This document shows, piece after piece, positions 1-53,315 of a stretch of DNA of 53,315 nt. The DNA comes from Zoogloea sp. GTDB taxonomy: Bacteria > Pseudomonadota > Gammaproteobacteria > Burkholderiales > Rhodocyclaceae. Both the position numbers and the translations under genes were made by a program. The notes beneath the pieces were generated by a model that ran no database searches, was not told where the DNA came from, and saw only the letters and a list, made by a program, of their open reading frames with translations. Every line of letters starts with the position of its first letter. Position 1 is the first letter of the stretch. The stretch lies in contig NZ_JAFLDT010000020.1 of assembly GCF_017302315.1 (NCBI RefSeq), positions 1 through 53,315 of the forward strand, written 5' to 3'.

Positions 1-472
1 AGAAACTCATAAGCAATAAATAAATTAAAAAATCATCCGAAAACAGAATAAGTTAAAAATGGTATTCCGATAATAAAAAATTCAAAATAGAAATGGTAAT
101 AAAAAAAGAGATAAATAAAATCTCCTTCAAAATTATAAAAATAAGCATAAGCCCTTCAAAAACAGAAGGGATACCGAATTCAAAAGCCTGATTAAGTGTT
201 TGATTAGCTATAAAAATAGAAGTAATAGCCAAGACTGAAACAACTACGCCCAACATAGATAGTGACAAATAACATAAAAAATGCTAAAAATTTGCTAAAC
301 GAAGGCGAATAGGAGTCAATAAAGAAAAATAGTATGAATAGTAAAAATAATAGTATGAGCAGTATGTACAACAATAAAGACAGTTAAAATAGCCCATCAA
401 TAATGTACAAATTCTCTCCATCCCCATTGAAGCATGCAAACATCTCAATCGAGCCTATCCAGTAATAAACAT
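1..472 (-). CDS. Possible hydrophobic membrane protein, ciliate code, partial
   Basis: With TAA and TAG read as glutamine, the minus strand stays open from an ATG at 470-472 to the window edge, about 157 residues with no stop. The translation is rich in Leu, Ile, Phe and Tyr, contains a Cys/Tyr-rich stretch, and has several segments that could cross a membrane. I do not recognise the family. AT-rich DNA read with only one stop codon often gives long hydrophobic open frames, so openness is weak evidence, and introns could also be present. Positions 473-1016 show no gene I can support. A real gene here would run off the left edge of the window. Confidence 0.22.
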
Positions 473-1016
473 AAGGTAAAAATATGATAAATCTGATGAA
501 TCTGCGAAATAGTAACAAATTATCATCGAATAGCAAAAATGGGCAGAATAAAATATAAAGGATAATATCGACATGTTTGTTCAGGCTGAATCAGCAAAAT
601 TTCGATTATACAAAATGTAAATATTAAATAAATTAACTGTAAATAATAATAAACAATAGTTACCATATATCGTACTCGCATATAAATAAAATTAAACTAA
701 TATACAGCTAATTTAACCGTCCTTAAATTAAACTCACTTACCTACACACAGCTGATGATATTAGCAAAAGCAGAGAAAGCTATAAAGCTCATGTATCAAA
801 ATAAGTGGATGGGATGGCTGCTAAAAATGGGAGGCATACTTACGACCCTCGGAGTAGTTTCGTGGACAATATGAACATCAATTCGGATGGGAAATAAAAG
901 GAATAATAATTTACATGTGCGAATGCTATTAGTCGATTTATACTATATTCTCCAGCATCATTACCCGAAAACTATTAAGAGAACCCCAGATATGCCAGGT
1001 ACTCAAATTAGATACG

Positions 1017-1532
1017 TTGGCTGTTACTTCGCATATGCTGACCAATGGATTGAAATCACATGATTCCCAGCATGTTACATTTAATTACTCTGTCGATGGC
1101 ACCATCATGAAAAAATCCAAGCATCTAAGAAACTGGGAAAAAAGATACGTGCGAATTGACAACTTTAACTTAAAATCATATAGAGTCACCTACTTGCCCA
1201 TATCACAGAGCCAAACCCTCAAAAAACGATCTGGCAAATAGTCGCCAACATCATCCCCCAATCCTTTGTATGATTCCTACCCTGACTACAGATAATCGTA
1301 TAGAGAGGGAATTGAAAAGATATCAAATTAATGTACATTTTAATTGAATTCCATTAAATAATTATGGACAAGATTTGAGATCATTGACAGGAAGTATCTG
1401 GTTTTGAAAATGCATAAAAAGAACAAAATATAAAAAATAGAATTTGGGATTCCTGTTATCAATTATTCGAATGTGCACTCAAGAGATAATTGGTTGTTTG
1501 GATTTGTATCTTTATTGAAAGGAGAAATTTGA
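1017..1532 (+). CDS. Possible PH-domain-like protein, ciliate code, 5' end unresolved
   Basis: In the standard code this frame stops at 1239, but with TAG/TAA as glutamine it continues to a TGA at 1530-1532. The first part reads G-T-I-M-K-K-S-K-H-L-R-N-W-E-K-R-Y-V, the pattern of strands 1 and 2 of a pleckstrin homology domain (G-x-L-x-K, then N-W-x-x-R). A Ser/Pro-rich insert follows, then further strand-like segments ending in a short stretch with a Trp, loosely like the C-terminal PH helix. The frame is also open upstream, with an ATG at 915, so the true start and any intron are unknown. It converges on the dynein gene, 138 bases away. The PH call rests on one motif. Confidence 0.35.
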
Positions 1533-1670
1533 GTATTTATTTAACAAATAATAATCAATTTTTATATATTATATCTTCAGTATATTTATCCTTTATCAGA
1601 TAGTTCTATTCGTAAGTTAATTTATAATATGCGATATATAAAAGAATTAATATTAATAAGTTAAAACATT

Positions 1671-4600
1671 TCAATCATTAAGCTGAGTGAGCATTGCAAC
1701 ACCTCTTTGCACCCAGTGATCTGAATTTGTTGATTTCTATATGGGCAAATCGATACTTAAAACATAGTTTGTTGAATGGCCTGTCGTTGATAAGACACCT
1801 CTTCTGATTGAAGTTTTGTATACTGGACTTATATAATATTAATTCTATGTTATTTCAGCTTTTGTGTCTGTGGGCTTTAGCCAAATGTAAGGAACCTTTG
1901 AATAAAGGACTTTATTATGTGACTAATTTAAGCATTACAACTATTCGTCCCATCTTGCCCCATCTAAAAATAGACCATGGATGTAGCAACCATCTTTTGG
2001 TGAATGACTTACATCGAAATGTTTGGCACCTTTTCCAATAACCGAAAATTCAAATTGAAGGGTATCAATTGGTTTCTTGTACTTTCTGGCATAGTTTTGA
2101 AGGACACCTGTCAAGAATGATTGAGTAAAGAAGAACCCAGAAATCCAGAAGTTAGGAGGAGCACCCTAATCAATCCATTTTTGCATAAATTTCAGTCTCT
2201 AAACAAAGTCATTAACCCAACTACCCAACGGTTTCAAGCTGGGATAGGCAGCTTTATGCCAAGCATCAGGCACTTTATTATCAAATATACTATTGAACAC
2301 TAGTTAGAGATCGTGACTCATGACCACGAAACCATCGATAGCCTTATCAACGTTGACCAAAGTTGACTTTACAGTATTAAGTAGCTTATTGAATCTGAAT
2401 AATTATTGCTGTAGGACAGTATTCATAGACTCCTCATATTTAACTGGATGCTTCTTTGAAGCTTCAATGATATCGAATGGTTTGGGTATTTTAGCTAAAA
2501 TCTATTTGATTTTTCCTTTAATAATTTATTCAGTTGAAGCACCTCCACCACCAACGTTTCTAGGAAGTAGAGCTAAAACCGTCGAGCAAATGAAATCAGT
2601 TTAAATAATGGCTGATGAAATTTCGGCATTTGGATGAAGGCCAAATACTTAAGTTCCATCATTGATTGGTAAATTTTTAATATAATCCATAGCAAGTTCA
2701 AAGTTAGGTTAGTCTAAGATTTTGTAAATTCCATCTGAGGTCATTTTAAATCCATTATCCATTATATGTGGACTATAAAATCTCTTTAGTATAATTTTAA
2801 TTAATCTTCTATCCATGGGATCTGTGACTCTGCCACCATAGTTAGCTTAGGCTGCCATATAATTGAGTGCTTCATAGGGAATTAATTCATAAGCATTTAA
2901 AAACATTTTTAATTGAGATTGAGATATAGCGAAGTCAGCAGCTGTGAATTAATAAGGAATATTCCAACCTAAAGGACCAAACTTTCTCCTTTCTAAAATT
3001 AAAGCATGGAAGAAAGAAAGACCTAAGAACATTTTTTTCCACTCCTTTGGCTTTTAGCATTATTAGAAAGTTACTGCATTTTGAGTGCCAAAAGATCTTA
3101 GCAAGTTATTTTTTAACCCTCTTGGAGGTTCATAAGTCATTTTAATACCTTTCATTAGGATAGTGACTGGGAACACATTTGATGGCATACTAGTTAACCA
3201 AATTCTGAAGTTAGGGTTTGAATGTTAATCATTTTATAAGATAATTTACAATTGAGGCATAAATGAAGGAGCCAAATGACAATTTTGTAGAAGAACCCAT
3301 CTACCTTCGTCCATTGCTAATTTGATAGCTCTTTCTGCAAGTTATCCTTGACCTTGACCCAATGACAAGCTGGAAAGACTATCTTTAAATCCAACTTTTT
3401 CTGCCAAGTTCGTAATTTAAATACGAGGATCAGCACCGGGACTTAAGATAAAGATTAAAGGAGTATGGCAAGTTGAGTCATCATATGCTTGTTGTAGGTT
3501 GAAAGGTGGAGGCTCGATAAATTAACTGCCTATTTATTTGCTGATCAAAATTTGGAGCGATTGTGAGAATTTGTCGGGTCGAATAACTCTGGTGATGATA
3601 AGTCTTTTAAATAAAGAAACTTAATTCCATTATCCAGGCCATTTTTAAGTAAATGGATTAGAACTGTTATAAATATGAGTCCATTCTCTGCCATTCTTTT
3701 TAAAACTTTAAACTATGTTTCCAAATCCATCTACAGTTTTTTGAAGCTCACATAATGTAAACCAAATTTTACTTGATACCCAATCTAGTTATGCAGGAAT
3801 TGGCTCAGGAGCTTCAATCCAAGTACCTCCAACCATCATAAATCTTACTTAATTTGAATTTATTTTCTTTTATGCAGTTAAAATTTTGATGCAAATTAAC
3901 AAAGAGAATATTAATTTATCTTTTTACAATAAACTTCGACAAAGTGACTCATAAAACAAACTTTGGAATTTATCGATGATATTTTTGCATCTGTTTTATT
4001 TTCCAGGTATTGATTTCTAAATGGCTCTTTCGAACAAGTTGATATAAAACTAAAGAGACCATTGATAAGTTGGTTAAATGTTGGCAAGATCAAGAGTAAT
4101 GAAATACAAATTTGAAACTCTTTTTGAGACATCTTTATAGAAATTTCTAATATTGTTAAATTGAGTCCTGAAGAATTCAAGTTTTTCCATTTTCTAAGCA
4201 ATTTATTAAGCTTCTTTTTGAGAATTTTTCAATGTATCGATAAGCTTTTCATCGTCCAGCAAATTACTTCCAGCTGATCCCAAAAGCTTCAAAATTAAAT
4301 CTTCAGTTTACTTTTGTTTTCTCTTATTTTCGGCAAACTATTTTATATTTCTTTGTTTTTGTTATTCTTTAATTGGTTATTATTTCTTGACAACAATATT
4401 AAGCATTTGATCATCCAAACCTTATAATGTAACTTGGAAGTTCAACAAAGTGACCATGACACAAATTTACGGAGAATAATGAGGTCTGGCTAATTTAGTA
4501 GTCATATAAAATCTGAATTTTTAGTCATAATCCAATTCTCTATCCCCAGCCTTGATACGATAAGAGGCACCACTTTTAATTAGTTTCCTTTGGAGGACAA

Positions 4601-4880
4601 AGTCATAAAATGAATCTACAGTTTCACCAATATTTTCAAGTAATACAGGCATACCATTTTAAATAGCTCCATAAAGTTTATTTTCTATTTACTTTTAACT
4701 ACTGTTTTGTTTAAGAATAATAAGTTCTCTTTATGGTTCTCTCTATTTGTTCTTAATCCAATTGTTAGCTTGGATTTGAGGATCAATCATTAAAGGCCAT
4801 CTTTTTGAATTATTGAGAATAATTGCATTGTCAATTGAAAAATCGTCATTAGGTAGTTGTTGTTAATTGGTCCATCTGCC
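1671..4880 (-). CDS. Axonemal dynein heavy chain, C-terminal part, ciliate nuclear code
   Basis: The gene encodes a motor ATPase of cilia. About 1070 codons read in one frame without an intron, from the joint near 4880 to a TGA at 1671-1673. I count about 44 in-frame TAA and about 12 in-frame TAG, falling where dyneins carry polar residues. Landmarks in order: the AAA5-region motif L-P-N-D-D-F-S-I followed by R-W-P-L-M-I-D-P; the AAA6 signature S-P-G-A-D-P, then S-L-G-Q-G-Q-G and [10 protein letters not shown] (complement of about 3300-3460); [18 protein letters not shown]; and near the end L-D-G-A-R-W-D and L-S-T-T-G-H-S-T-N. The last is typical of axonemal rather than cytoplasmic dyneins. 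The N-terminal three quarters (tail, AAA1-4, stalk) are missing because the sequence switches to bacterial DNA. It looks like an inner-arm type, but I cannot assign the isoform. Confidence 0.93.
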
Positions 4881-4883
4881 TAT

Positions 4884-4982
4884 CTCGAGAGGATCTCCCG
4901 CCTGATCGTCGAGCGCTGTGTCAGCGTGAACGTGGCGGCAACGGGCGGAAATACCAGCTTGCTGCAACTTGGGGAGGCTTGA
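4884..4982 (+). CDS. putA: Proline utilization protein A, C-terminal tail only
   Basis: The frame running into the stop at 4980-4982 ends in E-R-C-V-S-V-N-V-A-A-T-G-G-N-T-S-L. This matches the C-terminal end of PutA, the bifunctional proline dehydrogenase / 1-pyrroline-5-carboxylate dehydrogenase, whose family tail is S-V-N-T-x-A-x-G-G-N-A-S-L. Only about 32 codons are bacterial before the sequence turns into the ciliate dynein gene, so the rest is lost at the joint. The identification rests on this short conserved tail. Nothing else is recognisable between this stop and the tamA start. Confidence 0.6.
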   Translation, partial: LERISRLIVERCVSVNVAATGGNTSLLQLGEA

Positions 4983-5087
4983 CCGGCGCATTGATCGCCA
5001 CAATCTCCTTCGTCAGTGGCTTGCGGCCACGGCGCAGCGTGGCGTGAAGGCCTTGAAGAAGGCCGGTCCCGATGGTCACTGTCCGGC

Positions 5088-5096
5088 TGTTAGAAT
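5088..5096 (+). promoter_or_regulatory. Extended -10 box before tamA
   Basis: TGTTAGAAT matches an extended -10 element (TG-n-TAGAAT). Only six bases separate it from the GTG start at 5103, so transcription would begin at or next to the start codon. There is no Shine-Dalgarno sequence and no clear -35 box. Confidence 0.4.
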
Positions 5097-5102
5097 CAAA
5101 CG

Positions 5103-6845
5103 GTGTCGCGCCTTTTCATTTTCCTCCGTCTGCTGTGTGTATGCCTTGCCTTGTCCGGAGGTGCGTCGGCCCATGCGGCAGACGCGGCTGTCGAACTCCA
5201 GGTGCCTGACGCTTTGCGTCCCCTGCTCGAAAAACATCTTGATTTTCTTGAGCTTGCGCCGGATCAGTTGCTCGATGCCGGCGGCCGTATTGCCCTCATG
5301 CGGCGTGCACGCAAGGAGATCCGGGAAATGCTCGCCACCGAAGGCTATTTTTCACCGACCATCGAGCGGAGGGATCTTGAGAATGGGCGTCTTCTCGTTG
5401 TTGTGACACCGGGGGCGCGCACACATATCTCTTCCGTCGATCTGCGCTTTACCGGCGATCTGGCCGGAGTTGAGGGGGATCGGCCGGCGCGCCTGGCCGA
5501 GCTGCGCAGCTCGTGGGGGCTCCAGGCGGGTCAGCCTTTCCGGCAGGCGGATTGGGATGCCGCCAAACAGCGGCTGCTCGATGCCCTCTCCACCCGCGAA
5601 TACGCTGCCGCCAGCATTGTGGAGAGCCAGGCGGTGATCAACCCAGATACGGCCAGTGCTGAGCTCAAGGTCGAAATGGACAGTGGCCCTGTGTTTCGCT
5701 TCGGCCCCATGGAGGTCAGCGGGCTTTCCGATTACGAGGAAAGCCTCGTGGAACGCTATCGCCCGCCCGAGCGTGGGGAGCTCTACAGCCAGGAGCGGCT
5801 TCTGCGTTTCCAGACGGCCCTGCAGAACACCAGTTATTTTGCTTCGGTGGTCGTCGATATTGATCGCAGCACACCCACGCCAGAGGCGGTGCCGGTGCGC
5901 GTTACGGTCATTGAGGCCAAGCCCAGGCGCATCGGTTTTGGTAGCGGCATCAGCAGTAACACCGGCTATCGGGTGGAAACCAGTTATCGGGACGCGCACT
6001 TCATGGGCCAGCCCTGGACCCTGGTGAGCGGTGTTCGGGTCGAGCAGCGTCGCCAACTTGGCTACGCAGACGTGTTCTTGCCGCCATCCCTGTCCGGGCA
6101 CCTCGATAGCTTTGGCGTGCTTGCGGAGCACACCAACATCTCCGGTTTGCAGACCCAGCGCCAGTCGATTGGGGTGGTCCGGACGATTCCACGGGGCAGT
6201 ATGGAAAACCGTCTGGCTCTCAATTTCCAGCATGAAATCCTGACCCCCGAGGGAAGCCTCCGGTCAAGCCGTTCTGCGCTCACTGCCAACTGGTCATGGA
6301 CCTATCGGGCGGTGGACAACATTCTCGATCCCCGGCGTGGGCAGGTGGTGAATTTCCAGCTTGGCGGTGCGTCCCGGGCTTTCCTGTCGGACCGCAATTT
6401 TGTGCGTCTCTACGGGCGCTACCAGCACTTCTTTCCCGTCGCAGAGCGGGATGTACTGATTCTCCGGGCGGAGGGCGGGATGACGTTGGCGACGTCCCGC
6501 GACGGTGTTCCCCAGGACTTTCTGTTTCGTACTGGCGGTGCCCAGTCCGTGCGTGGCTACGCCTACCAGAGCCTCGGTGTGACCGAAGGAAGCGCGACGG
6601 TGGGCGGACGCTATCTGGCAGTGACCAGTGCGGAATACGTCCATTGGTACGAGGGCAACTGGGGCGTTGCCGCATTTGTCGACGCTGGCAACGCGAACGA
6701 CGAGCGGGAACTGTTCAAGATGAATCTCGGTTACGGGTTCGGTCCCCGCTGGCGCAGTCCGGCAGGGCCGATAGCCGTCGATCTTGCCTATGGTCAGAGT
6801 GATCACCGGGTCCGGCTTCAGTTTGCCGTCGCCATCGCCTTCTGA
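5103..6845 (+). CDS. tamA: Translocation and assembly module subunit TamA (BamA/Omp85 family)
   Basis: This is an outer-membrane Omp85-family protein that, with TamB, helps insert barrel proteins or move lipids. It has 580 residues, close to E. coli TamA (577). Residues 1-24 form a signal peptide ending A-H-A-A-D. POTRA-type repeats follow to about residue 270, then a 16-strand type barrel with the lid-loop motif V-R-G-Y-A-Y (codons near 6545-6570) and a C-terminal Phe after alternating aromatic and hydrophobic residues. The GTG start is the only good choice, since an in-frame TAG lies at 5091-5093. The usual partner tamB is not downstream; the next gene is an unrelated DUF255 protein 84 bases on. 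Family membership is clear. TamA rather than another small Omp85 protein is inferred from length and POTRA content. Confidence 0.85.
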   Translation: MSRLFIFLRLLCVCLALSGGASAHAADAAVELQVPDALRPLLEKHLDFLELAPDQLLDAGGRIALMRRARKEIREMLATEGYFSPTIERRDLENGRLLVVVTPGARTHISSVDLRFTGDLAGVEGDRPARLAELRSSWGLQAGQPFRQADWDAAKQRLLDALSTREYAAASIVESQAVINPDTASAELKVEMDSGPVFRFGPMEVSGLSDYEESLVERYRPPERGELYSQERLLRFQTALQNTSYFASVVVDIDRSTPTPEAVPVRVTVIEAKPRRIGFGSGISSNTGYRVETSYRDAHFMGQPWTLVSGVRVEQRRQLGYADVFLPPSLSGHLDSFGVLAEHTNISGLQTQRQSIGVVRTIPRGSMENRLALNFQHEILTPEGSLRSSRSALTANWSWTYRAVDNILDPRRGQVVNFQLGGASRAFLSDRNFVRLYGRYQHFFPVAERDVLILRAEGGMTLATSRDGVPQDFLFRTGGAQSVRGYAYQSLGVTEGSATVGGRYLAVTSAEYVHWYEGNWGVAAFVDAGNANDERELFKMNLGYGFGPRWRSPAGPIAVDLAYGQSDHRVRLQFAVAIAF

Positions 6846-6929
6846 ATCCGGAGGCGGGGGAGCAAACATGGGTGAAACCCGGATGTAACGAGGCCTGAAC
6901 CCAAGGTCCACTTTTCAACTGGAGCCCTC

Positions 6930-8990
6930 ATGCCGAACCGACTTCAGCACCAAACCTCACCCTATTTGCTGCAGCACGCCGACAACCCCGTGGACTGGTG
7001 GCCGTGGGGCCAGGAAGCGCTTGATGAGGCACGCAGGCGGGACAAGCCGATCCTCTTGTCCATCGGCTATTCTGCCTGTCACTGGTGTCATGTGATGGCC
7101 CACGAGTCCTTTGAGGACGAGGCGGTTGCCGCTCGGATGAATCAGCTCTTCATCAACATCAAGGTGGACCGGGAGGAGCGACCGGATCTTGACCAGATCT
7201 ACCAGTCGGCCCATCAGATGCTGGCCCGGCGCAATGGGGGCTGGCCGCTGACCATCTTCCTGACGCCGGATGGGGTGCCGTTTTTCAGCGGGACCTATTT
7301 TCCAAGAGAGTCCCGCCACCGTCTGCCCGGCTTTCCGGAGGTGCTGACGCGTATCGATGAGGCGTTTCGAACCCAGCGAGCAGCCATTGTCGAGCAGAGC
7401 CACGGGGTGGTGGCGGCGTTGGCGCGCCATGACGGGGGTGTGCGCGCCCACTCTGCCGATTTCTCTCCGGCGCCGCTGGACGCTTTGCGCGATACGCTCT
7501 TCTCCACATTTGACCGGGAAAACGGCGGCTTTGGTAGCGCGCCAAAGTTTCCTCATCCGGTGGAGCTGGAGTTCCTGTTGCGCCACCATGCGGCGAGGGG
7601 AGACGAAGCGGCCCGCGATATGGTGCTCACGACCCTGCGCCACATGGCCGAAGGGGGCATCTTCGACCACCTGGGGGGCGGATTTGCCCGTTACAGCGTT
7701 GATGATCGCTGGAATATTCCGCATTTTGAAAAGATGCTCTATGACAACGGTCCGCTACTGGCCTTGTATGCCGATGCCTGGCAGATGACCGGGGAACCCC
7801 TGTTCGCGAGGGTGGCTGAGCAGACCGCCGAGTGGGTGTTGCGTGAGATGTGCCTGGAAGGGGGCGGTTTTGCTTCCTCGCTCGATGCCGACTCTGAGGG
7901 GGAGGAGGGCCGTTACTACATTTGGGACAGGGCCGAAGTCAGGGCTCTGCTGGATGAAACCCGATTCTCCATTGTGGCCCGCCACTATGGCTTGGCGCGC
8001 CGCCCCAACTTCGAGGGCGAGCACTGGCACCTCCATGTGGCTGAGCCCCTCGAGCGGATTGCCGAAGATCTTGGCATCGGCGAGGTGGAGGCTCGGGCAC
8101 TGCTGGATGAGGCCCGAAAGACACTCCGTGATCGCCGGGCCTTGCGCGTTCCGCCCGCCCGTGACGACAAGCTGCTGGTGAGCTGGAATGCCCTGATGAT
8201 CAAGGGGCTTGCCCGGGGCGCCCGGGTCTTCGGCCGATCCGACTGGCTCGCCGCCGCGTTCGCGGCAGTTGATGCCATTTGCGACACATTGTGGGTCGAT
8301 GGGCGGCTTCTCGCGACGGCACGGGCCGGCAAGGCCCATTTGAATGCCTACCTGGATGACCACGCGCTGCTCATCTCCGCGCTCATCGAGCTCATGCAGA
8401 CCCGTTTTCGGCCTGGAGATCTCGCTTTTGCAGAGGATCTGGCCGACGCCCTGTTGGATGACTTCGAGGACCGGGGGCGGGGCGGTTTCTTCTTCACCCG
8501 TCACGATCATGAGGCGCTGATCCATCGGCCGCGCAGCGCACACGACGGCGCCATGCCTTCCGGAAATGGGGTTGCCGCCCAGGTTCTTGGCCGCCTCGGG
8601 CATCTCACCGGTGAAACGCGTTACCTGGATGCGGCCGAAAGAACCCTTCAGGCCTTCGTGACGGCCCTTCATCAGTCTCCTGCAGGGCATGCCAGCTTGG
8701 CGCTGGCCCTCGCAGAGCGTTTGCAGCCACCTGCCGTGCTGATCCTTCGGGGGCCGGAGGAGAAGGCCATGTGGTGGGCGAAACAGCTCGCCAGCCTGTA
8801 TTTGCCTTCCGTCATCGGGCTGGTCCTGCCCGAGGGCATCCAAGGTTTGCCTCCGGTACTCGACAAACCCGCCAGTGGCGAGGTCAACGCCTGGTTGTGC
8901 TCCGGCGTTGAGTGCTTGCGACCTTATGCCACGTGGACGGCACTTGAAGAGGAGCTCATGAGAATTGGCAAACCTGCGGGGGAAGTTTAG
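6930..8990 (+). CDS. Thioredoxin-domain protein of the DUF255 / YyaL family
   Basis: The 686-residue cytosolic protein begins with the family hallmark N-P-V-D-W-W-P-W and a thioredoxin-like domain carrying the C-H-W-C-H-V-M motif (Cys50 and Cys53). An alpha/alpha-barrel region like N-acylglucosamine 2-epimerases or glycoside hydrolases follows, with [10 protein letters not shown] and the segment H-F-E-K-M-L-Y-D-N. Homologues are bacterial YyaL and animal SPATA20; their biochemical role is not established, so none is assigned here. ATG at 6930 is preceded by GGAG six bases upstream. The length matches the family, and no residue of the Cys motif is missing. Confidence 0.9.
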
Positions 8991-9033
8991 ACTTCCCTGA
9001 TATTTTTTCGCCACACAACCCGAGAGGATCACA

Positions 9034-9348
9034 ATGAAGAAACTCGTTGCTGTTGCTGCCGTCGTCGGCCTGATGGGCTCCACCGCCGCCTTCGCCGACG
9101 CAGGCGCCGATCTGGCCAAAGCCAAGAACTGCCTGGCTTGTCACGCCGTGGACAAGAAGCTTGTCGGCCCGGCATACAAGGATGTCGCCGCCAAGTACAA
9201 GGGCGACAAGACCGCTGAAGCCAAGCTTGCCGAGAAGGTCGTCAAGGGCGGTGTCGGCGCCTGGGGCCAGATCCCGATGCCCCCCAACCCGCAGGTCAGC
9301 GCTGCGGAAGCCAAGACCCTCGTCGCCTGGGTGCTGGCACAGAAGTAA
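9034..9348 (+). CDS. Small periplasmic class I cytochrome c (c8 / c551 type)
   Basis: This 104-residue electron carrier has a signal peptide of about 21 residues (cleavage after A-F-A). The single heme-binding motif C-L-A-C-H covers residues 33-37, and Met82 in I-P-M-P-P is the probable axial ligand. G-P-A-Y-K-D-V-A and the closing L-V-A-W-V-L follow the short c551/c8 pattern. Such proteins shuttle electrons from the bc1 complex to terminal oxidases or nitrite reductase; the partner here cannot be told. GAGAGG lies a few bases before the ATG, and a strong terminator follows, so it is probably its own transcription unit. Confidence 0.92.
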   Translation: MKKLVAVAAVVGLMGSTAAFADAGADLAKAKNCLACHAVDKKLVGPAYKDVAAKYKGDKTAEAKLAEKVVKGGVGAWGQIPMPPNPQVSAAEAKTLVAWVLAQK

Positions 9349-9367
9349 GCAGAGCCCCGTCGCTGAG

Positions 9368-9391
9368 GCCAGCCTGCGGGCTGGCTTTTTT
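9368..9391 (+). terminator. Rho-independent terminator after cytochrome c
   Basis: A perfect 7-bp stem, GCCAGCC (9368-9374) with GGCTGGC (9379-9385), has a TGCG loop and is followed by six T. It lies 20 bases after the cytochrome stop codon. Confidence 0.9.
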
Positions 9392-9611
9392 GCTTTTTTG
9401 GAGGGCGGTGTTGGGGGTCTGTGGCAAGTGCTTTTGTTCTTGTCGCGAAATTGCAACACTTCATCCGGTCGTCGCGTCCAAAAAACAACGCTGTCCTTGC
9501 CTCACCCTTTGCCTCGCACCCACAATGCAGGCCAACTTCTCGTTAGAGAGGTGAAATTGGTCGGCCCCGTGAAAGCGGTGCGTGCCAGTCTTCAATCAAG
9601 AGGAGAAACAT

Positions 9612-10775
9612 ATGCAAAAGAAACTGATCGCTCTGGCCGTCGCCGGCCTGGCTTCCACCGGTGCCTTCGCTCAAGCCAACGTGACCGTTTACGGTGTGGC
9701 TGACGCTTCCTTCGACGTCGTCAAGATCTCTGGCGATGCCAACAACGAACTCGGCAACACCACCCGTGTTTCCACCAACTCTTCTTTGCTTGGTTTCAAG
9801 GGTGCTGAAGCCCTGGGCAACGGCCTGACCGCCGTGTTCCAGTTTGAAACCGCTGTTGGTTTCGACAACGCCGGTGCCCTGGGCGCCAACCGTGACAGCT
9901 ACGTCGGTCTGGCCGGCGGCTTCGGTACCGTGGTTCTGGGTAACCTGACCGGCCCGACCCGCGCTCTGGGCGGTGCTGTTGATGTCAACGCTGGCGCCAC
10001 CGGCATTGGCGCCAACGCTGCCCTGCTGGGCAAGCTGGGCAACAACCTGATCGGCACCACCGACGCCAACGGTTCCTATGGCGGCGGCTCCACCTGCGGT
10101 CGTTCCTCCACCTGCACCTCGATCTTCGACACCCGCTGGAAGAACGCCATTGCCTACGTGTCCCCGAGCTTCGCTGGCCTGAACGCCACCGTCGCTTACG
10201 TGGCCAACGAGAACAAGGCTCTGAACGGCCTGGCCGCTGCCAACACCACCGGCTACGACGTCGGCCTGAAGTACGCCAACGGCCCGGCCATGGCTGCTGT
10301 GACCTACAACGCCGTGTCCGTCGGCAACGCTGCTGACCTGAAGGTTAGCGACCTGCGCGTTGGTGGTAGCTTCAACATGGGCGCCGCTTCCCTGCGCGCC
10401 ATCTTCGATCTGGCCCGTGCTGACAACTTCGGCGGCAACAAGGTTACCCAAGCCGTCTATGGTCTGGGCGCCACTTTCAACGTGACCCCGGCTTCCAAGC
10501 TGCTGGGTCAGGTGTATGTTGCTCGTGACCTGAAGGTCAACGGCTCCAGCGCCAACGACACCGGTGCCAAGCTGTTCGAACTGGGCGTCGAGCACAGCCT
10601 GTCCAAGCGCACCATGCTGAAGGCCACCTACGCCATGATCAACAACGACAAGGGCGCTGCCTACGACTTCGGCATCAACGCCGCTGGCATCAACACCGGC
10701 ACCCTGCCGGGCGGTGCCAACGCTGTTGGTGGCACCGTTCAGGGTCTGTCCCTGGGCCTGCGTCACACCTTCTAA
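9612..10775 (+). CDS. Gram-negative general porin (betaproteobacterial type)
   Basis: This outer-membrane trimeric porin has 387 residues. The start at 9612 is chosen over 9582 because AGAGGAG sits seven bases upstream and the signal peptide then begins M-Q-K-K-L-I-A-L and ends A-F-A-Q-A. The mature start N-V-T-V-Y-G-V-A-D is the usual first strand of this family. The C terminus L-G-L-R-H-T-F ends in Phe, as needed for BAM recognition. Codon choice is very uniform (CTG, GGC, AAC, ACC), unlike its neighbours, which suggests high expression. A long untranslated leader (9392-9611) and a terminator isolate it as a single-gene unit. Substrate selectivity cannot be read from the sequence. Confidence 0.93.
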   Translation: MQKKLIALAVAGLASTGAFAQANVTVYGVADASFDVVKISGDANNELGNTTRVSTNSSLLGFKGAEALGNGLTAVFQFETAVGFDNAGALGANRDSYVGLAGGFGTVVLGNLTGPTRALGGAVDVNAGATGIGANAALLGKLGNNLIGTTDANGSYGGGSTCGRSSTCTSIFDTRWKNAIAYVSPSFAGLNATVAYVANENKALNGLAAANTTGYDVGLKYANGPAMAAVTYNAVSVGNAADLKVSDLRVGGSFNMGAASLRAIFDLARADNFGGNKVTQAVYGLGATFNVTPASKLLGQVYVARDLKVNGSSANDTGAKLFELGVEHSLSKRTMLKATYAMINNDKGAAYDFGINAAGINTGTLPGGANAVGGTVQGLSLGLRHTF

Positions 10776-10803
10776 TCCAGACTTCGTCTGAATTAGAAAT
10801 TGA

Positions 10804-10828
10804 CGGGCACCTTCGGGTGCCCGTTTTT
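10804..10828 (+). terminator. Porin terminator
   Basis: CGGGCACC (10804-10811), loop TTCG and GGTGCCCG (10816-10823) form a perfect 8-bp stem with a stable tetraloop and five T after it, 28 bases past the porin stop. Confidence 0.92.
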
Positions 10829-10904
10829 CATGGGCTTCGCCGGGATGTGTTGGTATGGAGATGGTTTTTCCTGTTGCCGGAATGGAGTATGGCAGCGTTC
10901 GAAT

Positions 10905-10948
10905 CTGCAAATGAAATGGCCACCCGAGGGTGGCCATTTCATTTGCAG
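10905..10948. repeat. 21-bp perfect inverted repeat between porin and proB
   Basis: The arms 10905-10925 and 10928-10948 are perfect reverse complements separated by two bases (GA). The element lies 10 bases beyond the 3' end of proB and after the porin terminator. Its inner GC-rich part with AT-rich outer arms could act as a bidirectional terminator or protect 3' ends, but it lacks a clean T run on either strand. Confidence 0.85.
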
Positions 10949-10958
10949 TGTGCTGGGT

Positions 10959-13286
<2,328 letters not shown>

Positions 13287-13305
13287 GAAGGCATGCAGTC
13301 GGCGC

Positions 13306-13569
13306 TTATTCAGCGGCGGCGACGATGCTCACGGTCCGGCGCTTGTTGGCGCCCTTGACGGCGAACTGCACGGTGCCTTCGGTCAGCGCGAACAGGGTGT
13401 GATCCTTGCCGATGCCGACGTTTTCGCCCGGGTGGTATTCGGTGCCGCGCTGGCGAACGATGATGTTGCCGGCGAGGACGAATTGACCGCCGTAGCGCTT
13501 GACGCCAAGGCGTTTGCTTTCTGAGTCGCGACCGTTACGGGAACTGCCGCCAGCCTTTTTGTGTGCCAT
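13306..13569 (-). CDS. rpmA: 50S ribosomal protein L27
   Basis: This 87-residue protein of the large subunit has an N-terminal tail reaching the peptidyl-transferase centre. It begins [15 protein letters not shown], the standard bacterial L27 start without the cleaved extension of Firmicutes, and contains R-Q-R-G-T and G-K-D-H-T-L-F-A. It lies 12 bases downstream of rplU on the minus strand, the near-universal rplU-rpmA pair, and shares its promoter. Confidence 0.98.
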
Positions 13570-13581
13570 GTCGGTTTCTCC

Positions 13582-13893
13582 TTAGGCCGAGATCGCTTCG
13601 ATGCGAAGCTCGGTGTAGTTCTGACGGTGACCCTGATGCTTCTGGTAGTGCTTGCGACGACGCATCTTGAAGATCTTGATCTTGTCGTGACGGCCGTGGG
13701 ATACCACGGTTGCCGTGACGCTGGCGCCGGCCACCACGGGGGTGCCGATCTTGACCGACTCGCCTTCGCCGACCATGAAGACCTGGTCGATGGTGATTTG
13801 CGAGCCCACGTCTGCCGGTATCTGTTCTACTTTGAGTTTTTCGCCGGCAACAACGCGATACTGCTTGCCGCCGGTTTTTATGACCGCGTACAT
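13582..13893 (-). CDS. rplU: 50S ribosomal protein L21
   Basis: The protein has 103 residues. The start at 13891-13893 gives [12 protein letters not shown], the conserved L21 N terminus; the longer open frame to 13959 would run through the promoter and is rejected. The C-terminal basic segment [16 protein letters not shown] is the 23S rRNA-binding part. It is the first gene of the rplU-rpmA unit, with a near-consensus promoter 38 to 66 bases upstream. Confidence 0.98.
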
Positions 13894-13930
13894 GGATGTA
13901 CTCCGATTAAGGGTTTGCAGGAAACGCGGC

Positions 13931-13959
13931 AGTATATAGGCTGCTCGAATTTCTGTCAA
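13931..13959 (-). promoter_or_regulatory. Consensus sigma-70 promoter of rplU-rpmA
   Basis: On the minus strand, TTGACA (complement of 13954-13959), a 17-base spacer and TATACT (complement of 13931-13936) form a near-perfect housekeeping promoter. The predicted leader is about 30 bases. Confidence 0.92.
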
Positions 13960-13976
13960 ACCTCGTTCCGGCCGCC

Positions 13977-14852
13977 TTACTGTCCGATGCGCTCCTGGCG
14001 AATCAGCCAGTGTCCGTCTCGGAGGACGAGGGCGAGGGTCTTGGTTTCCTTGAGGGTCTTTCCCTGGGCGCTGTAGGACTGGGTGAATCGGGCTGTTGCG
14101 ACGCGGCCGTCGGTAGTGATGTTCATGTTGGAGAGCTGGACGGTGATTTCATCAGGTCGGCCAAGTCTTTCCCTGCGCTGCTTAAGCCAGTCGGTATGGG
14201 TGATTCCACCTGTAGGGGTGAAGTCATCTGCGTAGTGCTTGAGGTAGGCATCGACATCCTTTTTTTGCCACGCGGAGGCCCAGTCCGTAATGCGCTGCTG
14301 AATGTCTTCAGTCGGTGTCCGGGGTGGCGTGGCATTGGCCGCGGTCGAAGCTACCAGTGTTGCGGGAGTTGGCGCAGCAGGCGTGGAGGACGGTCCGGGC
14401 TCCGGGGTGGCTGCGGAGGCAGGAGGGCCGCTCGCCGCTTTGGAAGACGTGTCGCTGGCAAGGTGTGCAACCTCGGGTGGCAGGATATTCTCAGTGCCGG
14501 GAACAAAAGTGGCGTTGCTGCCGGGCCTGATCAGCGAGGGGGTTACAGTCTGCTCGGGCTGCGCCTGAGCGCTGCTGGATGATATGGGCGGGGATTCGGG
14601 CGCTGCGGACGATGCCCTTTGCACAGTGGGGGGGGCGATCGCCTCAGCTCTGGCTGACTTGCCCAGGAAGGGTAGTCGGCCTTCGGCGCCCAGCTTCACC
14701 GCGAAGACCAACGAGACAACGAGAAACATTGCAAGGATGCCGCCGAGGAACCAAAGAAGGGTTTGCCCGGGTGTAAGCAATGCAGGTGGCGAGTAGCGGT
14801 TGGAGCCGTGTTTGGTGTTTGACGTCATCGAAGTGGGAGCAATCAGTGCCAT
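13977..14852 (-). CDS. Membrane-anchored protein with C-terminal NTF2-like (Cds6) domain
   Basis: The 291-residue protein has a short cytosolic N terminus, one membrane segment (about residues 30-53), a long low-complexity linker rich in Ala, Ser, Thr and Pro (about 65-185), and a C-terminal domain of about 100 residues. That domain contains [21 protein letters not shown] and ends W-L-I-R-Q-E-R-I-G. It resembles the NTF2/SnoaL-like domain often fused to L,D-transpeptidases or TPR proteins (Cds6 C-terminal family); no transpeptidase domain is present. It is probably periplasmic, with unknown function. A TAGAAT box lies eight bases before the chosen ATG; an internal ATG at residue 9 is an alternative start. 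Confidence 0.6.
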
Positions 14853-14860
14853 TGCGACGG

Positions 14861-14866
14861 ATTCTA
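14861..14866 (-). promoter_or_regulatory. -10 box close to the start of the NTF2-like gene
   Basis: TAGAAT on the minus strand ends eight bases before the ATG at 14852, with no Shine-Dalgarno between them. This fits a very short leader or leaderless mRNA. Confidence 0.35.
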
Positions 14867-14963
14867 GGGCGACTGATGTTTCCTCGCTGCGACTTAAGGC
14901 CGAACTGACGCTTGTTTGCAGATGACGGTGCCGGCGGCAGCCGGAAAGGGGCGGTTTGAGGGG

Positions 14964-15383
14964 TCAGGGCAAGCGCAGAAGAATCCGCATGCCCGTGGTA
15001 GGTTCGTTTCGGTCGAGGTAACCGATCAGGTTGGGCGTGTCAGTCAGCCACTGCCGGGCTTCAGCCAGGGATCGGGCCTCTTTGGGCGGGAGGGCTCGCC
15101 CGGTGAAGACGAGGCGTGACCAGTAGGCCTGGATTTGTGCGGGGTTTTTGCCAGTCAGTTTCAGGTAGAACTCGTCACGGACCTGACCGTTGGGCAGGTC
15201 CACCAGGCTTGCAGGGGTGCCGTCGCTGAAGGTGGAGCTACGACCCAGATACAGCTTTTCGGCCTGGTCGCGGGTCAACTCGATAGGGCCGCTGCGGCTG
15301 CTGGTGACGATGAGTATCTCCGCCCGGATGGGGCTGGAAGCAAGCAGTGCCACTAGGAGCAGGAGGACGCGGAGTGGACGCAT
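14964..15383 (-). CDS. Small periplasmic PBP-like (phosphate-binding-protein-like) protein
   Basis: The 139-residue protein has a signal peptide (residues 1-21, cleavage after I-R-A). The rest, with I-E-L-T-R-D-Q-A-E-K-L-Y-L-G-R and W-S-R-L-V-F-T-G-R-A-L-P-P, is typical of short PstS-like periplasmic proteins that match half of a type II binding-protein fold. It begins 4 bases after the stop of the outer-membrane barrel gene, as third gene of an operon headed by a GGDEF/EAL protein. A sensing role is possible but unproven; it is too short to be a full transport binding protein. Confidence 0.65.
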   Translation of the reverse strand: MRPLRVLLLLVALLASSPIRAEILIVTSSRSGPIELTRDQAEKLYLGRSSTFSDGTPASLVDLPNGQVRDEFYLKLTGKNPAQIQAYWSRLVFTGRALPPKEARSLAEARQWLTDTPNLIGYLDRNEPTTGMRILLRLP

Positions 15384-15387
15384 CGTT

Positions 15388-16599
15388 CTAGAAGACGAAA
15401 TCAGCGGATATGCTGAACACGTGGACCGGGCCGCCAGGATCTACAACATCGCGAAAGTTGTCGTTCACGAATATCCCTAGTCCTCCCGGGCCTGGATGAA
15501 TACGCTCGAGTTGCGTCTTGATGGCGACGTTGCGGGTGACATCCCATCGCGCGCCAATCGCCATGCTATCTTGGGACTTGTTGCGCATCGCGTTGAAAAG
15601 GCTGAGCAGACTGTCAATGGGCGCGATACCACTCTGTTTGGTTGTAACGGGAGCGGTTTGGGTCTGTCTGGCAACCGTCATGTATGGGGTCAGGGAATTG
15701 AAACGGTAGCCCGCGGTGAAATACCAGCCAGCGGCGCTGACCGTGTAGCGGTCCACGGTGCGGCGCGCATACTCGCCAATCATCAGAAGGCGGTCGCTGT
15801 CGTACTGGAAGCCGGCCGAGAGGAAGGTTCCCTTGCTATCGTCTCCAGATAAATCACGTGCGATGGCATCGTTTCCCGAGGCTATGAGGTGATTGTTCAG
15901 CGACGTAAACATCGGGTCACCCCAATGTATGGACAGATTCGAGCGGGCGTAACCCGCCTGTAACGTCAGACTCGATATGCTAAGGGCTGCCTTCACTCCG
16001 CGAACGGCCTGGAGCTTGCCGCCGCCATTGCGGATGTCTAGCGAACTCTGGCCTCCATACACGTGAAGTTCGAGATCGGTGGCGCCGATCGGCGCGCGAT
16101 AGAGGGCGTCAACACCGTTAAGGTCGGCAAACGGATTCAGGCTGTAGACCTCTACCGGTGGGCGTACCCAGGGCGTGGCATAGTTGAGGTTCAGGGAATC
16201 GGAATACATGAAGAAGGGCGTGCGCATGCGTCCAGCCCGAACGACGATCTCCGGCATGGCCTGAAAACGCAGGAAACCCCAGGTGAGTTGCGGTGAATAG
16301 CTATCGGCAACGCCCTTGCGAACAACGGACTGAACCGTCAGATCAAGGGCGTTGCTGAGGATGAGGGATGCCTGTACGCCCAGAACGGAATCCACTGAAG
16401 AGTCGAAATCAGTGCCGGCACCGCTGACTTGTTCCGTGCTGCTTCGAAACATCCGGTTGTCCTTGTCGGTACGAACGGCGCCCACGGTGCCGAAACCGGA
16501 GAGGCTGAACGGCGACGGGACATCGGATGCATGGGCATTGGTCAGCAGCAGGCTCGCAACAAGACCGAGGTGGAGGCGGTGCGCGGCGATGGATCTCAT
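15388..16599 (-). CDS. Outer-membrane beta-barrel protein in GGDEF/EAL operon
   Basis: The 403-residue protein has a signal peptide ending T-N-A-H-A-S. F-S-L-S-G-F-G-T-V-G-A-V then opens a barrel with alternating polar/hydrophobic strands, closing in H-V-F-S-I-S-A-D-F-V-F with terminal Phe. This is porin-like, but no named family is certain. The ATG at 16597-16599 overlaps the TGA of the upstream GGDEF/EAL gene (ATGA), so translation is coupled; the longer open frame to 16746 lies inside that gene and is rejected. Together with the next PBP-like gene it forms an envelope module for the c-di-GMP protein. Confidence 0.7.
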   Translation of the reverse strand: MRSIAAHRLHLGLVASLLLTNAHASDVPSPFSLSGFGTVGAVRTDKDNRMFRSSTEQVSGAGTDFDSSVDSVLGVQASLILSNALDLTVQSVVRKGVADSYSPQLTWGFLRFQAMPEIVVRAGRMRTPFFMYSDSLNLNYATPWVRPPVEVYSLNPFADLNGVDALYRAPIGATDLELHVYGGQSSLDIRNGGGKLQAVRGVKAALSISSLTLQAGYARSNLSIHWGDPMFTSLNNHLIASGNDAIARDLSGDDSKGTFLSAGFQYDSDRLLMIGEYARRTVDRYTVSAAGWYFTAGYRFNSLTPYMTVARQTQTAPVTTKQSGIAPIDSLLSLFNAMRNKSQDSMAIGARWDVTRNVAIKTQLERIHPGPGGLGIFVNDNFRDVVDPGGPVHVFSISADFVF

Positions 16600-19046
16600 G
16601 CGTGACTCCGTTGAACCTTGCTGGCGCGGGTGGTGAGCCACGCTTCTACCTTGTTTGCGGGTATGGCGGGGGAAAAGAGGTAGCCCTGCCCGAAATTGCA
16701 ATTGAGTTCCTTCAGTAGATCCGCCTGGGCGCTGGTTTCGATGCACTCGGCGACAACACTCATGCCCAGTTCATGGGCAAGGTGGATGCTTGCTCCGACA
16801 ATGGCACGCAGACGGGTGTCGCGCACGATTTCACGGATGAACGACCCATCGAGCTTGATGGTGTCGCAGGGAATGGAGTGCAGGTAGCTCAAGGAGGAGT
16901 AGCCCGTACCGAAGTCATCGATGAGGATCTTGAGGCCCTTGGCGCGGAGCTTGCCCAACTGGCTGGTGGCCAGTTCCTTTCGGGTGACCAGGGTGCCTTC
17001 GGTAATCTCCAGCTTCAGGGCGCCAGGAGGCAGGTCGTGTCGTTCAATGCAGGCCACGATCTGATCGGCAAGATCCAGCTGGGTCAGTTGCCGCGCCGAC
17101 AGGTTGACGCTGATGCTGATCTCGTCGTTGGCGAGACCATGGTCGCGCCATGCCTTGAGGCACCGGCAGCTCTGGTCGAGCATCTGCATCCCCAGGTCAT
17201 GAACCAGGCCAAGGGATTCGGCGAGGGGGATGAATACGTCGGGGCCGATCTGGCGGGTGTTTGCCTGGGGCCAGCGGACCAGGGCTTCGAAGCCGATGGT
17301 CAGACCCGTACTCAAATCCACGATCGGCTGGAAATGGGCGACCAATTGCTCTTCACGCAGGGCGGCGCGGAGCAGGGACTCGAGCTGCAGGTCACGCATC
17401 ACCTGCTGGTGCATGGCGGACTGGAATACGGTGATGGTGCTTTCGGTGCTGCTGCGGGAACGATGCATGGCGTTGTCGGCATCACGCATCAGGTCTTCGG
17501 CATTGTGGAAGCCGCCACTTCCCAGGGCGACACCAATGCGTGTCTTGGGATAAAGGGCATGGCCGTTGAGTTCGGCGTTCTCGGCCAGGTGGGTTTGCAG
17601 CCTTTCGGAGAACCGGATGGCCTCTCCCGCCTCGGCGATGTCGTTGAGAAGCACTGCGAACTGGTCGCCACCGATGCGCCCGACAACGTCGCCGGGACGG
17701 GCCAGGGTGCGGATGCGGGATGCCACAAGGCGCAGCAGATCATCGCCGGCCGAGTAGCCGAGGCTGTCGTTAACCACATGGAAGCGTTCGATATTGACGT
17801 GAAGAACGGCAAACAGGCTGCCTTCGACGCGGTCGGCGTGGCGCAGGGTGTTCTGCAGATGCTCGACAAACAAGGCCCGATTGGCGAGGCCCGTGAGGCC
17901 ATCATGGAGTGCGTCGTGGATGAGTTGATCTTCGGCGCGCTTGCGCAGGTGGATGTCGCTGATGGAGCCTGCCATCCGGACGGCCCGGCCGCTGACCGGA
18001 TCGAAGACGGCAATGCCGCAGGTCAGAATCCAGCGGTAGGAGCCGTCCGAGTGAAGGATGCGATGCTCGACCATCAATTGGGCCGATTCGCGTTTGAGGT
18101 GGGCGAGCAGACGCAGGCGGAACGCTTCCCGGTCCTCCGGGTGAAGGTGCTCGATGAGCGTTTCCCTGGTGACGAGCGACGAATCCGCGGGCAAGCCCAG
18201 GATCTCCATGAAGCGCGGCGCAAAGTAGGTTCGGTCGCTGACAATGTCCCAGTCCCAGAGGCCGTCGTTGGCCGCGCGGGTGGCGAGGGCATAGCGTTCC
18301 TCGCTGATGGTGAGCTGGCGGGCGGTTGTTTCGAGTTCATGGATCCGTGACTGAAGCGCCTCGGCCATGCGGTTGAAATGCTGGCAAAGCTGGGCCAGTT
18401 CATCCTTGCCCTGTTCGGGTAGCCGGTGGGATAGCTGCCCGGCGGCAATGGCCTGGCTGCCCCGCAACAGGCGCCCCAGGTTGCGCGTCATCAGATAGCC
18501 GACCGCGCCCAGCAGGAGCAGCGTCAAGAGCACTTCCGCACTGGCGATGGCAATGCCCTGGTTGAGGATGCGCTGTTTGGCCAGGCTGAGGGCCGATACG
18601 GAGACGCCGAACTGCACATAGCCCACCTGATTGCGTTCGAGGAGGACAGGGCGTCGGATGTGGATGAGATTGTGCTGCGTCCCCGAACTGAAATTGAGTG
18701 CCGAGGCATCGTCCGGCTGGGGGAGGGTGAGCATTTCCGGTAACCCGGCGCGAACCCGGGTCTGGCCGGTGCTGTCCACGATACGGACGTAGATCAGCCC
18801 TTCATTGGTTTCGTTCAGGAGTTCGCCGAGGGCGTCCTGAAGTTCGTTGTAGCGTCCCTGGGGTACGAATGTGGCCGTTACCACGTTCAGAATGCCGGCA
18901 TTCTGTGCGATCAGCGTGTTCAGACTTGCGGTGGTGGCCTCGTTCATGAGCCGGCCACTATTGGTCAGCAGAAGCGTCAGCATTGCAACCTGGACCACGG
19001 TGCTGGCCAGCAAGAGGCGAACGCGGATCGAAAGGTTGCTCAACAT
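16596..19046 (-). CDS. Membrane HAMP-PAS-GGDEF-EAL protein, GGDEF degenerate
   Basis: The 816-residue c-di-GMP signalling protein is built of TM1 (about 8-28), a periplasmic sensor (about 30-160), TM2 (about 166-187), HAMP (about 188-240), PAS (about 250-370), GGDEF (about 375-540) and EAL (about 555-805). The GGDEF motif is G-G-D-Q-F (459-463), and the metal-binding Asp of the usual D-x-D-x-F has become Asn (N-I-E-R-F), so cyclase activity is doubtful. The EAL domain keeps E-A-L (587-589), [10 protein letters not shown] and the late A-E-C-I-E-T, as in active phosphodiesterases. It is followed by genes for an outer-membrane barrel and a PBP-like protein. Net activity is probably c-di-GMP hydrolysis. 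Confidence 0.9.
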   Translation of the reverse strand: MLSNLSIRVRLLLASTVVQVAMLTLLLTNSGRLMNEATTASLNTLIAQNAGILNVVTATFVPQGRYNELQDALGELLNETNEGLIYVRIVDSTGQTRVRAGLPEMLTLPQPDDASALNFSSGTQHNLIHIRRPVLLERNQVGYVQFGVSVSALSLAKQRILNQGIAIASAEVLLTLLLLGAVGYLMTRNLGRLLRGSQAIAAGQLSHRLPEQGKDELAQLCQHFNRMAEALQSRIHELETTARQLTISEERYALATRAANDGLWDWDIVSDRTYFAPRFMEILGLPADSSLVTRETLIEHLHPEDREAFRLRLLAHLKRESAQLMVEHRILHSDGSYRWILTCGIAVFDPVSGRAVRMAGSISDIHLRKRAEDQLIHDALHDGLTGLANRALFVEHLQNTLRHADRVEGSLFAVLHVNIERFHVVNDSLGYSAGDDLLRLVASRIRTLARPGDVVGRIGGDQFAVLLNDIAEAGEAIRFSERLQTHLAENAELNGHALYPKTRIGVALGSGGFHNAEDLMRDADNAMHRSRSSTESTITVFQSAMHQQVMRDLQLESLLRAALREEQLVAHFQPIVDLSTGLTIGFEALVRWPQANTRQIGPDVFIPLAESLGLVHDLGMQMLDQSCRCLKAWRDHGLANDEISISVNLSARQLTQLDLADQIVACIERHDLPPGALKLEITEGTLVTRKELATSQLGKLRAKGLKILIDDFGTGYSSLSYLHSIPCDTIKLDGSFIREIVRDTRLRAIVGASIHLAHELGMSVVAECIETSAQADLLKELNCNFGQGYLFSPAIPANKVEAWLTTRASKVQRSHA

Positions 19047-19190
19047 GCAATACGAAGGCCTGGAGAGGTGGTCGGGTTAGGGCCGCGTTCGTCCTGAAGT
19101 CCAGGCGGAGAAGGGCTTTCACTTGTCTGCCCCTTGTAATCGGCAGAAAGGAGACAAGCTTAAGCCCGACGCGCCCTGGCCCGGTTGCAG

Positions 19191-20912
19191 TTACTTCTTC
19201 CAGGTGTCGCGCAGCGTGACCGTGCGATTGAACACCGGTGCGCCATCCCTGGAGTCGATCCGGTCGGCCACGAAGTAGCCATGACGTTCGAACTGGAAGC
19301 GTGCTTCAGGTCGGGCGGCTCGCAGGGCGGGCTCCAGTTGTGCGGTGATGATCTTCAGACTGTCACGGTTGATGTCCTCCAGGAAATCCCGCTCAACCCC
19401 GTCGGCATCGCCCTCGCGTCTGGCGCCGGGGTAGGCGCAGGCGAAGAGGCGGTCATAGAGGCGAACCTCGGCAGTATAGGCGTGGGCCACCGCGACCCAG
19501 TGCAGGTTGCCCTTGACCTTGTAGTTGTCCGCACCAGGGGTACCGGATTTGGAGTCGGGCATGTATTCGCACAGTACCGCGGTGATGTTGCCGTTTTCAT
19601 CCTTCTGGCAGCCGGTGCATTTGACCACGTAGCCATAGCGCAGCCTCGCCATGTTGCCGGGGTAGAGGCGATGGTAGCCCTTGACGGGGGTTTCCATGAA
19701 ATCTTCGCGCTCGATCCACAGCTCCCGCCCGAAGGGCATCTCGCGCTTGCCCAGTTCTGGGAAGAGCGGGTGGTTGGGGGCGTGGCAGCGTTCGGTGCGG
19801 CCCTCGGGGTAATTGGTGATGATCAGTTTGAGCGGATCAAGCACGGCAACGCGACGTTCTGCGGCTTCGTTGAGATGCTCGCGCATGCAGTCCTCAAGGA
19901 CGCTCATGTCAATCCATGAATCACCTTTGGATACGCCGATGCGATCGGCGAAGCGGCGAAAGCCTTCCGGCGTGAAGCCGCGGCGGCGGGCGCCGACGAG
20001 GGTGGGAAGGCGGGGGTCGTCCCAGCCGGCCACGTGTTTTTCGTCCACCAGCTGGATCAGTTTGCGCTTGGACAGCACCACGTAAGTCAGGTTGAGGCGG
20101 GCAAACTCGATCTGGCGCGGAACCGGGCGGGGGAAAAATCCGCCATCGGCCAGGCTGTCCAGCAGCCAGTCGTAGAAGGGGCGTTGATCCTCGAACTCCA
20201 GGGTGCAGATGGAATGGGTTACATCCTCGAGGGCATCCTCGATGGGATGTGCAAAGGTATACATCGGATACACGCACCACCGGTCCCCGGTCCGGTGATG
20301 TGTGGCATGGCGGATGCGGTAGATGGCCGGGTCACGCAGGTTGATGTTGGGCGAAGCCATGTCGATCTTCGCGCGCAGGATGTGGGTGCCGTCCGGGAAT
20401 TCGCCCGACTTCATGCGCTGGAAGAGTTCGAGGTTCTCGGTAACGCTGCGGTTGCGGTAGGGGCTGTCGGTGCCGGGCGTCGACAGGGTGCCCCGGTAGG
20501 CGCGCATTTCTTCCGCAGAGAGGGAATCCACATAGGCCTTGCCCACCGTGATCAGGTGTTCGGCCATGGCGTACATCTTGTCGAAGTAGTCCGACGCAAA
20601 GTACAGGTGCTCCCCCCAGTCGAAACCGAGCCATTGCACCGCCTCGATGATGGCATCGACGTATTCCTGTTCTTCCTTGGTCGGATTGGTGTCATCGAAG
20701 CGCATGTGGCAGGCGCCACCGTAGGCTTCCGCGAGACCGAAGTTCAGGCAGATGCTCTTGGCGTGACCGTAATGCAGGTAGCCATTGGGTTCCGGCGGGA
20801 AGCGCGTTTCAACCCGCCCGGACCATTTGCCGAGACGGCGATCTTCGTCAATGATGCTGCGGATGAAATTGCTGGGGGTGGCATCGGAGGCCGGGGCGGT
20901 GGGAGCGGTCAT
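19191..20912 (-). CDS. glnS: Glutaminyl-tRNA synthetase
   Basis: The enzyme charges tRNA-Gln. The 573-residue class I synthetase has the HIGH-type motif H-Y-G-H (47-50) after F-P-P-E-P-N-G-Y-L, the KMSKS-type motif V-L-S-K-R-K at about residue 280, and the C-terminal anticodon-binding beta-barrels ending in T-L-R-D-T-W. The first residues (M-T-A-P-T-A-P-A-S-D) are a short extra tail. A TACAAT box (complement of 20971-20976) lies about 60 bases upstream. It stands alone between the GGDEF/EAL operon and the divergent TonB-receptor operon. Confidence 0.98.
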   Translation of the reverse strand: MTAPTAPASDATPSNFIRSIIDEDRRLGKWSGRVETRFPPEPNGYLHYGHAKSICLNFGLAEAYGGACHMRFDDTNPTKEEQEYVDAIIEAVQWLGFDWGEHLYFASDYFDKMYAMAEHLITVGKAYVDSLSAEEMRAYRGTLSTPGTDSPYRNRSVTENLELFQRMKSGEFPDGTHILRAKIDMASPNINLRDPAIYRIRHATHHRTGDRWCVYPMYTFAHPIEDALEDVTHSICTLEFEDQRPFYDWLLDSLADGGFFPRPVPRQIEFARLNLTYVVLSKRKLIQLVDEKHVAGWDDPRLPTLVGARRRGFTPEGFRRFADRIGVSKGDSWIDMSVLEDCMREHLNEAAERRVAVLDPLKLIITNYPEGRTERCHAPNHPLFPELGKREMPFGRELWIEREDFMETPVKGYHRLYPGNMARLRYGYVVKCTGCQKDENGNITAVLCEYMPDSKSGTPGADNYKVKGNLHWVAVAHAYTAEVRLYDRLFACAYPGARREGDADGVERDFLEDINRDSLKIITAQLEPALRAARPEARFQFERHGYFVADRIDSRDGAPVFNRTVTLRDTWKK

Positions 20913-21201
20913 CGGGAGGCTTACCTTGACGGGCGCGGGCGGGGGTCCGCCGGGTTCGAAAAATCTTTAGATTGTAGCCGATGGCGGGCGGGGCGATGGG
21001 CTCCGGGGCAGGCGCACGTCCGGGTATCTAGCGTGATCGGTGTCGCGCGGATGGGCGCTGAAACGTCTTTCTCGTTGTGCGTGTGCGATCTTTGCCACCG
21101 GAACCCTTGCGTGTAAGGTAAAAGCCCGCCTGATTGTGTTGAAATTTAACAGTCTGGGCGGGTCATGTCGTGTTCCCGCGTGTCATCTATTGAGAGTCCC
21201 C

Positions 21202-23232
21202 ATGACCATTCGATTTGCCTACTGCTTCCTCGTACCGGCACTGTGCTGGGGCCTTGCTGCGCGTGCCCAAGACGCATCGCTGGCAGACCTGAGCCTTGAG
21301 GAACTGGTCAGGCTCGATGTCACGGCGGTATCCCGCAAGGCGCAGAAGCTCTCGGATACGCCTGCAGCGGTGACGGTGCTGTCGGCCGCCGACATCCGGC
21401 GCAGTGGCGCCCGCAGCGTGCCCGAAGCCCTGCGCGAGGTTCCCGGCGTGATCGTCGCGCAAATCGGGGCCGGGCGATGGTCGGTGGGGGTTCGCGGGGT
21501 TGAGGGGCGGTTCTCCAACAAGCTGCTTGTCCAGATTGACGGCCGCAGCATTTACAGTCCCTTGTTCTCCGGGGTGTTCTGGGAGGCCCTTGATGTAGTC
21601 CTTGAAGACGTCGAGCGGATCGAGGTGATTCGTGGCCCCGGTGCTTCCCTATGGGGCGCGAACGCGGTGAATGGGGTGATCAACATCATCACCCGCAAGG
21701 CAACGGCAACCGTTGGAAGCCTGGTGTCCGCCACGGTGGATGATGGAGGGCATTCCTCCCTGGCGGTACGCCAGGGTGTCAGTCTGGGGGATGTCGGAGC
21801 CCTGCGCGTCTTTGCCAAAGGCAGTGAGCTGGGCGGGTCGCGGACCCGGGATGGTGCATCCGAGCCGGATTACAACCGTGGCTGGCTCGCAGGCTTTCGC
21901 ATGGATGGTGCGGGGTCCGGGGCGGACGCCTGGACGCTGCAGGGCAACAGCAGCCGCCGAACGAGTGGTGAGAACATCGTTGCCACATCCCTGACGGGTC
22001 AGCCAGCCCCGCTCTCCCTCGATTTCGTGTTCGAGAGCGCCAGCCTGCTGGGGCGTTACAACTGGGGTCTTGCCGGAGGAGAAGCCTCCCTCCAGGCCTA
22101 TGTGGATCATCAGTTTGCCAACGTTGGCACCTACGGCAAGGGTACGGTCAACACGGCAGACCTGGATTTCCAGCATCGCCTGGTTCCTTACGGTGTCCAT
22201 GAAATCATGTGGGGGCTTGGCGGGCGGATGTTGCAGACGGAAATCGTTGCGGCCTCATCGGTGTTGAGCATCACCCCACCGCGACGACAGTCCCGGGTAT
22301 TCAGTGCATTTGTACAGGATGAGATCACCCTGGTTCCCCAGACCTGGAAGCTGACGGTCGGCGGCCGCTTCGAGTATTCCAGCCGGTCGCGCTTCGAGCC
22401 CCAGCCAACCGCTCGGCTGATGTGGACACCCAATATGGAAGACAGCGTCTGGGCGAGCTGGTCCCGGGCGGCACGCACGCCTTCCATCGGCGAGAGTGAT
22501 GCCACCATTCTTTTCGGTGCCCAGCCGACGCCGCCAGGATCCCCGTTTCCGATGGTGGTACTGGCCTCCCGGCCCGGAGACGGCTGGAGCCGACGCGCCG
22601 AGCGGGTGGATACGCTGGAGTTGGGCTATCGGCGGAACCTGGGCAATGGCAGCTTCGAGGCCGTGTTTTTCCACAGTGATTACCACCGCCTGATCTCCGA
22701 GCAGACGGACCCCAACGGACTGGTCTTTCCGACTTCGCCGCTGCCTGTCGCGCCCTTCGTCGCGCCGATCCAGTACTTGGAGCGGGGCAGCCGGTCTGCC
22801 GCGCGGCGCCAAGGGATCGAGGTGGGCGCGGATCTGCCCCTTACCACCGCCTTGCGTCTGCAGGCCAGCTACACGCTCATGGATACCCGTGTCCGGCGCA
22901 GCGCCGATGCCGCCGCCAATGCGACCGCTCGAAATCTGGAGGAGTCCGCGCCAAAGCATTGGGCCAGCCTGCGCATGACGGTGAATCTGGGGCGCGGTCA
23001 GGAGTTCGATGTGGCGGCCCGACGGGTTGGCGCCATCGGCACGGGCGAAGTGCCCGCTTACACGGCTGTTGACCTCCGCTACGCCTGGCGGGTGAACCGC
23101 TATTTCGATCTGTATTTCATTGCCCAGAACCTGTTTGACCCGCTTCACCTCGAGTACGTGTCCAACTTCTTTCCTGGGCAGCCGGTATATCAACCCCGGC
23201 GTGCCTTTGTCCAGGGCGTGTGGCGTTTCTGA
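21202..23232 (+). CDS. TonB-dependent outer-membrane receptor
   Basis: The 676-residue protein has a signal peptide of about 23 residues (ends A-R-A-Q). Its plug domain has L-S-L-E-E-L-V, S-D-T-P-A-A-V-T-V-L, V-P-E-A-L-R-E-V-P-G-V, G-R-S-I-Y and the conserved I-E-V-I-R-G-P-G-A-S-L-W-G-A-N-A-V-N-G; a 22-strand type barrel ends V-Q-G-V-W-R-F. ATG at 21202 starts the signal peptide; the longer frame to 21040 lacks one. It heads a four-gene operon with yfiR 11 bases on. In this context the receptor may act as a sensor feeding YfiR and the kinase rather than only as a transporter. The ligand is unknown. Confidence 0.9.
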   Translation: MTIRFAYCFLVPALCWGLAARAQDASLADLSLEELVRLDVTAVSRKAQKLSDTPAAVTVLSAADIRRSGARSVPEALREVPGVIVAQIGAGRWSVGVRGVEGRFSNKLLVQIDGRSIYSPLFSGVFWEALDVVLEDVERIEVIRGPGASLWGANAVNGVINIITRKATATVGSLVSATVDDGGHSSLAVRQGVSLGDVGALRVFAKGSELGGSRTRDGASEPDYNRGWLAGFRMDGAGSGADAWTLQGNSSRRTSGENIVATSLTGQPAPLSLDFVFESASLLGRYNWGLAGGEASLQAYVDHQFANVGTYGKGTVNTADLDFQHRLVPYGVHEIMWGLGGRMLQTEIVAASSVLSITPPRRQSRVFSAFVQDEITLVPQTWKLTVGGRFEYSSRSRFEPQPTARLMWTPNMEDSVWASWSRAARTPSIGESDATILFGAQPTPPGSPFPMVVLASRPGDGWSRRAERVDTLELGYRRNLGNGSFEAVFFHSDYHRLISEQTDPNGLVFPTSPLPVAPFVAPIQYLERGSRSAARRQGIEVGADLPLTTALRLQASYTLMDTRVRRSADAAANATARNLEESAPKHWASLRMTVNLGRGQEFDVAARRVGAIGTGEVPAYTAVDLRYAWRVNRYFDLYFIAQNLFDPLHLEYVSNFFPGQPVYQPRRAFVQGVWRF

Positions 23233-23243
23233 GGACTTGCCCG

Positions 23244-23795
23244 GTGTTGCGCCACCTCTCCCGGTTCGCATTGTTCCTGGCCCTCGGGCTGGCGGGGCTG
23301 CCCGTGGTGGTGGCCTCCCAGCCCGGCGAGTACCAGATCAAGGCGGCCTACCTGATCAACTTCGCCCGCTACGTGGAATGGCCGGCCAGTCGTTTGCCGC
23401 TGGGGGCGGTGCTGCGCCTGTGCGTGCTCGGCCGTGATCCGTTCGGGGGGGCTTTGCTTGGCCTGGACGGACGGCAGGTGCAGGGGCGCGAGGTGCGCTT
23501 CCGTCCGGTGGATAGTCTTGAGCAGGCCCTGGAGTGTCATCTCGTGTTTGTCTCCGGCTCGGAGGAGCGCCGTTTGGGCTTGATCCTGCGCGGCTTGGCA
23601 GGTCGGGGAGTGCTCTCCGTCAGCGATATCGAGGGCTTCGCCGAGGCGGGCGGAGGCATAGGGATGGTCACTGAAGATGATCGGGTCCGTTTCGACATCA
23701 ATCAGGCGACCCTGGCCAGGGACGGCCTTCGCGCCAGTTCCCAGCTTTTGCGCCTCGGGCGACAGGTGTTCGGCACCGAAAGGGCGTCCCGATGA
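23244..23795 (+). CDS. YfiR family (DUF4154) periplasmic protein
   Basis: The 183-residue protein has a signal peptide (about 1-26) followed by the family hallmark [19 protein letters not shown]. Later come L-V-F-V-S-G-S-E and [18 protein letters not shown], close to the family consensus for the C-terminal half. In Pseudomonas, YfiR binds and represses the diguanylate cyclase YfiN in the periplasm; here the neighbour is a CHASE8 histidine kinase, a likely alternative partner. GTG at 23244 is chosen because GAGG lies about eight bases upstream; GTG at 23220 would overlap the receptor stop. The stop overlaps the kinase ATG. Confidence 0.85.
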
Positions 23796-26569
23796 AGCCG
23801 CTGCGTGACCGCCCCATCGGCGCCAAGCTCGGCATCGTGGTCATCCTGAGCGTATTGATTGCCCTTGGTGTCGCCTTGCTAACGATCTTCATCATCGAGG
23901 TCCGCACGGAACTGCGGCGTGCCGACGAAGATGCCATGACGCTTTCCGAAATCGTTGCGGACAGCGCCATATCACCCCTTCGGTTCGACGATCCGCAGGT
24001 GGCACGCACACTGCTGGCATCGTTGCGCTACCACGAGCGCGTGGCCACGGCAATGCTCGTGCGCGCGGATGGTTCCGTGTTTGCAAGCTACCCTTCCGAT
24101 CTAGGCGAGGATGCGGCGGGAATCGCCGCATTGAAGCTACGCGCCGGCCAGGAAGCCGCCCCGGGTACGGTACAGGGTGGGCTGCTTCAGCGCCTCGTCA
24201 CCCAGCCGCTGCGCAGTGATGGTGAGGATCTCGGGGTGCTGGTCATTGAATTTGATCTGCATTCCATCCTGCGCCGGATTGTGCTCTGGATCGGCTTTGC
24301 CGTGTTCGGGTTGCTTGTCGGGTTGGTGGCAGCCGGTCTTTTCATCCGGCGTGTGAGGGGGATGATCGTCCATCCGCTGCAGCAGCTTGCCCAGGTCGTG
24401 CGCGAGGTGGGCGCCGAGAAGCGCTACGACCTGCGTGCCCCGGCGGGGTATGCAGATGAAGTGGGTGAGCTGATCGCCGGGTTCAATGGCATGCTGGGTG
24501 AGATCGCCGTCCGTGACCGGGAGCTCACCTTGCACCGGGAGCACCTGGCGTCCGAAGTGGCTGTCCGTACCGCGGAACTCCAGGCAGCCAAGGAACAGGC
24601 GGAGGCCGCCAGTAAAGCCAAGTCCCAGTTCCTGGCCAACATGAGCCACGAGATCCGTACGCCGATGAACGGCGTGATGGGCATGATAGGCCTGTTGCGG
24701 CAGACGCCCCTGGTGGAGCGCCAGGGGCACTTTGTTGATATGCTCGACCACTCCGCCCGTGCGCTCATGGAAATCATCAACGACGTGCTCGATGTATCGA
24801 AAATCGAGGCAGGCCGCCTTGAACTCGAGAGCCTGCCGTTCTCGCTTCGCGACACTGTAGACCAGGTGGCGGCCCTGTTTGCCACCTCAGCCCACGAACG
24901 CGGGCTGCTGCTGCGCCTGCACATCGACCGGGAGGTGCCGGAATCGGCCGTGGGTGATGCGCTGCGCGTCCGTCAGGTGCTCAACAACCTGGTGTCGAAC
25001 GCCCAGAAGTTTACCGAGGAGGGCGAGATCGCCATCCATATCTCCCGGGTCACCGGTAAACGGACGGGTTGTATGCGCCTGCGCGCTGAAGTGCGTGACA
25101 CGGGCATCGGCGTGCCCAGTGGGGCCGGTGCGCGGCTCTTCCAGTCCTTCTCCCAGGCCGACAATTCCATGGCGCGGCGCTTCGGCGGAACCGGGCTCGG
25201 TCTTTCCATTGCAAAGCAACTGGTTGAGCTGATGAATGGCGAAATCGGCTACGTCACGGAGCCGGGGCAGGGGTCGTGTTTCTGGGTCGAGTTTGAACTG
25301 GGTGTTGATTCCTCGGCGGACCCGGGCCGGCCGACCCTGATGGGGCGTACCGCCCTGCTGGCCATCGCGGATCCGCTGCTGCGCGATGAGCTCACCGAGC
25401 AGTTGGCGTTCCTGGGGTGTCGCAGCGAATTTGCGTTCGACCTGCCGGCTGTGGATGAAATGCTTTCCGACGGCACGGGCTTCGATTGGCTGGTGGTGGA
25501 TGCCCCCTTCGGGGGCGGCGGGTGCTTTGCGTCGCTCGGCAGTCTGCGGGCTCGTCGCGGCTGCCCGCAGCTGGCGGCGGTGGTCGGTGTCGGCCGAGAG
25601 GGCGAGGACGAAGCACGTGCGGCCGGTGCCACCGTCACGGTGGCGCGTCCCCTCATCGGGGCCGAGATTCGCCGCTTTCTGATCACTGAGCTGGCGCAAC
25701 CCGATGCGGCACTGTCCGCCACGGGGAAGACCCTTGCCGCCCATGTGCTGGTGGCCGAGGATCACCCGGTGAATCGCGAAGTGGTGACCGTCGTGCTGCA
25801 ATCCCTTGGATGCCGCGTTTCGGTGGCCGAGAATGGCCGTGAGGCGCTTGAGCGATGCTGTGCGGAGCGGTTCGATCTGGTCCTGATGGATATTCAGATG
25901 CCTGAAATGGACGGCCGCCAGGCCACCGTGGGTATCCGTGCCCACGAGGCCCGGGCTGGCTGGCCGCGCTTGCCGATCATTGCCCTGACGGCCAACGCGC
26001 TCAAGGAGGATCGCGATGCCTGTCTGGCCGCAGGAATGGACGATTACCTGGTCAAGCCTGTGTCGCGGGAGCAGCTATGGGCGGTATTGAGTCGCTGGCT
26101 GCGCGATGCGCTGCCGTCCGATCCTGATGGGTCGGCACCCCGGGCTTTCCCGGAGTCCGAGGCGGCGACCCGGAACCTTGAGCCGGCCATGGACATGGAT
26201 CTCCTGATGTCCCTGCCCGGCGTGAACGGCAATCGTGCCTCTCCGATGCTGCAGCGGCTGATTCCCCTTTTCGTGGGCGAGACCGAGCGGAACCTGCTGG
26301 CTTTGCGGGTGGGCGTTGAGAGCGCCGACGCCGAGGCGGTGCGGGCGCTTGCCCACAAGATGAAATCGGGCTGCCTGGCGGTCGGTGCAACATGGCTGGC
26401 CAGCCGGGCGCGTAGCCTGGACGAACGGATCAAGTCCGGCGGAACCCCGACCGGTGCGGATATTGATGCCATTGCCGAGGCCTGGGCGGCCTGCAAACAG
26501 GTTCTCCTGCGGGAGAAGCTGATCGGCGTGGATTTACTGGATCGGGCTGACAGCCTGATGGAACGATGA
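23792..26569 (+). CDS. CHASE8 hybrid histidine kinase with REC and HPt
   Basis: This 925-residue membrane phosphorelay protein has TM1 (about 14-36), a periplasmic CHASE8-type sensor (about 37-160), TM2 (about 162-186), HAMP (187-240), HisKA with phospho-acceptor His286 in M-S-H-E-I-R-T-P, and HATPase with N-N-L-V-S-N-A, D-T-G-I-G-V and G-G-T-G-L-G-L-S. A divergent pseudo-receiver region comes next, then a true receiver ([23 protein letters not shown]) and a C-terminal HPt (A-H-K-M-K-S-G). It overlaps yfiR and the next gene by ATGA. The expected acceptor is the REC-EAL protein encoded directly downstream. Confidence 0.93.
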
Positions 26570-28749
26570 CGGCAACTGAAAGCGCCCGAATACTTGTTGT
26601 GGACGATGACCCCCTGACCCGCCTGATGGCCTCCGAGGCGCTGCGCGAAGGGGGCTTCGCGACGCTGGAGGCGCAAGACGGTGCACAGGCGCTCGGCATG
26701 TTCGACGCGGCCGTGCCGGATCTGGTGCTGCTGGATGTGATGATGCCCGGTCTGAGCGGCTTCGAGGTCTGCGAGCAGATGCGTGCCCGGCCCAATGGTG
26801 CGTTGGTGCCGATCATCATGCTCACCGGGCTGGATGATGGCGACTCCGTGCAACGCGCTTTCGACGTCGGGGCCACCGACTTCATCTCCAAGCCGATCAA
26901 CTGGACCTTGTTGCGTTTCCGCATTCGTTACGTACTGCGTTCGGCCCAGGTCATGAAGGAGCTGACGCGCAACAAGGAAAGCCTTTCCAACGCCCAGCGC
27001 ATCGCCCGCCTCGGAAGCTGGGAGTGGCTCGTCGGAGATGACCGGGTGCAGCGCTCCGATCAGTACTACCGGCTTTTTGGCCAGCCAGCCAGCGCTTTCG
27101 GCGCAGGGATGGAGGCTGTGCTGGACCATGTCTATCTGCCGGACCGGCCCCTTGTGGCAGCGGCCCTTGAAGGCGCCCGCCGCGGCGTCGGCTTCCAGCT
27201 CACCTATCGGGTGGTATGGCCAGATGGCAGCGTCCGCACCGTTGTTGAAACCGTGGAGCCCGGGGACTCAAGCGAAGGGGCCGGACTGGTGATGGAGGGC
27301 AGCGCCCAGGACATCACCGATCAGGTCGATGCCCAGCGGCGAATCCGTCAGCTTGCGTACTATGACCACCTCACCGGGCTCCCCAATCGGGAGTTCTTCC
27401 GCGAAAACCTTCTTGGCGCAGCCGTGCGCTGCCTGCGCAACGACAGCCGATGTGCCGTGATGGTGGTGGATATCGACCGCTTCGCGCGCATTAACGACAG
27501 CCTGGGTCCCGAGCGCGGGGATCAGGTGCTTCAGGTCATCGGCCACCGGCTGCGGGAGTGCATGGGCGACCGGGCGCCCGCCGAGCCGGCTGGCGGAGGT
27601 GCCCTGCCCAGCTTCAAGGTGGCGCGTCTGGCCGCCGATGAATTCGGTATCCTGATGCCGGACGTGGGGCACCTGGATGAGGCGGTGGCGGTTGCCCATC
27701 GTTTGCTGGGTGTGGTGCGTGCCCCCATCCACGTGCCCGGGCAGGACATCACCCTGTCTGCCCGCATCGGGCTTGCGGTGATGCCTGATCATACCGGCGA
27801 CGCCGACGCCCTCCTGAAGGCCGCCGAGACGGCCCTCAACCGGGCCAAGCGTACCAATGGCGAGCCGGTTGCCCTGTTTTCCGAGGAGATGAAGATCGCT
27901 GCCTTTCTGCGCTTCACCCTTGAGGGTGAGTTGCGCCGAGCCATCGGGGAGCATGAATTGCGGGTCGTCTATCAACCCATCGTCGATGCGGCGACCGGCA
28001 TTATTGTGAAAGCAGAGGCGCTCGTGCGCTGGCCTCACATGGGGCGCGGGCCCGTACCGCCACCCGAGTTCATCTCCCTGGCCGAGGAAACGGGCATGAT
28101 CGTGCCCCTCAGCCGCGAGGTCTTCGAGCGCGTCTGCGCCGACATTGCCGAGCTGGAGGCCGACATGCCCCCCGGCTTCCGGATCAGCGTCAATCTCTCG
28201 GGGGTCAATTTCATGGACGCCCAGCTGATCCCGACCGTGCGTGCGGAACTGGCCAAGGCCGGTGTGCCGGCCTCGCGCATCGAGTTTGAGCTCACCGAAA
28301 CGGTGCTGATGCGTGACCTGGATTACGCCACGGGCATCCTGGCCCAGTTGCGGGAAATGGGTGTGCGGGTGGCTGTGGATGATTTCGGCACGGGCTACTC
28401 ATCCCTTGCCTATCTACGCCGTCTGGCCGTGGATACCCTGAAGATCGACAGATCCTTTGTCAGCGAACTGGACGATGGTCAGGGGATCGCAATCGTCGAA
28501 GCGGTGATCGGGCTGGCACACAGCCTCGGCCTGGAGGTGGTCGCTGAAGGCGTCGAGACGATCTCCCAGTTGGCTGCGCTGCACCAGCGCGGCTGCCATC
28601 TGATCCAGGGCTATCTGTTTGCACGGCCCATGTCGGCCAAGATGCTCTCCCAGGCCTTGCAGAGCGGCATCCGGCTGCCCCCCGGCTTGTCCCTGCCCTT
28701 GGTCGGGAAGGATGAGGGCATGTTTCCGGGTTCCTTCAGCAGCCCTTAG
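26566..28749 (+). CDS. REC-PAS-GGDEF-EAL response regulator (probable phosphodiesterase)
   Basis: The 727-residue cytosolic protein has a receiver (about 8-122; Asp57 in L-L-D-V-M-M-P-G, Lys109), PAS (about 145-255), GGDEF-like (about 265-435) and EAL (about 450-705). The cyclase signature is A-A-D-E-F (356-360) instead of G-G-D-E-F, which normally abolishes GTP binding, though D-I-D-R-F is kept. The EAL domain is complete: E-A-L (484-486), [14 protein letters not shown] and A-E-G-V-E-T. The preceding kinase (ATGA overlap) probably phosphorylates it, so receptor signals would control c-di-GMP breakdown. Confidence 0.93.
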
Positions 28750-28876
28750 ATCTTGCGACGGCTGGCGCCCGGTTTCCCTGGCGTGCGGCTCGGCAAACCC
28801 ATTGATCGGGCTGGCAGGGTGCACAGCGGCGGGATAGTCCCGGGCTGCTCTGGGACTGCAAGTACCCTCCCCGGGG

Positions 28877-30169
28877 TCACGCGCCGCGCTGTGCCGGGCG
28901 AATGGCGATGGACAGGCGATGTCCCTCGGTGGCTTCCAGCTCCCGCAACTGACGGATCAGGCTCTCGTCGAGCACAAAATCGGCTGCCAGCAGCATCACG
29001 CCGTCCCGCGTGACCAGATCGCGCGCCAGCACCATGCCGGGCTTCAGGGAGGACGGGCTGAGTTCGTTGCCCGTGCTGACCATCGTTTCGGTCGCGCCCA
29101 GTACCTCCACCAGGGCGTCCACCACCTGGGGGCAATAGCGCTTGCCACGGTTCTGCTGGATGAAAGCCACGGCTTCTTCCAGCTTCAGCTTGCGTGGCGA
29201 AAGGGTGCCGATCTGCAGGGCGTCGAAGTCGTTGGCGACGGCGAGTACGCGTGCCCCATAGGGGATGGCCAGACCGGAAAGCCGGTCCGGGTAGCCTTGA
29301 CCATCCCAGCGTTCGTGGTGCCCGCGGATGAAACTGCCGGCCTTGCGCAGGTTCTCCAGGCCCATCAGGACGGCCTGGCCGGTGACCGGGTGTTTGCGTA
29401 GCAGGCCCAGTTCGTCCCCGCTCATGTGAGATACGGGTTTGGACAGCAGTTCGTCGGGCAGGCCGATCTTTCCCACATCGTGGAGCAGCCCGGCCAGCAT
29501 CACGTCCTGAGCCTCGGTGGCCGGAAAGTTGAGCTTGATGGCGATCTTGCGGGCCAGGTCCGCCACCCGGCGGGAGTGGCCAGAACTGACACCTTCGCGT
29601 AGTTCGATCAGATTGGAGAACACCCGGATGGAGGTCAGGAAGCTCTGCTTGAGCTTCTCGTGGGCGATTTTCAGCTCGCCGGTTCGGGCCTCGACCTTTT
29701 CCTCAAGGCTGGCATTGAGGGACTTGAGTTCCTCGTTCTGGCTGCGGGTAAGCGCCTCCAGGCGGGCCTTCTCGCGTTCGAGGGCCTTGCGCTCAAGGGC
29801 TTCCCGGACGGTCAGCACGACGTCTTGATCATTCCAGGGCTTGGAGATGTAACGCGCAATCTGGCCGGCGTTGATGGCGGCGACAGTGGATTCCATGTCC
29901 GCGTAGCCGGTGAGGAGCAGGCGCACCGTGTCCGGATGGCGGCGGCGGGCTTCGGCCAGGAAGGTGGCGCCGTCCATCCCCGGCATGCGCATATCGGAGA
30001 TGATCAGGTCCACATGTTCCCGGCTCAGCATCTCCAGCCCTTCGGCACCGCCTCCGGCGACCAGCACCTTGTAGCCATGGGGGCGGAACAGGCGTCTGAG
30101 GGATGACAGGATGTTTGCCTCGTCATCAACGCACAGCAGGGTGAAACTCTCTTCGGTGGATGTACTCAT
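28877..30169 (-). CDS. HD-GYP response regulator with C-terminal LKPGM module
   Basis: The 430-residue protein has a receiver (about 8-125; Asp59, Lys110), a coiled coil (about 125-180), an HD-GYP domain (about 185-360; H-D at 230-231, H-H-E-R-W-D-G-Q-G-Y-P at 284-294) and a tail (374-415) reading S-L-K-P-G-M-V-L-A-R-D-L-V. HD-GYP proteins hydrolyse c-di-GMP; here the usual V-A-D is V-A-N (Asn313), so one metal ligand may differ, as in a known subgroup. ATG at 30167-30169 overlaps the stop of the upstream kinase (ATGA); the longer frame to 30526 is its shadow. It is last in a five-gene operon. Confidence 0.92.
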   Translation of the reverse strand: MSTSTEESFTLLCVDDEANILSSLRRLFRPHGYKVLVAGGGAEGLEMLSREHVDLIISDMRMPGMDGATFLAEARRRHPDTVRLLLTGYADMESTVAAINAGQIARYISKPWNDQDVVLTVREALERKALEREKARLEALTRSQNEELKSLNASLEEKVEARTGELKIAHEKLKQSFLTSIRVFSNLIELREGVSSGHSRRVADLARKIAIKLNFPATEAQDVMLAGLLHDVGKIGLPDELLSKPVSHMSGDELGLLRKHPVTGQAVLMGLENLRKAGSFIRGHHERWDGQGYPDRLSGLAIPYGARVLAVANDFDALQIGTLSPRKLKLEEAVAFIQQNRGKRYCPQVVDALVEVLGATETMVSTGNELSPSSLKPGMVLARDLVTRDGVMLLAADFVLDESLIRQLRELEATEGHRLSIAIRPAQRGA

Positions 30170-31977
30170 TCTTGGGCTCCGGCAGATGCCTCCTGATGAA
30201 CGGGAAGGGTGATGCGGAAGCGAGTCCCCGCCCCGGGGGTACTGCTTGCGCTGATGGTGCCGCGGTGCTTCTTGACGATGCCGTAGGACAGGGACAGCCC
30301 CAGGCCCGTCCCCTTGCCGATGGGCTTGGTGGTGAAGAAGGGGTCGAAGACCTTGTCGAGAACATCGGGGGGGATGCCCTGGCCATCGTCGGCCACTTCT
30401 ATCCAGACCATCTCCCCATCCCGGCCCGTGCGAACGGTGATGGTGCCCCGGCGCCCGTCGGGCATGGCCTGGGCCGCATTCACGAAGAGGTTCATGAAAA
30501 CCTGGTTGAGCTGGGAGGGCAGACACTCCACCAGGGGCAGCTCCCCATACTCGCGGACCACGTCGGCCCGATACTTGATTTCGTTGCTGGCGATGTTGAG
30601 GGTGCTGTCCAGCCCGTGGTGCAGGTCGGCGGCTTGCCAGTCCTGGGTCGTCTCCGCGCGGGAGAAATCGCGCAGATCCTGGACGATCTGGCGTACCCGG
30701 TTGGTGCCCTCCTCGGATTCGCCGAGCAACTGGTGGATATCCTCACGCAGGTAGTCGAAGTCCGCGGCCTTCTTGGCTGCCTCGATCCTGGCCCGGTGTT
30801 CGGGCGGCAGGGCTGCTTCACCCTCTTCGTAGCAGCTCACGACGCTCAGCAACTGCTCGACATAGCCCTTCAAGCTACGGATGTTCGAATTCACATAGCC
30901 GATGGGATTGTTGATCTCATGGGCCACGCCGGCCGCGAGCTGGCCGATGGACGCCATCTTCTCGGACTGGACCAGTTGCTGACGGGTGTCCTGCAGGCGC
31001 ACATTGAGTTCGGTCAGTTCAGCGTAACGCCTGAGCAATTCCTCCTCCGCCTGCTCCCTGCGCGCAATGTCGTCCTCGAGGCTGGCCTTGGCCCGCTGTA
31101 GCTCCTCGGTGCGGCGAGCCACCTTGGCTTCCAGGTCGGCATGCATGCGCAGGAGTTCCATTTCGGCGGACTTGCGCTCCGAGATGTCCTGGAGCGTCTC
31201 GATGGCACCGATGACCTCGCCCAGGGCATTGCGCAGGGGGGCGGCGGTGAAGTAGAGCCAGCGCCCTTTTTCACCCATGTTGGGAAAGAAGTCCTCCGCC
31301 TCGTAGGCGCCTTCGATGGTCGGAGAGCGCCGGAGCTTCTTGCCACCATAAAGTCTCAGCATGTCTTCGATCTGCCCCGACACAATGAGGTCGGCCATGA
31401 TCGGGCGTTTCTCGGGGTAGAAGGCTGACCACTGATCGCAGGTTCCGATCAGCTTGCTGGCTTTCAGTCCGATGACTTGCTCGCAGGCGCGGTTCCAGTG
31501 GGTGACGGTATGCCGGGCATTGATGACCAGGGTCGGGACGGGGTCGGCATCAATGATCTGGGTCAGCAGTTGCTGGGCCTGCTTCTGGGCTGCCTCCGCA
31601 CGCTTGCGCTCGGTCACGTCGATGAAGTTGCAGACGATGGTCCGCTTCTCCTGGATCTCTTGATGGGAAACCACCAGTTCGACCCAGCGCTCATCGCCCG
31701 ACTTGGTGAGCAGCAGCGTCTCGTAGCGGCCGACGGCATGTTCGCCTTCCAGCCGGGCCTGACCCCGCTCGCGGATGGTATTGCTGACGCTGGCGGGGTA
31801 GAAGGCCCAGAAGTCCTTTTCGATGAGTTCCGCCGGGGTGAATCCGCTCAGCCGGGACATGGCCTTGTTGGCATAAAGCACTTTGCCGCCCCGATGCAGC
31901 AGCAGGCCTGAACTGAGCGAATCGGCGAGGGGGAAAAGGGTGCCGGGCAAGGGATACACGTTGGTTGGGGCCGTCAT
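30166..31977 (-). CDS. Cytosolic PAS-PAS histidine kinase
   Basis: The 603-residue protein has no membrane segment. PAS1 (about 15-125) is followed by PAS2 (about 135-268, with PAC-like L-Q-D-I-S-E-R-K), a long coiled coil (about 270-340), HisKA with His353 in A-G-V-A-H-E-I-N-N-P, and HATPase with N-L-F-V-N-A-A-Q-A-M-P-D-G, D-D-G-Q-G-I and K-G-T-G-L-G-L-S. The H-box type (H-E-I-N-N-P) is that of HisKA kinases that often lack a built-in receiver. Likely targets are the two REC proteins of the same operon. It starts 3 bases after the HDOD gene and overlaps the HD-GYP gene. Confidence 0.92.
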   Translation of the reverse strand: MTAPTNVYPLPGTLFPLADSLSSGLLLHRGGKVLYANKAMSRLSGFTPAELIEKDFWAFYPASVSNTIRERGQARLEGEHAVGRYETLLLTKSGDERWVELVVSHQEIQEKRTIVCNFIDVTERKRAEAAQKQAQQLLTQIIDADPVPTLVINARHTVTHWNRACEQVIGLKASKLIGTCDQWSAFYPEKRPIMADLIVSGQIEDMLRLYGGKKLRRSPTIEGAYEAEDFFPNMGEKGRWLYFTAAPLRNALGEVIGAIETLQDISERKSAEMELLRMHADLEAKVARRTEELQRAKASLEDDIARREQAEEELLRRYAELTELNVRLQDTRQQLVQSEKMASIGQLAAGVAHEINNPIGYVNSNIRSLKGYVEQLLSVVSCYEEGEAALPPEHRARIEAAKKAADFDYLREDIHQLLGESEEGTNRVRQIVQDLRDFSRAETTQDWQAADLHHGLDSTLNIASNEIKYRADVVREYGELPLVECLPSQLNQVFMNLFVNAAQAMPDGRRGTITVRTGRDGEMVWIEVADDGQGIPPDVLDKVFDPFFTTKPIGKGTGLGLSLSYGIVKKHRGTISASSTPGAGTRFRITLPVHQEASAGAQE

Positions 31978-31980
31978 GGT

Positions 31981-32814
31981 CTATCCCAGCAGGGTCTCGA
32001 AGCTGTCAAACCCGGCCCGGGTTTCGGTCAGCACCCCGTTCAGTGCTTCCCAGCCAAGGTCCAGCGCGTCCACGGTTTGGGCGTCCAGGCGCGGCACCTG
32101 GCCCGTTGCGGCGCCATCCAGATCCAGGGCGTGGGCAATTGCGTCCGCGTAGTGAACGATACCGGCGAGCCCCCCTGGAATACCTTGGGCAGGGTCGTGG
32201 TGCCAGGCCAGGGCGTCGACGATGTCGGCGGGAAAGTTCCAGCGCCGGGCCAGCTCTGCCCCCACCCTGGCGTGGTCAAAACCGAAATGCCGGCGCTCGG
32301 CCTCCAACAGCGTGCAGTCCCGGGCCTGGACTTCGGCCAATACGCGGCAGAGATCTTCGGGGTAGATCGTCATCATGGCCAGCCGGCCGATATCGTGGAG
32401 CAGCCCGGCGACAAAAAGGGGTTCGGGTGGGCGCCTGAGGGGGCGGGCCAGGGCCCGGGCGGCAGCGGCTACGCCGAGAACGTGCCGCCAGAAGCGGCTC
32501 TGGCTGAAATCCGGGCAACGCCCCCCCGGCAGGCCCGTGATGACGGCGGCGGCCAGCACGAGAGAACGTACCGAAGAAAGGCCGAGCACGACGATCGCAT
32601 CGTGGATGGAGCCAACCTTTGACTGTAGCCCGTAGAAGGGCGAGTTGGCGACCCGCAGGACCCGGGCCGCGATGGCCTGATCCTGGGCGATGCGCTTCGC
32701 GAGCGCGTCGATGTCGGTGTCGGTGCCACTCATGGACTGCAGAACCTCCATGGCCACCACCGGCATGGCCGGCAGCTTTTGGACGTGGCTGACCATCTCC
32801 TCGAGGCGAGTCAT
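31981..32814 (-). CDS. HDOD domain protein
   Basis: The 277-residue protein is nearly all HDOD domain: L-P-A-M-P-V-V-A-M-E-V-L-Q near the N terminus, I-A-Q-D-Q-A-I-A-A-R-V-L-R-V-A-N-S-P-F-Y-G, A-I-V-V-L-G-L-S-S-V-R-S-L-V, and the helical core G-L-L-H-D-I-G-R-L-A with a later A-W-H-H-D-P. HDOD proteins are HD-superfamily relatives that usually lack catalysis and act as signalling scaffolds; this one keeps an H-D pair in G-L-L-H-D. Its ATG overlaps the stop of the 104-aa gene upstream. A scaffold role linking kinase and regulators is inference. Confidence 0.88.
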   Translation of the reverse strand: MTRLEEMVSHVQKLPAMPVVAMEVLQSMSGTDTDIDALAKRIAQDQAIAARVLRVANSPFYGLQSKVGSIHDAIVVLGLSSVRSLVLAAAVITGLPGGRCPDFSQSRFWRHVLGVAAAARALARPLRRPPEPLFVAGLLHDIGRLAMMTIYPEDLCRVLAEVQARDCTLLEAERRHFGFDHARVGAELARRWNFPADIVDALAWHHDPAQGIPGGLAGIVHYADAIAHALDLDGAATGQVPRLDAQTVDALDLGWEALNGVLTETRAGFDSFETLLG

Positions 32815-33125
32815 TGGCCGGTCTCCTGGCGGAAGGCCAGCACGGCATGCAGCAGGGCCTGGGAGCCGGCGTCATCGGCGGTATGGCGGAACAGGTACAT
32901 GACCCGCGCGCGGATTCTCTCCTGCTTGCGCGCCCGTGCTTCGGCATCTTCGGGGCGTATCACGAGGAGCGTGGCGACGTCTCTCCGTCGCAGGCCGTCC
33001 AGCTGCGCCTCGGTGAGACTGAGTCCGGCAGGCAGAAGCACGGCGCCCGAGTGGTCGAGGACCGGGGCGGCCAGCACGATGCCCGGCAGCACGTCGGCGA
33101 GGGGGAGTGTCAGGGTGTCATCCAT
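32811..33125 (-). CDS. 104-aa stand-alone module found beside HD-GYP proteins
   Basis: The N-terminal half reads L-P-G-I-V-L-A-A-P-V-L-D-H-S-G-A-V-L-L-P-A-G-L-S-L, then a helix with L-D-G-L-R-R-R-D-V. This is the pattern (pGmvLa..v.d.dG..LLp.G..Lte..ieaLrrrgV) seen as a small domain attached to many HD-GYP proteins, and it also forms the C-terminal tail of the HD-GYP regulator in this operon. The second half is a charged helix. The start at 33125 lies within the end of the upstream gene (16-bp overlap) and the stop overlaps the HDOD start. Function is unknown; a trans-acting partner for the HD-GYP or HDOD protein is possible. Confidence 0.75.
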   Translation of the reverse strand: MDDTLTLPLADVLPGIVLAAPVLDHSGAVLLPAGLSLTEAQLDGLRRRDVATLLVIRPEDAEARARKQERIRARVMYLFRHTADDAGSQALLHAVLAFRQETGQ

Positions 33126-34672
33126 GGCACATCGGCACGACAGGTAAAGGTCAGCAGGCAACCACGGTGCGGCGACCGGGCGCCGAGGGGGTGGGCCTCG
33201 ACCCGGAACAGCCGGGTGCCGCAGTGCAGCTCCACCTGACCGGTGCCGGTCTGGAGCAGCCCGCGGAACTCGTTGGGAAGAACCTCTTCGGCCCCCAGGC
33301 CAAGCAGGGGCGCCTGGTCGGAAAAGAGATTTTCGGCGGCGCCATTGGCAAAGGCGATCATGCCGTCGGGATCCACGCCGAGGACCGGCAGGGGCATCAC
33401 GGCCAGTGCTTCCTGGGTCAGGCTGAGGGCGGCTTCGTCTAGGCCGAGGCGGCGCTCCCGCTCGGCCAGAACGGCGGTAAGGCGCTCGTTGATGCGCTCC
33501 AGTTCCTGGTTGGCGTGGTGCAGCTCGGCTGCCAGACGCTGGTTCTCGTCGGACATGGCCTTGCGCCGGAAGGCCTCCTCGATATTGGCCCGCAGCATTG
33601 CATCGTCCCAGGGCTTGGTGAGGAACTTGTAGATGGCCCCTTCGTTGATCGCGTCGGTGACCGACTGGAGGTCGGTGTAGCCGGACAGCACGAGGCGCAC
33701 GGTATCCGGGCACATGTCCTTGGCCTTATGGAGGAACTCGACCCCCGTCATGGCCGGCATGCGCTGATCGGAGACGATGACATCCACCCGGTTGGAGGCC
33801 AGGATTTCGAGCCCCTGCTTGCCGCTGGTGGCGGTCAGGATGGTGTAAGCGTCGCGGCGGAGAAGCCGCCGCAGCGAAGAGAGGATGTTTTCCTCATCAT
33901 CGACCAGGAGCAGCGTCCGCTCGGTCGTGGGGTGGTGCATCAGGCTTCCGTCCAGGGGCTCATCCCTGGACAGCAGTGCCCCGAACGCCTCAGGAGGTAC
34001 CGCGCCCGACAGCAGCGGCCCCTGGAGGTAGTCGCAGCCGCAGGCCTGCATCACCGAGGCGGAATGGGCGCTGGCAATGCCCTTGGCGCACACCTTCAGA
34101 TTCATGTTGTGGGCCCGGGTGACCAGCGCCCGGACAATGGCCACGCCTTCGGGGTCGGTTGTGACGTTCTGGACCAGTCCGGCGGGCACCTCGATGCCGT
34201 CCACCGGGAGGCGTCCCGTCCAGGCAAGAAGGGCGTTGGACTGGCTGGCGGCGCTGATGATGAAGCGGACGCCGCAGGCCTTGAGGTGCCGGAGGGTTGC
34301 CGCGCTCGTGTCGGGGATGTCTCCCTGTCCGGTGATGATGTTGAGTTCAAGGCATCCGGGGTCCAGTCGGGATTCCAGCAGTACGCTGTTCAGGGCGCTG
34401 GCAAAGTCCGGATCGCAGAGTGCCTCCAGGTGGGCACCCACGGTCAGGAACAGGTGTCGTCCGCTGACCGAGTTCCATGCGCTGGCCTGTCGGCAACCGT
34501 GCCCTAGCGACGCCAGGCCTGCCGGGTCGGCACTGCGTATGACCACATTGTCCTGGCGACGGGGCGTGACCACGTAGAGCTTCGCCCCGACGAGCAGGCC
34601 GCTCCGGCCGTCGAAGCGGGGCTGGTAAAGGAGGGGTGGTGCGTCGTTGGTGATTTGGTCGGGCTTGTCCAT
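33110..34672 (-). CDS. Degenerate EAL - receiver - coiled coil - PAS protein
   Basis: In this 520-residue cytosolic protein, residues 15-235 align by eye with an EAL domain (Y-Q-P-R-F-D-G-R-S-G-L-L-V-G at its start, C-D-Y-L-Q-G-P-L near its end), but every catalytic site is lost: E-A-L is A-K-L, D-D-F-G-T-G is gone, and the late A-E-G is A-K-G (Lys197). A good receiver follows (254-370; Asp302 in S-D-Q-R-M-P-A-M-T-G, Lys353), then a coiled coil and a PAS-like domain with V-L-G-V-D-P-D-G-M-I-A-F-A-N-G-A-A. ATG at 34672 has GGAGA upstream, and the first 62 codons of the longer frame are rejected. It is first gene of the operon. It may bind c-di-GMP or protein partners without cutting it. Confidence 0.82.
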   Translation of the reverse strand: MDKPDQITNDAPPLLYQPRFDGRSGLLVGAKLYVVTPRRQDNVVIRSADPAGLASLGHGCRQASAWNSVSGRHLFLTVGAHLEALCDPDFASALNSVLLESRLDPGCLELNIITGQGDIPDTSAATLRHLKACGVRFIISAASQSNALLAWTGRLPVDGIEVPAGLVQNVTTDPEGVAIVRALVTRAHNMNLKVCAKGIASAHSASVMQACGCDYLQGPLLSGAVPPEAFGALLSRDEPLDGSLMHHPTTERTLLLVDDEENILSSLRRLLRRDAYTILTATSGKQGLEILASNRVDVIVSDQRMPAMTGVEFLHKAKDMCPDTVRLVLSGYTDLQSVTDAINEGAIYKFLTKPWDDAMLRANIEEAFRRKAMSDENQRLAAELHHANQELERINERLTAVLAERERRLGLDEAALSLTQEALAVMPLPVLGVDPDGMIAFANGAAENLFSDQAPLLGLGAEEVLPNEFRGLLQTGTGQVELHCGTRLFRVEAHPLGARSPHRGCLLTFTCRADVPWMTP

Positions 34673-34847
34673 CGGATCTCCGGGCGCGAGGCGACGTGCG
34701 GCAGGCGACGGGATCGGGTCTTGGCAACACGCCTGCCCATCACGGTCTGTCGCAGCGGATATCGGCCCGGACGAAGGTGGCTTGAGGAAATAAGTCACGT
34801 CGTCGCCCGATCCCGCGGTGTGGCGGGCAGCCGGAGCCCGGGCAGAG

Positions 34848-34853
34848 TAAAAT
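34848..34853 (+). promoter_or_regulatory. -10 box directly before crcB
   Basis: TAAAAT ends seven bases before the crcB ATG, with no ribosome-binding site between. There is no recognisable fluoride riboswitch in the short upstream gap. Confidence 0.4.
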
Positions 34854-34860
34854 CGCACCC

Positions 34861-35265
34861 ATGCCGAGCCACGCGCCCCATTTCCCCGTCCTTTCCCTTG
34901 CCGCCATCGGCCTTGGTGCCGCCTTCGGCGCCTGGTTGCGTTGGTGGCTGGGCCTGCGCCTCAACCCCGTTTTGTCCCAGATGCCCCTCGGCACCCTCGC
35001 GGCCAATCTGCTTGGCGGCTATCTGGTGGGGGTTGCAGTGGCCGTGTTTGCCCTTCGCCCCGAGCTGCCTCCCGAGGTGCGTTTGTTCGTCGTGACCGGC
35101 TTTCTGGGTGGTCTCACCACGTTTTCCACGTTCTCGGCAGAGGTCGTCCACCTTGTTGATACGGCCCGCTATGCCTGGGCGGCCGGTGCCGCCGCCTTGC
35201 ATCTGTTCGGCTCCCTGTCGATGACCGCGCTGGGCATGTGGACAGTGCACAACCTGCGCGCCTGA
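34861..35265 (+). CDS. crcB: Fluoride ion channel Fluc/CrcB
   Basis: This inner-membrane fluoride exporter, a dual-topology dimer, protects enolase and pyrophosphatase from fluoride. The 134-residue protein has four membrane helices, with R-W-W-L-G after helix 1, G-T-L-A-A-N-L-L-G-G in helix 2 (conserved Asn), and G-F-L-G-G-L-T-T-F-S-T-F-S, the helix-3 break holding the pore Phe residues and the central Na+ site. It is a single long-form protein, not a split pair. hrpA follows 48 bases later on the same strand. Confidence 0.95.
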   Translation: MPSHAPHFPVLSLAAIGLGAAFGAWLRWWLGLRLNPVLSQMPLGTLAANLLGGYLVGVAVAVFALRPELPPEVRLFVVTGFLGGLTTFSTFSAEVVHLVDTARYAWAAGAAALHLFGSLSMTALGMWTVHNLRA

Positions 35266-35313
35266 TCCCTCGTCCTCGTTCCCGATCGATTTCCCGCTTC
35301 CGTTGCAATCCCG

Positions 35314-38300
35314 ATGGCCTCTCCGCAAGACCGGCAAGACCCGTATTCCCTCCTTGAACAGTGCCTGTCGGCAGATCGCCCGGCCCTGCGCCGCGATCTG
35401 CGCCGGCTGCCCGCTCGCCCCCGCAGTCTGGCGGACTTGCCCGAAGCGCTGCGTCTGCGCATTGCCGACTCCGCTGCCCGGCTGATTGTCCGCGCCAACG
35501 GCCTGCCCAAGCCGGACTTCCCCCCAGACCTGCCGGTCAATCAGCGCAAGGACGAGATCGCGGAGGCCATCCGCAAGCACCAGGTGGTCATCGTGTGTGG
35601 CGAAACCGGCTCCGGCAAGACCACCCAGCTGCCCAAGATCTGTCTCGAACTGGGCCGCGGGGTTGCCGGCCTGATCGGCCACACCCAGCCGCGGCGGATC
35701 GCCGCCCGGGCCACCGCCAGCCGCATCGCCCAGGAGCTGAAGAGCGAGCTGGGCAGCACCGTTGGCTACAAGATCCGCTTCACTGACCGCATCGGCCCCC
35801 AGAGCTACATCAAACTGATGACCGACGGCATCCTGCTGGCCGAGACCCAGGGTGACCCGCTGTTGTCGGCCTATGACACTTTGATCATCGACGAGGCCCA
35901 CGAGCGCAGCCTGAATATTGACTTCCTGCTCGGCTACCTGCGCCAGCTGCTGCAGAAGCGGCCGGACATGAAGCTGATCGTGACCTCCGCCACCCTGGAC
36001 GCCGAGCGCTTCGCCCGCCACTTCGGCCGCGGCGACACGCCCGCTCCGGTGATCGAGGTGTCCGGCCGCCTCTTCCCCATCGAGATGCGTTACCGGCCGG
36101 TGGAGCGGGACGAGCCCAAGCCGGCACGTCCTGGCGAACCCGCGCCACGCCAGGACAACCGCGGCCCGGATCGCGACCTCTACGACGCCCTGGTGGACGC
36201 GGTGGATGAAGCTCACCGCAGCGGCCCCGGCGATGTGCTGGTCTTCCTGCCCGGCGAGCGCGAGATCCGCGAAGCCGCCGAGGCCCTGCGCAAGGCCCAC
36301 CACGCCGCCGGCACCGAGATCCTGCCCCTGTTCGCCCGCCAGTCGGCCCAGGACCAGGCACGCGTCTTTTCCCCCTCGAAGGGGCGCCGGGTGGTGCTGG
36401 CCACCAACGTGGCCGAAACCTCCCTTACCGTGCCGGGCATCCGCTACGTGGTGGATACCGGCCTGGCCCGGCTCAAGCGCTACAGCCACCGCAACAAGGT
36501 GGAGCAATTGCAGATCGAGAAGATCGCCCAGTCGGCGGCGCGCCAGCGGGCCGGGCGCTGCGGCCGGGTCAGCGATGGCGTGTGCTTCCGCCTGTACGAC
36601 GAGGACGACTTCAACAAACGCCCCGCCCACACCGATCCGGAGATACTGCGTTCGTCCCTGGCCGGGGTGATCCTGCGTATGAAGTCCCTCAAGCTTGGCG
36701 AGGTGGCGGACTTCCCCTTCATCGACGCGCCCTTGCCGCGCATGGTGGCCGACGGCTACCAGCTACTGGCCGAGTTGGGCGCGGTGGAGGAGGTGGAGGG
36801 GGCGGCGGCCATGAACCTCACCCCCATCGGCCGCGAGCTGGCCAAGCTGCCCCTGGACCCAAAGATCGGCCGCATGATCCTCGCCGCCCGCGACCGGGGC
36901 AGCCTGGCCGAGGTGCTGGTGATCGCCGCGGCCCTGTCCACCCAGGACGTGCGCGAGCGTCCGCCCGAGCGTCAGGCCGCCGCCGACCAGGCCCACGCCC
37001 GTTTCCGCGGCACCGAGCACGAGCAGAAATCCGAGTTCCTGTGGTTCTGGAACCTGTGGAAGGCCTGGGAGGAGGTCCAGCGCCACGAGACCTCCAGCAA
37101 GCAGAAGGCCTGGTGCAAGACCCACTTCCTGTCCTGGCTGCGCCTGCGCGAGTGGCGCGATGTGTACAACCAGCTCCACACCCTGTGCGCCGAGCATGGC
37201 TGGAAGGAGAACGATCAGCCGGGCAGTTACGAAGCCATCCACAAGGCCCTGCTCACCGGCCTGATGGGCCATGTGGGCTGCAAGATCGAGGACGCCTCCG
37301 GGCCGGCCGCCGGCAGCTACCTGGGGGCCCGCGGCATCAAGTTCTGGCCCCATCCCGGCTCGGCCATCGCCAAGAAGGCGGGCAAGTGGATCATGGCCGC
37401 CGAGCTGGTGGATACCTCGCGCCTGTTTGGCCGCTGCCTGGCCCGCATCGAGCCCGAGTGGCTGGAGGAGGTGGGCGAGCATCTGCTCAAGCGTCAGGTG
37501 TCCGAGCCCCACTGGTCCAAGGCCAGCGGCGCGGTACGGGCCTGGGAGCGCGGCACCCTGTACGGCCTCACCGTGTATCCGCGGCGGGGGGTGAGCTACC
37601 GGGAGATCGACCCGGCCCTGTGCCGCGAGCTGTTCATCCGCGAAGGCCTGGTCCAGGGCGAGATCGCCGAAGGCCCGGCCCGGGGCATGGCCTTCCTGGC
37701 CCACAACCGGCGCCTGGTGGCCGAGATCGAACGCCTGGAGCACAAATCCCGGCGCCCCGATGTGCTGGTGGACGAGGAGCTGATCTACGCCTTCTATGAC
37801 GCCAAACTGCCTCCGGAGGTACTCGACCTGGCCAGCTTCGAGGCCTGGCGCAAGCGCACCGAACAGAAGTCGCCCAAGGCCCTGCAGCTAAGCCGTGACC
37901 AGCTCATGCGCCACGACGCGGAGGGCATCACCACCGATCGCTTCCCGTCCAGCCTCGAGGTGCTGGGGCAGAAGCTCAAGCTCACCTACCTACATGCGCC
38001 GGGCGAGTCCGACGACGGTGTGACCCTGACGGTGCCCCTGGCCATGCTCAACCAGGTGCCCGCCAACCGCTGCGAGTGGCTGGTGCCCGGCCTGCTGGAA
38101 GAGAAGGTGATGGCCTTGCTGAAGACCGTTCCCCAGAAGCACCGCCACCGCCTGCAGCCCATGGCCGAGAGCGCTGGCGTCTTCATGGAGCGCTTCGATG
38201 CGGGCGATTTCGATACGGACGAGCCACTGATCAAGATGCTTCAGCGCTTTGTGGAAGAGCGGGTGTCCCTGAAGCTGCCCATGGAGAGCTTCCGCCCGGA

Positions 38301-39387
38301 GAACCTCAACCCCCACTGTTTCATGAACTTCCGCGTCCAGGACGAGCACGGCCGCATCATCGGCCAGTCCCGCAACCTGGCGGAGCTGCGGGCCAAGTAC
38401 CGGGACCAGGTGGCGGCGCGTTTTCAGTCGGCGCGCATCGTGCCGGCGGCGGAGGCCTCGGCGCCTGCCCGCAAGGGGAGCGCACCGGAAGGCAAGCAGG
38501 CTGCAGTTGCGGCGGCGCCCACCGGCGAGAAGGCCCTGGCCGGCTTCACCGACTGGACTTTCGGTGCCCTCCCCGAGCTGCTCGAGGTGAAGGTGGCCGG
38601 GCGCGACATCGTCGGCTTTCCTGCCCTCCACGATGACGGCGGCAGCGTCTCCCTGCGACCCTACGACACGCCCGAAGAGGCCGCCAAGGTGCACAGGGGC
38701 GGCCTGGCCCGCCTGTTTGCGCTGGCGCTGTCGGCCCAGGTGAAGGCCATCGAGAAGCTGCCGGGCATCCGCGACCTGGCCCTGCAGTTCATCAACTACG
38801 GTTCCGAGGCCGAGCTCAAGGCCCAGCTGGTCACCGCCACCCTGGAGCGCTGCTGCCTGCTGGAGCCGCTGCCCGGCGATGCCGACGGCTTTGCCCGGCG
38901 CTGCCAGGAGGCCAAGCCGCGCATCACCCTGGTGGCCCAGGAACTGATGCGCCTTACCGGCCAGCTGATCGTCGAGCACGCCACCATGGCCAAGCGCGTC
39001 GCCGGCCTGAAGACCTTCCCCGAGGTGGTGGCCGACATCAACGCCCAGGTGGCCAGACTGATGCCGAAGAACTTCCTGGTGGCCCTGCCTTACGAGCGTA
39101 TCGCCCAGATCCCCCGCTACCTGAAGGGGGTGACGGTGCGCATCGACAAGCTGCGCACCAGCCCTGCCCGGGACGCCCAGTTGATGGCCGAGTGGAAGGG
39201 CTTGGCCCAACCCTTCGAGCGTGAATGGCTGGCCAAGTCCAAGGCCGGCGTCACCGACCCGCAGCTGGAGGAGTTCCGCTGGATGCTGGAGGAGCTGCGG
39301 GTGGGGCTGTTCGCCCAGGAGCTGAAGACGCCCATGCCGGTGTCGGTGAAGCGCCTGCAGAAGATCTGGGACAGCCGGCCGCGGTAA
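35314..39387 (+). CDS. hrpA: ATP-dependent RNA helicase HrpA (DEAH box)
   Basis: This large DEAH/RHA helicase was first linked to fimbrial mRNA processing and more recently to rescue of stalled ribosomes in E. coli. It has 1357 residues (E. coli about 1300). Motif I is G-E-T-G-S-G-K-T (96-103), motif II D-E-A-H (193-196), motif III S-A-T, and later come A-T-N-V-A-E-T-S and the Q-R-x-G-R-x-G-R motif VI (Q-R-A-G-R-C-G-R). The winged-helix/ratchet region, the OB-like region and the long C-terminal DUF3418 domain follow. A low-complexity Ala-rich insert lies near residues 1045-1070. It has no obvious partner gene. Confidence 0.96.
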   Translation: MASPQDRQDPYSLLEQCLSADRPALRRDLRRLPARPRSLADLPEALRLRIADSAARLIVRANGLPKPDFPPDLPVNQRKDEIAEAIRKHQVVIVCGETGSGKTTQLPKICLELGRGVAGLIGHTQPRRIAARATASRIAQELKSELGSTVGYKIRFTDRIGPQSYIKLMTDGILLAETQGDPLLSAYDTLIIDEAHERSLNIDFLLGYLRQLLQKRPDMKLIVTSATLDAERFARHFGRGDTPAPVIEVSGRLFPIEMRYRPVERDEPKPARPGEPAPRQDNRGPDRDLYDALVDAVDEAHRSGPGDVLVFLPGEREIREAAEALRKAHHAAGTEILPLFARQSAQDQARVFSPSKGRRVVLATNVAETSLTVPGIRYVVDTGLARLKRYSHRNKVEQLQIEKIAQSAARQRAGRCGRVSDGVCFRLYDEDDFNKRPAHTDPEILRSSLAGVILRMKSLKLGEVADFPFIDAPLPRMVADGYQLLAELGAVEEVEGAAAMNLTPIGRELAKLPLDPKIGRMILAARDRGSLAEVLVIAAALSTQDVRERPPERQAAADQAHARFRGTEHEQKSEFLWFWNLWKAWEEVQRHETSSKQKAWCKTHFLSWLRLREWRDVYNQLHTLCAEHGWKENDQPGSYEAIHKALLTGLMGHVGCKIEDASGPAAGSYLGARGIKFWPHPGSAIAKKAGKWIMAAELVDTSRLFGRCLARIEPEWLEEVGEHLLKRQVSEPHWSKASGAVRAWERGTLYGLTVYPRRGVSYREIDPALCRELFIREGLVQGEIAEGPARGMAFLAHNRRLVAEIERLEHKSRRPDVLVDEELIYAFYDAKLPPEVLDLASFEAWRKRTEQKSPKALQLSRDQLMRHDAEGITTDRFPSSLEVLGQKLKLTYLHAPGESDDGVTLTVPLAMLNQVPANRCEWLVPGLLEEKVMALLKTVPQKHRHRLQPMAESAGVFMERFDAGDFDTDEPLIKMLQRFVEERVSLKLPMESFRPENLNPHCFMNFRVQDEHGRIIGQSRNLAELRAKYRDQVAARFQSARIVPAAEASAPARKGSAPEGKQAAVAAAPTGEKALAGFTDWTFGALPELLEVKVAGRDIVGFPALHDDGGSVSLRPYDTPEEAAKVHRGGLARLFALALSAQVKAIEKLPGIRDLALQFINYGSEAELKAQLVTATLERCCLLEPLPGDADGFARRCQEAKPRITLVAQELMRLTGQLIVEHATMAKRVAGLKTFPEVVADINAQVARLMPKNFLVALPYERIAQIPRYLKGVTVRIDKLRTSPARDAQLMAEWKGLAQPFEREWLAKSKAGVTDPQLEEFRWMLEELRVGLFAQELKTPMPVSVKRLQKIWDSRPR

Positions 39388-39449
39388 AGTGACGGTGGCG
39401 CGTGCCGCGCCGGCATGCGCCTGATCCCCTGTTCAACGGAGTCTGTCCC

Positions 39450-39863
39450 ATGAATGAAGCCCTTTCCGTACCGGACCTGCGCGGGGTCAGCCCCTCGCTG
39501 GTGCGCCTCACCCACGTGATCTACCTCTTGCATGCCTTTGCCGTGGTGGTGGGCGTGACGTCGTCGGCGGCCACCGTGGCTGGCGGCTTCGTGTTCGGCC
39601 TGCCGTCCCTGCTGGCGGTGATTCTCAACTACATCAAGCGGGGGGCAGTGCGCGGCACCTGGCTCGACAGCCACTTCAGCTGGCAGATCCGCACCTTCTG
39701 GTTCACCCTGCTGTGGCTGGTGCTGTCCGGCCTGGTGATGCTGACCATCATCGGCATCCCGGTGGCCGCCTGGCTGATGATCCCGGTGCTCGGGCTGTGG
39801 GTGGGGTATCGCGTGGTACGCGGCTGGCTGGCTTTGTCAGGCGCCCGGCCGGTGGGTATCTGA
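39450..39863 (+). CDS. Small integral membrane protein, DUF4870-like
   Basis: The 137-residue protein has four predicted membrane segments (about 20-38, 45-65, 86-108 and 110-128). R-L-T-H-V-I-Y-L-L-H-A near the start, H-F-S-W-Q-I-R-T-F-W in the middle and a closing G-Y-R-V-V-R-G-W match the DUF4870/Tic20-like family found widely in proteobacteria. ATG at 39450 has CGGAG nine bases upstream; the earlier in-frame start at 39402 lacks a ribosome-binding site. Function of the family is unknown. Confidence 0.75.
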   Translation: MNEALSVPDLRGVSPSLVRLTHVIYLLHAFAVVVGVTSSAATVAGGFVFGLPSLLAVILNYIKRGAVRGTWLDSHFSWQIRTFWFTLLWLVLSGLVMLTIIGIPVAAWLMIPVLGLWVGYRVVRGWLALSGARPVGI

Positions 39864-39877
39864 GAGGGTGTGATAAC

Positions 39878-39883
39878 TATAAT
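39878..39883 (+). promoter_or_regulatory. Orphan consensus -10 box
   Basis: TATAAT stands just after the DUF4870-like gene but no gene follows on this strand; 39884-40004 contains no start with coding character. It may be chance or the promoter of a short RNA. No good -35 is visible. Confidence 0.2.
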
Positions 39884-40004
39884 GCGCAGCCCGATTTCGC
39901 CCCTGCGATGCTCACCGTACCCCTTTACCGTACCTCTATACGGCTGCGCTTCTCGGCGCGAACTCGAACCGCTCGCGACGACTTCTTCACACCCTTTGAG
40001 TGCT

Positions 40005-40586
40005 TCAGCAGCCGCCAGGCTGATAGATCAGTAGCGTATGCACCACCGCGCCCTGGTGGCGTACCGTGTAGCGATGGCCGCGCAGGAAGGGCGCGCAGGT
40101 CCGCGTCTCGTCTGTGCTGGCCAAGCCCGTCTCCCCGTAGGCGTCGCGGATCGCCCGGCGTAGTTCGCGGGAGGTGTAGTGGGGAAAGGTCGGCATCGGC
40201 ATGGCCAGGATACCGGCGTCTACGACGAAGCGCTGACCCTGGCGGCGCAGCAGGCGGGGGGCGGAAAGACCTTGCTTCCAGCCATCGAGTTCCAGATGGG
40301 GGCCTTCGTAGTCGCAACGCATCACCGTCACGGCCCGGGCCTCGATGCTGAAGGGGCCACTGACGCCCTGCGTCGGTTTCACCACGATATGGCTGATGGT
40401 GGCCCGGGCGTCCAGATCGTACTCGTAGGCCGTCACCGCGCTGGCGCTGCCGTCGGCCTCGGCCAGCAGGGTGTTGCCTGCCCAGGCCTGGATGCGGGAG
40501 AAGGGGCGTTGCGCGTCGCCTGCCCGGAGCGTGGGGGTGGCGGCCAGCAGGACCACGGGCAGCAGGAGGCGAGCGAGGAGAGGCAT
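40005..40586 (-). CDS. Secreted protein of unknown function
   Basis: The 193-residue protein has a signal peptide (M-P-L-L-A-R-L-L-L-P-V-V-L-L-A-A, cleavage near L-R-A-G). The mature part is soluble and mixed, with three Cys, one of them the final residue (C-D-Y, T-C-A, P-G-G-C). I do not recognise a family. The start at 40584-40586 gives a proper signal peptide and has GGAG-like purines before it. It stands alone, facing away from the CnoX-like gene. Confidence 0.6.
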   Translation of the reverse strand: MPLLARLLLPVVLLAATPTLRAGDAQRPFSRIQAWAGNTLLAEADGSASAVTAYEYDLDARATISHIVVKPTQGVSGPFSIEARAVTVMRCDYEGPHLELDGWKQGLSAPRLLRRQGQRFVVDAGILAMPMPTFPHYTSRELRRAIRDAYGETGLASTDETRTCAPFLRGHRYTVRHQGAVVHTLLIYQPGGC

Positions 40587-40739
40587 GGAGGTGCTCCGAG
40601 ACAGCCAGGGAGGGTGCGTGCTGACCCTCGGGCACCTGCCCGCCGGGAGCGCGCCGGTACGCATTTAAAAAAAGGGGCTTGAATCTTCGCCCGCCAGCCC
40701 CGATGCTAAACACCATTGTCCATTCTTGCTCAACTTCCC

Positions 40740-41579
40740 ATGCGTGATTTTTCCCTGGACGTCAGCGAATCGGAGTTCGATACCGCGGTCATCGCCCTGT
40801 CCCGCCGGGTGCCGGTGCTGGTGGATTTCTGGGCGCCCTGGTGCGGACCCTGCCGTACCCTCAAGCCCCTGCTCGAAAAGCTGGCCGTCGAGTATGGCGG
40901 TCGCTTCGTGCTGGCCAAGATCAACTCCGATGAAGCCCAGGCGGTGGCCGCCCGCTATGCGGTGCGCAGCATTCCGGCCGTAAAGCTGTTCGTGAATGGC
41001 GAAGTGGTGGACGAGTTTGCGGGCGCGCTGCTGGAAGGCCAGGTGCGTGCCTTTCTCGACGGGCATCTGCCGGACGAAGCCGAGCGCCTGCGCCTGAGTG
41101 CCGAGGGCATTGCCGATCCGCTGCTGCGGGCCGAGCGGCTGCGCCAGGCAGCCAGCCTGTCCGGTGGCCGGCAGTCCATTGTCCTGGAACTGGTGGGCGC
41201 GCTCCTCGATGCCCACCTCGTGGAGGATGCGGCAGCGGGCCTGGAGACCATTGCGGCCCAGGACCGGGACGAGGCCTGGCGGTCATTGAAGGCCCGGCTG
41301 GAGCTGATGAACGGTGCCTCGGCGCTGGACGAGTCGGCCCTGACGGCGCGCATCGGTGCGGATGCAAAGGACTTTGAGGCCCGCTTTGCCTTGGCGACGG
41401 CGCTCGCCGGGAGGGGAGAGTGGGGTGCCGCTTTCGAGCACCTGCTCGAGGTTGTGCTGCGCGACCGGGCGGATGCCCGTGGCCAGGCGCGGGATAAGCT
41501 GGTGGAGTGGTTTGGTCTGTGTCCGGACGCAAAGGCCGTGATGAGCGCCCGGCGTCAGCTATCCATGTATCTGAACTAG
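40740..41579 (+). CDS. cnoX: Thioredoxin-fold co-chaperone CnoX/YbbN
   Basis: The 279-residue protein has a thioredoxin domain (about 1-105) with D-F-W-A-P-W-C-G-P-C (Cys35, Cys38) and the cis-Pro segment S-I-P-A-V-K-L-F, followed by a TPR-like helical region (about 115-275), the YbbN/CnoX layout. E. coli CnoX holds unfolding proteins under oxidative stress and hands them to GroEL and DnaK; its motif is S-x-x-C, whereas this protein keeps the full C-G-P-C, as other proteobacterial members do, and may also be an active oxidoreductase. ATG at 40740 is preferred over TTG at 40716. Confidence 0.88.
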   Translation: MRDFSLDVSESEFDTAVIALSRRVPVLVDFWAPWCGPCRTLKPLLEKLAVEYGGRFVLAKINSDEAQAVAARYAVRSIPAVKLFVNGEVVDEFAGALLEGQVRAFLDGHLPDEAERLRLSAEGIADPLLRAERLRQAASLSGGRQSIVLELVGALLDAHLVEDAAAGLETIAAQDRDEAWRSLKARLELMNGASALDESALTARIGADAKDFEARFALATALAGRGEWGAAFEHLLEVVLRDRADARGQARDKLVEWFGLCPDAKAVMSARRQLSMYLN

Positions 41580-41684
41580 CAAGCGCGTGTCCCGCTGCCC
41601 CGGTTTCTGGAAAATTTTACAAAAACCTGTTTCGGCCGCTAGGTTCCATACTTTTCATGTTCTTCTTCAATCAGTTAGTTTTCT

Positions 41685-41700
41685 TGGCGTGAAGCTTGCT
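41685..41700 (+). promoter_or_regulatory. Sigma-54 promoter before PEP-CTERM gene
   Basis: TGGCGTG-AAGC-TTGCT matches the -24/-12 consensus TGGCACG-N4-TTGCW, with the invariant GG (41686-41687) and GC (41698-41699) correctly spaced. Transcription would start near 41711, about 32 bases before the ATG. Confidence 0.7.
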
Positions 41701-41742
41701 CCAAAGCTCGGACTTTGTTTTTACTGAGCGAAGAGGTGATAA

Positions 41743-42684
41743 ATGAAAAGAAATTTTGCGATCCTGGTTGCTTCCCTGATGGCCATGGGCAGCATGGGGG
41801 CCGCGCAGGCTGATGTGCTGACGGTGAATGGCTCCGTTGCCACCCTGCCCGGCACCACCCAGACCTTCGGCCCGACGACCAACTCCACCTACGTCTCCGA
41901 TGGTATTTCCATTTATGACGTCGTCGGCAACTCCTCGTCCGCATCGGCCTGGGGCAACGACCACGGTACCTATCGGGCCTCGTCCTCCGGCACCGGCACC
42001 TTTGACAGCATGTCGCATTTCCAGCGCAGCCTGGACGTGGTGAACAACCTGGGTGGCGACGCGAGCTTCGCTCTCAATTTCTTCATCTACTACGGCGGCC
42101 TTTACATCGATAACTCCTACGGCGTGGCGGGCAGCGGCTCGGTGGGCTACGATCTCAAGATCAACAGCGGTGCAACCAGCCTCTACAACAGCTCTGCTGT
42201 GCTCGACTCCAACGGCAATGTCGCTGTTGTCAATGCCCTGAACGGTGCTTCCCTGTCCAGCAGCGGTGGCTACCACTCCTACTCGTGGGGTGGCACCTAT
42301 GTAACGCTTGATCTGGGCGTGCTGGGTGCCGGCCAGAGCAAGACCATCGATTTCGACCTGGTGTCCACCGCCGTCGGCAGTTTCGGCATTGAGAGCTATG
42401 CCTGCGGCGAATGGGGCTATGGTGAGCAGCCCATGACCTTTGCCGTCGTGGTGGATGATGGCTACGGTGGCTATGGCGGCTATGGCGGCGGTACCTGCTA
42501 TCGCAGTGCGTACGCTGGCGGCGGTCTGGGTGATCCCAACAACGTGAGTTCCACCCTTCCCCCCGGAGGGACGAACTTCCAGGTGACCGGTTCTTTGCTG
42601 AACCAGGTGCCCACCCCCGCCAGCTTGCCGCTCGTGGGCGTCGGGCTCGCTGCCCTGGGTGCCCTCCGGCGCCGTCGGCGTTGA
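41743..42684 (+). CDS. PEP-CTERM sorting domain protein
   Basis: The 313-residue secreted protein has a signal peptide (about 1-23, ends A-A-Q-A-D), a Ser/Gly/Asn/Thr-rich mature part typical of these surface proteins, a Tyr-Gly repeat (G-Y-G-G-Y-G-G-Y-G-G-G near residue 245) and a C-terminal signal: V-P-T-P-A-S-L-P-L-V-G-V-G, a hydrophobic helix and R-R-R-R-R. The usual P-E-P is here P-T-P. Exosortase EpsH/XrtA cleaves such tails during export; none lies in this window. Two Cys pairs in the C-terminal third could form disulfides. AGAGG lies seven bases before the ATG, and a sigma-54 promoter lies upstream. Its role in biofilm or floc matrix is inferred. Confidence 0.87.
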   Translation: MKRNFAILVASLMAMGSMGAAQADVLTVNGSVATLPGTTQTFGPTTNSTYVSDGISIYDVVGNSSSASAWGNDHGTYRASSSGTGTFDSMSHFQRSLDVVNNLGGDASFALNFFIYYGGLYIDNSYGVAGSGSVGYDLKINSGATSLYNSSAVLDSNGNVAVVNALNGASLSSSGGYHSYSWGGTYVTLDLGVLGAGQSKTIDFDLVSTAVGSFGIESYACGEWGYGEQPMTFAVVVDDGYGGYGGYGGGTCYRSAYAGGGLGDPNNVSSTLPPGGTNFQVTGSLLNQVPTPASLPLVGVGLAALGALRRRRR

Positions 42685-42712
42685 TCAGGCTTCGCAGTTT
42701 CGGTTAGCCTTT

Positions 42713-42736
42713 GCGGGCCGCCTGAGGGCGGCCCGC
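42713..42736 (+). terminator. Hairpin after PEP-CTERM gene
   Basis: A perfect 10-bp GC stem, GCGGGCCGCC (42713-42722) with GGCGGCCCGC (42727-42736), has a TGAG loop. The tail is TTCACTTC, so termination may be partial and could allow read-through to the glycosyltransferase. Confidence 0.65.
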
Positions 42737-42762
42737 TTCACTTCGACCGACCACCACCGATC

Positions 42763-43968
42763 ATGGCCACGATTGCACTCATCTGGGAACTGGGTTCCGA
42801 CTACGGCCATATTGGCCGATTCCTGCCGATTGCCCTTGAGCTGAAGTCCCGCGGGCACCGGCCGGTCATGATCCTGCGGGATATCTCGCGGGCTGACGAG
42901 ATGCTCGGTCGGCACGGGATCGAGTTCCTGCAGGCGCCCCTGTGGCTGCCGCCGGTTCAGGGCTTGCCGGCCCCCATCAACTTCACTGAATCGCTCTTCC
43001 TGTTCGGTTTCCTGCAGCCCGCGGGACTGCTGTCGGTGCTGCGCGCCTGGCGTGCGGTGCTGGCCTTGCTCAAGCCCGACCTTCTGATTTTCGACCATGC
43101 GCCGACGGCCCTGCTGGCGAGCCGCGGGCTGGGTTTGCCGCGCCTCGTGACCGGCAACAGTTTTGCCGTGCCACCGCGGCGTACTCCGCTGCCCCTCTAC
43201 GAATGGTGGAACCCCAAGGCGGGCGCGCCCCAGCGGGAGCTGGACTGCGAAGAGCGGCTGCTGCGCAACGCCAATCATGCCCTTTCCGCACTGGGGGCGC
43301 CGCCGATGACCTGCGTTGCCGACCTCTACGACGCCGAGGTGACCCACATTACCGGCGCGCCGGAACTCGACGTCTATGGCCCGCGGGATGCTGCGTGTTA
43401 CGTGGGCGCGATCAATGCGCTCGATCAGGGGGTCGAGCCCCGCTGGCCGGCGGGGCCGGCCCGGCGGGTGTTCGCCTACCTGAAGCCCCGCTATATGCAC
43501 TTCGATGCGGTCGTTACCGCGCTCGCCCGCCTGGACGCCAGTGTGCTGGTGTTCGCCCCGGGCCTCGCCCGCCAGAACATGCTGCGCCTGCAGGCGGCAA
43601 ATCTGGCCTTCAGTACCGAGCCCCTGCGGATGCGCAGCGTGCGCGAGCAGGTGGAGATGGCTGTCTGCCACGCGGGCGGGATGGTGGACGTGATGCTCCA
43701 GGCCGGGCGGCCGGTCTTTCTGCTGCCCATGCAGATGGAGCAGACCATGACCTCACGGCGCGTGGAGGCCGCGGGCTGCGGGCTCTTCCATAGCGCCCAG
43801 CAGGGGGCCAAGGAGCTGGAAAAGGGCCTCAAGCGGGTATTCACCACGCCCGCCTTTGCCGCCAGCGCAGCCGCCTACCAGCAGCGCAACGCCAACTTCA
43901 CCCAGGCCTTTGCCATGGAACGGATGATCGGTAGCTGCGAAGCCCTTCTTGCCCAGGCTGCCCGCTGA
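42763..43968 (+). CDS. GT1/MGT-like glycosyltransferase
   Basis: The 401-residue cytosolic protein has two Rossmann-like halves. It begins I-A-L-I-W-E-L-G-S-D-Y-G-H-I-G-R-F-L-P-I-A, the acceptor-side start of UDP-glucuronosyl/macrolide type transferases with a catalytic-position His. The C-terminal donor half has V-C-H-A-G-G-M-V-D-V-M-L-Q-A-G-R-P-V-F-L-L-P-M-Q-M-E-Q, the usual nucleotide-sugar signature (H-x-G, then P-x-x-x-E-Q). It lies directly after the PEP-CTERM gene on the same strand and could modify a surface glycan or protein. Substrate and donor are unknown. Confidence 0.85.
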   Translation: MATIALIWELGSDYGHIGRFLPIALELKSRGHRPVMILRDISRADEMLGRHGIEFLQAPLWLPPVQGLPAPINFTESLFLFGFLQPAGLLSVLRAWRAVLALLKPDLLIFDHAPTALLASRGLGLPRLVTGNSFAVPPRRTPLPLYEWWNPKAGAPQRELDCEERLLRNANHALSALGAPPMTCVADLYDAEVTHITGAPELDVYGPRDAACYVGAINALDQGVEPRWPAGPARRVFAYLKPRYMHFDAVVTALARLDASVLVFAPGLARQNMLRLQAANLAFSTEPLRMRSVREQVEMAVCHAGGMVDVMLQAGRPVFLLPMQMEQTMTSRRVEAAGCGLFHSAQQGAKELEKGLKRVFTTPAFAASAAAYQQRNANFTQAFAMERMIGSCEALLAQAAR

Positions 43969-43972
43969 TTTC

Positions 43973-43999
43973 AAAAAAAGCCCCGCACGGGGCGGGGCT
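43973..43999 (-). terminator. Terminator of the EF-G-like gene
   Basis: On the minus strand, AGCCCCG and CGGGGCT pair around a 7-base loop and are followed by a run of seven T (complement of 43973-43979). It lies 22 bases past the stop of the EF-G-like gene. Confidence 0.88.
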
Positions 44000-44021
44000 G
44001 AGTGATCGCGCCGGTGAGGTC

Positions 44022-46073
44022 TTACTGCTCGCCACCCCGCTTGCCCACGTGCTCCCGGGCGAGACGCTGCTGGACGTCGTTGGGTGCCGGTTCGTAGTGG
44101 CTGAAGGCGATGCTGCAGCTACCGTCGCCGCCGCTGATGGACTTGAGGCGGGATTCGAAGCCTTCCATTTCGGCCATGGGCACCTGGCTGGTGATCTCCG
44201 TCCAGCCGGGTTGCGGGCTGTCGGTGCCGGTGACGCGGCCGCGGCGGCCGGAGAGTTCGGCGCTGATGCCACCGAAGTGCTCATCGGCAACCCGCACGGT
44301 CAGGGTGATCAACGGCTCCAGCACGACCGGCCGGGCGCCCTGGACGGCTTCCTGCAGGGCGTGGCGGGAGGCAGTGATGAAGGAGATTTCGTTGGAGTCC
44401 ACGGCGTGATGCTTGCCGTCGAACACCGTCACCTTCAGATCCTGTAGCGGGAAGCCGGCCATGACGCCTTCGGCGATGGCCTGACGCACACCCTTTTCCA
44501 CCGCGGGCATGAAGTTGTAGGGGATGGTGCCGCCCTTCACCTCGTCGGCCAGCTGCAGCCCGGCGCCACGCTCCAGGGTTTCGACGCGCAGGGCCACTTC
44601 ACCGAACTGGCCGGCGCCGCCGCTCTGCTTCTTGTGGCGGTAGCGGGCTTCGGCGCTGCCGGCGATGGTCTCCCGGTAGGGGATGGCCGGCGGCTTGGTG
44701 CCGAGGGTGAGGTTCCAGCGGGTCTTGAGGGTGTCGAGCACTGACTTGAGGTGCACTTCGCCGAGGCCGCGGATCACGGTCTCCTTGGCCTGGATGTTGT
44801 GCTCGACGGCGAGGCAGGGGTCTTCGTCCAGGAGGCGGTGCAGGGCTTCGGAGAGCTTCTGCTCGTCGCCGTGCTTTTCGGCGGCCAGGGCCAGGCCGAA
44901 GACCGCCTGGGGATAGCGCGGCGGCGCCAGATGGAAGTGATCCTCGTCGTGGGAGTCGTGGAGGACGGCGTCCCGGTGGATGTCGTCCACCCGCGCCACG
45001 GCGCAGATGTCGCCGGGGATGCCGATGTCGATCTCGGTCTGGGTCTTGCCTTGGACGCGCAACAGGTGACTGACCTTGAAGGGCTTGCGGGCGTCGCCGA
45101 TGAACAGCTGGGTGTTGGGCGTGACCGTGCCCTGGTGGATGCGGAACAGGCCGAGCTTGCCGCGGAAGGGGTCGTTGCTCACCTGGAAGACGTGGGCGAT
45201 GACGTGTTTGTCGGCGTCGGTGGTGGCTTCGACGGCTTCGGCAGCCGGGCCTTCACCCTTCAGGAAGTGTGGCGGGTTGCCTTCGGTGGGGTCGGGCAGC
45301 AGGCGTCCCATGATGTCCAGGAGTTCGCGGATGCCGGCGCCCGTGCGGGCCGAGGTGAAGCACACGGGGATCAGGTGGCCTTCGCGCAGGGCGATCTCGA
45401 AGGGGTCGTGGAGCTGTTCCGGCTGCAGGGATTCGCCCTGTTCGAGGTAGAGGGCCATCAGCTCCTCATCCACCTCGACCACCTGGTCGACGATGCGGTC
45501 GTGGGCCTCGCGCACGCTGGAGAAAGCCGGTACGGCGTCGTAGTCGGGTTTGAAGAAGCAGTCGATGACGCTGGCGCCGCCCGCGGTGGGCAGGTTGATG
45601 GGCAGGCATTCCTTGCCGAAGCTGGCGCTGATGCGCTCCATCAGGGCGCCGAAGTCCACGGCCGGGGCGTCGATGCGATTGACCACGATCATCCGGCATT
45701 TGTCGGCGGAGAGCTCCATGACCTTGCGGGTCAGGGTTTCGACGCCGGCGGCGGCGTTGATGACCACCACCGCCGTCTCCACCGCCGGCAGGGTCGCCAG
45801 GGCCCGGCCGAGGAAGTCGGGCAGGCCCGGGGTGTCGAGGATGTTCACCCAGTGCTCGGCCCATTCCAGGTGGGCGAGGGCGCTGTTGAGGGAGTGGCCG
45901 AAGGCTTTCTCCTGGGGGTCGTAGTCGCTGACCGTGTCGCCCTTCTCGACCGAACCGGGTGCGCCGATGGCGCCGGCGGTGGCCAGCAGTTTCTCCAGCA
46001 GCGTGGTCTTGCCGCTGCCGGACTGGCCGAGGAGGCTGAGGTTGCGGATGTCGCGGACCGAGGTGGGTGTCAT
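44022..46073 (-). CDS. EF-G-like translational GTPase (EF-G2 type)
   Basis: The 683-residue protein has the five-domain layout of elongation factor G but with altered GTPase motifs: G1 G-Q-S-G-S-G-K-T-T (16-24) instead of G-H-V-D-A-G-K-T-T, G3 D-T-P-G-L-P-D-F instead of D-T-P-G-H-V-D-F (the catalytic His is lost), and G4 N-R-I-D. S-D-Y-D-P-Q-E-K after G1 is typical of the EF-G2/EF-G-like subfamily, whose members do not replace canonical EF-G and whose role is unresolved. It is not the main fusA. ATG at 46071-46073 has GGGAG upstream; the longer frame to 46154 is rejected. It is probably a single-gene unit. Confidence 0.9.
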   Translation of the reverse strand: MTPTSVRDIRNLSLLGQSGSGKTTLLEKLLATAGAIGAPGSVEKGDTVSDYDPQEKAFGHSLNSALAHLEWAEHWVNILDTPGLPDFLGRALATLPAVETAVVVINAAAGVETLTRKVMELSADKCRMIVVNRIDAPAVDFGALMERISASFGKECLPINLPTAGGASVIDCFFKPDYDAVPAFSSVREAHDRIVDQVVEVDEELMALYLEQGESLQPEQLHDPFEIALREGHLIPVCFTSARTGAGIRELLDIMGRLLPDPTEGNPPHFLKGEGPAAEAVEATTDADKHVIAHVFQVSNDPFRGKLGLFRIHQGTVTPNTQLFIGDARKPFKVSHLLRVQGKTQTEIDIGIPGDICAVARVDDIHRDAVLHDSHDEDHFHLAPPRYPQAVFGLALAAEKHGDEQKLSEALHRLLDEDPCLAVEHNIQAKETVIRGLGEVHLKSVLDTLKTRWNLTLGTKPPAIPYRETIAGSAEARYRHKKQSGGAGQFGEVALRVETLERGAGLQLADEVKGGTIPYNFMPAVEKGVRQAIAEGVMAGFPLQDLKVTVFDGKHHAVDSNEISFITASRHALQEAVQGARPVVLEPLITLTVRVADEHFGGISAELSGRRGRVTGTDSPQPGWTEITSQVPMAEMEGFESRLKSISGGDGSCSIAFSHYEPAPNDVQQRLAREHVGKRGGEQ

Positions 46074-46177
46074 GCTTGCTCCCTTGTCGTTAGAGTTCTG
46101 AAGACTGGATGCACGGATAGGCAAAAGTATCTGCCTCCGCAAGGGCCGCGACAACGACTCAGGTCAACAAAGCGCTG

Positions 46178-47905
46178 TCACCAGGCGAATCCCTGGCGTG
46201 GGGTGTCCGGTGCCGGCGGGGGCGACAAGTTGGGCAACAGGTGCTGCAGGGCGTGGTCTTCGGTGCGGTAGGCGGCCCGGGGTGCCAGGTCGTTCCAAAG
46301 CCCGGTGCGCTCCATCACGTCGATGACCTGCTTCTTGAGACCACAGCAGGCCAGGCAGCGTCCGCTGTCGGCCAACTGGCGGTGGACGCGGCGCAGGGTG
46401 TCGATGCCGCTGGCGTCGATGTCGTTGATGCCTGCACAGGACAGCAGCAGCACCCTGAGGCGGGGGTGGTCGCGGCCGACGGCAAGCACGGCATCTTCGA
46501 AGGTGGCGGCGTTGACGAAGTGGAGCGGGCCGTCGAAGCGCAGGATGGCGAGTTCCGGGTGGGGCGGCGGCAGATTGAAGCGGGCTGCGTCCCGCCAGGT
46601 GCCGTCCGGATGGCGCCCGAGCACGGCCACCCGGGGCTTCATGCTGCGGTAGATCAGCAGCGCCAGGGACAGGATCAGGCCGGCCAGGATGCCGATCTCG
46701 ATGTGAGGCGCGAAGGCCAGGGTAGCGACGAAGCTAATGGTGCCGGCCAGGCCGTCGTCCCGGCTGGTGCGCCAGGCTTCCCGAAGCTGGGCCGGCGAGA
46801 GCAGGGTGGCCAGGGTGACCAGGATGACGGCCGCCAGAACGGGCAGCGGAATGTGGGCGATCAGCCCGGGCATGCTCAGCAGGGCGGCCAGCACCATCAG
46901 GGCGCCGACCACCGAGGCCAGTCCGGTGCGGGCACCGCTGGAGAGCAGGAAGGCCGAGCGCCCGAAGGAGCCGCTGACTGGGTAGGCCTGGCACACCGAG
47001 GCGGTGAGCTTGGCCAGACCCTGGCCGATGAGCTCCTGATTGCCGTCCCAGCGCTGGCCGGTGCGTGCCGAGGCCACCTTGCAGCTCGACATGGCCTCCA
47101 GAAAGCTGACCAGGGCCAGCACGAAGGCCGAGGGTAGCAGGTCCACGGTCTGGCCCCAGTCGGCCCGAGGCAGGGCAAAGGCCAGGGTTTCGGCGGGCAG
47201 GGCGCCGACGACGCGCCCGCCCTCCGCTTCGAAGCCTGTCAGCCCGGCCACCACGCTCAGCCCGGCCACCACGATGAGTACCCCCGGCCAGCGCGGCAGC
47301 AGGCGCCGCAGGGCCACCAGCAGCCCGATGGCGGCGAGGCCCAGGGCGGCGGAGGGCAGGTGGATGTCAGGCAGGGCGCGGGCCAGGTCGATGACGGCCT
47401 CGGCAAAGGGGCGCTGGCCGAAATTGGGCAGCCCCAGCAGGGTTGGCAACTGGGCGGCGCAGATGAGCAGGGAGCAGGCGTTGATGAAGCCGTGGAGCAC
47501 CGGATGGGATAGCAGGTCGGAGAAATGGGCCAGGCGCAGCATGCCGAAGGCCACCTGGATGAGGCCGGCCAGCATGGCCAGTTGTACGGCCAGCACGAGG
47601 TAGGTTTCGGAGCCGGGCAGGGCCAGAGGCGCAAGACTGGTGGCGGTCAAAAGGCTGGTCAGGGCCACCGGCCCGGTATTGAGCTGGGCGGACGACCCGA
47701 ACAGGGCGCCGACAATGCACGGCAGCAGGGACGCGTAGAGGCCGACGTAGGGCGGCAGGCCGGCCAACTGGGCATAGGCGAGGGCCTGGGGGATGGCCAC
47801 CAGGGCCACCGTGAAGCCCGCCAGCAGATCGGCGCGGAGGGCGGTTCTGTCGAGCTGATTGCCCCAGGCAAGAAAGGGCAGAAATCGGGCGAGGTGAGGC
47901 GGCAT
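46178..47905 (-). CDS. SulP family anion transporter with STAS domain
   Basis: The 575-residue inner-membrane protein begins with D-L-L-A-G-F-T-V-A-L-V-A-I-P-Q-A-L-A-Y-A, the SulP signature, and continues as a 12-14 helix transporter core. A cytosolic STAS domain (about 460-555) contains the phosphorylatable-Ser-type loop D-I-D-A-S-G-I-D-T-L. Family substrates include sulfate, bicarbonate and other anions, and none can be chosen here. ATG at 47905 gives a normal N terminus; the frame continues to 47992 but that stretch is GC-rich with no helix. It is on the same strand as the EF-G-like gene, with a 104-base gap. Confidence 0.92.
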   Translation of the reverse strand: MPPHLARFLPFLAWGNQLDRTALRADLLAGFTVALVAIPQALAYAQLAGLPPYVGLYASLLPCIVGALFGSSAQLNTGPVALTSLLTATSLAPLALPGSETYLVLAVQLAMLAGLIQVAFGMLRLAHFSDLLSHPVLHGFINACSLLICAAQLPTLLGLPNFGQRPFAEAVIDLARALPDIHLPSAALGLAAIGLLVALRRLLPRWPGVLIVVAGLSVVAGLTGFEAEGGRVVGALPAETLAFALPRADWGQTVDLLPSAFVLALVSFLEAMSSCKVASARTGQRWDGNQELIGQGLAKLTASVCQAYPVSGSFGRSAFLLSSGARTGLASVVGALMVLAALLSMPGLIAHIPLPVLAAVILVTLATLLSPAQLREAWRTSRDDGLAGTISFVATLAFAPHIEIGILAGLILSLALLIYRSMKPRVAVLGRHPDGTWRDAARFNLPPPHPELAILRFDGPLHFVNAATFEDAVLAVGRDHPRLRVLLLSCAGINDIDASGIDTLRRVHRQLADSGRCLACCGLKKQVIDVMERTGLWNDLAPRAAYRTEDHALQHLLPNLSPPPAPDTPRQGFAW

Positions 47906-48044
47906 GGTGCGGGTGGGCGTTCCGGAACGGGTGTCGGGCTGGAGTTTAGCGCGGCTTGCCGGCCGGCGTCCCTTGGCCGGGACCGCGGGCATGGGGCTGT
48001 CCGGTCACGGGCCGGTGCCCCGTGCCGGATGCCCCCGAAGTGCC

Positions 48045-48058
48045 TTACGTACACGTAA
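48045..48058. promoter_or_regulatory. Candidate operator palindrome before MFS gene
   Basis: TTACGT-AC-ACGTAA is a perfect 6-bp inverted repeat with a 2-base centre in the SulP-MFS divergent gap, 76 bases before the MFS start. Size and place fit a dimeric repressor site; no regulator gene is adjacent. Confidence 0.3.
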
Positions 48059-48134
48059 ATCCTGATTGACCGGGGCAGCGCTTCCGGGAGATGCTGGCAA
48101 GCCGTAAAAAGCCCGTCAGCGGGTGGATGATTCG

Positions 48135-49358
48135 ATGAACGCCGTCGCGCCCCCCGAACCGGTCACGCCGATCTCATACTGGCCCATGGTCCTCACGGCA
48201 TCCGCCGTGCTGATGATCACCATGGGCATCCGGCAGTCCCTCGGCCTGTATGTCTCTCCCCTCAATACGGCCACCGGGCTGGGGCTGGCCAGCATCAGTT
48301 TTGCGCTGGCGGTGGGGCAGTTCATGTGGGGCGCCTCCCAGCCGATCTTCGGTGCCGTGGCCGACCGCTACGGCCCGGGCGGCTCCCTCTTCACCGGGGC
48401 GGCCCTGCTGGTTCTCGGGCTGGTCCTGACGCCTTTCGTCAGCAGCGAATTCGGCCTCACCGTGACCCTGGGCGTGCTGGTGGCCGCCGGCGCCGGGGCC
48501 GGCAGTTTTTCGATCCTGATCGGTGCCCTGGCCCAGCGCCTGCCGCCTGAAAAGCGTGCTTTTGCATCCGGTTTCATCAATGCGGGCGGATCCTTCGGGC
48601 AGTTCCTGTTTGCGCCCCTCTCCCAGTTCCTGATCGCCGGCTTCGGTTGGGCCACCGCCTTGTTCGGCCTGGCGGCCTGCGCCCTGGCAACGATTCCGCT
48701 GTCGTGGCCCCTGCGCCACAAGGTCGAGCACCCCCCTTCTGCCGCCGCCGATCTCGGGCTGCGTCAGCAGTTGCGGGTGGCCCTGCGTGACCGCAGCTAC
48801 TGGTGTCTGCATGCCGGCTTCTTCACCTGCGGCTTCCACATCGCCTTTCTGGTCACCCACCTGCCCGGGGCGGTGGACCTGTGCGGTCTGCCCGCCAGCG
48901 TGTCGGCGGTGTCCCTGGCCCTGATCGGTCTGGCCAACATCGTCGGCAGCCTGGGGGCCGGTGCGCTTGGCCAGCATTACCGCATGAAGTGGATCCTGGC
49001 CGTGATGTACGGCTCCCGTGCCGTGCTGGTGGCCCTGTATCTGATCGCGCCGAAGACGGACATCACCTTCTACGCCTTCTCCATCGGCCTCGGGCTGACC
49101 TGGCTGGCCACGGTGCCCCCCACGGCCGGCCTGGTGGGCAAGCTCTTTGGCCTGCGTTACCTGGCCACCCTGTTCGGCCTGACCCTGCTGTCCCACCAGA
49201 TCGGCGGCTTCTTCGGCGCGTGGCTGGGCGGGCTGGCCATGGTGAATTTCGGCAACTACGACTGGATGTGGTATGCCGACATCGTGCTGGCTTCGCTGGC
49301 GGCGCTGGTGAATGTGCCGATCCGCGAAGCGCATCCGCGGCGGGTCGCCGCCGTTTGA
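48135..49358 (+). CDS. Major facilitator superfamily transporter
   Basis: The 407-residue protein has twelve predicted helices. The loop between helices 2 and 3 has G-A-V-A-D-R-Y-G-P-G, the MFS G-x-x-x-D-R-x-G signature, and the second half repeats the pattern weakly. The overall style, with many Gly and G-I-R-Q-S-L-G-L-Y in helix 1, resembles the OFA/MCT-like or CynX-type branches, so the substrate is open. ATG at 48135 is chosen because GGGTGGA lies seven bases upstream; GTG at 48123 is possible. A palindromic operator candidate lies upstream. Confidence 0.85.
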   Translation: MNAVAPPEPVTPISYWPMVLTASAVLMITMGIRQSLGLYVSPLNTATGLGLASISFALAVGQFMWGASQPIFGAVADRYGPGGSLFTGAALLVLGLVLTPFVSSEFGLTVTLGVLVAAGAGAGSFSILIGALAQRLPPEKRAFASGFINAGGSFGQFLFAPLSQFLIAGFGWATALFGLAACALATIPLSWPLRHKVEHPPSAAADLGLRQQLRVALRDRSYWCLHAGFFTCGFHIAFLVTHLPGAVDLCGLPASVSAVSLALIGLANIVGSLGAGALGQHYRMKWILAVMYGSRAVLVALYLIAPKTDITFYAFSIGLGLTWLATVPPTAGLVGKLFGLRYLATLFGLTLLSHQIGGFFGAWLGGLAMVNFGNYDWMWYADIVLASLAALVNVPIREAHPRRVAAV

Positions 49359-49371
49359 GCCCCGGGCAGGC

Positions 49372-50508
49372 TCAGCCCTTGTCCCGGAAAGGCATTCGCT
49401 CCGACAGCTCGTCCAGGTAGGCGTCCATGCCGCCCCGTTCCTGGGCCAGGAAGCGGGCCAAGGCGTCACGGAAGCGCGGGTCGGCGATCCAGTGGGCGGA
49501 GACGGTGCGCACCGGTTCGAGGCCGCGGGACAGTTTGTGTTCGCCCTGGGCGCCGCCTTCGAAGTGTTGCAGACCCTCGCGGATGGCGTAGTCGATGGCT
49601 TGGTAGTAGCAGGCTTCGAAATGCAGACAGGGGACGAACTCGATGGCGCCCCAGTAGCGGCCGTAGAGGGTTGCCTCGTCGCGCAGGAAGAAGCTGGCGG
49701 CGACGGGGGAACCGGCCCGCTCGGCGATCATCAGCACACAGGCGTCCGGCGAGCGGTGTCCGAAATCCTCGAAGAAGGCGCGGCTCAGATAGGGCGTGGA
49801 GCGGTGCTCGGCGTAGGTCAGGCTGTAGCAGGCATGAAAGAAGGCCCATTCCTCCGGGCCGATGTCGGTGCCCCGGAGGATGCGGAAGACCACCCCGGCC
49901 TCGGCCACCTTGCGGCGCTCCTGGCGGATCTTCTTGCGCTTCGGCTGGGCCAGATGGGCGAGGAAGTCATCGAAATCGCGGTAGCCGGTGTTGTGCCAGT
50001 GAAACTGCACGCCGTGGCGGATCTCCATGCCCGCCGCCTGCATCCAGCGGGCTTCGTCCGCATCGGGAAAGAGGATGTGCAGGGATGAGGCGCCAGCGCG
50101 CTCCACTTCCTCGCGCACGGCGTGGATCAGCAGGCGCCGGCTGGCCTCGTCGCGCCCGGGAACACGCAGCCCCGGGACCGGGGTGAAGGGCACGGCCGCC
50201 AGCCACTTGGGGTAGTAGTCCAGCCCGTGGCGCCGGTAGGCGTCGGCCCAGGCCCAGTCGAAGACGTACTCGCCGTAGGAGTGGGTCTTGAGATAGAGGG
50301 GCATGGCGGCCAGCAGGGTGTCGCCCTCCCAGAGGGCGGCGTGGCGGGGCGTCCAGCCCGTGCGCGGGGAAACGCAACCGGAGGCTTCCAGGGCCGACAG
50401 GTAGGCATGGGACAGGCTGGGCTGATCGCCAGCCAACGCATCCCAGGCCGGGGCGGGGATCTCGTCGATGGCGGAATGGAGATGGAGATGGGGATGGAGG
50501 TGGGGCAT
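49372..50508 (-). CDS. GNAT-fold protein of the DUF482 (FemAB-like) family
   Basis: The 378-residue cytosolic protein begins with a His-rich stretch (H-L-H-P-H-L-H-L-H). I-P-A-P-A-W-D-A-L and S-Y-G-E-Y-V-F-D-W-A-W-A-D-A-Y, then Y-Y-P-K-W-L-A-A-V-P-F-T-P-V-P-G, are the signature of the DUF482 family (peptidogalycan biosynthesis/recognition in Pfam). It later has K-R-K-K-I-R-Q-E-R-R and the GNAT-like G-G-A-Q-G-E-H-K. The function is not proven; acyl or aminoacyl transfer is the family guess. It converges on the MFS gene with 13 bases between stops, and its 5' end faces nadE. Confidence 0.85.
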   Translation of the reverse strand: MPHLHPHLHLHSAIDEIPAPAWDALAGDQPSLSHAYLSALEASGCVSPRTGWTPRHAALWEGDTLLAAMPLYLKTHSYGEYVFDWAWADAYRRHGLDYYPKWLAAVPFTPVPGLRVPGRDEASRRLLIHAVREEVERAGASSLHILFPDADEARWMQAAGMEIRHGVQFHWHNTGYRDFDDFLAHLAQPKRKKIRQERRKVAEAGVVFRILRGTDIGPEEWAFFHACYSLTYAEHRSTPYLSRAFFEDFGHRSPDACVLMIAERAGSPVAASFFLRDEATLYGRYWGAIEFVPCLHFEACYYQAIDYAIREGLQHFEGGAQGEHKLSRGLEPVRTVSAHWIADPRFRDALARFLAQERGGMDAYLDELSERMPFRDKG

Positions 50509-50598
50509 GTGCGCTTCGGGCCGGATTTGATGACAGGATACAAGCAAGCCAAGCCCTCCGCGCAGGCGTCGTGCACGCGGCTTGCGCTGCCTTCGCGG

Positions 50599-50604
50599 TA
50601 TAGT
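50599..50604 (+). promoter_or_regulatory. -10 box directly before nadE
   Basis: TATAGT ends eight bases before the nadE ATG, with no Shine-Dalgarno between, which suggests a very short leader. Confidence 0.4.
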
Positions 50605-50612
50605 GTTGCCCC

Positions 50613-52232
50613 ATGAAAACCCCTCTTACCGTCGCTGTCGCCCAGCTCAATTGTGTCGTGGGCGACATTTCCGGCAATGCGCGCCGGATCCTGGATGCGG
50701 TGGCCCGGGCGAAGGCTGCGGGCGCCGATGTGGTGTTGACCCCCGAGCTGGCCCTGTGCGGCTATCCGCCGGAAGATCTGCTGCTGCGCCCCGCCTTTTT
50801 GCAGGCCTGCGCGGATGAGCTTGCCGCGCTGGCGGCCCAGGTGCAGGGCATCACGCTGCTGGTGGGCTATCCCGCCGAGCAAGACGGCCTGCGCTTCAAT
50901 GCGGCGGCGGTGATCCGCGATGGCCGCATTGTCGATACCTATTTCAAGCATCGCCTGCCCAACTACGAGGTCTTCGACGAGGAGCGCTACTTCGAGCCCG
51001 GTAGCGGGGCCTGCGTGTTCGAGCTCAAGGGTGTGCGCATCGGCGTGAACATCTGTGCCGACGTATGGGAGTCCGGTGCCGCCGAGGTGGCCCGGGATGC
51101 CGGCGCCGAGCTCTTGCTGGTGCTCAACGCCTCGCCCTTCCACATGAACAAGCAGCAGCGCCGTTACGAGGTCATGCGCGAGCGCATCGCCGATACCGGG
51201 CTGCCGGTAGCCTACTGCAACCTGGTGGGCGGGCAGGACGAGCTGGTTTTTGACGGGGGCTCCTTTGCCCTCGACCAGGATGGTCTGCTGGCCTGGCAGG
51301 GGGCGTCCTTTGTGGATGAGCTGACCCTGTTGCAGTTCTCCGATGGCGTATGGCGTGACCAGGGCGTGCCCGATATGCGCCCCGTGGAGGCCGACGTGTA
51401 TGACGCGCTGGTGCTGGGAGTGCGCGACTACCTGGGCAAGAACGGTTTTCCGGGTGCCCTGATCGGCTTGTCGGGGGGCGTCGATTCGGCCCTGACCCTG
51501 GCGATTGCCGTGGACGCCCTGGGTGCCGACAAGGTGCGCGCGGTGATGATGCCCTCGCCCTATACGGCGCGGATGAGCCTCGACGACTCGCGGGAGATGG
51601 TGCGCTGGCTGGGCGTGCGCTACGACGAGATCTCCATCGAGCCGGCCATGAAGACCTTCGCCGACATGCTGGCGCCCCAGTTTGCCGGTCTGCCGGAAGA
51701 CACCACCGAAGAGAACCTCCAGTCGCGCATCCGCGGCATGCTGTTGATGGCCCTCTCCAACAAGACCGGCGCCATCGTGCTGACCACCGGCAACAAGAGT
51801 GAGATGGCCACCGGCTACGCCACCCTGTATGGCGACATGGCCGGCGGGTTCGCGGTGATCAAGGATATCTACAAGACCTTCGTCTATCGCCTGTGTGCCT
51901 GGCGCAATGCCCAGCCGGGCGGGCCGGTGATCCCCGAGAACATCCTGACCCGCCCGCCGTCGGCGGAGCTGAAGCCCGACCAGTGCGACCAGGACTCGCT
52001 GCCGCCCTACGAGGTGCTGGATGCGATCATTGCTGCGTACATGGAGGAAGACCTGTCGCCGCCGGAGATCATCGCCCGGGGCTATCCCGAGGCTGATGTG
52101 CGCCGCACCGTGGGCATGCTCCGGCGCAATGAGTACAAGCGCCGTCAGGCGCCACCGGGTGTTCGCGTGACCCAGCGCGGTTTTGGCAAGGACTGGCGTT
52201 ACCCCATCACTTCCCGATACCGGGACGCCTGA
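50613..52232 (+). CDS. nadE: Glutamine-dependent NAD+ synthetase
   Basis: The enzyme makes NAD+ from deamido-NAD+, ATP and glutamine. The 539-residue protein has an N-terminal nitrilase-type glutaminase domain (1 to about 260) with the catalytic triad Glu45 (T-P-E-L-A-L), Lys112 (Y-F-K-H-R-L-P) and Cys148 (N-I-C-A-D-V-W-E). The C-terminal synthetase domain has the P-loop G-L-S-G-G-V-D-S-A near residue 286 and T-G-N-K-S-E. The fused form explains how ammonia is supplied without free NH3. The pairing with glnB 71 bases downstream is suggestive, since PII proteins regulate NAD synthesis in some bacteria. Confidence 0.97.
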   Translation: MKTPLTVAVAQLNCVVGDISGNARRILDAVARAKAAGADVVLTPELALCGYPPEDLLLRPAFLQACADELAALAAQVQGITLLVGYPAEQDGLRFNAAAVIRDGRIVDTYFKHRLPNYEVFDEERYFEPGSGACVFELKGVRIGVNICADVWESGAAEVARDAGAELLLVLNASPFHMNKQQRRYEVMRERIADTGLPVAYCNLVGGQDELVFDGGSFALDQDGLLAWQGASFVDELTLLQFSDGVWRDQGVPDMRPVEADVYDALVLGVRDYLGKNGFPGALIGLSGGVDSALTLAIAVDALGADKVRAVMMPSPYTARMSLDDSREMVRWLGVRYDEISIEPAMKTFADMLAPQFAGLPEDTTEENLQSRIRGMLLMALSNKTGAIVLTTGNKSEMATGYATLYGDMAGGFAVIKDIYKTFVYRLCAWRNAQPGGPVIPENILTRPPSAELKPDQCDQDSLPPYEVLDAIIAAYMEEDLSPPEIIARGYPEADVRRTVGMLRRNEYKRRQAPPGVRVTQRGFGKDWRYPITSRYRDA

Positions 52233-52270
52233 ACGCGACCGGCACGAGCCAATCCGCATGCCTTTCCGGC

Positions 52271-52642
<372 letters not shown>

Positions 52643-52665
52643 GCCCTTTCGATTCGTCTGCCCGA

Positions 52666-52688
52666 AGCCCGGTCATGCCGGGCTTTTT
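52666..52688 (+). terminator. glnB terminator
   Basis: AGCCCGG (52666-52672) and CCGGGCT (52678-52684) form a 7-bp stem with a 5-base loop, followed by T residues, 23 bases past the glnB stop. Confidence 0.9.
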
Positions 52689-52706
52689 GTTGTTGTCGCG
52701 CGGCTT

Positions 52707-52731
52707 TGCGTAAAATGCCGGGTTTTACGCA
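52707..52731 (+). promoter_or_regulatory. Palindrome overlapping the gltX -10 box
   Basis: TGCGTAAAA (52707-52715) and TTTTACGCA (52723-52731) are perfect 9-bp arms around a 7-base centre. The left arm contains the likely -10 box TAAAAT (52711-52716), with a TTGTTG -35 candidate at 52687-52692, so the repeat may be an operator or a 5' hairpin. Confidence 0.5.
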
Positions 52732-52747
52732 TTCCCGGATTCCCGTC

Positions 52748-53315
52748 ATGGCCGCTACCGTCCGTACCCGCTTCGCCCCCAGCCCCACCGGCTACCTGCA
52801 CATCGGGGGCGCACGCACGGCGCTCTTCTCGTGGGCCTACGCCCGCCGCCACGGCGGCCAGTTCATCCTGCGCATCGAGGATACCGACGTAGCCCGGTCC
52901 ACGCCCGAGGCGGTGCAGGCCATTCTGGATGGCATGAGCTGGCTCGACTTGAAGTGGGACGAAGGCCCCTTCTACCAGATGCAGCGCATGGAGCGGTACA
53001 AGGCGGTGATCCAGGAGATGCTGGCCGCCGGCACCGCCTACCCCTGTTACATGCCCCCGGAAGAGCTGGACGCCCTGCGCGAGGCGCAGCGCGCCCGTGG
53101 CGAGAAGCCCCGTTACGACGGGCGCTGGCGCCCCGAGGCCGGCAAGGCGCTGCCCGCGCCGCCGGTGGGTGTCGCGCCGGTGATCCGTTTCCGGAACCCC
53201 GCCGACGGCGTGGTGGCCTGGGATGATCTGGTCAAGGGCCGCATCGAGATCGCCAATGCCGAGATGGACGACCTCATCATTGCCCGTGCCGACGGTACGC
53301 CCACCTACAACTTCT
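52748..53315 (+). CDS. gltX: Glutamyl-tRNA synthetase, 5' part
   Basis: The first 189 codons of the enzyme that charges tRNA-Glu, cut by the window end. It begins [20 protein letters not shown], the class I HIGH-type motif (H-I-G-G) of discriminating bacterial GluRS, then R-I-E-D-T-D and Y-x-C-Y in the insert. R-F-R-N-P and [12 protein letters not shown] are conserved active-site-side segments. The KMSKS loop and anticodon-binding domain lie beyond the window. Confidence 0.97.

Follow-up and report, generated by a model that had tools for sequence, protein, structure and literature searches.

How does the coding sequence of a ciliate axonemal dynein come to abut the tail of a bacterial putA gene, within a single contig and in the middle of both genes, and does the junction record a gene transfer or an artefact? 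The contig concerned, C79, is one of the 165 that make up a 4.5-Mb metagenome bin (G000) rated 95.05% complete and 2.96% contaminated, and it was analysed in its entirety, at 53,315 nucleotides, being referred to here as the window. We put the probability at about 97% that it is a chimeric contig of the bin, arising as a library or assembly artefact and not by gene transfer, in which the right 48.4 kb are chromosome of a bacterium of the genus Zoogloea and the left 4.9 kb would come from the nucleus of a probably peritrich ciliate in the same sample. The features on which this reading is built are collected in the table. The reference for comparison throughout is the nearest relative among those searched (G006), to which the right part of the window is 95% identical; since both carry one genus label, the bin is, on sequence grounds, Zoogloea or its nearest kin. 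Contig C4 of this relative is JADJBR010000004.1 (Zoogloea sp. isolate Aved, a name that we take to denote a Danish sewage plant), their putA genes being 100% identical, and we call the relative Aved below.

Table. Coordinates of the features of the window, from left to right.
Feature	Position	Strand	Remarks
AT-rich DNA, left of dynein	1..1670		GC 0.265-0.38 in 400-base bins
Axonemal dynein heavy chain, C-terminal 1,075 residues	1671..4898	-	AAA_9, Dynein_heavy, AAA_lid_11, Dynein_C; N-terminal side cut at joint
Joint	4898..4899		Dynein frame to 4898, putA from 4899; no common stretch, repeat or target duplication seen
putA tail, last 27 codons and stop	4899..4982	+	Frame in Aved has 1,241 codons
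Ordinary chromosome of Zoogloea-type bacterium	4899..53315	+	Five blocks collinear with Aved contig C4, 93-96% identical
tamA-like gene, intact	5103..6845	+	POTRA, Omp85; follows putA in Aved and several other relatives
Right contig end	53300..53315		Inside gltX aligning with gltX of Aved; 16 bases equal C144:1307-1322

The dynein is the more striking of the two partners. Read on the minus strand with TAA and TAG passed through, its frame is unbroken from the joint to a TGA at 1671, the only TGA in the frame and its stop, and contains 44 TAA and 12 TAG codons, 56 together; the four tabulated domains follow one another in order, each above its Pfam cut-off. The assignment to a ciliate dynein made in the initial annotation holds. 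Almost the full length of the frame aligns with axonemal dynein heavy chains in the PDB, the best matches being DNAH7, DNAH3 and DNAH12 chains (1,076.8 bits for the top DNAH7 chain), and its very first residues, GDPLEI, are aligned in the third printed alignment, the two better ones starting at residues 5 and 4. Compared with the known DNAH7, the window retains nearly the whole of the C-terminal motor part but lacks the N-terminal part of ~2,950 residues, which is missing because the joint cuts the frame. That 1,075 codons stay open shows the ciliate part to be accurately sequenced, as a single noisy read would not be, which counts against the artefact reading. The DNA to the left of the dynein is putatively foreign in the same way, its origin not being proven, and two plus-strand frames tried there gave no Pfam match. 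Within it, positions 1-1532 form a second AT-rich region whose plus-strand frames are open under ciliate codes and converge on the dynein.

The genetic code of this frame narrows down the source. TAA and TAG (TAR) were set to each of nine residues and scored on the four Pfam domains, whereupon glutamate came out on top for all four, with a lead over glutamine of 0.2 to 6.3 bits (Dynein_heavy contributing the 0.2) and four-domain sums of 981.8 vs 970.7 bits; with PDB chains, too, it scored above glutamine on all of the ten best (in one case 1076.8 vs 1053). When TAA alone was varied, with TAG fixed as glutamate, the sums were 981.8 (Glu), 971.7 (Gln) and 965.1 (Lys), and when TAG alone was varied, with TAA fixed as glutamate, they were nearly equal, at 981.8 (Glu), 980.7 (Gln) and 980.5 (Lys). 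Counted by eye in the DNAH7 alignment, where a match line is given for 53 of the 56 TAR positions (the other three lie outside the printed alignment), TAR codons stand opposite glutamate 26 times and glutamine three times, TAA facing E 23 times and Q once, TAG facing E three times and Q twice. TAA thus clearly appears to encode glutamate in this frame, and for TAG the same assignment is undecided. Our first assumption, that both codons mean glutamine, was abandoned in favour of TAA as glutamate on the Pfam and PDB-chain scores. Together with TGA as stop, TAA as glutamate agrees with the peritrich nuclear code (table 30), and the change of code already claimed for this locus is upheld and refined accordingly. 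In the passages of PMC10553269 that bear on the matter, UAR as glutamic acid has a single origin, in Peritrichia, with Campanella and Carchesium named for it, and both of these genera are given as peritrichs in the corresponding part of PMC4967479; in view of this published distribution, a peritrich is the likely, though not proven, source. The same passages of PMC10553269 describe an oligohymenophorean code with UAA as lysine and UAG as glutamate, which scores lower on the dynein domains.

The joint itself can be placed to the base. The initial annotation was right that it falls mid-gene on both sides, but it had the dynein end near 4880 and putA begin near 4884, and the point at which the two homologies meet lies ~15-18 bases further right than its ~4880. 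DNA similarity to Aved (95% identical) starts at 4899, and to the left of this the likeness is at chance level, with 12 of the 60 adjoining bases matching at the same offset and six bases as the longest word common to the 300-base left flanks of the two sequences. A repeat search of 4600-5200 returned a single direct pair, of 11 bases, and a single short palindrome, none of which reaches 4842, and no repeat at the joint. Both homologies end at one point within genes, and the mobile element, repeat and target duplication that had been reported as lacking there are indeed not seen. The predicted shift in composition is just as evident, with a GC content of 0.27-0.35 in 60-base bins ending by 4880 and of 0.52-0.67 in those starting at 4881 or later, the step being completed within ~60 bases; over the two parts as a whole, GC is 0.316 (1-4898) vs 0.647 (4899-53315). 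No run of N, the mark of a scaffold gap, occurs at 4898|4899.

To the right of the joint, the window is what one would expect of a Zoogloea chromosome. The plus-strand remnant is a bacterial putA tail, as had been proposed, 24 of its 27 residues being identical to those of Aved, where putA is whole (1,241 codons; domains PRODH, DNA-binding, Pro_dh and Aldedh) and tamA comes next; the tamA neighbour is thus common to both, and the window keeps only the last 27 of the 1,241 residues. In pieces of >300 bases, the two chromosomes are collinear over window positions 4899-10829, 10905-14344, 14338-39856 and 39997-44186 (93-96% identity) and, in a fifth block, from 44021 to the contig end (C4:104782-114108 in Aved, 95%). 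The uninterrupted putA locus is not peculiar to Aved. Among 20 loci examined with the PutA of Aved and the TamA of the window as queries (two of them, L028 and L061, being one record), putA was present in 12, each of which also has tamA; near-full-length putA stands directly before tamA in five (L058, L059, L060, L074 and L135), 1,067 residues of it reach the contig end in L029, and L016, L017, L019 and L020 have the C-terminal part, as much as the length of the locus permits. In L018, L023 and L024, there are 1.1-1.4 kb ahead of tamA without putA, so the putA-tamA neighbourhood is not genus-wide; the L022 sequence breaks off early, and neither gene shows up in L062, L063, L064 or L088.

The strongest indirect evidence for a chimera comes from other contig ends of the same assembly. 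We sampled 99 of the 328 ends of other contigs (2 kb each), dropped five that read as N and screened the remaining 94 by GC content, following up three. Foreign-looking tails that break off abruptly within genes were found at two of the 94 readable ends, a lower bound, as the GC screen is blind to foreign tails of similar GC. In the first, C1 (L184), positions 1-4201 have a GC content of 0.444 vs 0.621 in the following 15.8 kb and carry leuS (leucyl-tRNA synthetase) and the start of serS (seryl-tRNA synthetase), which passes without a gap into the last part of a dapE of proteobacterial, here Zoogloea, type; the first 2 kb have no match in Aved, and similarity sets in at 4202 (95% over 7.8 kb, but only 87% over the first 1.8 kb, a point against). 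This appears, from the sequence, to be a clear second chimeric contig end, with a tail from another organism. The second, C144 (L238), begins at a GC content of 0.466 and is without a match in Aved up to 769, from where to 1300 a stretch on the gltX side is 63-73% identical to it per 100 bases, and from 1301 identity is 96-100% over the next six bins, the final bin reaching 90%; gltX was named by eye and from its position in Aved. We regard C144:1306|1307 as a probable third false joint, leading from a divergent gltX into a Zoogloea-type one, less surely than in the case of C1, a natural mosaic gltX not being excluded. As the 16 bases at the right end of the window recur in C144 and both copies map to one place in Aved, C79 and C144 probably adjoin each other in the chromosome. 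At the left end of C155 (L240), positions 1-1470 are of low GC, contain what by eye is a modification methylase gene and, apart from 37 bases, show no similarity to Aved before 1471; this end may be a natural variable gene or another false joint and was left out of the count. From the tails of C1 and C144, the assembly seems chimera-prone, and the false joints in the bin number two at the least, probably three.

The physical step behind the joint at 4898|4899 would then be an end-to-end joining of unrelated DNA, either while the library was made, through ligation or a template switch, or during assembly, in which case the bacterial contig would have run out inside putA. Within the artefact reading, an assembly error proper, in which the assembler took a false path at a shared word or scaffolded wrongly and no chimeric molecule existed, seems to us the minority option, the less likely one at this joint. 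Such an error would be in keeping with the C144 joint, which sits in gltX at the 16-base word common to the right end of the window; at 4898|4899, however, the flanks have no common word of more than six bases, which leaves the joint unexplained by a false path of this sort, and the gap that scaffolding would have left as a run of N is lacking. A physical library chimera fits the joint better. Peritrichs are common in sludge. The part of PMC8004422 consulted includes Zoogloea among granular sludge bacteria, and one of the titles in its references concerns vorticella in granules. Bin and ciliate presumably came from one sample.

A real insertion is very improbable by comparison. On this account, at least 4.9 kb of peritrich nuclear DNA would recently have entered and interrupted putA in a Zoogloea-type strain, which would sit well with a joint that is clean at base level and with a ciliate part that is accurate. 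The foreign part, however, continues to the contig end without a return, so that putA lies on one side of it alone on the contig, and far side, repeat and target duplication are none of them seen. The bin was searched with the 10.6 kb that lie upstream of the joint in Aved, 40 of 164 first-look candidates being scored, and no counterpart of this region was found among them, 30 of the 31 matches being to a short dispersed repeat (query ~2768-2899) and one covering 123 bases at 69%; a family search of the bin for PutA-type dehydrogenases gave 14 matches, all 14 below the cut-off. The bin thus shows no far side of an insertion and no intact putA, and the missing intact copy cuts both ways, since it also speaks for an insertion. 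The living bacterium presumably has an intact putA. The two further foreign-looking tails of the bin also speak against an insertion, as does the fact that of the 23 genomes of the genus only this bin has a dynein match, the other 22 having none. The dynein D6 domain was found in the bin in the window's own copy alone, and 18 pattern matches to dynein relatives in a collection of bacterial genomes yielded none that was confirmed. AT-rich 22-base runs, sought across the bin, came up on four contigs but nowhere in the ciliate part of the window, so that this approach was dropped as insensitive; loci from three of the four show brief GC dips amid GC-rich surroundings. The converse arrangement, a stretch of bacterial chromosome inserted into a ciliate genome, with the contig itself being ciliate, explains why both kinds of DNA share one contig but is the least credible of all, given five blocks, 48.4 kb in all, that keep the order of Aved at 93-96% identity, no 500-base bin below 50% GC after 4900 and a right end that fits on to C144 of the bin.

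The chimera between ciliate and bacterium in assembly or library that was the simplest reading at the outset is thus supported by the intact putA of Aved and the ordinary chromosome to the right of the joint, and further by the missing upstream counterpart, the 22 genomes without dynein and the two other tails; of the idea that the bacterium was associated with the ciliate, only their presence on one contig is borne out. Chimeric contigs and eukaryotic contamination are a known kind of defect in metagenome-assembled genomes, and the window resembles it in its unrelated DNA fused within genes at a contig end, in its abrupt change of composition and code and in the occurrence of more such tails in one bin. 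Nothing essential differs; the joint is conspicuous here since the partner, a ciliate, uses a variant code. The junction would accordingly not be a real feature of the organism and has its value as a quality warning, coming as it does from a bin whose ratings are 95% for completeness and 3% for contamination; screens of bacterial genomes for eukaryotic genes, dynein for example, would log a false transfer at this place.

The bacterial part also differs from Aved in places, its order being kept. At 10829-10905 of the window, Aved has ~3.2 kb extra, and at 39857-39996 the window has ~140 bases extra, within which 39884-39990 belongs to a short repeat family scattered through the bin, without a match in Rfam and with inverted ends by eye, like a small mobile element. 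At 44021-44186, Aved carries ~17.9 kb extra between two copies of this stretch, in the manner of an element with duplicated ends.
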